Part shown: positions 1 to 64,000 of the stretch, piece after piece
How the letters are laid out: the number at the start of each line of letters is the position of its first letter
Numbering within the stretch: the first letter of the stretch is position 1
NCBI RefSeq assembly: GCF_000331535.1
Contig: NZ_AMZN01000028.1
Location: 1 to 64,000, forward strand
Length of the DNA stretch: 64,000 nucleotides
Direction of reading: 5' to 3'
Origin: Fulvivirga imtechensis AK7
GTDB taxonomy: Bacteria > Bacteroidota > Bacteroidia > Cytophagales > Cyclobacteriaceae
Notes under the pieces: generated by a model
Told to the model about the DNA's origin: nothing
Databases searched by the model: none
The model's input: the letters and a program-made list of their open reading frames with translations, nothing else
Position numbers and translations under genes: made by a program

Positions 1-46
1 GGATCATTTCTTAACGGTCGGTCCTCCTACGGGCTACTAAACCAGG

Positions 47-72
47 CTTGAGCAACTTGCTCGGGTCTTTTT
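47..72 (+). terminator. Terminator-like hairpin in repeat copy 1
   Basis: The stem GAGCA/TGCTC (50-54 with 58-62) has a three-base loop, can be extended outward with G-U pairs, and is followed directly by a run of six T (67-72). It sits just after the tRNA-tail-like sequence, as expected for a terminator behind a tRNA gene. Confidence 0.5.
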
Positions 73-217
73 TATTTTCTACTGTCTGAAGCAACTGAAA
101 GGTGGGGGAATCGAACGCCACCGCTCCCAGGACTCACCATGCAGGTTGGCCCCTCCCTAAAATGATCCACCGGATCATTTCTTAACGGTCGGTCCTCCTA
201 CGGGCTACTAAACCAGG

Positions 218-243
218 CTTGAGCAACTTGCTCGGGCCTTTTT
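218..243 (+). terminator. Terminator-like hairpin in repeat copy 2
   Basis: This is the same hairpin and T-run as in copy 1, shifted by exactly 171 bases (stem at 221-225 and 229-233). The third copy keeps only a weak version near 391-412. Confidence 0.45.
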
Positions 244-623
244 TATTTTCTACTGTCTGAAGCAACTGAAAGGTGGGGGAATCGAACGCCACCGCTCCCA
301 GGACTCACCATGCAGGTTGGCCCCTCCCTTAAAATGATCCACCGGATCATTTCTTAACGGTTGGTCTTCCTACGGGCTACTAAAAAAGGTCAGAGCAGTT
401 CGCTCAGGTCTTTTGTGCTTTTATCTCTATATGAAGCAATAAGACTGAAGGGAGGAGAGGGCGATTCGGCTGTTTCCGCCTGCTATAGGTGAGGTGTAAA
501 GCAGGCCAAAAGTTTGACAAGCAGGTCCCCAGTTTTTCCGTCTGATCCACCATAACTCACACCGCTGTCGGGCCCTTCCCTAAACCGAAACGAACAATTT
601 TTGACCTACCATGTTATTTGATT

Positions 624-872
624 ATGAAAGCTGTTTCCCTGCTTTTTTTTATGACATTTTCATTTGTGGCATATGCTTGTCCTTTTTGTGATTCTGCAAC
701 TGCAGAAGAAATAAGAGCTTCACTTTTCGGTGCAGACCTGACATTTAATTTGTTTGTTACCATTTTACCTTTTATTATTTTTTCGTTGATAGTATATCTT
801 ATTTATCACGGAGGAATTCCTGCTAAAAAGGACAAGGCGAACCCATCTTTAAAGCAAACCAAATCCATATGA
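624..872 (+). CDS. Small membrane protein with CPFC motif
   Basis: This 82-residue protein starts with a hydrophobic signal or anchor segment (about residues 3-18), then a Cys-Pro-Phe-Cys motif just after the likely cleavage point. A second hydrophobic segment (about 41-61) and a short lysine-rich tail follow. I chose ATG 624; a TTG lies two codons upstream at 618. The last four bases overlap the next gene (ATGA), so the two are translationally coupled. The CXXC could bind metal or a redox partner in the periplasm, but no function is established from the sequence. Its pairing with a DUF2243 protein suggests one membrane complex (inference). Confidence 0.7.
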   Translation: MKAVSLLFFMTFSFVAYACPFCDSATAEEIRASLFGADLTFNLFVTILPFIIFSLIVYLIYHGGIPAKKDKANPSLKQTKSI

Positions 873-1357
873 ACAAAAAGCCTTTAATAGCAGCAGGGAC
901 ATTACTCGGGATTGGGTTAGGTGGATTTTTTGATGGGATTTTTTTTCATCAGATTTTACAGGTTCATAGTATGCTTTCCGCTAAACTTCCTCAAGACCAA
1001 CTCATTAATGTGAAGATAAGCATGGTTTGGGATGGTTTGTTTCATGCACTGACATGGTTAACTACAGCGGTCGGTATTAGGCTGCTCTGGCAAGCTGGAA
1101 AAATGAAAGATTGTCCTTGGTCAGGTCGAACCTTATGGGGAGGCCTATTTTTAGGATGGGGTATTTTTAACGCAGTTGAGGGAATAATTGACCATCACAT
1201 TTTAAGCATTCACCATGTAGTAGAACGCCTGGGGGTTTCAGTTTACGATTATCTGTTTCTTACATCAGGTGTTGTGTTTGTCCTTATTGGTTTATTCCTG
1301 ATCAAGTCTGGTAAAAAGGACACACCTCATACTAACCCTGCACCGGCATCAATATAA
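869..1357 (+). CDS. DUF2243 family membrane protein
   Basis: This 162-residue protein has four predicted membrane segments (about residues 6-25, 52-72, 88-105, 125-145). His and Asp residues cluster in and near them: GGFFDGIFFHQILQVHSML near the N-terminus and EGIIDHHILSIHHV near residue 105. That pattern and length fit the DUF2243 family, whose biochemical role is unknown. The paired Asp-His motifs in membrane context suggest metal or haem ligation (inference). It overlaps the upstream CPFC gene by four bases and forms a two-gene operon with it. Confidence 0.8.
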   Translation: MNKKPLIAAGTLLGIGLGGFFDGIFFHQILQVHSMLSAKLPQDQLINVKISMVWDGLFHALTWLTTAVGIRLLWQAGKMKDCPWSGRTLWGGLFLGWGIFNAVEGIIDHHILSIHHVVERLGVSVYDYLFLTSGVVFVLIGLFLIKSGKKDTPHTNPAPASI

Positions 1358-1687
1358 TACTGACCATTTTCGCAGCAATACTGCAGCCAATACCTACATA
1401 TTCGCAAGGGCTATAAGACAGAACATGGTGGGGTAGGGGAAGTCAGAACCGGTGGCCGGTTTTATACACGCGAACGTTTCTCATACGGGTAGTAGATTGG
1501 TGGACATTGTTTGGGCCATATGCCTTTGAATAACTACCAGTGACTCTAAAGAGCGCTTCAAAAAACTAAATGGAAAAGATTACATTAAATGGAAAAATTT
1601 AACGAAATTATTCCAAAGTAGTAACTCTGCTTAACTGAAAAGCAAGGCATTGATGGAAAGTCCGATGAGACCATTGGAAATAAACTT
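1358..1687. other. Intergenic stretch, no supported feature
   Basis: These 330 bases between the DUF2243 gene and the ATPase hold no convincing gene, RNA or terminator. The promoter of the ATPase gene is presumably here, but I cannot place it. Confidence 0.5.
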
Positions 1688-4411
1688 GTGGGCATGAAAC
1701 TGTACGAAAATATACATACCGAAACCATTGATGCGGTAATTGAAAAATTCAAAACATCGATAAAAACAGGGTTATCTTCCAAGGAATCAGAATCCAGAGC
1801 CAATGAATATGGTTTAAATGAATTGGAAGAAGGGAAGAGAAAAAACCCGTGGAAAATGTTGTTTGAGCAATTTACTGAAACCATGGTGGTGATATTGATC
1901 ATTGCCGCCATAATTTCAGCGTTTTTAGGCAAGGAGATAGAAACAATTTCCATTTTATTGATAGTGATCTTATTTGCTGTACTGGGGTTTGTCCAGGAGT
2001 ACAGGGCTGAAAAAGCAATGGCTGCCTTAAGAAAGCTAGCTGTACCTTTTGTGCGCGTTATACGGGATGGCACTGTTAAGGAAATAGCCGCTAAATACTT
2101 GGTGCCTGGTGATATCATTGTTATGGAGACAGGAAACATCGTGCCGGCCGATGTGAGAATAATTGAGACGGCAAATCTTAAAATACAGGAAGCTGCCCTT
2201 ACAGGAGAGGCCGACCCTATAGATAAAAGGGCACAGGCGGTCATTAAGCCTGACGCTCCGTTGGGAGACAGGGTCAATATGGCCTACATGGGAACGGTCA
2301 TTACATTGGGGCGTTGTAAAGCCGTTGTGGTGCGCACCGGTATGAATACCGAGCTAGGTAAAATTGCCAATATGATCCAGGAAGTGCAGAAGGTAAGAAC
2401 TCCGCTTCAGAATCGTCTCGATCAATTAGGCAAATGGCTGGCTATTGCAGGTGGTCTTGCAGCATTGCTGGTGCTCTTGATCGGGGTGGTGATGGGTGAA
2501 TCATTTGTTGACATGTTCCTTGTTGGTATTAGTGTGGCGGTAGCAGTGATACCGGAAGGACTACCTGCCGTACTTACCATTACCCTGGCACTCGGCTCAC
2601 AGCGGATGCTAAAGCGAAACGCACTTATTCGGAAACTTCCAGCCGTTGAAACATTAGGGTCAGTTACAGTGATCTGTTCCGACAAAACAGGTACTCTGAC
2701 GGAAAACAGAATGACGGTCATCTCAATTGAATCAGCCGGAATAGAAATACATGACTTTCCATCAAAAAGCCAAAGCTACCCGCATAGTATTCAGCTTAAT
2801 TTAATGATAGGGACGTTGTGCAACGATGCAGAGCTCAAAATTTGTGAGCAGGATGGGGTCACAGTGATTGGAGAACCAACGGAAGCAGCGCTGGTGGACG
2901 CTGCAGTCAAGGCAGGTCTGGTGAAGCACGACCTCGAACTGCAACTGCCGCGTATTGGGGAGATTCCTATTGACTCTTCACGCAGGCGAATGAGCACCAT
3001 TCATCAATTGAAAGAAAGCATACCCCTTTGCTCTGCCTATAACCTGAAGAGTGAATATATTATGTTTATGAAAGGAGCAGTGGACAGCTTGATAGGGCTT
3101 TCCTCACACATAAGAACGGAAAATGGAGTAGAGCAGATCACTCACGAATGGGTTGGCCGTATAAGGAGCGCCCATGATAAGATGGCGGAAAAAGGAATCA
3201 GGGTATTGGGTTTTGCTTATCGCGAAATTGATATTCTTGATCAAGTGCAAAGTATGCACCATTTAGAGGAGCAGGTAGTTTTTGTAGGTATGGCAGGTTT
3301 GATGGATCCTCCAAGAGAAGCTGTTAAATCGGCTGTAAGCAAGTGTACTGCCGCAGGGATACGACCCGTAATGATCACAGGTGATTATCCGCTAACAGCT
3401 ATGGCTATTGCTAAAAAACTGGGGATTACCGATAGTGCGGAATTTTTAACAGGTGAGCACCTAACTAAAATGTCTGAAGATGAGCTACTTGAAAAAGTAA
3501 GAGGAGTAAATGTATTTGCCAGGGTCGCTCCACAAGATAAATTACGTATTGTCAATTCATTGCAAAGCCAGGGTGAGATTGTAGCCATGACCGGGGATGG
3601 GGTCAATGATTCGCCCGCACTAAAAAAAGCTAACATTGGTGTGGCTATGGGCATCACCGGGACCGATGTATCCAAAGAAGCTTCGGATATGGTATTATTA
3701 GATGATAACTTTGCTACCATAGTTACAGCAGTTGAAGAAGGAAGGGGCATTTTTGATAACCTGATCAGGTTCATTAAATTTTCATTAGGGGGTAACCTCG
3801 GCAAAGTGCTGGTGATGCTTTTGGCGCCTATCTTGGGGGTAACGATCGCTCTGAACCCTATGCAGCTTTTATGGCTTAATTTACTAACTGATGGCTTGAT
3901 GGGGTTAGGCCTTGGCGTTGAACCGTCAGAAGAAGATAATATGAACAGACCACCCCGGTCAACCAAAGACCCCATACTAAACAGACCTGCAATAATTCAT
4001 GTAGCATGGACTGGCACTTTAATAGGAGTTATTGCATTGGGGGTTATCTACTTTTATTTTGATCCGACTCAGGCTGAAGATACTTATTGGCAAACCATGC
4101 TCTTTGCTACCATAGGCTTTACGCAGATAGGGCATGCGTTTGGACTAAGGTCATCAAGCTATTTTCTGTTTTCTCCGGTTTCGAATAAATTATTTACCGT
4201 GGTAACGGTGCTTACGCTAATCCTTCAGCTATCGGTTATTTACGTACCTTTTTTAGACGATTTCTTTTCGCTTGTACCACTTAAGACAGGAGACATGCTA
4301 ATTTCAATTTTATTAGGGATTGTGATGTTGATTGCCGTACGAATTGAGAAAATACTCAACCTGCATAAGTTTAAGGTGAGGTTGCTACACAGCAAGTTAT
4401 CTGAAATGTAA
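1688..4411 (+). CDS. Cation-translocating P-type ATPase (P2 class, Ca2+/Na+-type)
   Basis: This 907-residue pump has the full P2-type order. An N-terminal cation-ATPase domain (about 10-80) is followed by two membrane helices, an actuator domain with TGEADPID near residue 176, and helix M4 carrying VIPEGLPAVLT. The phosphorylation loop DKTGTLTENRMT has its phosphorylated Asp at residue 332. MTGDGVNDSPALKKA forms the hinge near residue 640, and M5/M6 carries LLWLNLLTDG. The C-terminal four-helix cation-ATPase domain is present. The M4 and M6 motifs match calcium-type pumps (SERCA/PMCA/PacL group) rather than heavy-metal pumps, so it likely exports Ca2+ or a similar ion. Start: GTG 1688 has GGAAA seven bases upstream; ATG 1694 is the alternative. 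It stands alone and is followed by a strong terminator hairpin. Confidence 0.9.
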   Translation: MGMKLYENIHTETIDAVIEKFKTSIKTGLSSKESESRANEYGLNELEEGKRKNPWKMLFEQFTETMVVILIIAAIISAFLGKEIETISILLIVILFAVLGFVQEYRAEKAMAALRKLAVPFVRVIRDGTVKEIAAKYLVPGDIIVMETGNIVPADVRIIETANLKIQEAALTGEADPIDKRAQAVIKPDAPLGDRVNMAYMGTVITLGRCKAVVVRTGMNTELGKIANMIQEVQKVRTPLQNRLDQLGKWLAIAGGLAALLVLLIGVVMGESFVDMFLVGISVAVAVIPEGLPAVLTITLALGSQRMLKRNALIRKLPAVETLGSVTVICSDKTGTLTENRMTVISIESAGIEIHDFPSKSQSYPHSIQLNLMIGTLCNDAELKICEQDGVTVIGEPTEAALVDAAVKAGLVKHDLELQLPRIGEIPIDSSRRRMSTIHQLKESIPLCSAYNLKSEYIMFMKGAVDSLIGLSSHIRTENGVEQITHEWVGRIRSAHDKMAEKGIRVLGFAYREIDILDQVQSMHHLEEQVVFVGMAGLMDPPREAVKSAVSKCTAAGIRPVMITGDYPLTAMAIAKKLGITDSAEFLTGEHLTKMSEDELLEKVRGVNVFARVAPQDKLRIVNSLQSQGEIVAMTGDGVNDSPALKKANIGVAMGITGTDVSKEASDMVLLDDNFATIVTAVEEGRGIFDNLIRFIKFSLGGNLGKVLVMLLAPILGVTIALNPMQLLWLNLLTDGLMGLGLGVEPSEEDNMNRPPRSTKDPILNRPAIIHVAWTGTLIGVIALGVIYFYFDPTQAEDTYWQTMLFATIGFTQIGHAFGLRSSSYFLFSPVSNKLFTVVTVLTLILQLSVIYVPFLDDFFSLVPLKTGDMLISILLGIVMLIAVRIEKILNLHKFKVRLLHSKLSEM

Positions 4412-4436
4412 CTGGTAATAAGATACAGGCTGTCTG

Positions 4437-4458
4437 TAATAATAATAATAATAATAAT
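4437..4458. repeat. TAA trinucleotide microsatellite
   Basis: There are seven consecutive TAA units just behind the ATPase stop codon. It is non-coding and probably length-variable by slippage. Confidence 0.9.
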
Positions 4459-4531
4459 GTAACGTGGATGATCAGGCAGGCTCCGAACCGATGCCGGAAA
4501 TGAAATACTGATAGAAGAAATGATCACGAAT

Positions 4532-4558
4532 GCCCTGTGATGCTGAGCATCACAAGGC
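4532..4558. terminator. Bidirectional hairpin terminator
   Basis: TGTGATGC-TGA-GCATCACA is a perfect 8-bp stem (4536-4543 with 4547-4554), extended by GCC/GGC after one mismatch. T-rich sequence follows on the + side. It lies between the ATPase gene and the converging antiporter remnant. Confidence 0.65.
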
Positions 4559-4567
4559 GATATGTTG

Positions 4568-4860
4568 TTATGTTTTGTTATTATTTAGATTCAACGATTC
4601 GTGAACAAGGTCTATACCCTCTTCATTTTCCGATAAAACAATCAAGGTATCAAGGGGCTCGAGCACGGTTGCACCTTTTGGAGTAAGAAAATTCCCATTT
4701 CTTTTGATCATCGCTATTATCGCTGTTTTAGGAAAGTCCAGTTCAACAATTCTCTTGCCAATGGAGGAATTATCTGTTGGGAGGGTTATTTCCGTAAGTG
4801 AAGACTTTACACCATCTGATAGAAATAAATCAGTGGGGTTTTAGGCTTAACTTTTTCTGG
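4568..4860 (-). pseudogene. Decayed cation/H+ antiporter tail with TrkA-C domain
   Basis: Reading the minus strand from about 4860 gives a proline-rich linker (PPLPEKVKPKTPLI), then a one-base frameshift near 4833. About 90 residues follow, ending at a stop at 4568-4570. This last part carries a typical TrkA-C (RCK_C) fold pattern: SLTEITLP, SIGKRIVELDFP, MIKRNGNFLTPKGATVL, DTLIVLSE. Such a domain closes NhaP2/CvrA-type K+/H+ antiporters. The transmembrane part is absent and no start codon fits, so I call a remnant. The frame was lost by a single-base change, so decay may be recent. It abuts the Usp/KefB pair, another cation/proton antiport unit, in the opposite orientation. Confidence 0.6.
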
Positions 4861-4992
4861 AAGCGGAGGAGAAATTGTATAAGAGCGTTGCTGGCAGAAG
4901 AGGAGTTCATAATTGTAATGGCAATCTGCTCGTTCGCATGAAGGCAAACCATTATATTTATGCATTGTTGAATAAGTATTAATAATAGCAGC

Positions 4993-5814
4993 ATGAGAAG
5001 AAAATTAATTGTCCTTATCGACTTTTCATCATATTCTGAGCCGTTGGTCAAATTTGCGCTAAACTGGGCCAATGAGCTTGACCTTGATCTGGTATTTGTA
5101 CATCAGATAACGGCTATAGTGCCTGCTATGACAGATAATGAAAGCAGGCTGCAGATCGTGGCCAGTGAAAAAAATGATGCACTGACCCGATTAAGGCTAT
5201 TGGTACAGAAGTACAATTCGGGGAAGCTAATGCCTCAATATCAGGTTACAGACAAACCTTTAAGGTTTTATCTCCCGCATCTGTTGGCAGATAGAGCGGA
5301 TGACCTGATTATGGCCGGATTAAAGGGTACCGGTATTTTGAAACGGGTCTTTCTGGGCAGTACAGTAGCAAAGATCATTGAGGAGTTAGATTACATCACA
5401 GTTGCCATGCCCGGTAAAATTAGCGGCTTGATTCCTCGCCATATGACCATAGCGGTTAACTATAGGTACCCGGCTAATGAAAACGCCTTGACCAGCCTTA
5501 TTGGGCTTATGCTTCCTTCCCTCGTGAAAATTGAACTGATATCAATTGTTACTTCAGCCGATGACGAAGCGGAAGTAGAGGCATACCTGAAAAAGCTACA
5601 GCAGCGTCTGCCTGAGAATATAACATCCGCATATCACCTGTACAATGGAAAGGATGCATTCTCCATGGTGAAATCACACTGCGTTACACAGGTCGATACC
5701 GTGCTAGTTGTTCAGAAAGGGTCACGCACTCTTAAGGATCATTTGTTCAGACGGTTCTTTGTTAATGAACTCGTATACGATGGTTCGATACCACTAATAG
5801 TTTTGCCGCTATGA
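4993..5814 (+). CDS. Universal stress protein, tandem UspA domains
   Basis: This 273-residue cytosolic protein has two Usp folds. The first (about 1-140) opens with KLIVLIDFSSYSEPLVKFAL and ends in the GLKGTGILKRVFLGSTVAKII loop, which fits the G-2X-G-9X-G(S/T) nucleotide-binding pattern. The second (about 150-273) is more diverged and ends VYDGSIPLIVLPL. Its stop overlaps the start of the antiporter gene (ATGA at 5811-5814), so the two are coupled. In this context it probably senses stress or nucleotide and tunes the antiporter (inference from the pairing). Confidence 0.85.
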   Translation: MRRKLIVLIDFSSYSEPLVKFALNWANELDLDLVFVHQITAIVPAMTDNESRLQIVASEKNDALTRLRLLVQKYNSGKLMPQYQVTDKPLRFYLPHLLADRADDLIMAGLKGTGILKRVFLGSTVAKIIEELDYITVAMPGKISGLIPRHMTIAVNYRYPANENALTSLIGLMLPSLVKIELISIVTSADDEAEVEAYLKKLQQRLPENITSAYHLYNGKDAFSMVKSHCVTQVDTVLVVQKGSRTLKDHLFRRFFVNELVYDGSIPLIVLPL

Positions 5815-7475
5815 AAGAGTGGATCACGCTTCTTCAGAACCCATTTTACGAATTCGCTGCTATATTAATGCTGGCTGCTTTACTGGGTATTGTAGGGAAA
5901 ATATTACGTCAGCCATTAATAGTGATGTTTATTTTTTTGGGCATTTTAGTGGGCCCATCACTGCTGGACCTCGTATCATCTACAGAAAATATAGAGCTTC
6001 TTGCCGATATTGGTATTGCTATACTGCTTTTTATCGTAGGGCTGAAACTGGATCTTCAGATTATCCGGTCCATCGGAACAGTGGCCTTGATCACCGGTCT
6101 GGGTCAAGTGATCTTCACATCAGTCATTGGATATTTCATTGGTATTGGACTTGGATTCTCCTCCTTACACAGTTTTTATATTGCTATTGCGCTCACCTTC
6201 TCAAGCACCATCATAATCGTAAAGTTGCTTTCCGATAAAAAGGAAATAGATTCTCTTCATGGTCAAATTGCCATAGGTTTCCTAATAGTTCAGGATTTGG
6301 TGGTAATTCTGCTGATGATAGTCCTTACGGGAATGGAGCAACAGGAGGAACAAACACTGGTTCAAAGTACAGTAAAAACACTTATTTCAGGGGTATTGCT
6401 GGTGGGGTTCATTTATATGGCCATGAGATGGATTATCCCGGGGTTGACTTTTTATCTGGCAAAACTACCGGAACTGCTTATATTATTTGCTATTGCGTGG
6501 GCCGTGAGTCTCGATGCATTAAGCGAAGCTCTGGGTTTTAGTGGAGAAGTTGGAGCATTCCTGGCAGGTGTGAGCCTTACATCATCAGAATTCAGAGATG
6601 TGGTGAGCAGTCGCCTGGTCAGTATCAGAGACTTTTTGTTGCTGTTCTTTTTTGTTAATCTCGGGGTAAATATTAATCTTGGCATTATTGGAAGCCAGAT
6701 TCCTGCGGCTGTGGTATTTTCAGGATTTGTTTTAGTGGGAAACCCGCTCATTGTACTGATAATAATGGGTGTCATGGGCTATCGCAAACGCACCTCGTTC
6801 CTGGCTGGCCTTACTGTTGCCCAAATTAGTGAGTTTTCACTGATTTTTGCCGGGCTGGGACTTCAGATGGGGCATATTAGTCAGGAGGTGCTCGGCCTGA
6901 TTACCCTGGTAGGTTTGATCACTATAGGACTATCCACATATCTCATCCTGTATTCTCACCAGTTATTTGAATTCCTGTCTCCTGTTTTAGGCATCTTTCA
7001 AAGAAAAAGAACGTACCGGGAGTTAGATTCCAAGTCGGTGCCCGTGAAGAAGCCGGATGTGATCATAGTAGGTTACGGACGTTATGGAAGTGCATTGTCA
7101 GAGCTGCTTGAGCGGCATCCTGAGATTGATTATGTGGCGGTTGATTTTGATCCTCAGGTGGTAAAAGCAGGAAGAACGGCAGGAAGAAATATTATGTATG
7201 GCGATCTGGAAGACCCTGAAGTTCTGGACCGAATACCTTTGAAGCATGCCAAATATGTGATCGTTACAATTCCTGATATGGACATTTCCAATCATTTAGT
7301 TAAGGAATTGGAAAGACGCGGCTATTCAGGTAAAATATATATCATGGCCAGACATGACGCTGACAGGAAAGTATTGATCGAAAGTGAGTTAGCAGAGATA
7401 CTTCTGCCTCATCAACTAATAGCCGATAGTTTGTATAATTTTTATCTAAAGGATATAATCCCAAAAGAAAATTAG
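5811..7475 (+). CDS. CPA2 cation:proton antiporter with TrkA-N domain (KefB/KefC-like)
   Basis: This 554-residue membrane protein has an N-terminal Na+/H+ exchanger domain of about 12 helices (residues 10-385), including the conserved FIVGLKLDL segment and the SEFSLIFAGLG helix. A cytoplasmic Rossmann RCK domain (about 415-540) follows, with the nucleotide motif VIIVGYGRYGSALSELL and a conserved acidic residue (VAVDFDP) after strand two. Family members exchange K+ or Na+ for H+ and are gated by nucleotide or glutathione at the RCK domain. No separate TrkA-C domain follows. It is coupled to the upstream universal stress protein. Confidence 0.88.
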   Translation: MKEWITLLQNPFYEFAAILMLAALLGIVGKILRQPLIVMFIFLGILVGPSLLDLVSSTENIELLADIGIAILLFIVGLKLDLQIIRSIGTVALITGLGQVIFTSVIGYFIGIGLGFSSLHSFYIAIALTFSSTIIIVKLLSDKKEIDSLHGQIAIGFLIVQDLVVILLMIVLTGMEQQEEQTLVQSTVKTLISGVLLVGFIYMAMRWIIPGLTFYLAKLPELLILFAIAWAVSLDALSEALGFSGEVGAFLAGVSLTSSEFRDVVSSRLVSIRDFLLLFFFVNLGVNINLGIIGSQIPAAVVFSGFVLVGNPLIVLIIMGVMGYRKRTSFLAGLTVAQISEFSLIFAGLGLQMGHISQEVLGLITLVGLITIGLSTYLILYSHQLFEFLSPVLGIFQRKRTYRELDSKSVPVKKPDVIIVGYGRYGSALSELLERHPEIDYVAVDFDPQVVKAGRTAGRNIMYGDLEDPEVLDRIPLKHAKYVIVTIPDMDISNHLVKELERRGYSGKIYIMARHDADRKVLIESELAEILLPHQLIADSLYNFYLKDIIPKEN

Positions 7476-7539
7476 TATGGGACAACTATTATTCGGCCAA
7501 TTACTTCTTCGCCTGGTTGTACATAACCATGTTGTAAAC

Positions 7540-7695
7540 TAATTAGTGTCTCTAAGAAAACGCCAATGTCTGCGTTATGCTCGTCCCAAAAATGCTCACG
7601 TACCCCAGTACGCTCCGCTTTTTGGTACTTCATCCCGCCCTTTGGCGGGAACGTTTTCTTAAAGCCACTTAGAGTTTTCTTACAAACACTAATTA
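7540..7695. mobile_element. MITE-like element with imperfect terminal inverted repeats
   Basis: The left end (from 7540, TAATTAGTGT followed by CTCTAAGAAAAC) and the reverse complement of the right end (TAATTAGTGT followed by TTGTAAGAAAAC) match over about 22 bases with three differences. The 156-bp body has no open frame. A diverged inverted copy lies at about 10955-11076, and a 19-base identical fragment (reverse strand) lies at 13202-13220. The right end overlaps the stop codon of the permease gene. The family therefore looks like a small non-autonomous transposable repeat. No transposase is in the window. Confidence 0.55.
7633..7659. terminator. Hairpin terminator between convergent genes
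   Basis: TCCCGCC-CTTT-GGCGGGA (7633-7650) is a perfect 7-bp GC-rich stem followed by ACGTTTTCTT. It sits inside the MITE-like element, between the + strand antiporter and the - strand permease. Confidence 0.55.
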
Positions 7696-8964
7696 ACCTT
7701 TAGCCGTATAAAGTTTTTGCATTACAAGCCGAAACACAAAACCAAATGCTAACAAAGATAAACCGGCAAAAATGGTTCTGGCTTCAATAAAAGCCGCCAT
7801 GGAAAGGCACATCAATAAACCTGCTACTGGAATCCAGTTAGGGTAAAGCTTATTTTCTTTGCGCATTTTTATGGCTGCAATATTGGTAATGCTATAATAT
7901 AACAGGATAGTAAAAGATGCGGCAGATACAATGACCTGTAAAGTTCCGAAGATACTGAGCAGGATAATAATGCCGCCACTTAAAAATATTCCAATATGAG
8001 GTACTTTATGTTTAGGATGCACCTTTTCGAGGAAAGCGGGTAAATCCCTCTTCCTGGCCATAGCGAACATCATCCGGCTGATGCCAAACAATTGGCTCAA
8101 TAATACCCCCAGCATAGCCGTAACCGCTCCAATACCAATTACTTGCAGGACTCCTCGAACCTCAAATGTAGCCGCTGCCTCTCCTAATGGTGAACTTGTA
8201 CCATGCAGCACATCTGTTCCAACACCTCCTGCGGCTATTAAAGCTACCCCGGCATATAAAATAATAGAGGAGACAAGGGTAATAATAACGGCTTTGGGAA
8301 TGGTTTTTTTAGGGTTATGTACTTCTTCTCCTAATGTGGCAATTCGGGCATAACCTGTAAACGCAAAGAATAAAAGCGCAGAAGATTGTGCTATGCCGGT
8401 CCAGCCTTCCGGTGCAAAAGGCTTTAGATTAGCGGTATCGAAAGAAGGAACTCCTGAAATAATGAAGTAAAGTAACGATAATAAGGTAATGCTTACGATG
8501 ATCAGGTTTAATTTCCCAGCTTTCTTGATACCATAGTAGTTGGCAATGATAAGAAATACAGCGGCACAAACAGCCGCTATTTTAGGGTGTACACCCGGGA
8601 TTAATTCCGCAAGATAGCTTCCAAAGCCAATAGCCACTACTCCACCTGCCGATAATTTACTGGCGAGAAACATCCATCCGGCACTAAACCCGAGCCAGGG
8701 ATTTAATACCTGGTAACCGTACTCATAAGTTCCACCAGACTGCGGATAGATAGCGGCTAATTGCGCTGAACTTAACCCATTGAAAGTAGCGGCAAATCCA
8801 GCAATGACCAGTCCTACCAGGAAGGCAGGACCAGCAACACCGGCAGCTACTCCTGTTACCACAAAAATACCAGCCCCGATAACCGCTCCCAGCCCGACTC
8901 CTACAGCATCGAGTAAGCGTAAATCTCGTTTCAGATGATCTTTTGCAACGTTTTCTTCTTTCAC
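7693..8964 (-). CDS. APC family amino acid permease
   Basis: This 423-residue integral membrane protein has about 12 helices. Near the N-terminus it has the substrate-binding loop of APC transporters (GVGLGAVIGAGIFVVTGVAA). A second family signature, FFAFTGYARIATLGEEV, lies near residue 200. It probably imports an amino acid or related cationic substrate across the inner membrane; specificity is not readable. The start is GTG at 8964, which shares one base with the DoxX stop codon (TAGTG), so the genes are coupled. The stop codon lies within the right end of the MITE-like repeat. Confidence 0.88.
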   Translation of the reverse strand: MKEENVAKDHLKRDLRLLDAVGVGLGAVIGAGIFVVTGVAAGVAGPAFLVGLVIAGFAATFNGLSSAQLAAIYPQSGGTYEYGYQVLNPWLGFSAGWMFLASKLSAGGVVAIGFGSYLAELIPGVHPKIAAVCAAVFLIIANYYGIKKAGKLNLIIVSITLLSLLYFIISGVPSFDTANLKPFAPEGWTGIAQSSALLFFAFTGYARIATLGEEVHNPKKTIPKAVIITLVSSIILYAGVALIAAGGVGTDVLHGTSSPLGEAAATFEVRGVLQVIGIGAVTAMLGVLLSQLFGISRMMFAMARKRDLPAFLEKVHPKHKVPHIGIFLSGGIIILLSIFGTLQVIVSAASFTILLYYSITNIAAIKMRKENKLYPNWIPVAGLLMCLSMAAFIEARTIFAGLSLLAFGFVFRLVMQKLYTAKG

Positions 8965-9437
8965 TATAACCTGTTTTTAATTTGAATTGCCCTATCTACT
9001 GACCAATCACCGCCTCCTTTGATGAAGAGAAAAAGACTGCCCAGCCACATGGAAAAGTCCGTGCGCATCTCATGGGCCATACTCCAGAAACCATACGTTT
9101 TAAGGTCACGAAGCACAAACGGACCAAAACTTTCTCCAAAAGCGATCGGTATTTTCGTGACAACTATGGCCACAGTCATATTGATGAGCATGGCTATGGC
9201 AGCGCCACGCGTAATAAAACCGATAAGGATCAGCAGTCCTGACAGGATCTCAAAAGAACCCACAAACGCAGCAAAGAAATCAGCAGACGGAAAGCCCATC
9301 TTTTCAAAGCGACCTGCCCCGAGCATTGCCGGGTATAGAAACTTCTGAAGGCCTTCAGATAAGAATACTGCACCTACCATCAGGCGGATGAGTATGGTGG
9401 TTTGCGAGGAATCCGTATATAAAAACTTCTTCATCAT
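8964..9437 (-). CDS. DoxX family membrane protein
   Basis: This 157-residue protein has four membrane segments and the DoxX pattern: LIRLMVGAVFLSEGLQKFLYP at the N-terminus, then GSFEILSGLLILIGF near residue 60. Members of this family act as small quinone- or redox-associated membrane proteins, but their exact role varies. It lies between the haem-motif lipoprotein (one base away) and the permease (one-base overlap), so it is co-transcribed. Pairing with a c-type haem motif protein supports a respiratory or redox task (inference). Confidence 0.82.
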   Translation of the reverse strand: MMKKFLYTDSSQTTILIRLMVGAVFLSEGLQKFLYPAMLGAGRFEKMGFPSADFFAAFVGSFEILSGLLILIGFITRGAAIAMLINMTVAIVVTKIPIAFGESFGPFVLRDLKTYGFWSMAHEMRTDFSMWLGSLFLFIKGGGDWSVDRAIQIKNRL

Positions 9438-9438
9438 A

Positions 9439-9912
9439 TTACTTTCTAATGGGCGATTGCCTGTAAAGTGGTTCTTTTACTATAAAGTGCGGTGCCTTTT
9501 CCATGGCATGGCAACTATTACAGTTGATCGTGAGCATGTTAAAACTCTTATTGAAAACGGCAGTGTCCCGTTTCTGAATAGCCTGCTTCATTTCAGGTAA
9601 AGCGATATTTAGAAAATGTTCAGCCGACCCGGCTCGTTTGGGCCTTCTTTCCAGGCCATTTTCTATGGTCTTTCGCAGCTTATCCACCTGGTAATCAGCA
9701 TACTTCCAGTTCTCGTCTTTGCCGGCCCAATATAGTTCCTGGTAGCGGTAGCCCGTTTCAACCATGGCCACATCAAACCCTCTGAACTGCCTTTCGACAG
9801 CTTCTATTTGTTCACCTTTGCTCCCCTTTATCCAGCTCCCCTGAGCCTGTTCACCGCCATTAGCACACGATGTTAGAAGAAAGATGAATATAACCGGTAG
9901 TAATTTGTTCAT
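9439..9912 (-). CDS. Lipoprotein with c-type haem motif
   Basis: This 157-residue protein has a type II signal peptide with lipobox LLTSC (Cys 16) and so is likely anchored to a membrane. A helical domain follows, and near residue 133 a CNSCH motif that fits covalent haem attachment (CXXCH). The low-complexity length and single C-terminal CXXCH resemble cytochrome c'-like helical proteins, but I cannot assign a named family. It ends one base before the DoxX gene, which suggests the two work together at the cell surface. Confidence 0.75.
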   Translation of the reverse strand: MNKLLPVIFIFLLTSCANGGEQAQGSWIKGSKGEQIEAVERQFRGFDVAMVETGYRYQELYWAGKDENWKYADYQVDKLRKTIENGLERRPKRAGSAEHFLNIALPEMKQAIQKRDTAVFNKSFNMLTINCNSCHAMEKAPHFIVKEPLYRQSPIRK

Positions 9913-9990
9913 TTTTTAAGCGTTGATGGAATAGCTTCCATTGCAAAAATGGTACAATGAACATGAGATTGAATGGTATATTTGAAAAAT

Positions 9991-10824
9991 TTATGGTACG
10001 AGACGCTCTTTTTCACGATAAGATTTTGGCGTTTGGCCGCTTAGCCGCTTAAAGTACTTCACAAAATGTGACGGGTCTTTGAAATTAAGCTCAAAGGCAA
10101 CTTCCCCGATCGTTTTGTCTGTGTAGATTAGCAGTCGTTTTGCCTCATTAACAATCAGATCTGCAATAATATCAGACGCTGAATGGTTGACAGCTTTCCT
10201 GCAAATGCTGTTCAGGTTTTGTGGTGTAACGTGCAGAAGTCTGGCATAGTGCGCAACACTGTTCATCAAGTTCCTTTCCTGCAATAGTAGCTCAAGGAAT
10301 GCGTTGAAAGCTGGTGAGGTTCCTTTCACATGCTGCAAATGCGGGCGAGTTACCATTAAGATCTTTGCCAGAAGCGCCTTCAGCAACCCCTCTACCACCC
10401 GAATGTTTTCTTCTAAGCTGATCTTCATCTCTTCTGTAAGCAGTTTAAATAAAGAATCAATACATGCAGGACTGGTGACCTTTAGAGCCGATTGTGTGCT
10501 CAGCCTCGCTATTAACGCCCCCAGTTCCTTATCGAGGCTATTTCGGACAAAGCTGTTTTTGATGATCAAAACATACCCCTCCGGTTCCGATTGCAACGCC
10601 CAATGATGTACCTGCTCCTTTCTGACAAAGAACAATACCGGAGGGTCAATGCGAAACTGAACACCATCTATGGAATGATGACCGCTACCTTTAGAAATGT
10701 AAATAATCTCAAAATAGCTGTTGTGCTTATGGGGTGTGGTCGTTCGGATATTCTTTCGAAAGGTAGCTACCTTAATGCCATTTTCATCTTCGATCTTATT
10801 CTTGGTTTGGATTTCCGGCTTCAT
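9991..10824 (-). CDS. AraC family transcriptional regulator
   Basis: This protein has an N-terminal cupin sensor (HKHNSYFEIIYISKGSGHHS near residues 33-52 from the chosen start). A C-terminal AraC double helix-turn-helix follows, with the diagnostic IGEVAFELNFKDPSHFVKYF and RLSGQTPKSYRE at the end. I chose ATG 10824 (277 residues) because the 19 residues from the upstream ATG 10881 (hydrophobic, Cys/Tyr-rich) look non-coding and the cupin starts soon after 10824. It is upstream of and co-oriented with the lipoprotein-DoxX-permease run, 78 bases away, and is the likely regulator of it. Confidence 0.85.
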   Translation of the reverse strand: MKPEIQTKNKIEDENGIKVATFRKNIRTTTPHKHNSYFEIIYISKGSGHHSIDGVQFRIDPPVLFFVRKEQVHHWALQSEPEGYVLIIKNSFVRNSLDKELGALIARLSTQSALKVTSPACIDSLFKLLTEEMKISLEENIRVVEGLLKALLAKILMVTRPHLQHVKGTSPAFNAFLELLLQERNLMNSVAHYARLLHVTPQNLNSICRKAVNHSASDIIADLIVNEAKRLLIYTDKTIGEVAFELNFKDPSHFVKYFKRLSGQTPKSYREKERLVP

Positions 10825-10954
10825 TTTGCAATAAAGTAGAGGGTAAATGATGAATTTACACGTTTTTGTGAATTGTTTCATATGATTCAGTTTTATTCAC
10901 AGACAGCTATATGGTTGTGAAGTCGATATCCCCTCAGGTGCGATACATCATTCC

Positions 10955-11076
10955 AACTCTAAGACCAAAAAACGCAAAGCATGGTCTGAACTTTTCGGAT
11001 CTCATTCCGGGGGAAGAGTATTTTTGGGACAAGCCTAACGCAAACATTGACGTTTCTTAGAGACACGAATTAAATT
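10955..11076. repeat. Diverged inverted copy of the 7540-7695 element
   Basis: The reverse complement of 11020-11076 reads like the left half of the 7540 element, including the GTGTCTCTAAGAAA end and the GTCCCAAAAAT core, with scattered substitutions. The CTTAGAG motif of the right end is near 10958. No gene lies inside. Confidence 0.5.
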
Positions 11077-11936
11077 GCCCTATTATTCGTGTTTATCTTC
11101 ATTTGATTCCTGTTTGTTCCTGTTTGTTCGTGTTTGTAATTTTTTGAATTTTTTACTGCAACTATGTGTTGAAACACGTATGTTATAACATCATGTAATA
11201 TTTTTCTGAAATTATCTGAAGATGTATAAATAAGTTTTGAATTCCTTGAAATGGGTACAGCATTATTTTCTGCCATTAAAGCAGAGAGACCCACTCTATG
11301 GTCAGAAAATCGTAAGTTCAATTATCCTTTTTCAATGAATTCCAGAATGTTGTAATATTGATAAGGCCATGATGCCACCAAATTTGTCTGATAACTTCAT
11401 CTAAACCTCTACGTTTGTATCCTACAAATGAAAATAAAAGATAAAATACAGGGATAATGTTTTTCTATTGGTAACGTTTGCATAAATCTCAACAATTCAG
11501 CCTTACATAGCATGCCTATCGAGAGATTTGATGGCTGAATTGAAAAAGTGGGAGAGTCATAAGTTCCTGCTAAAAACAATTAGTAGTTTTTTTATCGCAC
11601 CCATGTAAGTTTTAGGTGTAAAACAATGAGACTCAGGTTAATAATATTTTCATTTTTGTTGAAGTTATTTTGTTTAAACCAACTTTAGAGTATTGAATGT
11701 TGACCTTGAAACCTGCTGTAGTGTTACTCTTTCTGTTTTTAACACATACTTCCTACACAAATTCCGAGACTGCAAAGCCTCTAGCGTAGTACGTTAAGGG
11801 CAATTGCAGAGAATTTCTAAGGAATTTATAAAGTTTTGGATCAAGCCAAATACCGGCTTAGGTTATGTCTCTTCTAAAGATTTGGGAAAACAAATTTTGA
11901 TGTAGAATTTGAAATTACTTAACAGTAAAGTTACAA
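11077..11936. other. AT-rich intergenic region ahead of the biosynthetic locus
   Basis: I see no supported gene. It holds a short direct repeat of TTCCTGTTTG-like units at about 11105-11137. An 83-codon minus-strand open frame (11070-11321) has no recognisable family and odd composition, and I do not call it. The promoter for the first leader copy is probably in 11,600-11,900, but no clear Bacteroidota -33/-7 pair (TTTG, TAnnTTTG) could be fixed. Confidence 0.5.
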
Positions 11937-12056
11937 ACAGGGTGTATTATCATCCTGTAAAATTCTCTTTCTGAATTAAATATTTTTTAGTCAAATGCAG
12001 GTTTGCTAATTGACCAGGCGAAGCTGTATCGAATATTCAACCTAATAACTAAAACT
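11937..12056 (+). promoter_or_regulatory. Leader copy 1: hairpin plus conserved box
   Basis: A hairpin (ACAGGGTG, loop TATTAT, CATCCTGT; 11937-11958) is followed by an AATTCT-CTTTC stretch. The box TTTAGTCAAATGC (from about 11987) comes next, and then a 26-base block starting GCTAATTGACC and ending GCTGTATC (12005-12030). The same order recurs at 12298-12417 in front of the intact NusG-like gene. The stem sequence differs between copies while pairing is kept, which argues for an RNA structure. It ends at the start codon of a truncated reading frame. Confidence 0.6.
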
Positions 12057-12131
12057 ATGCCTAAGCCAGCCAACCAGATTCTCAAACAGATATGTATTTG
12101 TCAGAAGCCCGACCCGAAACCCAAAGAGTAA
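12057..12131 (+). pseudogene. 24-codon remnant of a NusG-like gene start
   Basis: ATG at 12057 opens a frame that stops at 12129-12131. It begins Met-Pro-Lys and ends with PDPKPKE. The intact gene at 12418 begins Met-Pro-Asn and carries EPDPKTN about 20 residues in, at the equivalent place. With the matching leader in front, this looks like the 5' end of a duplicated gene that lost the rest. It could also act as a short leader peptide; the sequence does not decide. Confidence 0.5.
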
Positions 12132-12174
12132 GGTGGTGCTTTTAATTTCTATTTACCTATAGAAATGATGCATT

Positions 12175-12224
12175 TATTATCAATTTATTAATCATATATT
12201 ATGTATTATACTTAATTGATAATA
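12175..12224. repeat. Perfect 11-bp inverted repeat, AT-rich spacer
   Basis: TATTATCAATT (12175-12185) and AATTGATAATA (12214-12224) are exact reverse complements separated by 28 AT-rich bases. It sits between the two leader copies, where the promoter of the intact gene should be. It may be an operator or a transcript hairpin. Confidence 0.6.
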
Positions 12225-12297
12225 TTTCAATAGGGGTTTGGAAAAGTATGAAATAACCCTAATATTGAAGCGCAAATTACTTATTAGTAATACTATA

Positions 12298-12417
12298 GCA
12301 GATGTAACCTCATCTGTTTAATTCTGCTTCCTTGGTTTCAGATCTTTAGTCAAATGCGAGCATGCTAATTGACCAGGCGAAGCTGTATCAATTATTCAAC
12401 CCCTAAAACCAACAGAC
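12298..12417 (+). promoter_or_regulatory. Leader copy 2 of the NusG-like gene
   Basis: A hairpin (GCAGATG, loop TAACCT, CATCTGT; 12298-12317) is followed by AATTCTGCTTCC and the TTTAGTCAAATGC box (from 12345). The conserved 26-base block (about 12369-12394) comes next; it can fold as ATTGA...TCAAT around CAG-GCGAAG-CTG. The layout matches 11937-12056. Leaders of UpxY and LoaP-type systems are where these NusG paralogues load (established for those systems). That this leader does so is inference. Confidence 0.6.
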
Positions 12418-12996
12418 ATGCCTAATACTAAAAGAACCACATCCCAACCGGATGTTGGCAATGATTTATCAGAGCCTGACCCAAAAACCAACTGGTATAT
12501 CTTTTACACTGCACCAAGAGCTGAAAAGGTTGTTCAGAAGGACCTGTTAATGCAGGGTTATGATGTCTTTTTACCTATAACAAAAACACTAAGGGTCTGG
12601 AACAACCGTCAGAGAAAGGTGATAGATCAGGTACTCTTTCCGAGCTACATCTTTGTCAATACCGAAGAAAGTCAATTGCATAAAATATGTCAGACACGCA
12701 AAGTGGCAACGTTTATACACTGTGGAGGTAAGCCCTCAAAGGTTAATCGAAAGTGTATTGAGGGTATTAAAAGGATGCTGGATCTAAATCAAGAAGTATC
12801 AGTGGAGCCCAATTTTAGTAAAGGAGAAAAGGTGCAGATCATAAGCGGACCGCTGGCAGGTTATGAAGGCGTACTTTTGGAACAACAATCTAAAACTAAA
12901 TTTGGTATCCGCCTCAAGGAAATTAATCAGACGGTCTTCATTGATATTTGTAAGAACCAGATCAGGAAGAAGCACAAATTTGGACATGCGGCATAA
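12418..12996 (+). CDS. Specialised NusG paralogue (UpxY/LoaP-like transcription antiterminator)
   Basis: This 192-residue protein has an NGN domain at about 25-118 (NWYIFYTAPRAEKVVQKDL; VLFPSYIFVN) and a KOW motif at about 130-160 (FSKGEKVQIISGPLAGYEG). Family proteins bind RNA polymerase behind a specific leader and suppress termination along long operons: UpxY for Bacteroides capsule operons, LoaP for polyketide operons in Firmicutes. It lies 382 bases upstream of a PKS locus of more than 50 kb on the same strand. Its likely job is to keep transcription going through that locus (inference). It is shorter and more diverged than a housekeeping NusG and sits outside the usual secE-rplK context. 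Its own leader is duplicated upstream. Confidence 0.88.
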   Translation: MPNTKRTTSQPDVGNDLSEPDPKTNWYIFYTAPRAEKVVQKDLLMQGYDVFLPITKTLRVWNNRQRKVIDQVLFPSYIFVNTEESQLHKICQTRKVATFIHCGGKPSKVNRKCIEGIKRMLDLNQEVSVEPNFSKGEKVQIISGPLAGYEGVLLEQQSKTKFGIRLKEINQTVFIDICKNQIRKKHKFGHAA

Positions 12997-13033
12997 TGCC
13001 CCGCAAATAAGCGACCGCAAAGGCTTGCCTGCA

Positions 13034-13072
13034 GTTGTCTATGCCCAATAGACAGCCTCCATCGCATGGAGG
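13034..13072 (+). promoter_or_regulatory. Tandem hairpins in the PKS leader
   Basis: Two stems follow directly on one another. GTTGTCTAT-GCCCA-ATAGACAGC (13034-13056) has 7 perfect base pairs, extended by a wobble and a G-C pair. CCTCCAT-CGC-ATGGAGG (13056-13072) has 7 pairs. There is no T-run, so this is not a plain terminator. It lies between the NusG-like gene and the first PKS gene, where LoaP systems carry a two-hairpin antiterminator RNA element. The function is inferred from position and shape. The rest of 12997-13378 holds the repeat fragment at 13202 and no gene. Confidence 0.45.
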
Positions 13073-13201
13073 ATAGCTCCTCTGCATATTGGCAAAATCA
13101 GCCTTACCATTCTGAGCAGGACGAAATCGCTCTATTGAAGTAGCGACCCACAGAAGTAGAGACAAAACGTGATATTATTGGCAATGAAGTATGTAGTACT
13201 G

Positions 13202-13220
13202 GTAAGAAAACTCTAAGTGG
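13202..13220 (-). repeat. 19-base fragment of the MITE-like element
   Basis: The reverse complement is identical to 7665-7683, near the right end of the element. A partial echo (TGTTTTCTTA) follows at 13221. Confidence 0.6.
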
Positions 13221-13378
13221 TGTTTTCTTATACCCACTTATGTAGCTCATCAGGTATGGAAATCTTTTATTTCATAGCGTCTGACAAGCTGCCATTGCAA
13301 ACTATTGACCTGATAAAGGTCTCTGCATCAAAAAAATGATATAGTCACAATTTATGATCATCGAGTCAAACGAGGAAC

Positions 13379-16300
13379 ATGACGGATAAAGAAGTATTAC
13401 TAGAATCAACAGATTGTTATCTAAAATCCCTTATAGCTGAGGTTGCAGAAATATCAATTACAGATAATGATATATCAACTCCATTTCAGGAACTGGGCAT
13501 TGACTCGTTTCGGGTCCTGCAAATCATCAGGAAACTGGAAGAAGAATTTGGCACTTTGCCAAAGACCCTGCTTTTTGAAAACTTCAATATCGGAGACTTA
13601 AGCCATTATTTTGTTGATAAACATCAGCAAGCTCTGGCTAAGAAATTTGCCACAGGAAAGCTATCCGAAGGGACGGTAGTTGAAGCTTCCCGAAAACCTG
13701 AAAAACAGCATGATGCGGCACAGGAAACTGTTGTGAAGAAGCCCCAAAATACCCTTCTGAATATGCCTATTCGGATTTTGGAAAAAGAAGCCGATAAGCA
13801 CCCTGAATTGCAGAAACTGGTGAAAAGGCTTTTCGATCAACATAAAAATGAGGGTTCTTCGTCACGAGGAACAAGAAATATTGCTCCCAATCTTTTTATC
13901 GGTAGCGAAAGACGCGGTTATTTTAATTATAGCCGCTGTAAAAACATTATATTGGTTTATACCTATACTGGCCCTAAAGATTACCTTCCTGTCCTCTCTG
14001 AGGAGATATACCAATATTGTAAAGCCAATAATTTCGAATTGAACCTCTTCTCTTCCGAAGAGATAGGATCAATAGGGAGCGCTCCTTTTTCGGCTACTCC
14101 GTTTGGTGTATTATCAAGGGTAGCTATTAGTGATTTCACCCTGCAGGGTAGTAAGATGCGCAGGTTGCGCTACCAAGTATCGAAGTTTGAAGGGGCTGGT
14201 AAATGCCGGACCGAAGAATATCAAGCCGGGTCGGATAAAAAAACCGACAAGGAGATTGCTGATATCATAGACCAGTGGTGTGCACCGAGGACGATGGTAA
14301 ACCCTCTTATCTATATTGTAAAAGATGAGATACTGACAGGTACTTTAAGCGCAGAACACCGACTCTTCCTGACCTACATGGACGATGTTCTCCAAAATGT
14401 CATTCTTATTTCAAAACTATCATCAGAAGAGAATGGCTATTTAATGGACCTGGAGTTTTACCCTCAGGATATGCCATTGGGTGGCCTGGAGTTTGCAATT
14501 GTGAAAATAATCGAAGTTTTGGCAGCGGAAGGGTGTACCATGCTCAGTTTGGGGGGTACTTATGGTTGCAAGCTGGCTCCTTCATCTAATGCAGATCCCG
14601 AATTAGACAAAACATTAGACTACTTGCGGGAGCAAAACATCTTCAATGACGAAGGAAATCTGCAGTTCAAAAATAAATTCAGACCGGAACATAATACTGT
14701 TTTTCTATGCAGACCTGTTGGAAGCAGCCCCGACAATGTAACCGATATTATCATGATGATCGCTGACCCTGCTAAAATGCAGACGTCTGACGAAGAAAAT
14801 CATACCTCTTTCATGTCACTGTCAGATCAACCGGAGATTGAGAGACAAAGCCTGTCGGATGCGGCTGGAGAGATAAACTTGGATGATCAATTGGCGCAAG
14901 AGGAAAAACAACAGGTCGTGATCGAAGGGAATGAACGATCCGTTATGCTGTCGGACTTCGGCTACAACCCCCTGAATATTCCAAATAGCAACATTGAATT
15001 CGATTTAAAAACCGATTCATGGGCTCAATTGGAATTACCAGCCATTCAAAGTCAGTTAAGCTATCTTTACACCCAACTTCAACAACCGGTAAACTTAGAA
15101 GAGAGTCTGAAAAGCGTTTTTCCCTTTTCATATTTTGCGCTGACCACCGCAGGCCGTACCGCGGAACACGCATTCTGTAAGTCGTGGTCCAATAAAGGCA
15201 TTGTACTTCAGAACCTGCTTTTCCCAACCACCATTTTTCATCAGATCGAAAATGATTTTACACCCAGGGAACTGCCCCATCCTGAAGTGTTTAAACTGGA
15301 CTCAGAGGAATTATACAAAGGAAATTTGAATTGGGAGGCGCTCAGGAAACAGGTAGAGAGCGATCCTAAATCAATTGCTTTTGTTTTGATAGAGGTAGAT
15401 GACAATGCGGCCGGTGGAGCTCCGGTATCTATGCAGCATCTCAGGCAAGTAAAAGCATTGCTCTCCCAACATGCTATACCGCTCGTTTTTGACGCAACCA
15501 GAATAGTTGAAAATGCACAGTTCATTATTGAGCATGAAAAGGAATTTGACGGGAAAAATATATGGGAAGTAGTAAGAGAAATAAGCACTCATGCAGATGC
15601 AGTCATTGCAAGTCTGGCCAAAGATTTTTGTGTAAACAAAGGTGGGCTGATAGCTACCAATGATGAAGAACTCTTTAATAAGATCCAGAACCTCATTCAG
15701 GAGGAGGGAATAGGACTCGATGTAATCGATAAAAAGGTTATTGCTTTATCGCTCCAGGACCTTAATAAGATCGAGAGCCGGGTACTGCGCAGGATGGAGT
15801 CTGTGCGTATGATATCGAGTACTTTAAAGAACAGCAACATTCCGGTAGTGCAGCCTGCCCGGGGGCACTGCATACTAATAGACGTTAAACAAATACCTGA
15901 ATTTCACCAGTTTGGGTACCCTGTAGCTTCTTTTCTGGCATGGATGTATCAAAGCACTGGTATCCGTGCAGGAGCACACAATGCCGGAATGCAGAAAGAT
16001 ACTTCTATCAATAACCTGGTGCGCCTGGCCATTCCTGTTGGTTTAAAGCATAACGAGGCAGAAGAAATAGCGAAAAGGTTGGTAAATGCCTTTGCGAAGA
16101 AGCATAATATTCCCGAACTCATACCGGAGAGTCATCCATCGGGATCATTAGGAGATATTCATGCTAAATTCACATTAAAAAAATATCATCATGTTACCGG
16201 AAAGGTTGTTACGAAACCCTCCAGCGCCACAGATAGCACCGGTACGGAAAATCCTTCAGTTTCTAATTCAGACATTTCGAAGCAAGCAGGGCAGCAGGAG

Positions 16301-19300
16301 AGTGTAACAGGTAGCAACAGTCCCCGCCAATCCGGTGACATCGCCATTGTTGGAATGGCAGGCCGTTATCCCAAGGCAAAAAACATGAATGAGTTCTGGG
16401 ATAACCTTGTCCAGGGAAAAGATTGCATTGAAACCATACCGGAGGTCCGTTTTAAGCAGCGGCTCCACAACAAATTTTCTGAAAGGTACCGGGGAGGCTT
16501 CATTGATGACATTGACAAATTCGATTCACTTTTTTTTAATATCTCACCCAGAGAAGCTGAATATCTTGATCCTCAGGAAAGGCTTTTTCTTGAAGTAGCC
16601 TGGGAAGCCATTGAGGATGCAGGCTACTACCCTGAAACACTGGCGGAAGAAAATACACCACGCGATATCGGTGTTTTTGTAGGAGCTGTATGGACATTGT
16701 ACCAGATGCTTGGGGTAGAGGAAAAATTTAAAGGAAATAATCTGAACCCCAGTTCTCACTTATGGGGTATTGCCAACCGGGTGTCCTATGCGTTTAACCT
16801 GTCCGGACCAAGCTTGTCGGTAGACACCGCCTGCTCTTCAAGCCTGACTGCATTATACTTGGCTTGCGAAGCCATTTATAAAGGAGAATGCTCCGGTGCC
16901 ATTGTAGGAGGGGTGAACCTCGATATTCACCAAAGTAAAATCGACATTAATACTGGCGGGGGGGCACTTTCCGAAGATGGCGTGTGCCGTACTTTTGGAA
17001 AAGGCGCCAATGGATATGTGGCCGGTGAGGGCGTAGGTGCGCTGTTTCTCAAACCTCTAGATAAAGCAGTAGAAGACGGTGACAACATCTATGGTGTAAT
17101 CAAAGGTATCGCCATTAACCATGGTGGAAAAACCAGTGGCTTCATGGTGCCCAGCCCGAAAGCACAGGCAAAGGTGGTAACCACTGCTCTTGAAAATGCG
17201 AAGGTGGATGCCCGGAGTATTGGTTATGTCGAGGCGCACGGAACAGGTACCGAGCTGGGCGACCCGATTGAGATTTCCGGCCTTACTACTGCCTTTGAGA
17301 AGTATGAAGTTGACAAACAGGGTTGTTCTATTGGCTCTGTAAAAACGAACATTGGGCATCTTGAGGCTGCAGCAGGAATTGTGGGTATCCACAAAGTGCT
17401 TCTACAGATGAAATACAGAAAGCTGGTTCCTTCACTGCATTCTTCCGAATTAAATCCTTTCATCGACTTTAAAAACTCTCCTTTCTATGTGGAACAGGTC
17501 ACAGAAGAATGGAAACCAAAGGTCATAGATGGGGTTCAGCTTCCGCTTCGCGCTGGTGTTAGCTCTTTTGGAGCGGGTGGGGCCAATGCACATGTAATTA
17601 TTGAGGCGTACAACTCTCCGGCCTTACAGCGAAAAAGTTCGCCCACTGAGCCTAAGAATCAGATCTATCCTCTTTCCGCCCGAAATGACGATCAGCTCAG
17701 AGAAACTGCGGTTCGCTTGCGTGACTTCCTGCTAAAAGACCTGGCCGCTGATGCGCCACTCCATACCGGCGATGTAGCACATACCCTCCGGGTTGGAAGA
17801 AAATCCTTTGAGCACCGCCTCGTAATTATTGCCAAAACAAAAGAAGAACTGATTGAAAAACTTACCCGGTTTATTGACGGTAAAAAAGACGATACGGTTC
17901 TTACTGGCCAGGTAAAAAATAGCGAAGGTATTACCCGGTTGCTCAATCGCAAAGAGAAAGAAGAATTTATAAAACTGCTCTCTCAGAGCGGTGACCTTCG
18001 TAAGCTGGCTACACTTTGGACCGATGGTATTCTGCCCGACTGGCAAGGTATTGAGGCATTGGAAACAGGAATGAAGGTTCACTTACCAACCTATCCATTT
18101 GCAGATAAACGTCACTGGATTGCCGATACATCGAAAACGCCAAACCTTACGATGCACTCCAATACAGGGATACATCCATTGATAGATTCCAATGAATCTA
18201 CCTTCGAGCGCCAGATCTTTAAGAAAATTTTTCATGACAAGGATTTTGTCATTTATGATCACCTGGTATCGGAAATACCTACTTTACCGGGGGTTGCCTA
18301 TCTGGATTTTGCCCGGAAAGCCGGTGAAATTGCTGCTGGCAGGAAAGTACAGAGAATAAAGAACATCCTTTGGCTAAGCCCGCTCACAGTTAATGATTCC
18401 AAACCAACTGAGGCTTTTATCGAACTTAAGCCAAATGGTAGTCTGGTGCAGTTTGAGATATTCAGTGAAAACGAAAACGGACAGAAACAGCTCCATTCTC
18501 AGGGCAAGCTCTCTTACGCCACCGCTCAGGAACTGGATGCCGAGCCTGAATTCATTGAACTGGAGAGCATCCGGGGCAGGTGTGAGAAGGCCATGGATGG
18601 AAAAGATGCATACCCTCACTTTAAAGCTTTGGGGCTGGATTTAGGCCCCAGCTTCCAGGTACTTCAGGAGGTATTTCAAAACGAGCAGGAAATTCTGGGA
18701 ATACTCCAGATACCTGAAGTTCGTCAGGGTGATTTTAGTGATTTTGTGCTTCACCCTTCGTTGATCGATGGCACTGGTCAAACGGGCATGGCAGCGCAAC
18801 TTTCGGAAAATGATAAAGGGGGCACAGGAGAAATGTATGTCCCTTATTCATTCGGGGAAGTAGAGATCCTTCATCCATTGCAGGAGAAATGCTACGCCTA
18901 CGTGAAAAAAGCGAATGACCCGAATGCCAAAGTAACAAAAACAAATATTCTGGTTGTTGATGAAAATGGGAAGGTCCTTGTAAAGATCAAAGATTCCGTA
19001 GGAGTACCCCTTGTCAGTGTTCATGAGAAACCCGCTCAAGACGTACACTCAGATGAGTTTTCCAAGCTATACTATGCCCCCGTATGGGAAAAATCACCGT
19101 TGCAGGTCGAAGGCGATCAGAATTATGATCCTGTTGTGATTTTTGATACCAATGACAAGTTTTTCAAGCTGTATCAAACCGGTATCAAGGCAGCGGGAGA
19201 GGATGTAAATCGCGTTAAATTAGTAAAGCCGGGAGATAAATTCGAGGATCTGGGACAGCAAACATATACTGTTAATCCCCAAGAGCCGGGAGATTTTACA

Positions 19301-22300
19301 AGACTGTTCGAATCGCTGAATAAATCGGATTTTGCGGTAGAAAAGATCTGTTTTGCGTGGCCATTTGATCAGCGTATACAGGAATACAAGGAAGACACCC
19401 TTAAAGCGTCACTGGAAAAAGGTGTTTATGCTTTCTTATATCTGTGCCAGGCGCTTGTCGGACAAAAATATAAAAACGCTGTTGAGCTTCTTTATCTCTA
19501 TTCCTCAGACATTGAAGGACAGCCCCATCACGCTGCCATTAATGGCTTTGCCAAAACCCTCCATATTGAGCATTCGAAGCTCTCTTGCAAGCTCCTGGAG
19601 ATCGTGCAGAAAAAGCCTGCTTCGGATAAGGCTCTGGACTACATAATAGCAGAATTTACGCAAAGTGGTCAGCAGGAGATGACCGTTCGCTACCAGGAAA
19701 ATGAGCGGCATATAAGAAAACTGAAGCAATACCAGTTTGAACAAACGGAAGATCCTGCCTCCGTTCAAAGTTTGGGACTGAAAGAAAAAGGTGTTTATAT
19801 CATTGCCGGCGGAGCCGGAGGACTGGGACTCATATTTGCTCAGTACCTGGCAAAGGAATATCAGGCAAGACTTGTGCTTACAGGAAGGTCAGCCCTTTCC
19901 GATGAACGAAATGCTGAGCTCGAAAAACTCCGAGAAGCAGGAGCCGAAGTACTTTATTTACAGGCTGATATCTCTAGGTTCGATGAGGCTGAACGTTTGG
20001 TAAACGAGACCAAATCTGCTTTTGGCCCTGTCAATGGTATCATCCACAGCGCAGGCGTCTTGAGAGATTCCTACATACGCAATAAAACACGGGAAGAAAT
20101 GGAAGCCGTGTTTGCTCCGAAGCTGTTGGGAACCGTCAACCTTGATACGGCCACCCAAAAAGAAGAACTGGATTTCTTCGTCCTGTTTTCCTCAATGGCA
20201 GCCGTTGGTGGAAACATGGGCCAAAGCGACTACTCGTTTGCCAACTCATTTATGGATGCTTTTGCTGCCCGCCGCGAACACTTTAAAACAAAGGGAAAAA
20301 GATCGGGTAAAACGCTGAGCATCAACTGGTCAATATGGGCTGACGGGGGCATGAAGCTCGATGAGCAAACAGAGATCTTCTTTAAAAAGAACCTGGGCAT
20401 CATCCCTTTGCAGGTAGATACAGGGCTGGAAGCCTTTACAAAAGGGCTCGGCATTACAGAACCTCAACTGGCAGTAGTAGAAGGCGATCAGGAAAAAATA
20501 GAGCTGGCCTGGGGCTTGAGAGAAGAAGAACCGAAAGTAGCAGCACAACCAGAAGACTCCGGGCAAAGTTCTCCCTCAGAGTCGGTGGCACCAGCGGCAG
20601 ACAAAGAGCTGGCCGAGATGGTTCAAGGTGAATTATCCCGGATCGTCATGGACTTTTTGAAGCTCGATGCCGAGGATGTTGCTGTGGATAAGATATTGAT
20701 GGACCTGGGATTTGATTCCATAGGCCTGGCCACATTTGCTAATTCGGTAAATGACACATATGGGCTTGATGATGTTACCCCGGTGCTGTTTTTCGAATAT
20801 CCGAGCATTGAGGAAGTGACGAAGTTTTTATGTGCTGAGCATAAAAATGAAGTACTTCGCTATCATCAGGGTAGTCAGGCTGCAGCATCTGATAATAGTG
20901 CTTCGGGGCAACAACACAAAACAGAGGATGCCCAGGAAGTTTCCTTTGCATTGAAGAAAGGGTGGGACCCGGTTGCATTGGACAACAGTCATCACCAGCC
21001 TGTCAATGGAAGCTTTTCAGCAGAAAGCCGTTTCAGAGACATGCCCATTGCCATTGTGGGTATGAGTGGCGTTATGCCACAGTCAGATGATCTGGATGAA
21101 TTCTGGGAAAAGCTGAGGGATGCGGAAAACAATATGGTCACCCTTATTCCGAAGGATCGCTGGAGTTGGGAAGAGTACTATGGTGATCCGCTGGATGGCG
21201 GAAACAAGACCAGAGCCAAGTGGGGTGGTTTTATGAGAGAGGTGGATAAGTTCGATCCGCTGTTCTGGGGTATCTCTCCTGTGGAAGCTGCAGCTATGGA
21301 TCCGCAGCAAAGGATCTTTTTGGAAACAGTCTGGCATGCCATTGAGGATTCAGGCCACAAGGTTTCCGAACTGTCAGGTACAAGAACAGGAGTCTTTGTT
21401 GGGGCTGCCACCAGAGATTATATAGATATTATGAGCCAAACGGATGCTGAGCTTTCAGGGTATTCAGGATCGGGCACATCGCATGCTGTTTTGGCCAACA
21501 GGGTTTCCTACCTGCTCAATTTACACGGGCCTAGCGCACCGCTTGATACGGCATGCTCCAGTTCCCTGGTAGCATTGCATCGGGCCATTGAATCTATTCA
21601 TACCGGAAGCTGCGAAATGGCTATTGTTGGTGGCGTCCAGGTGATGTTGACACCGGCAGCATTCATTTCGTTTGGCGCGGCAGGCATGCTGGCTGATGAT
21701 GGTAAGTGCAAAACTTTTGACGACAGGGCAGATGGCTATGTGAGAGGAGAAGGATCAGGTGCAATTGTCATTAAACCTTTGGCTAAAGCCGAAGCGGATG
21801 GCGACCATATTTACGCGGTCATCAAAGCTACTGCTGAGAATCACGGTGGTAAGGTTACTGTGCTAACGGCACCTAACCCCAACGCGCAGGCTGATCTGCT
21901 GATGGAGGCATATGAAAAAGCTGAAGTGGATCCAACCACGGTCGGCTTTATTGAATGCCATGGCACAGGTACGAAGCTGGGTGATCCCATTGAAATTCAG
22001 GCAATGAAAAAAGCATTTGCCGAATTATACAAGAAACACAACAAAGATGCTCCTGCTAAGCCTCACATAGGGTTGACATCTGTAAAAAGTAATATTGGCC
22101 ACCTGGAAACAGGAGCCGGCATTGCAGGCATACTAAAAGTTTTATTGTCCATCAGGCATAAGAAAATACCGGCATTGCTCCATTTTGAAAAACTCAATTC
22201 TTTCATAAAAATTGAGGGCACTCCATTCTATATGGTTGACAAGCTGAGGGATTGGGAGCCGATCAGGGATGAAAATGGATCGCCATTTCCGAGAAGGGCT

Positions 22301-25300
22301 GGTGTAAGTTCATTTGGTTTTGGAGGCGCCAACGTCCATGTAGTGCTGGAAGAATATATCCCGCCTCAGCATCAGGCTTTGGTGCAGTTTGATAGTCCGT
22401 ACATTATTGTGCTCTCCGCTAAAAAAGGCGATAGACTGAAAGAATATGTGCAAAGAATGCTCAGGTACCTGGAAAACAATGAGGTAGAGCTGGCTGATTT
22501 TGCCTATACACTGCAGGTGGGCCGGGATACAATGGCAGAAAGGCTCGCGATAGTGGTTTCCAATAAAGAGGAACTGAAACAAAAATTCAATGATTTTCTG
22601 GAGGACAATGAAAACATAGAAAATCTATTCCATTATAACATTCAAACCAAAAAAGGTGCTACCCAACCTGCGGTTGACGGCAATGAGGACCTGTCGGCAC
22701 TGATCAGGGAAAAGCAGTTTGAAAAGCTGGCCGGACTATGGGTCTCCGGTATGGAGATCGACTGGAGCCTGCTTTACAAACAGGGGGTTCCGAAACGGCT
22801 AAGTCTGCCCGGTTATCCATTTGCCAGGGAACGCTACTGGTTCTCCGTCAAAGAAAAAGAGAATACTCCGGCAGTTTCAGGACATACAAATTATCTCCAT
22901 CCGTTGGTTCAGACCAACGTGTCTACATTCAGGGAACAGAAGTTCGCATCGCTGTTTACGGGAGAGGAGTTCTTCTTCGCAGACCACATGGTGGGTACAC
23001 AAAAGATCTTACCGGGTGTTGCTTATATGGAGATGGCCAGAGTGGCTGGAGAACTGTCCGGAGGAGCAAGAGTCCGATTTATTCGCAATCTGGTTTGGGT
23101 AAAGCCATTGATTGTTGACGATAACGCAAAACAGGCGGAGGTTTCGCTAATGCCCAACCGGGATGAATTTGATTTTACTGTAAAGACCCTCGGTAGTGAA
23201 GGACATATTACCCACTGCTATGGGAAACTGGCTTATAATGGTACAATTACAGAGCCCCCTGTCCTGGACGTAGCCGCGATCCGTTCGCGTTGTACAAAGG
23301 AGATATTCACGGGAGATGCACTATATGAGTTTTTGCGCCAAACAGGGTTGAATCTTGGAGCGGGATTCCAGATCGTGCAAAATATGTATGCCAATGAAAA
23401 TGAATCTCTGGCCGTAGTGCAACTACCTGCGCACTTACGAGAGACGGCAGACCAGTTTTGGTTACACCCTGCTTTGATGGATGGCTCAATTCACTCTGGA
23501 GCCGGATTATTGCAGATGAGCCCCGTTGAGGTGCCTTTTTCTCTTCCTTTTTCTGTTGGAGAAGTACAGGTCATTGATACATTAAAAGATCTCCAATACG
23601 GATATGCTACCTGGGCTGAGGATAATGACCTCAATAACCCTACTAATCTTAAAACGAACTTTTGCCTACTGGATAAGAACGGTAAAGTTCTGGTGCGGAT
23701 AAAAGATTTTATCTCGAAACCATTGTTCAAGGATGCAGCCAAACAAAATGGCACCCCTAAACCACAGCTTGCGCCGGCATCGGCCGGCAATGTGGGGCTA
23801 CATGCTCTGGAGCCGGTCTGGAAGGAGTTGCCTCAAACCAGACACAATGGCGTAATAGTGGCTGAATCGGCAAGAATACTACTGTTAGGCGGCAATCAGG
23901 AGCAGTTGGATTGGTTGAAAAAGTCGTTTGATCATGCTAACTTGATAGAAATACCAGCAGGTTCAGGCACAGATGCTATTGAAGCTGCGTTACGCGATCA
24001 AGCATTTGATCAACTGGTATGGATGGCGCCCGATGTTGCCGAAAAGGCCAGCGTAGACAGCCATGAAATAATAGCCGGACAGGAAAAGGGTGTAATAACT
24101 GTTTTCCGCACTGTCAAAGTGCTGCAGAAGCTGGGCTATGCAGACAAAGCCTTGCAATGGACGTTGATCACCGGCAACACACAACATGTAAAAGAAGATG
24201 ACCGGGTTCTGGCTGCTCATGCCGGAGTCTTCGGAATGGCCGGTAGTCTGGCGAAGGAATTCCCCGGGTGGAACCTGAGGCTGCTGGATGTAGATTCGCT
24301 GGGATCAGTGACAGCCACAGAATGCCTGTCTCAAGACTGGGATAGGCAGGGAGATGGCCTGGCTCACCGCCAGGGCAAGTGGTTCAGTCCGGGGCTCACG
24401 CGTATGGATGCCCTACAGCCATCATCCCCGATCTACAAACAAAAAGGCGTTTATGTGGTGATTGGCGGTGCCGGAGGCCTTGGTGAAGTGTGGAGCCGGT
24501 TCATGATAGAGCAATATCAGGCGAGAATAGTATGGATAGGCCGCAGAAAGGCTGATGATACGATCACAGAAAAAATTAAGCTGTTGAGCGGAATGGGCGA
24601 GGCGCCAGTATATATTTCAGCGGACGCCACAAAAGCCGCTGAGCTGGAGCGAGCCCGTAAAGAAATACTGAAGAGATATCCGGTCATTAACGGTGTAGTA
24701 CATTCTGCGCTCGTTCTGAAAGATCAGAGCCTTCTAAACATGGATGAAGCTGCATTCAAAGCCGGATTATCAGCCAAGGTGGATATCAGTGTGAGTATGG
24801 ATGCCGCATTTGGAGCGCTGGACCTGGATTTTATACTTTTCTTCTCCTCCATAGTCTCGTTTTTCAAAACTCCGGGCCAGTCGAATTATGCAGCGGGTTG
24901 TGCTTTCAAAGACAGCTTTGCGCACAGCCTTGGGCAGCAGCGTAAATACCCGGTAAAGGTCATGAACTGGGGCTATTGGGGCAGTGTAGGCGTAGCGACT
25001 GATGAGCTTACCAGGCAACGGATAGCGCAGATGGGCATTGGCTCCATAGAACCGGAAGAAGGCATGTCAGCGCTTCAGAATTTTGTTGACTCCGGTATTC
25101 GTCAGCAGGTGCTGATAAAGGTGCTCAACAATCAGATACTGCAGGCTATCACCCTACCGGAGGAAGGTGCTCAACCCATAGAGACTGCGCCTGTGGCCGT
25201 ACCGAATGCACAGAAAATGATGACCAAATACGATGAGCCTGTAAGATCAGGGTCAAATGGTCACATTGCAACCAACGGAAAACAAACTGACAGCATATTG

Positions 25301-28300
25301 CAAAGATCCCACGATGTTTCTGAGCAGATGATCAGCGATTATGTGCAACAAACGATTACCGAGACGCTGGCTGATGGATTAAAAATAGAGGCCGGAGCCA
25401 TAAATGCCGATACATCGTATGCTGACTATGGTGTGGATTCCATTGTAGGTGTCAATCTTATTCGCACGATAAATAAAGCGTTCGGCATAGAACTTGAAAC
25501 CATCAGCCTCTTTGAACATGGATCAGTAAATAAACTCACTCAATTTGTTGTTTCCCACTGGTCAGAAAGGATCGCTGCGCAGCTACAGCCGACCAGCAAT
25601 GTTGCTTATACTCCTGAGGTAGCCACAAATCAATCAACAGTTGATTATCGCACCGACTACCATAGTTCCGCTGAGGTGAGCGAGCAATTGGTCAGTGACT
25701 ATGTGCAACAGATCATTACTGAAACATTGGCCGATGGCCTGAAAATTGATGCCGGAGCCATAAATACAGATACATCATATGCCGATTATGGCGTGGATTC
25801 CATTGTAGGCGTCAACCTTATCCGTACGATTAACAAAGCTTTTGGCATAGAGTTGGAAACGATAAGCCTCTTTGAGCATGGTTCTGTAGATAAGCTCACG
25901 CAATACATCGCTTCCAACTGGTTAGAAAAAGTGGCAGCGCTACTCCAACAAACCAACGGCACATCACAAGCGTCCGATACGGTGTATTCCGATCAAAAAG
26001 TAAATATTCCTGTTGCTTCAGAGCATCGTTTTGCCAATCTATCGACTGCTTTGCATGATGGTAACACAGGCAATATCCCGGGTTCTCATCACTATTCGGA
26101 AGGAAGCAGCAAGCCGTTCAAAATTGACCAGGACCAGATCGCTATAATCGGGATGAGCGGACGGATCAGTGAGTCGGAATCGGTGGAAGAGTTTTGGCAA
26201 TATCTGAAGGCAGGCAAGGATATGGTCAGGGAGGTAACCCGCTGGAAGCCTTCAGAGTGTGTAATGCCAGGTACCCAGAAAGAGGGTTACTGTACCCGAG
26301 GAGGATTCCTGAAATCAGCCGAGCTTTTTGATCCGGGCTTTTTTAAGATATCACCGTTGGAAGCTCAATATATGGATCCTCAGCAGCGCCTGTTCATGGA
26401 GGAATCTTTTAAAGCGCTTGAGGATGCCGGTTACGCTGGTAAGAGTATTGATGGTAAGCAATGCGGTGTGTACGTTGGATGCGGTGAGACGGGCTATAGT
26501 GGTCTGTTTCAAGACAATCCTCCGGCACAGGCATTCTGGGGAAATGCCATGTCGATCATTCCGGCACGGATTGCCTACTACCTCAATCTTCAAGGGCCTG
26601 CCGTGGCAATAGATACCGCATGCTCCAGTTCCCTGGTAGCTATCCATATGGCTTGCCAGAGCTTGTGGTCGCAGGAAACGGATATGGCGCTGGCCGGAGG
26701 GGTTTTTGTGATGCCGGCACCCGGTTATTATCAAAACTCAAATCGGGCCGGAATGCTTTCCCCTGAAGGAAAAACCTATGCGTTCGATTCCAGAGCCAAT
26801 GGTTTTGTGCCAGGCGAAGGAGTTGGTGTGGTGGTTTTAAAACGACTGCAAAAAGCGCTGGAAGACGGGGATAACATACACGGGGTAATTATTGGTAGCG
26901 GCATCAATCAGGATGGCAGCACCAACGGCATTACGGCACCAAGCGCATTATCGCAGGAAAGACTCGAACTGTCGATCTATGAACGGTTCAATATTAACCC
27001 TGAAAGCATTCAACTTGTTGAAGCTCATGGCACGGGCACTCCTTTGGGAGACCCTATCGAATACAGGGCGCTTTCCAATGCCTTCCGTAAATATTCGGAC
27101 AAGAATCAATTCTGTGCGATTGGTTCAGTGAAGACAAACATAGGCCATGCTGCCACCGCGGCAGGAGTGGCAGGCGTTTTCAAGCAGTTGCTCTCCTTCA
27201 GGAATAAGCAATTGCCTCCTTCTATTAACTTTAAGGAGGGTAATCCTGCCATTAATTTTGAATCCAGCCCGTTTTATGTCAATACAGAACTCAGGGATTG
27301 GAATACCGAAGATGGCAGGAAGCGAAGATCAGCTATAAGCTCCTTTGGTTTTAGTGGTACCAATGCCCATATGGTACTCGAAGAAGCACCATCGCTACAA
27401 CCGGTAGTTATTGAATCTCCTGCATACCTGGTGGTGCTTTCAGCGCAAACTCAGGAACAATTGAAGCAACAGGCGGAAAACCTGCTTTCGTATTGTAAAA
27501 ATACACCTGATGTCTCATTGAATAACCTGAGCTACACATTGTTCGTGGGCCGGGTACACCTCAGGGACCGGCTGGCGTGCGTTGTGAGAAATTACCAGGA
27601 ATTGGTGCAGTACCTGGAGAAATGGCTCGAAACCGGTACAGTATCGCAAGTGTACACCTCTGAGATCAATGAGGGTAAAGTGCGGGAGCAGGTGTCACTG
27701 AAAAATTTCGCAAATCAATGCATACATGAATGCAGAAATGGAATAAGCCCTGTCAGGTATGTGGAGCACTTGTCAACGATAGCCGACCTGTACATAAAAG
27801 GATATTCGCTGGATTTTGAATCCCTGTTTGTCAAAGGCTCCAAAAGAATTTCATTGCCAACATATCCGTTTGCAAGAGAACGGTACTGGGTAGAGCCGTT
27901 GTCTTCTGCTCAGTTAAAGCCTGGTAGGGGAGCATCCACTTACATCCATCCTCTGCTACATGCCAATACTTCGGATCTGGCCCAGCAAAGCTACACATCA
28001 TGGTTTAGCGGAGAGGAATTCTTCCTTTCAGATCATGTTGTCAATGGCCAAAAGGTCCTGCCGGGTGTGGCGTATATAGAGATGGCCAGGGCTGCGGTGA
28101 TGAATGCAACTCCGGGACTGGTAGAATCCAATAGTTTAGAACTAAATAATGTCATCTGGCTGCAGCCTGTCACAGTCACAGAAGAAAAAGAGGTGGTCAT
28201 AGAGCTGGCTCCGAATGATGATGGCAAAATAAATTTTGAGATCTACAGTCAGCATAATGAGCGTGAGGTGATCCATTGCCGTGGCAATGCGGAATATAGT

Positions 28301-31300
28301 GATGAAATACTGCCGGCTAGGATTGATATCGACCAGTTGTATAGCGAGATGCAGAATAGCAGTGTTGATATGGATAGCGTTTATGCAGATTTTGTTCGCG
28401 TGGGCATCAATCACGGCCCCTCTTACAGGGGGGTAACATCGCTGTACAGAGGTGAAAAACAGTTGCTTGCACAGCTAGCGCTGCCCTCAATAGTTGAAAA
28501 TACACAGGATGACTATGTGCTTCATCCTGCTGTGATGGATAGTGCGCTACAGGCCTCTATGGGCCTCATCATGGATGAAAATTCCAGGGAACCAAAGATC
28601 CCGTTTGCACTGGAGTATGTACGGATTATATCCCCCTGCACGAAGGAAATGTTCGCCTGGATCAGGTACGCACAGGGAAGTAACCCCGGAGATACTGTGG
28701 CTAAAATTGATATTGACTTGTGTGATCTTCACGGCAACATCTGCGTACAGATGTACGGGTTTTCAGCAAGGGTACTCAAAGGAGGCCCCGGTTTAGCTGC
28801 AGAAAGTGAAGAACTCGTAGGCGAAACATCCGGTGCAGCAGATCTACATTCTTTGGAGCCGGTCTGGAATGAGTTGCCTCAAGCCAGACGCAATGGCGTA
28901 ATAGTGGCTGAATCGGCGAGAATACTTCTGTTAGGAGGCAATCAGGAGCAGTTGGATTGGTTGAAAAAGTCGTATGATCATGCTGAGCTGTTAGAAATAC
29001 CAGCAGGTTCAGACACAGATGCTATCGAAGCTGCGTTGCGTGATCAAACATTTGATCAACTGGTATGGATGGCGCCCGATGTTGCTGAAAAGGCCCGCGT
29101 AGACAGCGATGAAATAATAGCCGGACAGGAAAAGGGGGTATTGACCGTTTTCCGCACCGTCAAAGCGCTGCAGAAGCTGGGCTATGCAGACAAAGCCTTG
29201 CAATGGACGTTGATCACCGGCAACACACAACATGTAAAAGAAGGTGACCGGGTTCTGGCTGCTCATGCCGGAGTCTTCGGAATGGCCGGTAGCCTGGCGA
29301 AGGAATTCCCCGGGTGGAACCTGAGGCTGCTGGATGTGGATTCACTGGGATCAGTGACAGCCAAGGAATGCCTGTCTCTGGACTGGGATAAGCAGGGAGA
29401 CGGCCTGGCACACCGCCAGGGAAAATGGTTTGCTCCCGGATTATCACGTATGGATGTCCTACAGCCATCATCCCCGATCTACAAACAAAAAGGCGTTTAT
29501 GTGGTGATTGGCGGTGCCGGAGGCCTTGGTGAAGTGTGGAGCCGGTTCATGATAGAGCAATATCAGGCGAGAATAGTGTGGATAGGCCGCAGAAAAGCCG
29601 ATGATACCATCAAAGAAAAAATTGAGCAGTTGAGCGGGGTGAGTGAGGCGCCAGTATATATTTCAGCGGACGCCACAAAAGCCGCTGATCTGGGGAGAGC
29701 CCGTAAGGAAATATTGAAGAAGTATCCGGTCATTAACGGGGTGGTACATTCTGCGCTCGTTCTGAAAGACCAGAGCCTTCTAAACATGGAGGAATCCGCG
29801 TTCAAAGCTGGATTATCAGCCAAGGTGGACATCAGTGTGAGTATGGATGCCGTATTTGGAGAATTGGACCTGGATTTTATGCTTTTCTTCTCCTCCATAG
29901 TCTCGTTTTTCAAAACTCCGGGCCAGTCGAATTACGCAGCGGGTTGTGCTTTCAAAGACAGCTTTGCGCACAGCCTTGGGCAGCAGCGTAAATACCCTGT
30001 AAAGATCATGAACTGGGGCTACTGGGGCAGTGTAGGTGTAGCGACTGATGAGCTTACCAGGCAACGCGTAGCGCAGATGGGCATTGGCTCCATAGAACCG
30101 GAAGAAGGCATGTCAGCGCTTCAGGCCTTTGTTGATTCTGATATTCATCAGGTGGTGCTGATAAAGCTGCTCAACGAGCAGGTACTGAAGGCGATCACGC
30201 TGCCTGAGAGGGACACCCATTCTAGCGTTAATAATGCTGCTACGCTTCAGGAAGAAAAGGCTATTTCATCGCAGGACTCTAATTCCAATATTGTACCTGC
30301 ACAGGAGCAAAGACGATCAGAGACAGCTTCAGAAGGCGCCGGGACTTCTCTTCACGACAAGGGTATTATCTTCTTCCAAAACATAATTGCCGAAATGTTG
30401 AGAATGAAGCCTCAGCAGGTAGACCCTCAGAAACTACTTTCTGACTATGGTCTGGATTCAATTATGGTAGGGCAGTTGACGGAACGCTTACGGAAGGTAT
30501 TTCCCAACGTTTCCGGCACGCTGTTTTTCGAGGTACAGAACGTACATGAGTTGGTCGACTATTTTATGACGAACGAAAAAGAAAATCTTGTGGCGGTAAC
30601 TTCAGGTCTGCCCTCCAACAATGGGGCAGCTACTAACGGGTCTGTTAGTAAAATCACTGAAGAACCAGCCTACTATGAAATGAAAAGCGCCTCACCGGCA
30701 TTGGAAAAAATGACATCAAAATATCCTCAGAAAACTGCCGGATCAGGAAATGAAACGCCTTTGGACCACGGATCCTTGAAAGAGAGAAGCATTTCTTATT
30801 TCCGGAATCTGATTGCGGAAATGTTAAGGATGAAACCTCAGCAAGTGGAACCTCAGAAACCGCTTTCGGAGTATGGCCTGGATTCGATTATGGTGGGGCA
30901 GTTGACCGACCGGTTACGAAAAGCGTTTCCCGATATTTCAGGCACCCTGTTTTTTGAGGTGCAGAGTGTAGATGAGTTGGCGGACTATTTTATTGAAAAC
31001 AGGAAAGACGATTTAGTCGCTGTCACCGGATTTGCAACCCCTGCCGCTCCACAGCAGCCTGACAACGCTTCCGAACGAAAAAGTGATGTTGCCATAATGC
31101 AACAAAGGCCGATGCTGAATTTTAGGGCAATGAACAGAGGGCGTCACCAATTTACCCCTCAGCAGACACCGTCTTCTGTTGCTGGTCCGTCCGTTTTTGA
31201 TGTAGCGATAGTTGGCCTAAGCGGCAGATATCCTAAATCCGAAAGCCTGGCGGAATTGTGGAAGAATTTAAGTAACGGTGTCAATTGCATTGAAGAAATC

Positions 31301-34300
31301 CCGGACGACCGCTGGAACTGGGCGGAATACTACGATCCGGAAAAAGGCAAGCCCGGTAAAATGTATACGAAATGGGGCGGCTTTATCAGGGATATCGATA
31401 AATTCGATCCCGCATTCTTCAAAATATCTCCTCAGGAAGCTGAGACAATAGACCCTCAGGAGCGGGTGTTTGTGGAGGCTTGCTACCATGCCATTGAGGA
31501 TGCCGGATACAAACCCGAAAACCTGGATAAAGACCACAAGGTGGGCGTGTTTGCGGGTGTACTCAATTCAAGATATACTGTACAACCCAATTTCTTTTCC
31601 TTTGCGAACCGGGTCTCATACCTTTTTAATTTCCAGGGACCATCTATGGCGGTCGATACAGCTTGTTCTTCATCGCTCACGGCTATCCACCTGGCACTGG
31701 AGAGTTTGTATGGAGGCCTGAGTACGGTCGCAATTGCCGGTGGGGTCAATCTGATCATCGACCCGGACCATTTTCTGCGGTTTGCAGACATGGGCATGCT
31801 TTCCAGTGATGGTGAAAACAAATCATTCGGAGACGGAGGAGACGGATTTGTTGATGCGGAAGGGGTAGGTGCAGTGGTGCTAAAACCTTTGACAAAGGCT
31901 GAGCAAGACGGAGATCACATTTATGGCATTATCAAAGGAAGTGCCTTGAATGCAGGGGGAAAAACCAACGGCTATAACACTCCGAATCCTAGGGCTCAGG
32001 CTAATGTCGTGTCGGTGGCTTTGGAAAGAAGCAACATTAAAGCCGAGCAATTAAGCTACATTGAGACACATGGCACGGGAACGGCCTTTGGCGACTCTAT
32101 TGAAATTGCTGGTTTAAGCCGCGCATTTAAAGAAACAAACGGGAAGCAATTCTGCGCCATCGGATCGGTAAAATCGAATATCGGCCACTCAGAATCTGCG
32201 GCGGGTATTGCTGCACTGTCCAAAGTACTGTTGCAAATGAAGTACAAGCAACTTGTTCCTTCAATCAACGCTGATGTTGTCAATCCGGAAATTGACTTTA
32301 GCAAAACCCCGTTTAAGCTTCAGAGAAGCCTTGAAAAGTGGCATCCCACACGAAATATAAACGGTGTATCTCAGGAAATACCTCGTATAGCAGGTGTATC
32401 TGCATTCGGGGCGGGTGGTGCGAATGCGCATCTTATAATTCAGGAGTATAAGCCGTCACATGCCGGTGAGTCCACCCAACAAAATACCAGGGTCATAATA
32501 CCGCTGTCTGCCAAATCAGTAGAGCAGCTAAAGCGAAAGGCACAGGATCTGCTCAGCTTTATTCGCGAGGCAGAGGCCAACGATCTACAGGGAATTAGCA
32601 TGACTTCTATGGCATATACATTGCAAACAGGCAGGGAGGCCCTGGAGGAGCGTCTCGGGTTTGTGGTGGATTCTATTGATCAGTTGGCAGAAAAACTCGA
32701 AGCATATATCAACGATACACCGGACATAGAAGGGCTGTACCAGGGAAATATCAATCAAGGCACCGAAGGGTTAAGCTTCATTAGCCAGGACGATGACCTC
32801 AAAGAGACAATAATAGGCAAGTGGGTGGCTGAAAATAAATTGTCGAAACTTCTTGAATTGTGGATCAAAGGACTTGATCTCGACTGGAGCATGCTTTATG
32901 ATCAGGTGAAACCGAAGCGCATGAGCCTGCCGGGGTATCCTTTTGCCAGAGAAAGATACTGGTTGGAAATAAATGGAAAAACCGGAATTGCAAAAGCAAC
33001 GACATCGGCCACAATTCACCCGCTGTTGCACAGCAACACCTCTGATCTGAGTCAGCTATGTTACAGCTCAACGTTTACGGGCAAGGAATTCTTTTTTGAC
33101 CACAAGGTCAACGGAAGGAATGTATTGCCAGCAGCAGTATATCTGGAAATGGCCAGAGCTGCAGTAGAAAAATCACTGCCGGCTGTTCAGGGCGAGAATG
33201 TTGTGGAATTACATCAGGTTGTCTGGGCACAGCCGGTTGTTGCGGCTCAACACAGACAGGTGTCCATCGCTCTGTTGGTTAATGACTATGGCCGTATCGA
33301 CTTTGAGGTCTTCACCGGGGAAGGTGGACAGAAAGTTATCAACTGCCAGGGGCAGGCGGCCATCAGCCACCAATCTACAGTTGCTAAAGTTGATATTTCA
33401 GGGCTTCAGAAGCAAATGCAAAAGAACGATCTGGTATCCGGCAGGATCTATAATGATTTAAGCAAACGGGGCATTAACTATGGTCCTGCTTATCAGGGAA
33501 TAGCTACCGTGTATCAAGGCGAAGGGCAACTTCTTGTCGGGATGAGTTTTCCGGACAATTCGGACCATAATCCAAAAGACTATCGGTTGCATCCGGCACT
33601 AACGGATAGTGCACTACAAGCCGTCATTGCATTATACACAGGTGAGAAAAATGTAAAAATACAGCCATCTTTACCCAATTCGCTGGAGTCACTGGCTGTT
33701 CTTTCTCCTCTTACTAACGAGATGTTCGCATGGCTGCGCTACTCTGATAGCCACACTGATGACAAGCCTAAGATCGATATTGATCTCGTTGATAATGAGG
33801 GGAATGTACGTGCACAGATACGTGGTGTATCGTACAATGTGGATAATGATATTGCGCTGGGGGAGCAAGCCGAATGGGTGTTTTCCACAAACGGTGTGGA
33901 CGGCAAGCATACTGATTCCGGTAATCCTGAAAAGAAGATTGAATTATTTTTAAAGCAGGAAATAGCGCTGCAGTTACAGCTTCCGGTTCAAAAAGTTGCA
34001 AGTGATGATAGCTTCTTTGAGTTGGGGCTTGACTCTATCAGCATCACCAGGATCATCGATAGAGCAAATCAGCTTGTGGATGGAAACCTGGTACCTAGTA
34101 TCGTTTTTGAGTACATTAACATACACCAGTTGGCCGGTTTCATCGCCAATTCTTTTCAAGAAAAAGTGGAACACATAGTAGTCACCAGGCAAAAACAACA
34201 GGCAGAAAATGGTCAACTGCCGAAGTTGGCACCTTTGCCAAGAAAGAAGCTGTTTGATGGTCCGTCAAATGGAAACGGAGCAGTAAGTAAGTCAGCCGGA

Positions 34301-35203
34301 ACAAATGGTAATGGACAATCGCAGACATCAGTCGAAGCGAGGTCCGTTTGGAACAGCATTGCGAATCAGAAAACCCCGGCAATGTCAGACAATATACTGG
34401 TTCCGATGCAAACCCGGGGTGACAAGCCACCGATCTTTGCTATACCAGGGGCAGGAGGAAATGTGCTGTGTTTTCAGCCGTTGAGTCAATCCTTGGGTAA
34501 AGAACAGCCATTTTATGGCCTGCAGGCAGTTGGACTGGACGGACAATCCCAGCCACTTGACACTGTTAAAAAAATTGCGAAAGCTAATGTTACTGCCCTG
34601 AAGAAGGTGCAGTCATCGGGACCTTATGTGCTTTTAGGGTACTCCAATGGTGGTGTCATTGCATTTGAGATGGCTAAAATGCTGCATAGGCAGAAAGAAA
34701 AAGTAGCGTCACTGATATTGCTTGATAGCGTTTGCCCGACAATTCAAAATGAAGACGAAGCTGATCAGATAGCTTTCTTGTACAAAAACCTGGCACATGC
34801 CACAGGGGTTGATGTATCAGGCATTGATATTGAAAAGCTGCGGCAGATTGCAGGGGACGATCGTGTTGAGTACTTGTACAACCATACGAAAAAATTTGGC
34901 TTTGAAATGACAAAAGACCAGTTCGCCTTGATGTATTCGGTAGCCATGACAAATGCAAATGCATGCAGGGTGTATAAACCAACCAAGCTACCGGGAAAGG
35001 TTAAAGTGACATTGTTCAGAGCTACAGACGCCTATGATGATAAGCCAAAAGATTACGGCTGGAATCAATGGTTGAACGACCCTCTCAAAATTTATGATGT
35101 TAAGTCAGGCCATTTTTCAATAGTGGACAATGGACCAATACAGGAAGTGGCTAAAAAGATAGTAAATGAAAGCGATTCTTTCGACAGGATACGGGTCTCC
35201 TGA
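13379..35203 (+). CDS. Giant trans-AT polyketide synthase with N-terminal PLP lyase and C-terminal thioesterase
   Basis: This is a 7274-residue multienzyme. Domains by residue: ACP1 20-85 (Ser 43), GNAT-like 165-468, PLP lyase 537-915 (Lys 748), KS1 985-1411 (Cys 1152), DH1 1597-1875, KR1 1895-2381, ACP2 (Ser 2447). Then KS2 2555-2998 (Cys 2726), DH2 3171-3450, KR2 3478-3925, ACP3 and ACP4 (Ser 4021, 4141). Then KS3 4251-4675 (Cys 4415), DH3 4855-5138, KR3 5160-5610, ACP5 and ACP6 (Ser 5694, 5836). Then KS4 5940-6365 (Cys 6096), DH4 6545-6825, ACP7 (Ser 6886), and TE 7005-7265 (GYSNGG, Ser 7089; His 7245). All four KS keep Cys, HGTGT and NIGH. No AT domain exists, so malonyl units must be loaded in trans. 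The TE makes it the likely last protein of the line. It starts with an ACP, so its first KS partner lies on another protein. ATG 13379 is preceded by GAGGAAC. It overlaps the next gene by 38 bases. Confidence 0.95.
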   Translation: MTDKEVLLESTDCYLKSLIAEVAEISITDNDISTPFQELGIDSFRVLQIIRKLEEEFGTLPKTLLFENFNIGDLSHYFVDKHQQALAKKFATGKLSEGTVVEASRKPEKQHDAAQETVVKKPQNTLLNMPIRILEKEADKHPELQKLVKRLFDQHKNEGSSSRGTRNIAPNLFIGSERRGYFNYSRCKNIILVYTYTGPKDYLPVLSEEIYQYCKANNFELNLFSSEEIGSIGSAPFSATPFGVLSRVAISDFTLQGSKMRRLRYQVSKFEGAGKCRTEEYQAGSDKKTDKEIADIIDQWCAPRTMVNPLIYIVKDEILTGTLSAEHRLFLTYMDDVLQNVILISKLSSEENGYLMDLEFYPQDMPLGGLEFAIVKIIEVLAAEGCTMLSLGGTYGCKLAPSSNADPELDKTLDYLREQNIFNDEGNLQFKNKFRPEHNTVFLCRPVGSSPDNVTDIIMMIADPAKMQTSDEENHTSFMSLSDQPEIERQSLSDAAGEINLDDQLAQEEKQQVVIEGNERSVMLSDFGYNPLNIPNSNIEFDLKTDSWAQLELPAIQSQLSYLYTQLQQPVNLEESLKSVFPFSYFALTTAGRTAEHAFCKSWSNKGIVLQNLLFPTTIFHQIENDFTPRELPHPEVFKLDSEELYKGNLNWEALRKQVESDPKSIAFVLIEVDDNAAGGAPVSMQHLRQVKALLSQHAIPLVFDATRIVENAQFIIEHEKEFDGKNIWEVVREISTHADAVIASLAKDFCVNKGGLIATNDEELFNKIQNLIQEEGIGLDVIDKKVIALSLQDLNKIESRVLRRMESVRMISSTLKNSNIPVVQPARGHCILIDVKQIPEFHQFGYPVASFLAWMYQSTGIRAGAHNAGMQKDTSINNLVRLAIPVGLKHNEAEEIAKRLVNAFAKKHNIPELIPESHPSGSLGDIHAKFTLKKYHHVTGKVVTKPSSATDSTGTENPSVSNSDISKQAGQQESVTGSNSPRQSGDIAIVGMAGRYPKAKNMNEFWDNLVQGKDCIETIPEVRFKQRLHNKFSERYRGGFIDDIDKFDSLFFNISPREAEYLDPQERLFLEVAWEAIEDAGYYPETLAEENTPRDIGVFVGAVWTLYQMLGVEEKFKGNNLNPSSHLWGIANRVSYAFNLSGPSLSVDTACSSSLTALYLACEAIYKGECSGAIVGGVNLDIHQSKIDINTGGGALSEDGVCRTFGKGANGYVAGEGVGALFLKPLDKAVEDGDNIYGVIKGIAINHGGKTSGFMVPSPKAQAKVVTTALENAKVDARSIGYVEAHGTGTELGDPIEISGLTTAFEKYEVDKQGCSIGSVKTNIGHLEAAAGIVGIHKVLLQMKYRKLVPSLHSSELNPFIDFKNSPFYVEQVTEEWKPKVIDGVQLPLRAGVSSFGAGGANAHVIIEAYNSPALQRKSSPTEPKNQIYPLSARNDDQLRETAVRLRDFLLKDLAADAPLHTGDVAHTLRVGRKSFEHRLVIIAKTKEELIEKLTRFIDGKKDDTVLTGQVKNSEGITRLLNRKEKEEFIKLLSQSGDLRKLATLWTDGILPDWQGIEALETGMKVHLPTYPFADKRHWIADTSKTPNLTMHSNTGIHPLIDSNESTFERQIFKKIFHDKDFVIYDHLVSEIPTLPGVAYLDFARKAGEIAAGRKVQRIKNILWLSPLTVNDSKPTEAFIELKPNGSLVQFEIFSENENGQKQLHSQGKLSYATAQELDAEPEFIELESIRGRCEKAMDGKDAYPHFKALGLDLGPSFQVLQEVFQNEQEILGILQIPEVRQGDFSDFVLHPSLIDGTGQTGMAAQLSENDKGGTGEMYVPYSFGEVEILHPLQEKCYAYVKKANDPNAKVTKTNILVVDENGKVLVKIKDSVGVPLVSVHEKPAQDVHSDEFSKLYYAPVWEKSPLQVEGDQNYDPVVIFDTNDKFFKLYQTGIKAAGEDVNRVKLVKPGDKFEDLGQQTYTVNPQEPGDFTRLFESLNKSDFAVEKICFAWPFDQRIQEYKEDTLKASLEKGVYAFLYLCQALVGQKYKNAVELLYLYSSDIEGQPHHAAINGFAKTLHIEHSKLSCKLLEIVQKKPASDKALDYIIAEFTQSGQQEMTVRYQENERHIRKLKQYQFEQTEDPASVQSLGLKEKGVYIIAGGAGGLGLIFAQYLAKEYQARLVLTGRSALSDERNAELEKLREAGAEVLYLQADISRFDEAERLVNETKSAFGPVNGIIHSAGVLRDSYIRNKTREEMEAVFAPKLLGTVNLDTATQKEELDFFVLFSSMAAVGGNMGQSDYSFANSFMDAFAARREHFKTKGKRSGKTLSINWSIWADGGMKLDEQTEIFFKKNLGIIPLQVDTGLEAFTKGLGITEPQLAVVEGDQEKIELAWGLREEEPKVAAQPEDSGQSSPSESVAPAADKELAEMVQGELSRIVMDFLKLDAEDVAVDKILMDLGFDSIGLATFANSVNDTYGLDDVTPVLFFEYPSIEEVTKFLCAEHKNEVLRYHQGSQAAASDNSASGQQHKTEDAQEVSFALKKGWDPVALDNSHHQPVNGSFSAESRFRDMPIAIVGMSGVMPQSDDLDEFWEKLRDAENNMVTLIPKDRWSWEEYYGDPLDGGNKTRAKWGGFMREVDKFDPLFWGISPVEAAAMDPQQRIFLETVWHAIEDSGHKVSELSGTRTGVFVGAATRDYIDIMSQTDAELSGYSGSGTSHAVLANRVSYLLNLHGPSAPLDTACSSSLVALHRAIESIHTGSCEMAIVGGVQVMLTPAAFISFGAAGMLADDGKCKTFDDRADGYVRGEGSGAIVIKPLAKAEADGDHIYAVIKATAENHGGKVTVLTAPNPNAQADLLMEAYEKAEVDPTTVGFIECHGTGTKLGDPIEIQAMKKAFAELYKKHNKDAPAKPHIGLTSVKSNIGHLETGAGIAGILKVLLSIRHKKIPALLHFEKLNSFIKIEGTPFYMVDKLRDWEPIRDENGSPFPRRAGVSSFGFGGANVHVVLEEYIPPQHQALVQFDSPYIIVLSAKKGDRLKEYVQRMLRYLENNEVELADFAYTLQVGRDTMAERLAIVVSNKEELKQKFNDFLEDNENIENLFHYNIQTKKGATQPAVDGNEDLSALIREKQFEKLAGLWVSGMEIDWSLLYKQGVPKRLSLPGYPFARERYWFSVKEKENTPAVSGHTNYLHPLVQTNVSTFREQKFASLFTGEEFFFADHMVGTQKILPGVAYMEMARVAGELSGGARVRFIRNLVWVKPLIVDDNAKQAEVSLMPNRDEFDFTVKTLGSEGHITHCYGKLAYNGTITEPPVLDVAAIRSRCTKEIFTGDALYEFLRQTGLNLGAGFQIVQNMYANENESLAVVQLPAHLRETADQFWLHPALMDGSIHSGAGLLQMSPVEVPFSLPFSVGEVQVIDTLKDLQYGYATWAEDNDLNNPTNLKTNFCLLDKNGKVLVRIKDFISKPLFKDAAKQNGTPKPQLAPASAGNVGLHALEPVWKELPQTRHNGVIVAESARILLLGGNQEQLDWLKKSFDHANLIEIPAGSGTDAIEAALRDQAFDQLVWMAPDVAEKASVDSHEIIAGQEKGVITVFRTVKVLQKLGYADKALQWTLITGNTQHVKEDDRVLAAHAGVFGMAGSLAKEFPGWNLRLLDVDSLGSVTATECLSQDWDRQGDGLAHRQGKWFSPGLTRMDALQPSSPIYKQKGVYVVIGGAGGLGEVWSRFMIEQYQARIVWIGRRKADDTITEKIKLLSGMGEAPVYISADATKAAELERARKEILKRYPVINGVVHSALVLKDQSLLNMDEAAFKAGLSAKVDISVSMDAAFGALDLDFILFFSSIVSFFKTPGQSNYAAGCAFKDSFAHSLGQQRKYPVKVMNWGYWGSVGVATDELTRQRIAQMGIGSIEPEEGMSALQNFVDSGIRQQVLIKVLNNQILQAITLPEEGAQPIETAPVAVPNAQKMMTKYDEPVRSGSNGHIATNGKQTDSILQRSHDVSEQMISDYVQQTITETLADGLKIEAGAINADTSYADYGVDSIVGVNLIRTINKAFGIELETISLFEHGSVNKLTQFVVSHWSERIAAQLQPTSNVAYTPEVATNQSTVDYRTDYHSSAEVSEQLVSDYVQQIITETLADGLKIDAGAINTDTSYADYGVDSIVGVNLIRTINKAFGIELETISLFEHGSVDKLTQYIASNWLEKVAALLQQTNGTSQASDTVYSDQKVNIPVASEHRFANLSTALHDGNTGNIPGSHHYSEGSSKPFKIDQDQIAIIGMSGRISESESVEEFWQYLKAGKDMVREVTRWKPSECVMPGTQKEGYCTRGGFLKSAELFDPGFFKISPLEAQYMDPQQRLFMEESFKALEDAGYAGKSIDGKQCGVYVGCGETGYSGLFQDNPPAQAFWGNAMSIIPARIAYYLNLQGPAVAIDTACSSSLVAIHMACQSLWSQETDMALAGGVFVMPAPGYYQNSNRAGMLSPEGKTYAFDSRANGFVPGEGVGVVVLKRLQKALEDGDNIHGVIIGSGINQDGSTNGITAPSALSQERLELSIYERFNINPESIQLVEAHGTGTPLGDPIEYRALSNAFRKYSDKNQFCAIGSVKTNIGHAATAAGVAGVFKQLLSFRNKQLPPSINFKEGNPAINFESSPFYVNTELRDWNTEDGRKRRSAISSFGFSGTNAHMVLEEAPSLQPVVIESPAYLVVLSAQTQEQLKQQAENLLSYCKNTPDVSLNNLSYTLFVGRVHLRDRLACVVRNYQELVQYLEKWLETGTVSQVYTSEINEGKVREQVSLKNFANQCIHECRNGISPVRYVEHLSTIADLYIKGYSLDFESLFVKGSKRISLPTYPFARERYWVEPLSSAQLKPGRGASTYIHPLLHANTSDLAQQSYTSWFSGEEFFLSDHVVNGQKVLPGVAYIEMARAAVMNATPGLVESNSLELNNVIWLQPVTVTEEKEVVIELAPNDDGKINFEIYSQHNEREVIHCRGNAEYSDEILPARIDIDQLYSEMQNSSVDMDSVYADFVRVGINHGPSYRGVTSLYRGEKQLLAQLALPSIVENTQDDYVLHPAVMDSALQASMGLIMDENSREPKIPFALEYVRIISPCTKEMFAWIRYAQGSNPGDTVAKIDIDLCDLHGNICVQMYGFSARVLKGGPGLAAESEELVGETSGAADLHSLEPVWNELPQARRNGVIVAESARILLLGGNQEQLDWLKKSYDHAELLEIPAGSDTDAIEAALRDQTFDQLVWMAPDVAEKARVDSDEIIAGQEKGVLTVFRTVKALQKLGYADKALQWTLITGNTQHVKEGDRVLAAHAGVFGMAGSLAKEFPGWNLRLLDVDSLGSVTAKECLSLDWDKQGDGLAHRQGKWFAPGLSRMDVLQPSSPIYKQKGVYVVIGGAGGLGEVWSRFMIEQYQARIVWIGRRKADDTIKEKIEQLSGVSEAPVYISADATKAADLGRARKEILKKYPVINGVVHSALVLKDQSLLNMEESAFKAGLSAKVDISVSMDAVFGELDLDFMLFFSSIVSFFKTPGQSNYAAGCAFKDSFAHSLGQQRKYPVKIMNWGYWGSVGVATDELTRQRVAQMGIGSIEPEEGMSALQAFVDSDIHQVVLIKLLNEQVLKAITLPERDTHSSVNNAATLQEEKAISSQDSNSNIVPAQEQRRSETASEGAGTSLHDKGIIFFQNIIAEMLRMKPQQVDPQKLLSDYGLDSIMVGQLTERLRKVFPNVSGTLFFEVQNVHELVDYFMTNEKENLVAVTSGLPSNNGAATNGSVSKITEEPAYYEMKSASPALEKMTSKYPQKTAGSGNETPLDHGSLKERSISYFRNLIAEMLRMKPQQVEPQKPLSEYGLDSIMVGQLTDRLRKAFPDISGTLFFEVQSVDELADYFIENRKDDLVAVTGFATPAAPQQPDNASERKSDVAIMQQRPMLNFRAMNRGRHQFTPQQTPSSVAGPSVFDVAIVGLSGRYPKSESLAELWKNLSNGVNCIEEIPDDRWNWAEYYDPEKGKPGKMYTKWGGFIRDIDKFDPAFFKISPQEAETIDPQERVFVEACYHAIEDAGYKPENLDKDHKVGVFAGVLNSRYTVQPNFFSFANRVSYLFNFQGPSMAVDTACSSSLTAIHLALESLYGGLSTVAIAGGVNLIIDPDHFLRFADMGMLSSDGENKSFGDGGDGFVDAEGVGAVVLKPLTKAEQDGDHIYGIIKGSALNAGGKTNGYNTPNPRAQANVVSVALERSNIKAEQLSYIETHGTGTAFGDSIEIAGLSRAFKETNGKQFCAIGSVKSNIGHSESAAGIAALSKVLLQMKYKQLVPSINADVVNPEIDFSKTPFKLQRSLEKWHPTRNINGVSQEIPRIAGVSAFGAGGANAHLIIQEYKPSHAGESTQQNTRVIIPLSAKSVEQLKRKAQDLLSFIREAEANDLQGISMTSMAYTLQTGREALEERLGFVVDSIDQLAEKLEAYINDTPDIEGLYQGNINQGTEGLSFISQDDDLKETIIGKWVAENKLSKLLELWIKGLDLDWSMLYDQVKPKRMSLPGYPFARERYWLEINGKTGIAKATTSATIHPLLHSNTSDLSQLCYSSTFTGKEFFFDHKVNGRNVLPAAVYLEMARAAVEKSLPAVQGENVVELHQVVWAQPVVAAQHRQVSIALLVNDYGRIDFEVFTGEGGQKVINCQGQAAISHQSTVAKVDISGLQKQMQKNDLVSGRIYNDLSKRGINYGPAYQGIATVYQGEGQLLVGMSFPDNSDHNPKDYRLHPALTDSALQAVIALYTGEKNVKIQPSLPNSLESLAVLSPLTNEMFAWLRYSDSHTDDKPKIDIDLVDNEGNVRAQIRGVSYNVDNDIALGEQAEWVFSTNGVDGKHTDSGNPEKKIELFLKQEIALQLQLPVQKVASDDSFFELGLDSISITRIIDRANQLVDGNLVPSIVFEYINIHQLAGFIANSFQEKVEHIVVTRQKQQAENGQLPKLAPLPRKKLFDGPSNGNGAVSKSAGTNGNGQSQTSVEARSVWNSIANQKTPAMSDNILVPMQTRGDKPPIFAIPGAGGNVLCFQPLSQSLGKEQPFYGLQAVGLDGQSQPLDTVKKIAKANVTALKKVQSSGPYVLLGYSNGGVIAFEMAKMLHRQKEKVASLILLDSVCPTIQNEDEADQIAFLYKNLAHATGVDVSGIDIEKLRQIAGDDRVEYLYNHTKKFGFEMTKDQFALMYSVAMTNANACRVYKPTKLPGKVKVTLFRATDAYDDKPKDYGWNQWLNDPLKIYDVKSGHFSIVDNGPIQEVAKKIVNESDSFDRIRVS
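13877..16135 (+). other. GNAT-like plus tyrosine-phenol-lyase-like didomain inside the PKS
   Basis: Residues about 165-468 show a FemAB/DUF2156-like GNAT-fold pattern: GGLEFAIVKIIEVLAAEG, then FKNKFRPE. Residues about 537-915 match the beta-eliminating lyase family (tyrosine phenol-lyase, tryptophanase). The matches are AGRTAEH (Arg 593, cofactor phosphate), FDATRIVENAQFI (Asp 705 to the pyridine nitrogen), SLAKDFCVNKGG (Lys 748, Schiff base) and GIRAG (Arg 863, substrate carboxylate). The cofactor residues are intact, so the domain should be active. Order ACP-DUF-PLP lyase parallels the ACP-DUF-SH block of leinamycin-type synthases, where SH releases sulfur from a cysteine adduct. Shared function is inference. 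It is not an AMT-type aminotransferase. Confidence 0.75.
23798..25162 (+). repeat. Duplicated KR block, copy A
   Basis: This 1.36-kb stretch encodes the structural and catalytic halves of KR2. It is nearly identical at nucleotide level to 28844-30208 (offset 5046), with long unbroken matches and few silent changes. Both copies keep GGAGGLGEVW and the Tyr of SNYAAGCAF, but have Cys where the usual Asn of the KR tetrad stands. Confidence 0.85.
25317..25926 (+). repeat. Tandem ACP pair 1
   Basis: Two ACPs 120 residues apart are almost the same in sequence (GVDSIVGVNLIRTINKAFG in both; Ser 4021 and 4141). They arose by duplication. The residue six after the phosphopantetheine Ser is Leu, not Trp, so they lack the beta-branching flag. 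Confidence 0.85.
28844..30208 (+). repeat. Duplicated KR block, copy B
   Basis: This is the second copy of the KR segment of 23798-25162, here serving the next module (KR3). The flanking DH and ACP sequences of the two modules are much less alike, so the exchange was limited to the KR region. Confidence 0.85.
30341..31020 (+). repeat. Tandem ACP pair 2
   Basis: These two ACPs (Ser 5694 and 5836) share IAEMLRMKPQQV and GLDSIMVGQLT. They are closer to each other than to pair 1, so the duplication was separate. Confidence 0.85.
34390..35200 (+). other. C-terminal type I thioesterase domain
   Basis: The alpha/beta hydrolase fold begins PPIFAIPGAGGNVLCFQPLS. The nucleophile elbow GYSNGG has Ser 7089, the acid is probably in LLDSVCP, and His 7245 is in SGHFSIVD. 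It releases the chain by hydrolysis or cyclisation. The only thioesterase seen in the locus is on the protein encoded first. Confidence 0.88.
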
Positions 35204-36077
35204 TGTTCTTCAGCTCAGAGAGGTAGAGAAGCCTGTTCCGAAACATAACGAAATACTTATCAAGGTACATGCCACAACCGTATCTCAGGCAGACAGGCGT
35301 TTTCGAATTCCTGACCCGCTTGCAATAAGGCTATTCAATGGTCTCTTGCGTCCGAAACGGATACCAATATTGGGACTGGAGTTGGCAGGCGAAGTAGAAG
35401 CGACAGGCGAGGAGGTCAAAAATTTCAGGAGGGGTGATCAGGTGTTTGCTTTTACCGGCTTTTATTTTGGCGCTTATGCGGAATATAAATGTATGGCTGA
35501 AGATGGAGCCGCAAAGACAGACGGCCTGGTGACAAAGAAGCCCGAGAACCTGTCGTTCAGGGAAGCTGCGGCTGTTCCCAGCGGAGGACTTACCGCATTA
35601 GGTATCATCAGAAAAGCGGATATCAAAAAGGATCAGAAAGTACTTATTTATGGCGCTTCCGGGAGTATTGGCACCTACGCAGTGCAGCTTGCCAAAGTTT
35701 TCGGAGGAAGGGTTACCGGAGTATGTAGTACATCTAACTTGGAAATGGTAAGCTCGTTGGGAGCGGATGCTGTGATAGATTATACAAAAGAAGATTTTAC
35801 GAAGAGTGGCGAAAAATATGATGTTATTATAGATGCAGTCCATAAAAAATCACGGGCATTCTGTAAGAGAGCATTGAAAAATGGCGGAGTTTTTCTTTCT
35901 GCTCACTCTTCCACTGTCCCTGGTCTTGAGGATCTGATCTTTCTCAGAGAGCTTCTGGAAGCAGACAAAATTCGACCGGTTATAGACCGGTGTTATCCGA
36001 TAGAACAAGTGGCTGACGCTCATCGCTACGTTGATCAGGGACGCAAAAAAGGAAACGTAGTTTTAACGCTGGACTGA
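35166..36077 (+). CDS. MDR-family NAD(P)H-dependent oxidoreductase (quinone-reductase-like)
   Basis: This 303-residue protein has an N-terminal GroES-like fold (LGLELAGEVEATGEEVKNF; GDQVFAF). A Rossmann domain follows, with LIYGASGSIGTYAVQLAK and a GADAVIDYT strand. It ends EQVADAHRYVDQGRKKGNVVL. No zinc-ligand set is visible, so it fits the quinone oxidoreductase/enoyl-reductase side of the medium-chain family. It overlaps the end of the giant PKS by 38 bases in another frame, so it is co-expressed with it. It probably reduces an enone or carbonyl on the product or a precursor (inference). It is not the FMN-dependent trans-ER usual in trans-AT clusters. Confidence 0.85.
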   Translation: MKAILSTGYGSPDVLQLREVEKPVPKHNEILIKVHATTVSQADRRFRIPDPLAIRLFNGLLRPKRIPILGLELAGEVEATGEEVKNFRRGDQVFAFTGFYFGAYAEYKCMAEDGAAKTDGLVTKKPENLSFREAAAVPSGGLTALGIIRKADIKKDQKVLIYGASGSIGTYAVQLAKVFGGRVTGVCSTSNLEMVSSLGADAVIDYTKEDFTKSGEKYDVIIDAVHKKSRAFCKRALKNGGVFLSAHSSTVPGLEDLIFLRELLEADKIRPVIDRCYPIEQVADAHRYVDQGRKKGNVVLTLD

Positions 36078-36184
36078 AGAGTCTTGAGTATGTAGTCGCA
36101 GCAGGGAGTAAAGATCTGACGAATAGAGTAATACACTCCAATCTCAATACTCAAACTCATATCTCAATACCAAAATACCTACAT

Positions 36185-37474
36185 ATGGAAAACCAAAAAG
36201 CAGCAAATGAATATGACGTGATCATAGTGGGCTCAGGGACCTGTGGCGCCACTATTGCACGTGAGTTGATCAGGCACAAAAAGAAGGTGCTGATCCTCGA
36301 AAGGGGAGGTAATCGTCCACTTAGTGACTCGTTTTTTAAGACGATGTCTATTACCGATATGGTGAAATTGGGTGACAAGTTAATGACTATGCGGGCGCTT
36401 ACCACCGGTGGGTCAACCGCCCTTTACCTGGCTGTTGCAGACCTTCCGCCACTCGATGTTTTCAGCTCATTGGGAATAGACCTGACGCAGGAACTTGAGG
36501 AGGCGAAGAAAGAAGTGCCTATCGCACGCTTACCAAATGAACTGATCAGCCCGCAAACCTTGCGACTACATGAAGGCGCTTTGCAACTGGGGTATGAGGG
36601 AGAGATCAAAACAATGTTTATTGACCCGTCTAAGTGTACCACAGGATATTCCTATGATGCCAAATGGAAAGCGCGGACCTTTGTGCAGGAAGCAATTGGC
36701 AATGGAGCAACATTGATCAACAATGCAATGGTCACAAAAGTACTTGTGGAGAATAATAAGGCTGTAGGTGTCGAATACAAAGTGAAGAAGAAGCAGGTCA
36801 AAGTTTACGGTGAAAAAGTGATCCTTGCTGCAGGTGCGGCTGCGTCACCGATCATTCTTAGAGACAGCGGAATTAAAGAGGTGGAAAAGAATGGTTTTTA
36901 TATAGACCCTAATTGTGGGTTGTTTGGCACCATTCCCGGACTTAAAGCAAAAAACAACTTCATGGGCTGCTGGGCAATGCAGTTGGATGATGATATCCAA
37001 ATAGGCGACCTGAATGCAACAAAGAGTTTCTACAGGGTAATGATGCTGGCCAGTGGTAAACCTGAGCGCTTGTTTTCGTTTTCCAAGAGCATAGGAATAG
37101 GGGTAAAGGTGAAGGATGAACCCGGTGGAGAGCTTCTTGAGAACAACCGCTACCATAAGCAACTGACCGAGCAGGACTACAGCAAGTTAAGAAAAGGTGA
37201 AGATGTAGCCGAAGAGATACTGAAAAGCGCCGGGGCAAAGAATATCTTTCGCAGCAGCTATGGTGCCACCAACCTGGGCGGTACCATAAGCATAAAAAAA
37301 CATTTGGATGACAAACTGCAAACCGAATTTGAAAACCTGTTTGTTTGTGATGGTTCCATCATTCCGGGAGATGTTAGAATATCTCCAAACCTGACACTGA
37401 TCTGTCTGGCGAAATACCTAGCTAAGCATTTATTATCTCCTCAGTTGGTAGCAGTCACTGAAACTGAAAACTGA
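36185..37474 (+). CDS. GMC-type FAD-dependent oxidoreductase
   Basis: This 429-residue protein has the N-terminal FAD dinucleotide motif (VIIVGSGTCGATIAREL, about 14-30) with acidic end LILERGG. The GMC mid-motif is KVILAAGAAASPIILRDSGI near residue 215. A C-terminal substrate/FAD part reads FVCDGSIIPGDVRISPNLT, typical of GMC oxidases and dehydrogenases. It is short for the family (usually over 500), and the substrate-domain region is reduced. It follows the MDR gene after 107 bases with no gene. The likely role is oxidation of an alcohol on the polyketide (inference). Related enzymes include cholesterol and glucose oxidases. Confidence 0.82.
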   Translation: MENQKAANEYDVIIVGSGTCGATIARELIRHKKKVLILERGGNRPLSDSFFKTMSITDMVKLGDKLMTMRALTTGGSTALYLAVADLPPLDVFSSLGIDLTQELEEAKKEVPIARLPNELISPQTLRLHEGALQLGYEGEIKTMFIDPSKCTTGYSYDAKWKARTFVQEAIGNGATLINNAMVTKVLVENNKAVGVEYKVKKKQVKVYGEKVILAAGAAASPIILRDSGIKEVEKNGFYIDPNCGLFGTIPGLKAKNNFMGCWAMQLDDDIQIGDLNATKSFYRVMMLASGKPERLFSFSKSIGIGVKVKDEPGGELLENNRYHKQLTEQDYSKLRKGEDVAEEILKSAGAKNIFRSSYGATNLGGTISIKKHLDDKLQTEFENLFVCDGSIIPGDVRISPNLTLICLAKYLAKHLLSPQLVAVTETEN

Positions 37475-37531
37475 CATTACTACGCTTATTAATTCAATTA
37501 AAACATATTCAAAAACAAATTCTTTAACGAT

Positions 37532-38317
37532 ATGAACACAGAAATGACCTCTGAACCAAAGCAGCCGGCTAAAGGCCGGAGAAGGCTTTTTAAATTCTTT
37601 AAAATATTCTTTGGAGTGATATTGCTCCTCGTTGTTGCAGGTGTTGTCGCTGACTGGATATGGGTAAGATCCGGTGATAATCAATGGAAAGAAGTAATTG
37701 ACAGAGATGGGGTGGTGGTACACAGTCTGAAAGCTCCGGGCTCATTTGTAGTACAATTGAAAGCAAAGAAGCGCATGAAAACTAATTTGGGAGGGTTGAT
37801 CAGCGCAATGCAGGATATGGAAGCCATGTGTAGCGAGGGTTGCTACGAGGCGGTAATTGTGGATAGGGTTGATTCACCTACTTCTCAGATAGTATATACC
37901 TATTCTTTGTTCGATATGCCATTCCCGCTTACCGATAGGGAGTGGGTACTTGAAAATAAGTTTCGTCAGGACCCTGACACCCGCGAAATAATCTATAAAA
38001 TTGATGCAGTACCCTACCTGGTGCCTCCAAAGGAAGGCTTCGTTCGTATTACACATTTTAACAACAAATGGCGCTTTATTCCTGTGGGAAAAGGAGAGGT
38101 GGATGTGGAATGGTATATGGACATGAGCTATGGCGGCTATGTGGCTAACCTTTTTCACAACCTGGTAATCCCTAATATCATGCCCGAAAGTATGCATGAA
38201 ATTGAAAGGATCGTGCAGGATGAAAAATATCAGAATGCGAAATTTGAATTTGTAACGGAAATAGATGAGGTTACGGCTGAGGGCGATGAGGTCGTAATGG
38301 AGTCAACTGCCTATTAA
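37532..38317 (+). CDS. Membrane-anchored START-domain protein
   Basis: This 261-residue protein has a lysine/arginine-rich N-terminus, one membrane helix (about 24-45) and then a soluble START-like lipid-binding fold (about 50-235). Supporting stretches are WKEVIDRDGVVVHSLK, PFPLTDREWVLENKF and VEWYMDMSYGGYVANLFHN. START proteins bind a hydrophobic ligand in a deep cavity. In a polyketide locus it could carry, protect or shape the product, or serve in self-resistance (inference). A second START-like protein follows 87 bases later. Confidence 0.75.
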   Translation: MNTEMTSEPKQPAKGRRRLFKFFKIFFGVILLLVVAGVVADWIWVRSGDNQWKEVIDRDGVVVHSLKAPGSFVVQLKAKKRMKTNLGGLISAMQDMEAMCSEGCYEAVIVDRVDSPTSQIVYTYSLFDMPFPLTDREWVLENKFRQDPDTREIIYKIDAVPYLVPPKEGFVRITHFNNKWRFIPVGKGEVDVEWYMDMSYGGYVANLFHNLVIPNIMPESMHEIERIVQDEKYQNAKFEFVTEIDEVTAEGDEVVMESTAY

Positions 38318-38404
38318 GCGTTTCCATGATATTAGAATAACCTGACAGACGGATCTTCCTGTGCCAATTCAGGTTCGGGAGAATAACCTTCATGAATTAA
38401 TACG

Positions 38405-39052
38405 ATGACCTTGGCCAAAGAACATCAAACCGGTGTGATACTGCTTTGCATAATGTTGTTCAACACATGTTTAACAGTAGCGCAGTCAAGAAAGTGGGAA
38501 AGCGCCACGTCTAAAGACGGTAAAATTGCAACAAAATATAGCATATCAACCAGGTCAGATGAAAATGGCAATGATGTAGCATTAATTGAAAGTGTTACCA
38601 CAGCTACCGAAAAAATAAACATGGATAGGTGTATTGAATTGATGAAAGATGTATCGAAACATAAATTCTTCCATTCGGATGATTCGAGTACAGTAGTTAA
38701 AACCATTTCAGAAAACGAATGGATCATTTACTATTATACTGAAGGTACTTTTTTCACCCCCGATGCTGACGGAGTTTACACTTTGACTTTTACAGAAGAT
38801 AAATCGAATAAAACAGCAGATTTCACCATACAAGCAGTACCAACATTGCTTGAAAGGACAGAGGCAAAGCGTTTTACATATCTGAATAAGGGTTACTCAT
38901 TTGAAGATATGAAAGATGGTACAGTTCGGATCACGATGACCACCAGGCTGTCACCAGCCTTCAGGGTTCCTGGTTGGATAATGAATATGGCTTTTCCTCA
39001 TACTTTTTTTGATGTAATGCAGAAGTTTATAAACCTCGCGCACAATGAATAA
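38405..39052 (+). CDS. Secreted START-like protein
   Basis: This 215-residue protein has an N-terminal signal peptide (about 1-25, ending CLTVAQS). A fold similar to its upstream neighbour follows: the KWESATSKDGKIATKYSIST opening, ENEWIIYYYTEGTFF, and a C-terminal SPAFRVPGWIMNMAFPHTFF helix region. It is shorter and lacks the membrane anchor. Its stop overlaps the start of the NRPS gene by eight bases. The pair probably arose by duplication and divergence; the ligand is unknown. Confidence 0.7.
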   Translation: MTLAKEHQTGVILLCIMLFNTCLTVAQSRKWESATSKDGKIATKYSISTRSDENGNDVALIESVTTATEKINMDRCIELMKDVSKHKFFHSDDSSTVVKTISENEWIIYYYTEGTFFTPDADGVYTLTFTEDKSNKTADFTIQAVPTLLERTEAKRFTYLNKGYSFEDMKDGTVRITMTTRLSPAFRVPGWIMNMAFPHTFFDVMQKFINLAHNE

Positions 39053-41660
39053 AACAAACGAAACCTTAGAACGACCTTTCACAGCTATGGAAAATACGTC
39101 TTCCCGATCCCGGGGAGATCAGGACTATGCCAACTACTGGTCAGTACAATCAGGTAGTGATTCGCAGGTTTTTAGGTGGCTGCCTGATTCCTGTGGGAAG
39201 GAATTGGATGGAGATAGTGATAGTGATAGTGAGAATATAGTCACTATCCGGTTGACCAAACAACTATCCGATTGGGTTCGTGGTTTTTCCGGGGGAAAGT
39301 CTGTACAACCTTTTGTGTTGTTCCTGGCTGTTTTAAAGCTCCTGTTGCACAAGTATTCCAACCGGGAAGACCTCATGGTAGGGATCACTTATAATGCTGA
39401 TATACTTCCGGTTCGTACGCAATGTATAGAGGGTGTTCAATTCAATAGGTTTCTGGCGGAAGTACAAAATGCGCTAGTACAAACACGGAAAGGCACTGTT
39501 GATCCGCTTCCGCCAAATAGCCACTTCCAGGTTGTTTACACCTACGGGGATGGCAACAACAAAAGCAGCGAGGTGGGCGACAGTTTAACTGTGGAAGTCG
39601 CAGAAGAGAAAGCATCATTTAGCATAAGCTTCGCTGCGTCCGCCAACATCTGTGATAAGAGCATGCTGCAGCGACTTTCCGGTAATTTTACCATGTTACT
39701 GACAGAGATTAGCAAAGCTCAGGATAACGTGGTACAAACCTATCCTATGGTCACCGGGCAGGAACAGCAGCTTTTTGCATCGTTCAATGACACAAGCTTT
39801 GATTACCCTCGGGATAAATGTATTCATCAATTTTTCATTGAAAAAACTGCCGTAAACCCCAACCAAATAGCCGTAAGGTTTGAGAATGAAAGGCTGACCT
39901 ATCAGCAGCTCTATGATAAATGCTGTGACCTGGCTTTGTTCTTACAATCGCTCAATATCCGGCCGGACAGCCTGGTTGGGTTATGCCTGGAAAGGTCTGT
40001 CGAAATGATGGTGGGGATCCATGGAACATTGATCGCTGGTGGCGCCTATGTGCCCATGGACCCTGATTATCCTAATGATCGGCTGGCTTATATGCTGGAA
40101 GACAGCCAGGCCTCAATCGTCTTATGCCAGGGCAGACTCATTGATAAGCTAAAACCTTTGATCAAAGAGGGTACTACATTGATCGCGTTAGACGAAAGCT
40201 GGAATGAGATTGCGGCCAGGGCAGAGGCACTAAGAGACCAGAAGAAGACCATCCGTGAGGATGTCCAACCAAATCACCTGGCATATATCATTTATACCTC
40301 AGGCTCCACCGGCAGACCCAAAGGTGTGATGGTAGAGCACAGGGCGTTGGTAAATCGCATTGATTGGATGCAGAGGACATACCTTTTGAGTGAGAAGGAT
40401 GTGGTACTGCAAAAAACACCTTTTAGCTTCGATGTTTCGGTTTGGGAGTTTGTATGGCCTATGATGGCAGGGGCAACGCTTGCTTTCGCCAAACCCGGAG
40501 GGCACAGGGATGTCCTGTACCTGGAAGATCTTATTCAGGAAAGTGGTATTACCACATTACATTTTGTTCCCTCCATGCTACATGCATATCTCGACCATTC
40601 CCAAAGCCGGTGCGACAGTGTAAGGCAGATATTTTGTAGCGGAGAAGCTTTGGATAATAAGGCAGTAGCAGCCTATAAAAAACGGTTTCCAAGGGCTGTT
40701 TTGCATAATCTCTACGGCCCCACTGAGGCAGCAATAGACGTCACTTTCTTTGATTGTTCCAGGTTGAAGACACCATTTGTGCCTATTGGCGCCCCGATCT
40801 CCAATATTCAGATCTATATCCTCGACAAATATAATAACCTGCAACCACTGGGCGTTCCCGGGGAGTTGCACATAGCAGGAGACGGACTGGCCAGAGGGTA
40901 TCATAACCGCCACGAGCTTACCAGCGAAAAATTTGTGAACAATCCCTTTAGCCCGGGCAAGCGTATGTACAAAAGCGGTGACCTGGCCCGCTGGATGGAA
41001 GATGGAAATATTGAATATCTCGGACGGATTGACACCCAGGTGAAGATACGTGGCTTTCGCATTGAGACAGGAGAGATAGAAACCATCCTTCATCAACATC
41101 CCGATATCAATAATTGTGCTGTGGTGGTGCAGGGTGAGGGTGTTGAGAAGAAACTGTTAGCCTTTTATCTGGCAAAGGATACGAAAGAAGGTAATGTAGT
41201 GAAATTGGCTGCTGAAAGCCTGAAGTCATTTTTGTTGCAGTCGCTGCCGGATTATATGGTGCCTGCGGCATTTGTCAGTCTGGAGGAATTTCCTCTTACC
41301 CCGAACGGCAAATTGAACAGGCGTGCTTTAGAGTCTATAGACGTGCAGATGGAATCCAGCAAGGCATATGTTGCTCCGCACAATGATACAGAACAACGAC
41401 TTACCGAAATATGGGGTGAAACGTTAGGTATTGAGGCTAAAAAAATAGGAGTTGATGACAACTTTTTTGAGCTGGGAGGCCATTCGCTGTTGGTTGCTCC
41501 GCTGCTCTCAGAGATCAGAGATCAATTTGCTGTGGATTTACCACTTAACACTTTTTTTGATGTGTACACCGTTGCCGGCCTGGCAGAAGTGATCAAAGCT
41601 GCCGAGGATCAGGATGAAGAGGAATTAGGTGATATCGAATTTGAGGAATTTACACTATGA
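39045..41660 (+). CDS. NRPS initiation protein: partial C, A (serine), T
   Basis: This protein has 871 residues. Residues 20-240 resemble only the C-terminal half of a condensation domain (QPFVLFLAVLKLLLHKYSNRED) with no HHxxxDG, so that part is not catalytic. The A domain (about 255-765) keeps YIIYTSGSTGRPKG, NLYGPTEAAI, YKSGDLARW and NGKLNRR. Its specificity residues read D-V-W-H-F-S-L-I-D-K, which fits the serine codes. The T domain has FFELGGHSLL (Ser 814), followed by an acidic tail that may dock to the next protein. The stop overlaps the next start (ATGA). With no working C domain it most likely starts the chain with L-serine. A DGDSDSDSEN repeat (GATAGT units) lies near residue 57. Confidence 0.9.
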   Translation: MNKTNETLERPFTAMENTSSRSRGDQDYANYWSVQSGSDSQVFRWLPDSCGKELDGDSDSDSENIVTIRLTKQLSDWVRGFSGGKSVQPFVLFLAVLKLLLHKYSNREDLMVGITYNADILPVRTQCIEGVQFNRFLAEVQNALVQTRKGTVDPLPPNSHFQVVYTYGDGNNKSSEVGDSLTVEVAEEKASFSISFAASANICDKSMLQRLSGNFTMLLTEISKAQDNVVQTYPMVTGQEQQLFASFNDTSFDYPRDKCIHQFFIEKTAVNPNQIAVRFENERLTYQQLYDKCCDLALFLQSLNIRPDSLVGLCLERSVEMMVGIHGTLIAGGAYVPMDPDYPNDRLAYMLEDSQASIVLCQGRLIDKLKPLIKEGTTLIALDESWNEIAARAEALRDQKKTIREDVQPNHLAYIIYTSGSTGRPKGVMVEHRALVNRIDWMQRTYLLSEKDVVLQKTPFSFDVSVWEFVWPMMAGATLAFAKPGGHRDVLYLEDLIQESGITTLHFVPSMLHAYLDHSQSRCDSVRQIFCSGEALDNKAVAAYKKRFPRAVLHNLYGPTEAAIDVTFFDCSRLKTPFVPIGAPISNIQIYILDKYNNLQPLGVPGELHIAGDGLARGYHNRHELTSEKFVNNPFSPGKRMYKSGDLARWMEDGNIEYLGRIDTQVKIRGFRIETGEIETILHQHPDINNCAVVVQGEGVEKKLLAFYLAKDTKEGNVVKLAAESLKSFLLQSLPDYMVPAAFVSLEEFPLTPNGKLNRRALESIDVQMESSKAYVAPHNDTEQRLTEIWGETLGIEAKKIGVDDNFFELGGHSLLVAPLLSEIRDQFAVDLPLNTFFDVYTVAGLAEVIKAAEDQDEEELGDIEFEEFTL

Positions 41661-44600
41661 CAATTTATTCGTTAATAAATACAGTCCGTGCCCTGGGAAT
41701 CAAGCTGTGGCAGGAAGATGGTCAACTTAAAATAAAAGCGCCAAAAGGAGCTTTGACAGATGATATTCGTGAACAGATTAGCAGCCGAAAATCTGATATC
41801 ATCGCTTTTTTAAGTCAGGTATCAGCTACTAAAAAGCTTCCGCCACCACTGCGTCCGGTTGATCGTGCTGAGCTTGACCGGCAGCCGCTAAGTTTTCTTC
41901 AGGAGCGACTGTGGATCATTGACAGGTTGAACCCTGAAAATACTGGTTATAACATCCCTGCAGCTTTTGTCATTAAGGGTAAACTCGATATTGCTTTATT
42001 GAACAAAGCGCTGAACGTTTTAATAGCCCGTCATGAAAGTTTACGTACGGTATTTCCTGATCATAAGGGGCAGGCCCGGCAAGTAGTACTCGATAGCCTG
42101 AAATTAGAGGTGGAATCGATTGACCTGAGCCGTACAAAGGCAAAGAAGATAAAATTGGCGGAAGCCAAAAAGATCTGCGAAGCGGATGCAACCGCACCAT
42201 TTGATCTGGCCACAGGGCCGCTTATCAGGGCCAAAGTGATCAAGCTTGCGCCACAAGAGCATATCCTTATGCTTAATATACATCATATTGTGAGTGACGA
42301 CTGGTCGGCAAACGTCATGTTCAAAGAGCTCTTTTTGACTATGGATGCGTTGCAGGATGGTAAAGAGTTTGACCTGCCCGCACTGCCCGTGCAGTACCTT
42401 GACTACAGTGTCTGGCAAAGGCAATGGTTTGAAGAGGGCGGAGAGCTTAAGCGGCAACTGGCATACTGGCAACAGAAACTGGCAGGCGCTCCTGAAAGTC
42501 TGGGGCTGGCGACAGATTACCCCAGACCGGCAGTTCAAAGCTTTGAGGGCGCTTCACAGTCATTTACAATTGATCCTCAGCTCACGACCCTTCTCAGGAG
42601 TCTGGCTGAGCAGCAGGGGTGTACGTTGTATATGATGCTACTTGCGATCTTCAAGGTGCTACTCTATCGTTATACAGGTCAGGATGATATTTGTATAGGT
42701 ACGGCCATTTCAAATCGACAGGCACAGGAGACCCGCGGCCTGATAGGAATGTTCGTCAACACGCTGGCTTTGCGTACTCAGGTGAAAAGTGAGGATACTT
42801 TCCTGGAGGCGCTAAGCAAGGTAAAGACTACATGTGTTGAGGCATATGCACACCAGGATACACCATTTGAAAAAATAGTAGACGCTGTGCAGGTCAGGCG
42901 CGATCCGTCAGTCAACCCGCTGTTCCAGGTGATGGTTACACAAAATATACCCTTAAGTCTGCCAAAGGAAGATATACAACCATTTCATTTAGACCGTCAC
43001 AGCAGTAAATTTGATATGGCTGTCGAGTTTACGGAAAATGACAATGAACTGACAGGGGTCATTGAATACTGTACCTCCCTGTTCAGACGAGGCACTATTG
43101 AGCGACTGATCAATAACTTCATAGCGCTGTGCGCATCAGCCTCGGCTAATCCTAATGCTAAAATTACGGAGCTGAACTATTTGTCAGGCGAAGAAAGACA
43201 GCAATTGCTTATTGACTTCAACAACACAGAAGCTCCTTACCCCAAAGACAAGTGCATTCATCATTTATTTGCTGAGCAGGCAAAACAAAATCCCGATGAG
43301 ATTGCAGTCATCTTTGAAGATGAGCAATTGACCTATAAGCAGTTGTACGATAAAAGCCATGTGCTTGCCCTATATCTGCAGTCAGTGGGTGTAAAGCAGG
43401 AAAGCCTGGTGGGAGTATGTGTAGACAGGTCTGTCGATATGATAGTCGCGCTCATGGGTATACTACAGGCTGGTGGCGCTTATGTACCACTGGACCCAAA
43501 TTATCCTGAAGACAGAATTGCGTTCATGCTGCGAGACAGTCAGGCTTCTGTGGTGCTTACGCAAGAGAAACTGAAGAAGAAACTCCGCAAGATCGTGCCT
43601 CACGAAGCAGAGCTTATTGCTTTAGATCAGCAGTGGAAGGAGATAACAGCTTCTGTTTCAAAATCTATAGATCAAAAAGTAAAACTCAGCCAAAAGGTTA
43701 CTCCGGATAACCTGGCTTATGTCATTTACACCTCTGGTTCAACAGGAAAACCTAAAGGTGTAGCCATTGAGCACCACAGCACAGTGGCATTACTGAATTG
43801 GGCCAAGGGTGTGTTCGGCAGGGATCAACTGGCAGGAGTTTTGGCTTCTACCTCTATTTGCTTCGACCTGTCGGTGTATGAGATCTTCCTGCCCCTTTCT
43901 GTGGGAGGCAAAGTGATACTGGCCCCTGATGCATTGGCGCTGACAAATTTTGCCCATAGAGCATCCGTTACACTGATCAATACCGTTCCCTCGGTAATGG
44001 GCGAACTCGTGCGGATCAAGAACGCCATACCCGATACTGTCACAACCATTAATCTGGCAGGCGAACCACTTTCATCTGCTCTGGTGGATAAGATATATGA
44101 CAACAGCAATGTAGAAAAAGTGTACGACCTGTATGGTCCTTCGGAAGATACCACCTATTCTACTTTTACCCTCAGGGAAAAAAATGGCCCGCAAACTATT
44201 GGTCGTCCTATTTCTAATACCCAGGCATACATTCTGGACAGGTTCAATAACCCATTGCCGGTAGGGATACCGGGCGAACTGCATCTTGCAGGAGCCGGTC
44301 TTGCCCGTTGTTATCTCAACCGTCCTGAGCTTACCAGGGAAAAATTTGTTCCCAGTCCTTTTAATCCGGGCACTCCTATGTATAAAACCGGTGATCTGGC
44401 CCGCTGGTTGGAAAACGGTACTATTGAATACCTCGGAAGGATCGACAGGCAAGTTAAAATAAGAGGATTCCGTATTGAGATCGGTGAAATTGAACATTAT
44501 CTGGATCAGCACCCGAAGGTTATTGAAAGTGCCGTAGTGGCTCAGGGCGAGGGTGTCAACAAAAAACTTATTGCCTTCTATGTTGCTTCGGAAACAAGAG

Positions 44601-47600
44601 TAGGTGAAGTGGCCAAAGTTTCAAACGAAGATTTGAATAAACATCTGAGCCAGTTCTTGTCTGACTACATGTTGCCTGCTACATTCGTTAGTGTTGAGTC
44701 AATTCCGCTGACTCAAAACGGCAAGGTAGACAGGCGCGTACTCGAAGCCATAGAAGTGGATGCCGAAACTACCAGAGATCATCATGAGCACGTTGATGAT
44801 ATTGAAAATCAGCTTATCGAAATTTGGGCAGAAATACTGGATCGGAAGCCTGAAGCCATCGGCATACGCCAAAAATTCTTCGATATTGGCGGGAACTCTA
44901 TCAATGCGATCACATTAGCAGCCCATATTGAGGAGAAGACACAGTGTAAATTTTCCCCTATAGATCTGTTCAAGTATGGTACTATCCGTGGTATCAGTCA
45001 ATACATCAAAGAAAATACTATTATCAGGCCGGAAAGTTCAGTTTCGGAGGAGTTATCCACTACATTGAGCTCTCAGAAGCGGATAAAAACAAAACCTGAT
45101 ACAGAATATCCGGAATATTATGACGATAGCCTGGCGATTGTCGGAATTTCCTGTCATTTCCCCGATGCGGAAGATCACTGGCAATTCTGGAAAAATCTTG
45201 TGGAGCGCAAGGAGAGTATAAACCTGCTTTCCAAAGAAGAAGCGGCCAGGCTAAATGTAGCGCCCGAAATACTGAATGATCCAGGATACGTACCCTTGAA
45301 GCCCTGGATGGAAGGCAAAGAGTTTTTTGATCCAGAATTTTTCCAGATATCGTCAGGTAATGCTGCGCTGATGGATCCGCAATTCCGCCAGTTGTTGCAG
45401 CATTCGTGGAGGGCTGTTGAAGATGCCGGGTATCGCTGCGAAGAGATTGAAAACACGAGCGTTTTCATGTCTGCCAGTAATAACTTCTATCAGTCATTAG
45501 CCGAAAAGATACAGGCTGAAGGGCATGTCATGGAAGATTCCTCAGAGTTTGTTTCGTGGGTATTGGCGCAGGGAGGAACAATCCCAACCATGATATCCTA
45601 TCAACTTGGGCTTCGCGGACCGAGTGCTTTTGTACACTCCAATTGCTCATCGTCCATGACCGGACTGTACTACGCTTTCCAGAGCTTACAGTCGAAAGAT
45701 GTTGATTACGCACTGGTAGGTGCGGCCACACTTTCCGCCTCGTTAGGCCTCGGGTATCTTCAGATGCCGGGAATGAATTTCTCCAGTGACGGCCATTGCA
45801 GAGCCTTTGATGCTAAAGCAGATGGGATGGTTGATGGAGAAGGTGTGGGTGTTATTTTGGTTAAACGTGCCGCAGATGCTATCAAAGACGGTGATCATAT
45901 CTACAGTTTGATTCGGGGTATCAGTGTCAATAATGATGGTTCTGACAAAGTAGGCTTTTATGCGCCAGGTGTATCCGGGCAAACTGCTGTTATCCGCAAC
46001 ACCCTGGAGAAAACCGGTATTAATCCCGAATCTATTAGCTATGTAGAAGCACATGGTACAGGAACAGCCCTGGGTGATCCTATTGAAGTACGATCCATCA
46101 GTGAAGCTTATGAGAAGTATACAAACAAGAAGCAATTCTGTGCTATAGGGTCGGTGAAGCCTAATATCGGGCACCTCGATACCGCTGCCGGCCTGGCGGG
46201 AACTATCAAGCTGGCGATGAGCCTTTACCATAAGAAGTTCCCTTCCATCATCAACTATACGAGCCCAAATCCCCAGATTGATTTTGAAAACTCACCTTTT
46301 TATGTTTCAGATCAGGAAGAATCGTGGGCGGAAGCACAGTATCCGAAAAGGGCTGCTATCAGTTCGTTTGGTATTGGCGGCACAAATGCCCATGCCATTC
46401 TGGAGGAGTATTCACGCTCTGAAGCCTCTTTTACTTCTCCGGATGCACTATTTGTAGTACCATTGTCTGCACAGAAAGAAGATATACTGAAGGAATATGC
46501 TCAAAAGCTGCTTCTGTTTTTGGAGAGCAGGGAGCAAAGCCAAATCAATCTTTCTGAGATCGCCTATACCCTCCAGACAGGGAGAAAGGAGATGGCCCAC
46601 CGGGTTGTTTTTGTTGTTAAAGACCTTTCAGAACTGCTTAACGAGCTGCAGGCTTTTATCGAAAACAAAAAGTCAGACGGTTATTTCCGTGGAGACGTAA
46701 GCACCGGTAAAAAACCAGTTGAATCACTGGAAGACGATGAAGATTACCAGGAGCTGATCAGGCATTGGTTTGTTAAAAAGAAGGTTAGAAGGTTGGCTCA
46801 GCTATGGGCTTCCGGCACCAGCCTGGATTGGAAATTACTCTATGATCAGAAGTTTCCGTTGCGCATGAGCCTACCGGCATATCCGTTTGCCAAAGTCCGT
46901 TGCTGGATCGATACCACATCATCAAAATCACTGGCAACATCACGTGGCAGTTCGGGTGCCATGCTTCATCCATTGCTACACACCAATACCTCGGATTTTA
47001 GTAGCCAAAGCTATGGTTCCGTGTTTAGTGGTAAAGAATTTTTCCTGGCAGATCACCGGATAAACGGACAGAAAGTGCTACCGGCAGTTGCCTACCTGGA
47101 GATGGCTTGTGCTGCTGTGATGAAGGCTACCTCGGGGCAGTTCGAACCATCTATGCTTGAACTGGGCAATATCGTCTGGGTAAAGCCGATTATAGTAAAC
47201 AATGAAACGCAAACGCATATCAATCTATCGGTCAGTGATCAGGGGCAAATAGCTTATGAGATAGGCAGCACCGATGGAATGCAGCAGGTGGTACACTGTG
47301 AAGGCAATGCTGAGTTTACGGACCGTCCCGTCCCTGAAATGTTGGATATCGCCCGGTTAAGGGAGCAAATGGATCATACCAGCATGGATGCAGCACAGGT
47401 GTATGCTATGTTTGATAAAACAGATGCTTCTTACGGCCCTGCCCATCAGAGCTTAGAAAATGTTTGGATAGGAGAGGAGCAGGTGCTGGCGCAATTGACG
47501 CTTCCCGCTGTTGTAAGGAATACGCTTGATGAATATGTTATGCACCCGAGCCTGATGGACGGTGCATTACAGGCTAGTAATATTTTGTTTGACTACCTGA

Positions 47601-50600
47601 ACCAAAATGTAGCGCAGGATGTCCTACCTTTTGCCTTGAGGTCACTGCGCATCGGGTCGAGGTGTACCGAAGAAGTATTTGTCTGGGTGAGGTTGGCGAA
47701 GGACAGTAAACCGGAAGACAGGCTCATAAAACTGGATATCGACCTGTGCGATCCGGAAGGAAATAGCTGTGTGCAAATGCATGGCTTTTCTTTCAGAATG
47801 ATATCGAAGGGCCAGCGTGGTTTGCAGGACACAGACAACCGGATGAGCATGCACCTGGCGGCTCCGGTCTGGCAACCGCAACCGGTCATTCCTTCTCGTG
47901 AAGGTAATAATACGCGATTAGAACAACACCATGTTATCCTCTGTGAGGTGCCAGGGATTGAGATTAAGCAGATCGGGAATTTACTGCCCGGCAGGCAGTG
48001 TCAGCAAATAGAACAGAAGGCCGGAAATATTGCAGAACGTTTTGAAGAAGCTGCGCTGCAGTGTTTTGAGAAGATCCAAACGATTCTCAAAAGCAAACTC
48101 AAACGCAAAGTACTCGTCCAACTGGTCTTCACCAATGAGCCGGAGCAAACGGTATTTGCAGGGTTGTCCGGCCTGTTGAGGACAGCCTCCATGGAAAACC
48201 CGAACTTCATCGGACAGGTTATTCTGATCGATAGGCAGACCACTGCTGAGCAGTTAGCTCAGTTGGCGTTGGACAATTGCGAGGCAACGGAAGAGTCGTT
48301 GGTAAAATATGCCGGGGGCAAGAGGCACGTCCTGCAGTGGGAAGCAGTTGAACCAACTCAGGCCCTGCCTAAAATTCCATTTAATGACAAAGGCGTCTAC
48401 CTGATAACCGGAGGGTTAGGTGGGCTTGGCGTTCTGTTTACCCGGGAGATCCTTAAGCAGACTAAGAATGGGCGGATCATCCTGACAGGGAGATCGGAAT
48501 TAACCGGTGAGAAGAAGAAAATACTGGATACACTGACTCGAAATACTACAGTAGAGTATCGTCAGGTCGATATCGGAGATCAGGAGCAGGTCAACGGGCT
48601 CATTGCTGATATCATCAACAAACACAAGCAACTGAATGGCATTTTCCACAGCGCGGGAATAATCTCCGATAGCTTTATCCTGAAGAAAACCACTACTGAG
48701 TTTGGAGAGGTACTGGCGCCAAAAGTAAGGGGTACCCTGAATCTGGATCATGCCTGCAGCGATGTAGACCTGGATTTCATGGTTTTGTTCTCGTCTGATT
48801 CTGCATTTGGCAGTGTTGGTCAGGCTGATTATGCAGCAGCCAACGGCTTCATGGATCATTTTGCCTCTTATCGCAACCTGCAGGTGTCTGAAGGGCATCG
48901 GCAAGGACGGACTTTATCCATCAACTGGCCGCTATGGCAGGATGGTGGAATGAAGCTTGATCAGACGATACTGGAAATGCAGCAGCAAACTACGGGTATG
49001 CGGCCTATGCCGACAGCAACCGGTATACTGGCATTTTATCAGTGCCTGGAATCAGGATATGATCAGCTTTCAGTTACTGTAAAGGACCTGTATCAACAAC
49101 AGGATGAATCGGTATCTGACAGCATTTCAGATCGACCAGTGCAGACCCCGGTTGAACAGGCGGAAACCGTGTCAGAAGAGTCTTTTGTTGCTCACAATCA
49201 GAGTATTAAAGTAGATGGTGGCAACCTTTTTGAACTGACGCAGGAATTCTTGAAAAAGCAATTCTCCGAATTGTTTAAGCTACCGGCGCATCAGATAGAT
49301 CCACAGGCATCGTTGGAAAACTATGGAATAGATTCTATCCTGACGATCAATATTACCAACCAGTTGGAAAAGACCTTTGGCGCTTTGTCAAAAACACTTT
49401 TGTTTGAATATCATACGATCCAAGAACTAACGGAATACTTCTTAGAGGAGTTTGAGGAGAAGTTGACCAGCTTGTTTGCCGGTTCTTCAGAAAAGAATCC
49501 AAAGAAAACTGTAGAGCAAAAACCGGAACAAAATCCGGAGCCGAAGGCAGTGGTCGAAGCAAAAGCCGCGCAACCCGATGCCAGAAGGTTTTACCATCGT
49601 GGTCTTGCCAATATTTCAACAAACTCTAACAATCGAACCCGAAAGGCAGATCAGAAAGAAGAGCTTATTGCTATTGTAGGACTGAGTGGTCGCTATCCGG
49701 AATCCCTTAATATTGAAGAATACTGGAATAACCTGCGCAATGGCAAGGACTGTATTGTAGAAATACCGGAAGATCGTTGGGACTGGAAAGAATATTTTTC
49801 CGATGACAAAACAAAAGACGGTGTTCATTACAGTAAGTATGGAGGCTTTATTGCCGGTGTAGATGAATTTGATCCGAGGTTCTTCAACATTTCACCAAAA
49901 GAAGCAGAGATCCTTGATCCTCAGGAGCGCCTGTTTTTGCAGCATGCATGGATGGCTATTGAAGATGCCGGTTACACGCGGGCTTCGTTGCAAATACCGC
50001 ATGGGCGTAATCTTCCGGGACAGGTAGGTGTTTATGTGGGCGTAATGTACAGTGAATACCAGCTTTTCGGAGCTGAAATAAGTCAGCAAGGTAAGCGAAT
50101 GGGATTTGCCAACAGCATGGCTGATGTCTCTAACCGTGTCTCTTTTGTTTTAAATGTACACGGGCCCAGCTTCACGGTTGATACCATGTGTTCTTCATCA
50201 CTGACCACCATTCATCTGGCTTGCCAGGACCTGAAGAGTGGTCGCACTGATATGGCTATTGCAGGGGGTGTCAATGTGAGCGTTCATCCCAATAAATATC
50301 TACTGCTGAGCTCCGGGCAATACATTTCCACTACTGGTCACTGCCATAGCTTCGGAGTAGGCGGTGATGGCTACATCCCCGGAGAAGGCGTGGGGGCAGT
50401 AGTTCTTAAAAGGCTTTCGGATGCCGAGAAAAGCGGTGATCATATTTATGGCCTGATCAGAGGCAGCGGTCTTAATCATGGAGGGAAGCCCAGTGGTTAC
50501 ACAGTACCAAACCCTCAGGCGCAGTCTGCTTTGATCAGCCAGGTGCTGGAGGAATCAAACACTGATCCTCGCCATATCAGCTATGTAGAAGCTCATGGTA

Positions 50601-53600
50601 CCGGCACGCCATTAGGAGACCCGATTGAGATCAATGCACTTACAAAGGCTTTCAATCAAAAACATCAGGGCTCGTCATCTGAAAGTGACGACCGGGGAAT
50701 TTGCCTGATCGGTTCTGTCAAATCAAATATTGGCCACTGCGAATCTGCGGCTGGTGTAGCAGGACTGACCAAGATACTGCTGCAGATGAAGCATCAGCAG
50801 ATTGTTCCATCATTGCACTCCCGGGAACTAAACCCGAATATAGATTTCGCCAAAACTCCTTTTGTTGTTAATCAGAAGCTTACTGACTGGGAGCAGCCGG
50901 TGCTGGATGGTAAGAAATTGCCCCGTATCGCAGGAATATCCTCTTTTGGTGCAGGTGGGTCAAACGCCCATATCATTCTGGAAGAATATGCTCCGGAAGT
51001 CGAACCTGTCGAAGAAAACAAAACGGTGGTTGTTCCACTCTCAGCGAGAACACCGGAACAACTCAAACAAAAAGTACATGACCTGATCCATTTTATTCGC
51101 CATGAGCAAAAGCCTGTGAATTTGGTTTCTCTGGCATATACATTACAGGTAGGTCGTGAAGCAATGGAAGAGCGGCTTGGCTTTATCGTCAATGCTGTCG
51201 ACCAGTTGTTGGAGTTACTTGAAGCTTATGCCAAAGCCCAGCAATCAGGTGGAAAATCACACATCGATGGTGTTTACCAGGGACAGGTGAAGCGTAACAA
51301 AGAAACCATGCTCATCTTCAGCCATGACGATGACATGAAGGAAACCATTGACAAATGGATTACGCGTAACAAACTGGAAAAACTTCTTGACCTGTGGGTG
51401 AAAGGACTGGACCTCGACTGGCTGAAACTTTATGGCGATGCCAGGCCAAAACGTATGAGCCTGCCCACCTATCCATTTGCCAGAGAGCGATACTGGTGGA
51501 ATGATGCCGTTGAAGACGGGAAGTTGACACTAAAACAGTGGATTAATAAGCAAAATGCCGCTAAGGTGATTCACCCGATGCTGCATGTGAATACCTCCAA
51601 TCTGGGTCAGCAAAGCTATAGTACAACGTTCACGGGTGAAGAGGTTTACCTGAAAGAGTACGGTGGCAGCGAACAAAAAGTACTGCCGGCAACGGCCTAC
51701 CTGGAAATGGCCAGGGCTGCAATAGAACATGCTCTGCCACAAAAAAGTGAGTCCGGTACCGTGGTGTTGCGTGATGTCGTTTTGGCGCAGCCGGTTATGG
51801 TAGGTAAAAACAGGCAAGTCAGTCTGTCGCTGTTTCCACAAGACAGTAAGCACATAGATTTTGAGGTTCACAGCGATGATGCAGGTGAAGACATCGTGCA
51901 TTGCCAGGGACATGCGGTCATTACTGAGCAACCGGCAGTAACCAACCTGGATATCGCACAGATTGAAGTTCAGACAGGCCCCGGTCAATTGTTAACCGAG
52001 GTCAGTGTGCCCGGAGCTGGCAGCCATAATCTGAACGGTTATATGCTCCATCCGGGTATATTGAACAGTGCATTAGAAGCCGCACACCATCTGGTTCCCG
52101 GTTCTGCAGGAGCCATACCATTTCCTCATGGAGTGGAGTCTGTTCATATCCTTTCCCCTTACAAGGAGAAAATGCTCGCATGGGTGCGATACGCAGAAAT
52201 AATGCAGCCCGCAGATGCTGATATCAAGCTTGATATTGACCTGTGTGACGAGCAGGGCCATATCAGCGTGCAGATACGCGGCCTGTCTTATCTTCAGGCT
52301 TCGATGGCTTCGCCCGAACCTGTTTCTCAACAGGTGCAGTCGTCCTCAGGTTTTATGCCACAGGAGATAGCAATTATTCCAATGGCACATGAGGAAGCCG
52401 AAGGCAACTCAACGGGTGACCGTCAGCACATATCTGTCCAAAGCCCCCTGAAGAAGCCAACAGGTATCATACTGCCTGCACTGGATACCGTATCAGTGGC
52501 AGAAAATACCGCACCTTCCGGGAAGATCCGCTTTAAACTTCCTGATGCCGGGGAAAGCATGTCATTACAGGGTAGCTCATTCATACAACCCGACCTTGTC
52601 AGCCTGTTTGAGTATGGTGAAGGAGTGTTTTTGATTCAGCTCGGCAGCGCTGAGCTATCAAAAGACCTGACCCTGCAGATACTGCAGGCATTGAAAACGG
52701 TGAAGCAGATAGAAACTGTCAAGGTACTTTTCATCCGCAGTGGGGAGTCTGATTTTCTGTTGGGTGGCAGACAGCATTACAACGATGCTGTTGAGCAGAA
52801 ACTCTACGAGGCAATCAGCGGATTCCCTTATCCGGTGATCGCGGTAATGCAGGGAAATGCCGGAGGTGCAGGATTCCTGCTTGGCGCTTTGTGCGATTTT
52901 ATGGTATGCAATGAAGATGCTACCTACTTCTATACCGATCCGAAGGGTGGATTATTTCCTGCAGTTGCAGAAGACCGCTTGTTAAAAGAGCGCTTCGGTG
53001 TTGCATATGCATATGATCTCATGTATTTGTCTACAAAAGCTACTGGGAGGGAGTTAAAGGAAAAGGGCTGGAATTTCCCGGTCATGCCTAAAGATCAAAT
53101 CGAACAATATGTGCAAAGGCTGGCGCTCAACCTCGCCAGGAAGCCTCAGAAATCATTGCGTTTGATCAAGCAACATCTGGCCCGCCATATCGGCAATGTC
53201 GTTAACGAACTCGCGGTGGTGAATGCGGTCATTTCGACTGATAAAGCACCGGCTTCTGCTCATGTAAAAGACAGCATTCCTTCCTTTGAGAATATCACTG
53301 TTACAACACATAGCAGTCATATTTTAGGCGTTCGGATAAGTCCTGTTGCAAAAGGTTATTCAATAGCTGACTGCATAGCAGATCTGACGGATATCTTCAA
53401 ATGGGTAAAACAATCTTCTCATCACAGATCTGTTGTGCTTGAGAGTGATAACGCTGAATTTTTCGAAGGAGCCGGGAAGCAGTTTACGGCAGAAGTAGTT
53501 GCGAATTTTTCAGACTTGATCCTGAAGTTGGAAATACCTGTAATTGCCATTTTAGATACAGATTCGAAAGGCCTTTGGTGGCTTTTAGGCCAGTTTTGTG

Positions 53601-56600
53601 ATGGCTGTGTTTACAGCAAAGCTGCGCATTATTCGGCCATAGACATTATCCCTAATGCGAAACTGGCCAGTATAGCGGCCATGATCTTTGCATATCGTTT
53701 CGGAGATTCTGCCGGCAAAGAAATTTTACTGTCAGGTGCTGATTACACCGGCCTTGATTTGAAGCAACGCACCCGAACGTTGGCAGTGGCCGACAAAGAT
53801 CAGGCATTGGCAACAGCTTTAAAAATAGCTTCATCATGGGCGGAGTGGTCTGCCTCCGTTTTAGCCGGTTGGAAACAATACAACGCCACCAGCATCCGGG
53901 AAAAAATGAGCAATCTGCTTGTATCAAATGATTCGGAACGAGAATTTAATCCTGTTGCTGAGATGTCTCCGGTTTCACTCCAGTCAGAGGTGATCAGTGC
54001 AACAGCAGACCCGGAAGGTATTCTGGTTGTCAGCATGGAGGACCGGGAGGCAAAAAATATGTTCACTGATGCGCTTACGCAGGGAATCATTGAAGTTTTT
54101 GAGCATGTAAAACAAACACCTGCATATAAAGCTGTAGTACTCACGGGATTTGATAATTATTTTGCATCAGGCGGAACCAAAGAAGACCTGGTGGCGATCC
54201 AGCAGGGAAAAGCCAGGTTTACCGATATCAAATTTTACCATCTGGCCATGGAGTGTCACGTCCCGGTTATTGCAGCAATGCAGGGGCATGCGATCGGTGC
54301 CGGATGGGCCTTCGGTATGTTTGCGGATTTTACTTTCTTCAGCGAGGAAAGTAAGTACCTGAGCCCCTATATGAACTTTGGTTTTACACCGGGTGCAGGG
54401 GCCACGTTTATACTACCTGGAAAAATCGGCAATGATCTCGCAAGAGAAACGCTACTGGTAGCGCAGGAGATCAGTGGTAGTGAATTGAAAGACAGGGGGT
54501 TACAGGCGCCCGTTATGTCGAGAAAACAAGTGGTTCCCGCTGCACTGGCCCTGGCCAGGCAGATCGCAAAAAACAGCATTGACCGCATAGTTGCCATTAA
54601 AAAGCAATTGACAGCGCATCAGCATGATGCCGTGGAGGAGACCTATCAGTTGGAGCTGGCGATGCACGATGAGACATTTGTCGGACAGTCGGAAACATTG
54701 GAGCAGATCAGAAAGTATTTCGGGCAGGACAATGATGAAGCATTGCAGACCGGTCATTCCGTAGCAGCGGCAGTTGCTAATAATGTACAACCTCCCGCTC
54801 CTAAGGCGGGTATGCAAAGCGCAGGCCGTGAAGGCACCATTTCAGAGCTTGCAGCCGATCTTAAGAATTACCTGGCGCAGGAACTGCACATGCAGGAAGA
54901 TGAGATTGATGAAGAAGCAGAATTTATCGATCTGGGCCTCGACTCTATCACAGGAGTGACCTGGGTACGTAAAATCAACGAAAAGTATAACCTTTCGGTT
55001 GAGGCTACCAAAATATACAGCTACCCTACACTTATCAGTTTTGTCGAATTTATTAAAGATGAGTTATCAAAGCAGGGCGTCTCACTCGATGAAGCACCGG
55101 CAGATGATAGTGAGCCAACACCTGATCAACCAGGAAATACTAATGGTCAGGCAATGGCACTTAGTACAAGTGAACTGCGGGCAGTGCCGACTCCTTCAAA
55201 TGGAACAGGTGCATTGCTTTCTGTAGGGGAGGAGCTGAGGAAACTCCTGGCGGAGGAACTGCATATGCAGGAGGATGAAATTGATGATGATGCAGAATTC
55301 ATAGATCTTGGTCTCGATTCGATCACAGGCGTCACGTGGGTGCGCAAGATCAACGAAAAATATAAGATCACCATTGAAGCGACCAAAGTCTACAGCTATC
55401 CGACACTTACCGATTTCAGTAAGTTTGTAAAAGGTGAGGCAGAAAAGCATGGAGCCATAGTTAATGAACAGGTACCCGTAGCAAAAAAATCCGCTTCCGT
55501 TGATGCTCCGGTATATACTCCGAAAACGACTCCAAACCAGATGAAAAAAATGGCTTCAGCGCCACCTGTGTTGAAGAAGCTGACCTCATGGAGGAAGCAA
55601 TCACATTTGAGGATTAACCCGGGGTCGTCAGCTACTGCACAGGTACAACCTATCGCGATCATCGGTATGGCCGGTCAGTTTCCGCAGGCTAAGAATGTGG
55701 AGGAGTTTTGGGACAATATTGTACAAGGCAGAAATTGTATCAGTAAAGTCCAAAGATGGGATCTTGCGACCCATTACCGGGAGGGAGAACCGGTGCCAGG
55801 AAAGACCAACTGCGAATGGATGGGATCCCTTGAAGACCACGACCTCTTTGATCCGCTATTCTTTAATATTGCTCCGACCGAGGCAGAGACTATGGACCCG
55901 CAGCAGCGGCTGTTTTTACAAAGTTGCTGGCACAGTATTGAAAATGCCGGATATGATGCCAGGACTTTGTCCGGAAGCAAATGTGGTGTGTTTGTGGGAG
56001 CAGGAGCCGGTGATTATCAATTTTTATCCAGAGAACTGCAAGTATCGGCAAAAGGATTTACCGGAACCGCAAATTCAATTCTGGCGGCCCGTATCTCCTA
56101 CTTCTTAAATTTACAAGGTCCATGCCTGACTATTGATACTGCCTGCTCTTCATCTCTGGTGGCGATTGCTACAGCTTGCGACAGTTTGATTTCAGGAAAC
56201 AGCGACCTTGCCCTTGCCGGAGGCGTTTGCGTAATGGCAACGCCTGACCTGCACATTAAATCATCGCAATCAGGCATGCTTTCAAAGGATGGCAGGTGCT
56301 ATACCTTTGACGATAGGGCCAATGGCTTCGTGCCGGGTGAAGGTGTAGGAGTGGTGATGTTGAAAAGGTTGTCAGATGCGGAAAGAGACCAGGACAGGAT
56401 TATTGGCGTTCTGGAAGGCTGGGGTGTCAATCAGGATGGAAAAACCAATGGTATCACGGCACCGAGCCCGGAGTCGCAAAAACGCCTGATGCAGGATGTA
56501 TATGATAAATTTAACATAGATCCGGCCAGCATCCAGTTAATTGAAGCCCATGGTACAGGCACAAAACTTGGAGATCCCATTGAAGTAGCAGCGCTAGTGG

Positions 56601-58498
56601 AATCATTCAGTAAGTATACCCGGGAAAAAGAATACTGCGCAATAGGATCGGTTAAAAGCAATATTGGCCATTGCATGGCTGCTGCCGGTGTCGCAGGGGT
56701 AATTAAAGCTTCTCTGGCATTGAAAAATAAGCAATTGCCGCCAACAATCAATTTCACACGTCTCAACGAGCATATCAACTTAAAAGATACTCCGTTCTAC
56801 GTAAATGACCGGCTGCAGACCTGGAATGGTTCGGCAAAACATCATGCCGCAGTCAGTTCATTTGGGTTCAGTGGCACTAATGCTCATCTGGTGATTTCCG
56901 GGTACGAGCCCAGGAAAGAGCCAAAACCTGTTGACATCAAAAATCCGGAAGTGATCATCCCGCTATCCGCCAGAAATACTGAACGGCTGATGCACAAGGC
57001 CGGTGATCTGCTGGATCACATTCGCAAATATCCGTCAGTAGATCTTCATGAGATGGCTTATACTTTGCAGACAGGGCGGGAGGCTATGGATGACCGCTTA
57101 GGCTTCGTGGTGAACAGTATCGGGCAACTGACAGAAAAGCTTCAGGCCTACGTGGATGGAGAAAAGTCTGTTTCAGGTGTATTTTACGGACAGGTAAACC
57201 GCAACAAAGATGGTATGCAATTCCTAAACCAGGATCAGGAGGTACAGGAGACGCTGATCGATAAATGGATTAGCAATAATCAGCTTGCCAAGCTACTCGG
57301 AGCCTGGGTTAAAGGATTGAGTTTTGATTGGAACAGGCTTTACGGAGCTGTCAAACCTCAACGCATAGACCTGCCACTTTACCCATTCGCCAGGGAACGA
57401 TACTGGGTAGAGCCGGAAGTTCGTCATATGCAGGTCTCAAATGCGGAAGCCTCAGTAATAATTCATCCATTGGTGCATACAAATACTTCAAACTTTAGCC
57501 AGCAATGCTACAGTTCGGTTTTTAGCGGAGAGGAGTTTTTCCTGAGAGACCACCAGGTGCAGATAAATGATGACGGAGCTGCCCCACAAAGCGTTTTGCC
57601 GGGTGTGGCCTATTTGGAAATGGCGCGAGCAGCGATAGAAAACGCCATGTCATTTACAGCCCAGTCGGGTACGCTGGAGTTGCAAAATATTATCTGGGTG
57701 CGGCCGGTTATCGTTACCGGGCAAGTACAGTTAAGCATCGCACTGTCAGCCAATGATGATACGCATATTGATTTTGAAATATACCGCCAGGATAACGGTC
57801 ATACAATTGTGTATTGTCAGGGACAGGCGGTATTGAAGGGCCTGGATACTCCCGCTCGGATGGATACGGGGCGTCTTACGCAAGAAATGCAAAACGGCCA
57901 ACTTGATGCCTACCATACCTATAAAATACTAAGGAAACTCGGCCTTTACTACGGTCCGGCACACCAGGGTATCAAAATCCTTCATAGGGGAAAAGAACAG
58001 GTTCTGGCGCAATTACAATTACCGGAAGTTCTTGAAAGGGATCATGTAGCTGATAAGTTTGTGCTGCATCCCAGTTTAATGGACAGCGCGATACAGGCAG
58101 CAGTTGGTTTTACGGAAGATCTGGATCAACCTTCAGGTCAGCCATCGTTGCCATTTGCAATGGATAAATTACAGGTTTTTTCTCCATGTACAACTGCCAT
58201 GTATTCCTGGGTACGGTATGCTCCCGGTAACAAGCGCGACAGCAAACTTTCCAAGTTGGATATTGACCTGATTGATCAAAATGGCAATGTCTGCGTGCAA
58301 ATGAGGGGATTTACTTCAAGGGTTTTAGAGGGCGAAACCCCGCAGCCTTTCCATGATACACAGCATTTGATCAGTAGTCATACCAACGGTAACGGAAATG
58401 GAAACGGTTCATCCTTTAATGAAGGTTACTATGAAACACTTATGGAGAAAATTCTGAACAATGAGATTTCCATTGATGAGGCCGTGGATTCGGAATAG
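41657..58498 (+). CDS. Hybrid NRPS/trans-AT PKS with in-cis beta-branching module
   Basis: This protein has 5613 residues. Domains: TubC-type docking 1-60; C 74-510 (HHIVSDDW, His 209-210); A 520-1035, code D-L-Y-N-N-A-L-T-Y-K (alanine-like); T (Ser 1081). Then KS1 1155-1600 (Cys 1330, in SNCSSS), DH1 1769-2055 (HRINGQKVLP), KR1 2063-2475, ACP (Ser 2560). Then KS2 2669-3112 (Cys 2845), DH2 3300-3555 (dead), three ECH-like domains about 3635-4325, and two ACPs (Ser 4430, 4555). Then KS3 4665-5085 (Cys 4830) and DH3 5269-5560. A glycine/asparagine linker and a helical docking tail close the protein. There is no AT anywhere. The protein ends after a DH; its KR and ACP partners begin the next protein, so that module is split. 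It is coupled to the serine NRPS gene by an ATGA overlap. Confidence 0.95.
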   Translation: MTIYSLINTVRALGIKLWQEDGQLKIKAPKGALTDDIREQISSRKSDIIAFLSQVSATKKLPPPLRPVDRAELDRQPLSFLQERLWIIDRLNPENTGYNIPAAFVIKGKLDIALLNKALNVLIARHESLRTVFPDHKGQARQVVLDSLKLEVESIDLSRTKAKKIKLAEAKKICEADATAPFDLATGPLIRAKVIKLAPQEHILMLNIHHIVSDDWSANVMFKELFLTMDALQDGKEFDLPALPVQYLDYSVWQRQWFEEGGELKRQLAYWQQKLAGAPESLGLATDYPRPAVQSFEGASQSFTIDPQLTTLLRSLAEQQGCTLYMMLLAIFKVLLYRYTGQDDICIGTAISNRQAQETRGLIGMFVNTLALRTQVKSEDTFLEALSKVKTTCVEAYAHQDTPFEKIVDAVQVRRDPSVNPLFQVMVTQNIPLSLPKEDIQPFHLDRHSSKFDMAVEFTENDNELTGVIEYCTSLFRRGTIERLINNFIALCASASANPNAKITELNYLSGEERQQLLIDFNNTEAPYPKDKCIHHLFAEQAKQNPDEIAVIFEDEQLTYKQLYDKSHVLALYLQSVGVKQESLVGVCVDRSVDMIVALMGILQAGGAYVPLDPNYPEDRIAFMLRDSQASVVLTQEKLKKKLRKIVPHEAELIALDQQWKEITASVSKSIDQKVKLSQKVTPDNLAYVIYTSGSTGKPKGVAIEHHSTVALLNWAKGVFGRDQLAGVLASTSICFDLSVYEIFLPLSVGGKVILAPDALALTNFAHRASVTLINTVPSVMGELVRIKNAIPDTVTTINLAGEPLSSALVDKIYDNSNVEKVYDLYGPSEDTTYSTFTLREKNGPQTIGRPISNTQAYILDRFNNPLPVGIPGELHLAGAGLARCYLNRPELTREKFVPSPFNPGTPMYKTGDLARWLENGTIEYLGRIDRQVKIRGFRIEIGEIEHYLDQHPKVIESAVVAQGEGVNKKLIAFYVASETRVGEVAKVSNEDLNKHLSQFLSDYMLPATFVSVESIPLTQNGKVDRRVLEAIEVDAETTRDHHEHVDDIENQLIEIWAEILDRKPEAIGIRQKFFDIGGNSINAITLAAHIEEKTQCKFSPIDLFKYGTIRGISQYIKENTIIRPESSVSEELSTTLSSQKRIKTKPDTEYPEYYDDSLAIVGISCHFPDAEDHWQFWKNLVERKESINLLSKEEAARLNVAPEILNDPGYVPLKPWMEGKEFFDPEFFQISSGNAALMDPQFRQLLQHSWRAVEDAGYRCEEIENTSVFMSASNNFYQSLAEKIQAEGHVMEDSSEFVSWVLAQGGTIPTMISYQLGLRGPSAFVHSNCSSSMTGLYYAFQSLQSKDVDYALVGAATLSASLGLGYLQMPGMNFSSDGHCRAFDAKADGMVDGEGVGVILVKRAADAIKDGDHIYSLIRGISVNNDGSDKVGFYAPGVSGQTAVIRNTLEKTGINPESISYVEAHGTGTALGDPIEVRSISEAYEKYTNKKQFCAIGSVKPNIGHLDTAAGLAGTIKLAMSLYHKKFPSIINYTSPNPQIDFENSPFYVSDQEESWAEAQYPKRAAISSFGIGGTNAHAILEEYSRSEASFTSPDALFVVPLSAQKEDILKEYAQKLLLFLESREQSQINLSEIAYTLQTGRKEMAHRVVFVVKDLSELLNELQAFIENKKSDGYFRGDVSTGKKPVESLEDDEDYQELIRHWFVKKKVRRLAQLWASGTSLDWKLLYDQKFPLRMSLPAYPFAKVRCWIDTTSSKSLATSRGSSGAMLHPLLHTNTSDFSSQSYGSVFSGKEFFLADHRINGQKVLPAVAYLEMACAAVMKATSGQFEPSMLELGNIVWVKPIIVNNETQTHINLSVSDQGQIAYEIGSTDGMQQVVHCEGNAEFTDRPVPEMLDIARLREQMDHTSMDAAQVYAMFDKTDASYGPAHQSLENVWIGEEQVLAQLTLPAVVRNTLDEYVMHPSLMDGALQASNILFDYLNQNVAQDVLPFALRSLRIGSRCTEEVFVWVRLAKDSKPEDRLIKLDIDLCDPEGNSCVQMHGFSFRMISKGQRGLQDTDNRMSMHLAAPVWQPQPVIPSREGNNTRLEQHHVILCEVPGIEIKQIGNLLPGRQCQQIEQKAGNIAERFEEAALQCFEKIQTILKSKLKRKVLVQLVFTNEPEQTVFAGLSGLLRTASMENPNFIGQVILIDRQTTAEQLAQLALDNCEATEESLVKYAGGKRHVLQWEAVEPTQALPKIPFNDKGVYLITGGLGGLGVLFTREILKQTKNGRIILTGRSELTGEKKKILDTLTRNTTVEYRQVDIGDQEQVNGLIADIINKHKQLNGIFHSAGIISDSFILKKTTTEFGEVLAPKVRGTLNLDHACSDVDLDFMVLFSSDSAFGSVGQADYAAANGFMDHFASYRNLQVSEGHRQGRTLSINWPLWQDGGMKLDQTILEMQQQTTGMRPMPTATGILAFYQCLESGYDQLSVTVKDLYQQQDESVSDSISDRPVQTPVEQAETVSEESFVAHNQSIKVDGGNLFELTQEFLKKQFSELFKLPAHQIDPQASLENYGIDSILTINITNQLEKTFGALSKTLLFEYHTIQELTEYFLEEFEEKLTSLFAGSSEKNPKKTVEQKPEQNPEPKAVVEAKAAQPDARRFYHRGLANISTNSNNRTRKADQKEELIAIVGLSGRYPESLNIEEYWNNLRNGKDCIVEIPEDRWDWKEYFSDDKTKDGVHYSKYGGFIAGVDEFDPRFFNISPKEAEILDPQERLFLQHAWMAIEDAGYTRASLQIPHGRNLPGQVGVYVGVMYSEYQLFGAEISQQGKRMGFANSMADVSNRVSFVLNVHGPSFTVDTMCSSSLTTIHLACQDLKSGRTDMAIAGGVNVSVHPNKYLLLSSGQYISTTGHCHSFGVGGDGYIPGEGVGAVVLKRLSDAEKSGDHIYGLIRGSGLNHGGKPSGYTVPNPQAQSALISQVLEESNTDPRHISYVEAHGTGTPLGDPIEINALTKAFNQKHQGSSSESDDRGICLIGSVKSNIGHCESAAGVAGLTKILLQMKHQQIVPSLHSRELNPNIDFAKTPFVVNQKLTDWEQPVLDGKKLPRIAGISSFGAGGSNAHIILEEYAPEVEPVEENKTVVVPLSARTPEQLKQKVHDLIHFIRHEQKPVNLVSLAYTLQVGREAMEERLGFIVNAVDQLLELLEAYAKAQQSGGKSHIDGVYQGQVKRNKETMLIFSHDDDMKETIDKWITRNKLEKLLDLWVKGLDLDWLKLYGDARPKRMSLPTYPFARERYWWNDAVEDGKLTLKQWINKQNAAKVIHPMLHVNTSNLGQQSYSTTFTGEEVYLKEYGGSEQKVLPATAYLEMARAAIEHALPQKSESGTVVLRDVVLAQPVMVGKNRQVSLSLFPQDSKHIDFEVHSDDAGEDIVHCQGHAVITEQPAVTNLDIAQIEVQTGPGQLLTEVSVPGAGSHNLNGYMLHPGILNSALEAAHHLVPGSAGAIPFPHGVESVHILSPYKEKMLAWVRYAEIMQPADADIKLDIDLCDEQGHISVQIRGLSYLQASMASPEPVSQQVQSSSGFMPQEIAIIPMAHEEAEGNSTGDRQHISVQSPLKKPTGIILPALDTVSVAENTAPSGKIRFKLPDAGESMSLQGSSFIQPDLVSLFEYGEGVFLIQLGSAELSKDLTLQILQALKTVKQIETVKVLFIRSGESDFLLGGRQHYNDAVEQKLYEAISGFPYPVIAVMQGNAGGAGFLLGALCDFMVCNEDATYFYTDPKGGLFPAVAEDRLLKERFGVAYAYDLMYLSTKATGRELKEKGWNFPVMPKDQIEQYVQRLALNLARKPQKSLRLIKQHLARHIGNVVNELAVVNAVISTDKAPASAHVKDSIPSFENITVTTHSSHILGVRISPVAKGYSIADCIADLTDIFKWVKQSSHHRSVVLESDNAEFFEGAGKQFTAEVVANFSDLILKLEIPVIAILDTDSKGLWWLLGQFCDGCVYSKAAHYSAIDIIPNAKLASIAAMIFAYRFGDSAGKEILLSGADYTGLDLKQRTRTLAVADKDQALATALKIASSWAEWSASVLAGWKQYNATSIREKMSNLLVSNDSEREFNPVAEMSPVSLQSEVISATADPEGILVVSMEDREAKNMFTDALTQGIIEVFEHVKQTPAYKAVVLTGFDNYFASGGTKEDLVAIQQGKARFTDIKFYHLAMECHVPVIAAMQGHAIGAGWAFGMFADFTFFSEESKYLSPYMNFGFTPGAGATFILPGKIGNDLARETLLVAQEISGSELKDRGLQAPVMSRKQVVPAALALARQIAKNSIDRIVAIKKQLTAHQHDAVEETYQLELAMHDETFVGQSETLEQIRKYFGQDNDEALQTGHSVAAAVANNVQPPAPKAGMQSAGREGTISELAADLKNYLAQELHMQEDEIDEEAEFIDLGLDSITGVTWVRKINEKYNLSVEATKIYSYPTLISFVEFIKDELSKQGVSLDEAPADDSEPTPDQPGNTNGQAMALSTSELRAVPTPSNGTGALLSVGEELRKLLAEELHMQEDEIDDDAEFIDLGLDSITGVTWVRKINEKYKITIEATKVYSYPTLTDFSKFVKGEAEKHGAIVNEQVPVAKKSASVDAPVYTPKTTPNQMKKMASAPPVLKKLTSWRKQSHLRINPGSSATAQVQPIAIIGMAGQFPQAKNVEEFWDNIVQGRNCISKVQRWDLATHYREGEPVPGKTNCEWMGSLEDHDLFDPLFFNIAPTEAETMDPQQRLFLQSCWHSIENAGYDARTLSGSKCGVFVGAGAGDYQFLSRELQVSAKGFTGTANSILAARISYFLNLQGPCLTIDTACSSSLVAIATACDSLISGNSDLALAGGVCVMATPDLHIKSSQSGMLSKDGRCYTFDDRANGFVPGEGVGVVMLKRLSDAERDQDRIIGVLEGWGVNQDGKTNGITAPSPESQKRLMQDVYDKFNIDPASIQLIEAHGTGTKLGDPIEVAALVESFSKYTREKEYCAIGSVKSNIGHCMAAAGVAGVIKASLALKNKQLPPTINFTRLNEHINLKDTPFYVNDRLQTWNGSAKHHAAVSSFGFSGTNAHLVISGYEPRKEPKPVDIKNPEVIIPLSARNTERLMHKAGDLLDHIRKYPSVDLHEMAYTLQTGREAMDDRLGFVVNSIGQLTEKLQAYVDGEKSVSGVFYGQVNRNKDGMQFLNQDQEVQETLIDKWISNNQLAKLLGAWVKGLSFDWNRLYGAVKPQRIDLPLYPFARERYWVEPEVRHMQVSNAEASVIIHPLVHTNTSNFSQQCYSSVFSGEEFFLRDHQVQINDDGAAPQSVLPGVAYLEMARAAIENAMSFTAQSGTLELQNIIWVRPVIVTGQVQLSIALSANDDTHIDFEIYRQDNGHTIVYCQGQAVLKGLDTPARMDTGRLTQEMQNGQLDAYHTYKILRKLGLYYGPAHQGIKILHRGKEQVLAQLQLPEVLERDHVADKFVLHPSLMDSAIQAAVGFTEDLDQPSGQPSLPFAMDKLQVFSPCTTAMYSWVRYAPGNKRDSKLSKLDIDLIDQNGNVCVQMRGFTSRVLEGETPQPFHDTQHLISSHTNGNGNGNGSSFNEGYYETLMEKILNNEISIDEAVDSE
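51545..54625 (+). other. Inactive DH followed by three ECH-like domains
   Basis: In DH2 the catalytic His is Tyr 3335 (KEYGGSEQKVLP) and the catalytic Asp is Asn 3470 (LNSALEA). The middle of the fold is shortened. ECH-a (about 3655-3855) has the oxyanion segment MQGNAGGAGF at 3731. ECH-b (about 3885-4072) is eroded: its loop reads LDTDSKGLWW, with no Gly pair. ECH-c (about 4121-4322) has MQGHAIGAGW at 4208 and GFTPGAGAT at 4242, features I associate with PksI-type decarboxylases of HMG cassettes. With no KR in the module, the beta-keto group would be kept and converted to an alkyl branch. Confidence 0.8.
54850..55435 (+). other. Tandem ACPs with beta-branching Trp flag
   Basis: Two ACPs 125 residues apart both read GLDSITGVTWVRKINEKY. 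Trp is six residues after the phosphopantetheine Ser (Ser 4430/Trp 4436; Ser 4555/Trp 4561). This Trp marks ACPs recognised by HMG-synthase cassettes. The surrounding residues (MQEDEID, AEFIDLG, SYPTL) are also shared, so the pair is a duplication. Confidence 0.85.
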
Positions 58499-58745
58499 CG
58501 GCTAATGGTCAACTAGTCGTGAGTAGTTAGTAGTTAGTCAATCACATCGGTCAAACAGTCGGCAGTGAACTTGAAAACGGTTCATGTCAAGTATTAATAC
58601 CTCAAATCCAAATTCTAGAAAAGGGAAAAAGATGAAAAGAAGGTTAAAACAAATATATCAGGATTTGTTTAAGGGAAAGCTTACACAAAAGGAAGCTTTA
58701 CAAGAGATCAGGGCCTTGAAACAGCAGGGCCAGGAAAAAGGTATG
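58351..58745 (+). other. Docking pair at a split DH/KR module
   Basis: The upstream protein ends in a short two-helix-like tail (YYETLMEKILNNEISIDEAV) after an NGNGNGNG linker. The downstream protein opens with a similar helical pattern (LKQIYQDLFKGKLTQKEAL). Both have the G/N-x-(I/L)-(S/T)-x-x-E-A turn typical of four-helix-bundle docking domains in trans-AT synthases. They join DH3 to the next protein's KR. The 133 bases between the genes hold only AT-rich sequence with a GTTAGTAGTTAGT repeat. Confidence 0.6.
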
Positions 58746-61700
58746 GGTACCCTTCTGTCTGCTCCTGTTTGGGAAGAAGACAATATATCGAAACCAGCAG
58801 ATGAAAGCGCTTCAGCCTTCGCGGAACGACACATTATACTGTGCGAAATGTCGTCAATTGATGAAAAACGTATTGAAACTATGATCCCCGGCAGCCATTG
58901 CCTGACGCTCCGATCATCACAACAAAATATTGCGGAACGCTTTAGTGAAATTGCCGGAACTTGTTTTGAATTAATAAAAAATATACTTCATAAAAAGCCC
59001 TCCGGTAAAGTGCTTTTGCAGATTGTAATACCTGATAATCAGGAAGAAAAACTTTTTGCCGGACTGTCCGGATTGCTGAAAACTGCAGCGCTCGAAAACC
59101 CTCACATAGCCGGCCAGATTATTCTTTTGCAGACGGATATTTTCGGTGACGAACTGGTGAAACGACTGGAGCTGGAAAAAACAAGGCATCAGGATGAGGT
59201 CATAAAATATGATAATGATGGCCGCAGGGTTTTGCGTTTGCAGGAAATATCAACAAGAGGGAAAGCGCCTAAAATTGCTTTTAAAGATCGTGGTGTCTAC
59301 CTGATCACCGGAGGATTCGGTGGCTTGGGAGTTTTGTTTGCCAGAGAGATAATCAGGCAAACCAGCAAAGCCAGGATCATCTTAGCCGGCCGCTCGGAGC
59401 TAACGCCTGCAAGAAAGAAAGTGCTGGAAGAGTTGTCTGGTACGGGAACTTCAGTTGAATACCGGCAGGCAGATATCGCTGACCCGGATCAGGTCGGGCA
59501 ACTGATTACTTACATTAAGGGCCATTATAAACAAATCAATGGCATTATCCATTGTGCAGGAATAAATTCAGATAACTTCATTTTAAAGAAGACCGCTGAG
59601 GAATTCGGGCGTGTACTTTTACCCAAGGTCACCGGAACATTTAACCTCGACCAGGCCACGCATGATATCGATCTTGATTTCATGGTGTTGTTTTCCTCGG
59701 TAGCCTCATGGCTGGGCAACTCCGGGCAGGCCGACTATGCAGCGGCCAACGCTTTTATGGATCAATATGCAGTCTACCGCAATGCCCTGGTTGAGACTAA
59801 TAAGAGAAAAGGAAAAACCATCTCTGTCAACTGGCCATTGTGGCAGGAGGGCGGAATGAGGATGGACGAAGCAACCCAGGAGATGCTAGGGGAGATCACA
59901 GGCTTGCGGGCGCTGACCACCCCAGCCGGCATGCAAAACTTCTATCGCTGCCTGGAACTGCAGCATGAGCAGGTAATGGTAACGGACGGAGACTATACGC
60001 AAATACGCCACAGGCTATTTGAAAGAAACAAAGATCGTCCCCCAGTGGAAAGTACCCATGATTTTCATGATGTGCTACCCCTCGCAACTTCTGCTAACGG
60101 GTCTGATAAAAGGAGCCTTTTTGAAAAGGCACTGGATTTCATCTGCGGTGAACTGGCATCGCAGTTGAAAATAGCCCCTCATCAACTGGACCCACAGGCG
60201 CCAATGGAGAAATATGGTATAGATTCTATCCTGGCAATGAACCTTACCAACCAGTTGGAAAAATCTTTTGGTTCCTTGCCTAAAACTTTGTTCTTCGAAT
60301 ACCAGACAGCTCATGAACTCACGGAATATTTTACAAAGTCATTTCCGGACGTCCTCAAAGCGCTATTTAGCAAAAACAATGAAGGCAGCTCCTCGCAAAA
60401 GCCTGGTGATGTAGCAATGCCCAAACCTCAACTACAGGCCAGACAACGCTCAGGCGGTCGGTTTCTTCGTCAGCGCCAGGAACCTGTATCCGTAAAAAAC
60501 AGCAAGACCGATCATGACAGTGACCCAATCGCTATTGTGGGGTTGAGTGGCCGCTACCCTGAGGCAAAAGATATCCGGGAGTACTGGCAAAATCTCCGTC
60601 AGGGAAAAGACTGTATCATTGAAGTTCCCAAAGATCGGTGGGACTGGCGTGACTACTACTCTGAAGATCGTACGAAAGGCGGACACCATTATAGCAAATG
60701 GGGTGGGTTTATAGAAGGTGTTGATGAATTTGACCCGAGGTTCTTCAACATCGCACCGCGGGAAGCCGCGAATATTGATCCTCAGGAGCGCCTCTTTTTA
60801 CAACATGCCTGGATGGCGATCGAAGATGCAGGCTATACACGCGACAGTCTGCAAATAGCTGATGAGCAGGATCTTGCCGGTCAGGTAGGAGTGTACGTAG
60901 GTGTGATGTACGGAGAGTATCAACTCTTTGGAGCCCGGGGCAAGGGCATGGCGCTGATGAATAGTTATGCCAGTATTGCCAACAGGGTGTCTTATGTGCT
61001 TAACCTGCACGGCCCCAGCATGACACTGGATACTATGTGTTCTTCGTCATTGACGGCCATTCATTTGGCCTGTCAGGATCTACAGCTCGGAAGGACAAAC
61101 CTCGCGATAGCCGGAGGTGTTAATGTCAGCATTCATCCCAATAAATACTTGTACCTCAGTACGGGCCAGTTCATCTCCAGCGATGGCCATTGCCAAAGCT
61201 TTGGTGAGGGTGGTGATGGTTATATTCCCGGAGAAGGTGTTGGTGTGGTTATATTGAAAAGATTGTCAGAAGCCGAGCGGGATGGCAATCATATCTATGG
61301 CATTATTAAGGGCAGTGCACTCAATCATGGGGGCAAAACCAATGGTTATAGCGTACCCAATCCTAAGGCACAGGCTGCCGCCATTACCCGCGCGCTGTCG
61401 GAAGCCAATATAGACCCACGCCACATCAGCTACATAGAAGCTCACGGTACAGGCACCAAACTCGGTGACCCGATTGAAATAGCAGCGCTGAACCAGGCCT
61501 TTAAAAAGCACACAGAGGATAACGGCTTCTGCCTGATCGGATCAGCCAAGTCAAATATTGGCCATTGTGAATCAGCAGCAGGTATTGCAGGATTAACGAA
61601 AGTGTTACTACAACTGAAGCACAAGGAAATTGTGTCCTCGCTGCATTCGCAGAAGTTGAATCCCTATATCGATTTTAACGATACACCATTTACCGTCAAC

Positions 61701-64000
61701 CAAACCCTGACCCCCTGGCGCCAACCGGAGATTGAAGGAAAGCTATTGCCTCGCATTGCAGGTATATCTTCTTTTGGTGCAGGGGGATCAAATGCCCATA
61801 TCATTATACAGGAGTATGTGCCATCAGCGGAGGTAAGCCAGACTGTCGCTCCTGTGGCACATGATACCACGGTGGTGATACCTCTTTCAGCCCGAACAGC
61901 GGAGCAATTAAAACAAAAAGCCACTGATCTGCTGGACTTTATCCGTGCATTTCAGCCCGACCTCATTGCCATGGCCTATACCCTTCAGGTGGGCAGGGAA
62001 GCTATGGACGAGCGATTAGGCTTTGTGGTTAGTTCGATCGATCAGTTGGCAGATAAGCTTACGGCTTATATCAACGGTGAACAGGGTGTCGCAGATACTT
62101 ATCACGGTCAGGTAAAGCGTAACAAAGAGGTTTTTGGAAAAGATACAGACTTACAAAAAGACACCGAGCAATGGATAGCCCAAAAGCAACTCGGAAGGTT
62201 GCTGGATTTATGGGTCAAAGGCATTGATCTGGATTGGAGCAGGCTTTATGGCGACAACAGACCCAACCTGATCAGTTTACCGGCTTATCCATTTGCCCGT
62301 GAGCGATATTGGATAGATACGACAGATACTGAGGAGCTGATGTCAAATGCTTCTGCACCTGTTCTCCATCCTTTGTTGCACGTGAACACCTCAGACCTGG
62401 TGCAGCAGTGTTATAGTTCGACTTTTAGCGGTAATGAATTCTTCTTTGCGGATTACCCTTTGAACGGCAATGGTTCCGGGCAAAAAATGTTACCTGCCGT
62501 GGCATATCTGGAAATGGCCAGGGCTGCTGTAGAAAAATCTATGCCTGCCAAAGAAGGATCGGAACTCATCGAATTACATGATCTGGTCTGGGGTCAGCCC
62601 TTTATCGCTGCGGAAAATAAACAAATTGCTATAGCCCTGTTGACAAAAGATGGTGATGGAGTGGATTTTGAGATTTACAGCAAAGACGAAGCTGAGGAGG
62701 TTATCCATTGCCAGGGGTCCGCAAGCTTCGTGCCTTCAGCTAATCAAAAACTCGATACGGAACAGCTAAAAGGGCAAACGAAGGAGGGGAGACTGACAGC
62801 TAACGAGCTGTACACAATCTTCATCGAAGCGGGCATGAGCTATCCCGCAGCCCATCAGGGTGTCGTTTTTGTCGACCGGGGAGTGGATCAGGTACTTGCA
62901 CAGTTGAGAATACCTGAGGCAGTAGGGGTTAGTCAAAAAGATTATCAATTACACCCTGCTATTGTGGACAGCGCCCTGCACGCTGCTATTGCTTTGAATG
63001 TAAGTCAGCCTGTTATCCCTTTCGCTGTAGCATCGATCCGCATTGCATCAGCCTGTACTACAGAGATGCTTGCCTGGGTCCGATACACGCTGGGCAGTAG
63101 GGCAACAGATGACATTATCCAACTGGATATTGACCTGTGTGATCCACAAGGGAATATTTGCGTTCAAATGCGTGGAGTTGCCTGTCAGCAGGAGTCGCTG
63201 AACACCGCGGCTCAAGTGGATATTCCGGTTCAAACAGTTTCGTCTCCGGCACTTAAGGAGCCCCGTCAGATACCTCTGCCGCTACACGTAGCCAAGGGTA
63301 ACGGTAGCGGTGAACCATCGCAAAGTTTTGCAAATGTAGCATTGAAAAAACCAACAGCCATTTCGTTAGCTGCGCCTGATGACCTCGATCCGGGAAAAAT
63401 CAAACGTACCTCAGCAAAAGCTGCCGTTGTGCTTACAGACACAACCATAGGTTTCTCTTCAAAGGACAGTCGGTCGTCCACGGTTCCTTTGGTGAGTTTA
63501 TATGATCATGGAAACGGTATATTTTCCATCCTGATAGAGGCAGGTGGCACCAATAAGCTTTCGGATGACCTGACAAACCAACTCCTACTGGTGCTTAACA
63601 CGGTGCAAAAAGCGCCTTCAGTCAAGGTGTTGATCCTCAAAGGTTCAAAAGGTGGTTTCCTGCATGGCGGCCGAAATGAGTACAATGTGGCAGTTGAACA
63701 AAAACTGTATCAGGCGATCGCATCCTTTCCATACCCGGTCATTGCTGCTATGCAAGGCAACGCTGCAGGCGCAGGTTTCCTGGTTGGGGCGCTCTGTGAT
63801 TTTATGATTTGCAGCAGAGAAGCCAACTATTACTACACGATACCACAGGAAGGTATATTTCCTTCAGACCATGAATACCAGCTTTTTGAAGGACGGTTTG
63901 GTGCGGAGCTGGCCTCAGACTTTTTATATTGCTCTGAAACTTATACCGGTCAACAACTTCAAGCAAAAGGATGGACCTGCCCGATCCTTCCACAGGAGCA
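58632..64000 (+). CDS. Trans-AT PKS, 5' part only, second beta-branching module
   Basis: The frame is open from ATG 58632 to the window end (1789 codons). Domains: docking helices 1-35; KR about 38-480 (ITGGFGGLG at 226; Tyr in QADYAAANAF); ACP (GIDSIL, Ser 532). Then KS about 631-1065 (Cys 803, TMCSSS; HGTGT; NIGH) and DH about 1243-1530. In that DH the catalytic His is Tyr 1275, while Asp 1446 remains. An ECH-like domain from about 1620 (MQGNAAGAGF) continues past the edge. KR plus ACP complete the module started by DH3 of the previous protein. From KR to ECH it parallels residues 2063-3855 of that protein, so a whole block was duplicated. No AT is present. By analogy more ECH domains and Trp-flagged ACPs should follow. 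Confidence 0.93.
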   Translation, partial: MKRRLKQIYQDLFKGKLTQKEALQEIRALKQQGQEKGMGTLLSAPVWEEDNISKPADESASAFAERHIILCEMSSIDEKRIETMIPGSHCLTLRSSQQNIAERFSEIAGTCFELIKNILHKKPSGKVLLQIVIPDNQEEKLFAGLSGLLKTAALENPHIAGQIILLQTDIFGDELVKRLELEKTRHQDEVIKYDNDGRRVLRLQEISTRGKAPKIAFKDRGVYLITGGFGGLGVLFAREIIRQTSKARIILAGRSELTPARKKVLEELSGTGTSVEYRQADIADPDQVGQLITYIKGHYKQINGIIHCAGINSDNFILKKTAEEFGRVLLPKVTGTFNLDQATHDIDLDFMVLFSSVASWLGNSGQADYAAANAFMDQYAVYRNALVETNKRKGKTISVNWPLWQEGGMRMDEATQEMLGEITGLRALTTPAGMQNFYRCLELQHEQVMVTDGDYTQIRHRLFERNKDRPPVESTHDFHDVLPLATSANGSDKRSLFEKALDFICGELASQLKIAPHQLDPQAPMEKYGIDSILAMNLTNQLEKSFGSLPKTLFFEYQTAHELTEYFTKSFPDVLKALFSKNNEGSSSQKPGDVAMPKPQLQARQRSGGRFLRQRQEPVSVKNSKTDHDSDPIAIVGLSGRYPEAKDIREYWQNLRQGKDCIIEVPKDRWDWRDYYSEDRTKGGHHYSKWGGFIEGVDEFDPRFFNIAPREAANIDPQERLFLQHAWMAIEDAGYTRDSLQIADEQDLAGQVGVYVGVMYGEYQLFGARGKGMALMNSYASIANRVSYVLNLHGPSMTLDTMCSSSLTAIHLACQDLQLGRTNLAIAGGVNVSIHPNKYLYLSTGQFISSDGHCQSFGEGGDGYIPGEGVGVVILKRLSEAERDGNHIYGIIKGSALNHGGKTNGYSVPNPKAQAAAITRALSEANIDPRHISYIEAHGTGTKLGDPIEIAALNQAFKKHTEDNGFCLIGSAKSNIGHCESAAGIAGLTKVLLQLKHKEIVSSLHSQKLNPYIDFNDTPFTVNQTLTPWRQPEIEGKLLPRIAGISSFGAGGSNAHIIIQEYVPSAEVSQTVAPVAHDTTVVIPLSARTAEQLKQKATDLLDFIRAFQPDLIAMAYTLQVGREAMDERLGFVVSSIDQLADKLTAYINGEQGVADTYHGQVKRNKEVFGKDTDLQKDTEQWIAQKQLGRLLDLWVKGIDLDWSRLYGDNRPNLISLPAYPFARERYWIDTTDTEELMSNASAPVLHPLLHVNTSDLVQQCYSSTFSGNEFFFADYPLNGNGSGQKMLPAVAYLEMARAAVEKSMPAKEGSELIELHDLVWGQPFIAAENKQIAIALLTKDGDGVDFEIYSKDEAEEVIHCQGSASFVPSANQKLDTEQLKGQTKEGRLTANELYTIFIEAGMSYPAAHQGVVFVDRGVDQVLAQLRIPEAVGVSQKDYQLHPAIVDSALHAAIALNVSQPVIPFAVASIRIASACTTEMLAWVRYTLGSRATDDIIQLDIDLCDPQGNICVQMRGVACQQESLNTAAQVDIPVQTVSSPALKEPRQIPLPLHVAKGNGSGEPSQSFANVALKKPTAISLAAPDDLDPGKIKRTSAKAAVVLTDTTIGFSSKDSRSSTVPLVSLYDHGNGIFSILIEAGGTNKLSDDLTNQLLLVLNTVQKAPSVKVLILKGSKGGFLHGGRNEYNVAVEQKLYQAIASFPYPVIAAMQGNAAGAGFLVGALCDFMICSREANYYYTIPQEGIFPSDHEYQLFEGRFGAELASDFLYCSETYTGQQLQAKGWTCPILPQE

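Follow-up and report, generated by a model that had tools for sequence, protein, structure and literature searches.

A DUF-SH sulfur-incorporation module very probably operates inside a trans-AT PKS/NRPS assembly line of the marine bacterium Fulvivirga imtechensis AK7, divided between two proteins, one of which ends with KS-DH while the other begins with ACP-DUF-SH. The didomain, its kinship with actinobacterial DUF-SH, the intact PLP site and the matching unpaired protein ends are apparent from the sequences; the reactions are proposed as follows. The chain would be passed from the KS-DH protein (contig C28:79383-86684) to the ACP at the N-terminus of the protein encoded from position 13379, where it would present an acceptor at the beta carbon. 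DUF may then attach L-thiocysteine or L-cysteine through sulfur, after which the cysteine moiety would be bound by SH as an external aldimine and undergo beta-elimination, with release of pyruvate and ammonia. The chain would be left with -SSH or -SH, and the analogy with GnmT, LnmJ and WsmR makes -SSH the likelier of the two. A specialised next KS would take the product, and four KS modules would act before release by the TE.

The DUF-SH protein and its lyase domain

The window (the whole stretch of 64,000 nucleotides that was analysed) contains on its plus strand a single ORF (13379..35203; ORF reading and domain HMMs) for a PKS protein of 7274 aa with the order ACP-DUF-SH-KS-DH-KR-ACP-KS-DH-KR-ACP-ACP-KS-DH-KR-ACP-ACP-KS-DH-ACP-TE. 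An ACP (13418..13609, residues 14-77, motif GIDSF; Pfam PP-binding, 46 bits) is followed by the DUF domain (13874..14743, residues about 166-455), assigned to LPG_synthase_C/DUF2156 by Pfam and the fold of its model, by the SH domain (14921..16120, residues 515-914), a PLP beta-eliminating lyase according to Pfam, tree, alignment and fold, and, directly after SH, by a KS (16340..17587, residues 988-1403; domain HMM and KS tree). DH-KR-ACP-KS come next (18173..22333; domain HMMs and cross-cluster comparison), and the C-terminal TE (34430..35128; domain search) is taken to end the assembly line. The fusion of ACP, DUF2156-like domain and PLP lyase claimed in the sequence-only reading was borne out: the matches to PP-binding, LPG_synthase_C/DUF2156 (residues 197-444, 64.6 bits) and Beta_elim_lyase (residues 571-868, 95.8 bits) all exceed the curated Pfam cut-offs within one ORF, with an ACP adjoining DUF-SH in a type I PKS. 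This N-terminal order is far beyond chance, and chance or misassembly as its source was rejected because the identical order recurs in independent genomes. Since the HMMs behind the domain labels of the cluster maps were seeded on the window domains, distant GC-rich clusters probably have further domains that were missed, e.g. degenerate DH, ACP or KR.

By fold, the best solved relative of SH is the GnmT thiocysteine lyase 9cen (Z 48.9, rmsd 2.1, 387 aligned), with tyrosine phenol-lyase (TPL) below it at Z 43.2. The sequence scores were 193 bits against the GnmT structure, to which SH is about 31-32% identical, and 168 bits against TPL; among characterised SH domains this comparison covered GnmT. 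Firm grouping of the lyase with free-standing tyrosine phenol-lyases had been named beforehand as evidence against a DUF-SH assignment. Instead, 70 SH domains, GnmT-SH (9cen) among them, formed one clade apart from 28 free-standing lyases with 100/100 support. The window SH reached neither the cut-off of the tyrosine phenol-lyase equivalog TIGR02618 (171.5 bits versus 720.7) nor that of the best NCBIfam model, the tryptophanase subfamily PRK13238.1 (213.2 versus 285). TPL and tryptophanase, which as free-standing enzymes are tetramers, share the fold and the PLP site with the window SH; they differ in that SH belongs to a separate clade and has lost or changed substrate-site residues.

The PLP-binding and catalytic residues of the window SH are intact in the alignment, in which F615, P616, N676, D705, R708, K748, H867 and R882 are invariant in 70/70 SH domains. 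The cofactor set listed in the sequence-only reading held for Arg593, Asp705 and Lys748, which align with Arg100, Asp214 and Lys257 of TPL, and had to be revised for Arg863. The latter is conserved (68/70 SH domains, 28/28 free-standing lyases), but Arg882 (70/70 SH domains; 27/28 free-standing rows, the remaining row being a gap) is taken for the counterpart of the carboxylate-binding Arg404 of TPL, a residue that lies beyond the end of the TPL sequence in the alignment. Because Arg593 is not universal (63/70 SH domains) and the site of TPL Tyr71 varies among SH domains, substrate details may differ. The window SH has the traits found in SH alone, in that the stretch after TDS and the Arg381 site are missing and Pro616 replaces the Thr/Asp after Phe123. 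An origin of the lyase from a free-standing TPL was ruled out by the tree and the SH-specific residue losses. The call of a beta-eliminating lyase stands, for an SH-type enzyme and not a TPL-like one, and a function as thiocysteine or cysteine lyase is predicted.

A tentative alternative has the same module use cysteine as the donor and leave a plain -SH, which is later cyclised or alkylated. According to PMC8479088, LnmJ-SH also cleaves cysteine adducts; in addition, the cassette of two cysteine desulfurases and a methyltransferase seen in sibling clusters (5/12 clusters) was not found in the window cluster. The five clusters with the cassette favour the main explanation; its absence from the window cluster, and from 7/12 clusters as far as they were read, counts against that explanation. 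The same paper gives a 50- to 106-fold preference of three characterised SH domains for the thiocysteine adduct, which, together with the grouping of the window SH with GnmT and apart from the free-standing lyases, argues against a plain -SH.

The DUF domain and its fold

The relation of the DUF to that of known DUF-SH pairs was the second point at issue. The window DUF proved homologous along its full length to the DUF of Streptomyces leinamycin-type clusters, and in tblastn searches 92-98% of the DUF-SH query was covered in four Streptomyces/Kitasatospora records, all three annotated ones of which contain LnmK-family genes. Across phyla, 37 DUF columns are invariant in 44 sequences, and DUF and SH distances correlate (r 0.90). 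With its SH in the GnmT-containing clade and its DUF homologous to the actinobacterial one, the pair is the Bacteroidota counterpart that had been suspected.

In a fold search with the DUF model (pLDDT 94.7), the first 11 rows were all MprF-type synthases (Z 20.8-25.3), and ordinary GNAT acetyltransferases scored lower (Z about 11-13). As modelled, DUF has the fold of aminoacyl-tRNA-dependent transferases (MprF/FemX superfamily), in common with the MprF C-terminal domain (PF09924, Z 25.3) and FemX (Z 15.9). Some core residues (R264, E280, D357, K431 and K433) are shared with MprF-type enzymes, whose structures are 15-21% identical to DUF; in LpiA, 14/33 DUF-invariant positions are identical and 19/33 differ. 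Unlike the aminoacyl-phosphatidylglycerol synthases, DUF has no membrane part and is fused to ACP and SH. The placing of DUF relative to SH in the joint model is unreliable because its pTM is 0.58. PMC8479088 names the role of DUF as an open question in the leinamycin field. On the strength of the modelled fold, DUF might be an aminoacyl-tRNA-dependent enzyme that delivers cysteine or thiocysteine from cysteinyl-tRNA to the ACP-bound chain, which we consider improbable. In that case charged tRNA, not free thiocysteine, would be the source for sulfur installation, along with dedicated desulfurases in Aquimarina-type clusters. Cysteinyl-tRNA synthetases can make cysteine persulfide.

The probable split module and its place in the assembly line

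Domain searches revealed downstream (39045..63998, plus strand) an NRPS loading protein (partial C, A, PCP) together with trans-AT PKS proteins, all of which are taken to act earlier in the line than the 13379..35203 protein. The final modular PKS protein encoded in the cluster, at C28:79383-86684 outside the window, ends with KS-DH without an ACP, and an unpaired C-terminal KS-DH (11) or KS (1) terminates the last modular PKS protein in 12/12 clusters read that far. The N-terminal ACP of the DUF-SH protein fits such an end, as would be expected of one module distributed over two proteins. Unsplit homologues read KS-DH-KR-ACP-DUF-SH or KS-ACP-DUF-SH. Unpaired domains and the TE, rather than docking data, underlie the deduced order of the proteins. 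The sequence-only reading had placed the fusion at the start of a trans-AT PKS, which is correct for the gene but not for the assembly line, in which DUF-SH appears to act midway. A point against the deduced order is that, in sibling clusters, another protein also begins with an ACP (ACP-KS-ACP-TE) and would be the partner of the KS-DH end of their DUF-SH protein.

Nineteen class A cluster stretches were domain-mapped, 12 of which reached the last modular PKS protein and 7 did not. The stretches from A. atlantica, Aliikangiella, Chitinophaga varians, a Bacteroidales MAG and Kordia zhangzhouensis ended before it, and for Pseudomarimonas and Pseudoalteromonas the downstream side, the only one read, showed no unpaired KS-DH partner. 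In Pseudoduganella flava and Massilia atriviolacea the counted protein is the last one before non-PKS ORFs, in Aq78 and A. muelleri it and the DUF-SH gene lie on different contigs, and in Kordia algicida the unpaired KS end is preceded by a 50-base overlap of two ORFs inside a DH, which may be due to a frameshift. Genome G296 (16-kb contig with the DUF-SH protein alone) was left out of the 12-cluster count; G378 is unsplit. We also considered a dehydrating bimodule in which the ACP is preceded by a non-elongating KS. Its pattern does not apply because the KS before the split keeps TACSSS, HGTGT and NIGH and the DH keeps His and Asp; the HxxxGxxxxP motif of this DH has Glu for Gly. In the motif check of other clusters, NIGH was not found in the KS of Lysobacter, P. 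flava and Steroidobacter, nor TACSSS and NIGH in that of Massilia.

All 30 KS domains tested from the position after SH, including the window KS, form one clade in a quick tree of these and 60 other KS, a subset of those collected; the KS after the unsplit DUF-SH of G378 falls in the same clade. The next KS may thus be specialised for the SH product, but the clade may instead stem from shared ancestry of the entire block and not from substrate specificity. The block up to the second KS (ending at 22333) is conserved with Aquimarina and sibling Fulvivirga, and in two comparisons with Bacteroidota (Aquimarina AU58, G309) the KS-DH half is kept together with ACP-DUF-SH-KS whereas neighbouring modules differ.

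Full leinamycin-like chemistry, with HMGS beta-branching on the ACP first and addition of sulfur to the branched acceptor, is rather doubtful. It would be in keeping with the HMGS and ECH genes of the window cluster, with the presence of HMGS in 10/12 clusters (none was found in the P. flava or M. atriviolacea stretches) and with the KS-ACP-DUF-SH order of leinamycin-type modules. The split module has a DH and no KR, as in the ECH-bearing modules of the cluster, which also counts against our main explanation with regard to the origin of the acceptor. The ACP of DUF-SH (residues 14-77) is without the Trp flag carried by 3/4 ECH-adjacent ACPs of the window cluster, a weak counterargument because leinamycin-family ACPs also are without Trp flags (PMC7618002). 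Also against it are the unsplit non-leinamycin homologues, which have KS-DH-KR before ACP-DUF-SH and, in G378, a next KS of the same clade, and the other likely clients of the HMGS cassette, KS-DH-ECH-ECH-ECH-ACP-ACP modules.

That ACP-DUF-SH is a loading module making the starter unit is highly improbable: in its favour are the N-terminal position in the first PKS gene and the loading of starters by GNAT-type domains in other trans-AT PKSs, but this role was ruled out by the TE at the end of the same protein, by the NRPS loading protein and unpaired KS-DH end downstream, and by the position of DUF-SH inside the line in unsplit homologues. There is equally little chance that the lyase performs a TPL-like C-C or C-N elimination on the ACP-bound chain, for which the TPL fold and family speak and against which stand the SH-marking changes (Arg381 site, stretch after TDS, Pro616) and the SH clade; a new reaction of this kind, which the sequence-only reading had envisaged, need not be invoked, and no observation hints at it.

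Relatives and distribution

Leinamycin is an anticancer compound. The DUF-SH of LnmJ, GnmT and WsmR (leinamycin family) share the ACP-DUF-SH order and the PLP site with the window protein; both domains of the latter are homologous along their full length to those of leinamycin-type clusters, which are likewise trans-AT PKS/NRPS with HMGS. The leinamycin-type DUF-SH resides in the last module, after KS-ACP(-ACP) and before the TE, whereas that of the window is mid-line, separated from its KS-DH, and has four further KS modules after it; the terminal KS-ACP-ACP-DUF-SH-TE of the leinamycin natural-product family is absent from the window protein, which has one ACP, an N-terminal DUF-SH and a TE four KS modules later. 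Non-leinamycin DUF-SH families are reported in PMC8479088. The Kordia algicida (A9ECY5) and Lysobacter (F8TUA6) proteins, with CP-DUF2156-PLP3-KS-KR-CP-KS (PMC3870968 Table 2), resemble the window protein in N-terminal architecture, and their SH lies in the same part of the tree; the window protein is longer (7274 aa versus about 3500 aa), runs to its own TE and has NRPS loading. The Sporocytophaga cluster has the closest layout seen. The DUF-SH trans-AT PKS of Aquimarina, which is probably the cuniculene cluster, shares 74-76% DUF-SH identity and the KS-DH, ACP-DUF-SH-KS block, and adds an aminotransferase, a separate ACP-KS-ACP-TE protein and the desulfurase cassette, none of which was seen in the window cluster.

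Among 58 genomes, the window's own included, three others, all Fulvivirga, have full-length DUF-SH at 75-77% identity. In the phylum, 104/296 genomes match the DUF-SH query, which is not a count of DUF-SH because, among the matches listed, which do not extend to the weakest genomes (E about 1e-5), all but the window's lie on the lyase half (from residue 319 of 766). A plasmid search at near identity, with the DNA of ACP-DUF-SH as query, gave no match. Seven partial or frame-broken ORFs (five loci) were dropped from the 69-row DUF-SH set. DUF-SH occurs in Bacteroidota, Acidobacteriota, Pseudomonadota, Myxococcota and Fibrobacterota. The view of it as actinobacterial in the sequence-only reading was out of date, because the ACP-DUF2156-PLP architecture of Kordia and Lysobacter has been in print since 2013 (PMC3870968) and a count from 2021 gave 109 DUF-SH clusters (PMC8479088).

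The DUF-SH pair itself is already known and widespread, and the window adds a member with new, testable surroundings; the after-SH KS clade, the transferase fold of DUF and the desulfurases of related clusters were not found in print. DUF-SH modules are a known natural way of placing an intact -SSH on a polyketide. Together with its relatives, the cluster suggests a module that acts mid-line, can be distributed over two proteins and travels with a dedicated downstream KS, which would offer useful boundaries for engineering. Judging from the desulfurase cassette of close relatives, cultured marine strains such as Aquimarina sp. Aq78 are where the sulfur chemistry could be studied directly. Upstream of the PKS gene, an HMM search identified an UpxY/RfaH-type NusG antiterminator (12418..12996, plus strand), and a NusG-type homologue directly precedes the DUF-SH gene in many related clusters.

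The SH domain and its relatives

The open reading frame at 13379-35203 encodes a PKS protein of 7274 residues on a contig (C28) of 99,452 bases within a 6.7-Mb genome. Pfam places a PP-binding domain at residues 14-77, LPG_synthase_C/DUF2156 at 197-444 and Beta_elim_lyase at 571-868, and the domain map gives the order ACP-DUF-SH-KS-DH-KR-ACP-KS-DH-KR-ACP-ACP-KS-DH-KR-ACP-ACP-KS-DH-ACP-TE, which bears out the start of ACP, DUF2156-like domain and PLP lyase recognized in the sequence-only reading. The cofactor residues named there also hold overall, except for the C-terminal arginine: the residue that we take to be equivalent to Arg404 of tyrosine phenol-lyase (TPL) is Arg882 rather than Arg863. 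In the second KS module, the two ACPs in tandem (25367-25909) are almost identical to one another, which suggests a recent duplication.

The top solved relative of the lyase is 9cen, entitled a thiocysteine lyase domain of guangnanmycin biosynthesis, with 193 bits versus 168 for TPL and 122 for tryptophanase. A predicted DUF-SH structure (pLDDT 91, pTM 0.58) superimposes on 9cen with a Z-score of 48.9 (rmsd 2.1, 387 aligned residues), closer than on the best TPL (Z 43.2). In a tree, a single branch with 100/100 support parts 70 SH domains from 28 free-standing lyases, 27 of them Bacteroidota proteins retrieved with the window protein as query; the window SH does not group with TPL but lies in a clade of 11 rows from Fulvivirga, Aquimarina and two close Bacteroidota. 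The catalytic Lys748, Asp705, Arg708, Asn676 and Phe615 are unchanged in all 70 SH domains, all of which lack the residues following TDS of TPL and the TPL Arg381 site and carry Pro at the position of TPL Thr124. As judged from sequence and predicted structure, the window lyase is an SH domain.

The DUF is, by homology, the DUF of DUF-SH, the kinship on which the sequence-only reading depended. With DUF-SH as query, tblastn hit four plasmid records of Streptomyces/Kitasatospora, covering 92-98% of the query length at 38-40% identity. Three of these records are annotated and show DUF-SH in a leinamycin-type setting, beside LnmK-family, HMGS and ACP genes; the fourth carries no annotation.

PMC3870968 already names the domain DUF2156, notes the loss of Arg381 in earlier members and lists a Kordia algicida protein (A9ECY5) and a Lysobacter protein, both CP-DUF2156-PLP3-KS-KR, beside LnmJ. 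PMC8479088 reports 109 clusters with DUF-SH and three families that lie outside leinamycin, as well as thiocysteine lyase activity for three SH domains. The earlier observation was sound and its inference largely right, and the window DUF-SH is one more member of an established kind. The worth of the case is comparative: it offers clues to what the DUF does, where the module's boundaries lie and how sulfur is supplied, and no match for these clues was found in the open-access library searched.

Distribution and the predicted fold of the DUF

When one genome of each species was scanned, at least 69 DUF-SH loci were found, distributed over Bacteroidota, Acidobacteriota, Pseudomonadota, Myxococcota, Fibrobacterota and Actinomycetota, a lower bound because two SH motifs served as patterns. 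Three layouts occur. In class A (Bacteroidota, Acidobacteriota, Pseudomonadota), ACP-DUF-SH stands at or near the N-terminus and is followed by a KS. In class B, the leinamycin type, DUF-SH lies near the C-terminus with approximately 310-350 residues beyond it; this class comprises Actinomycetota and the betaproteobacterium Pseudoduganella buxea (L116), whose C-terminal DUF-SH suggests transfer between phyla. In class C, DUF-SH is internal, e.g., KS-DH-KR-ACP-DUF-SH in loci L103 and L119. A class C member in a MAG titled Deltaproteobacteria but of Myxococcota lineage (G378:C31; L100 / L189-L191) forms one open frame of 17,277 residues with two DUF-SH and a long NRPS part. The DUF-SH of Pseudoalteromonas luteoviolacea (L099, L147-L148) branches deeply; its cluster has a four-module NRPS with TE at the end, and the stretch downstream showed no unpaired KS-DH.

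Among 48 sequences, DUF distances correlate with SH distances (r 0.90, a value reached in 0 of 999 permutations). In 1115 of 1128 pairs the DUF is the better conserved domain. In a fold search with the DUF model (pLDDT 94.7), rows 1-11 were all aminoacyl-phosphatidylglycerol synthases (Z 20.8-25.3), followed by 2hqy, a protein of unknown function (Z 20.0). The aminoacyl-tRNA-dependent peptide synthases Sbb17 and Sba18 scored 17.6-17.8, FemX/FemA 15.0-15.9 and ATE1 13.3, with ordinary GNAT acetyltransferases ranked below (at most 13.0). Compared with LpiA, 14 of the 33 invariant DUF positions are identical and 19 are not. From the modeled fold, which by itself shows no function, we infer that the DUF might use a charged tRNA.

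The probable split module and its possible acceptor

The unpaired domain ends of the window cluster fit the protein order 39045, 41657, 58584, 73144, 79383, 13379 (positions on C28). On this contig the final modular PKS protein closes with KS-DH and has no ACP after it, and the DUF-SH protein begins with an unpaired ACP. Across the 12 DUF-SH clusters in which the last modular PKS protein could be read, it ends in KS-DH in 11 and in KS in one (Kordia algicida); in seven further stretches outside the 12 it was not reached or no such end was seen. The DUF-SH protein of sibling clusters has a KS-DH end of its own, which a separate ACP-KS-ACP-TE protein would complete. For non-leinamycin DUF-SH modules, PMC7618002 describes one ACP and no TE.

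Between the window and Aquimarina AU58, identity is 81% for the KS before the split and 87% for the KS after SH, versus 47% for the KS of the preceding module and 29% for the DH after the second KS. The Bacteroidota genome G309 gives the same pattern of a conserved split block and diverged neighbours; the pattern is less clear against Steroidobacter (earlier KS 75%, KS before the split 71%). In AU58 and G309 the two module halves are, at the level of sequence identity, conserved as a single block, although they lie at the two ends of the gene cluster.

In a quick tree without bootstrap, 30 KS domains located directly after SH, in sources ranging from Bacteroidota to class C MAGs, group on a single branch apart from 60 other KS (SH-aLRT 99; one change, a number as low as this in 0 of 500 shuffles). 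Since KS clades of trans-AT PKSs track the incoming substrate, these KS likely receive chains with a shared beta-modification, although common descent of the block would look the same.

The window KS that precedes the split retains its catalytic motifs, and the DH retains its His and its Asp; the domain map shows no KR in the split module. A branched, leinamycin-like acceptor is possible because 10 of the 12 clusters were found to contain HMGS. However, the window's DUF-SH ACP lacks the Trp present in three of four ACPs adjoining ECH domains, and class C modules contain KR and DH. According to PMC7618002, the Trp flags are missing from leinamycin-family ACPs as well. We lean tentatively to an unbranched enoyl acceptor.

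Sulfur supply and neighbouring genes

Five of the 12 clusters, two from Fulvivirga and three from Aquimarina, have a cassette of four genes 3' of the last modular PKS gene (L125:9317-14091, minus strand; counterparts in L153, L169-L170 and L172). It encodes a C_GCAxxG_C_C protein, a NifS-type cysteine desulfurase, a SAM methyltransferase and a 667-residue SufS-like protein, assigned in G309 by Pfam and NCBIfam and in the other four clusters by phmmer with the G309 proteins. The SufS-like protein has an N-terminal extension of approximately 230 residues. In all five clusters the two desulfurases retain their PLP-lysine and cysteine motifs. The cassette supports sulfur chemistry for this module type. 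At E 1e-100 the 667-residue gene occurs in nine of 35 DUF-SH genomes tested and was not found in the window's genome, nor was any of the four cassette genes found in the window's cluster. That cluster would have to draw its sulfur from primary metabolism, the source proposed for leinamycin in PMC8479088.

PMC9323603 and PMC9860996 place the cuniculene cluster in Aquimarina Aq78, Aq349, EL33, A. muelleri and strain RhTr2. The Aquimarina DUF-SH cluster is probably this cluster, because DUF-SH is present in all three cuniculene strains examined (Aq78, L056; A. muelleri, L058; RhTr2, L061) and PKS-type KS matches concentrate there: all 15 in AU58 (E up to 1e-60) lie inside the DUF-SH cluster, and 12 of 14 in Aq78 lie on two contigs matching it.

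An UpxY/RfaH-type antiterminator gene (12418-12996) lies immediately 5' of the window's DUF-SH gene, as in many related clusters. On the 3' side, genes for a GMC-type oxidoreductase and a START-like protein (36185-38317), found also in the Kordia and Sporocytophaga DUF-SH clusters, likely serve in tailoring or handling of the product.
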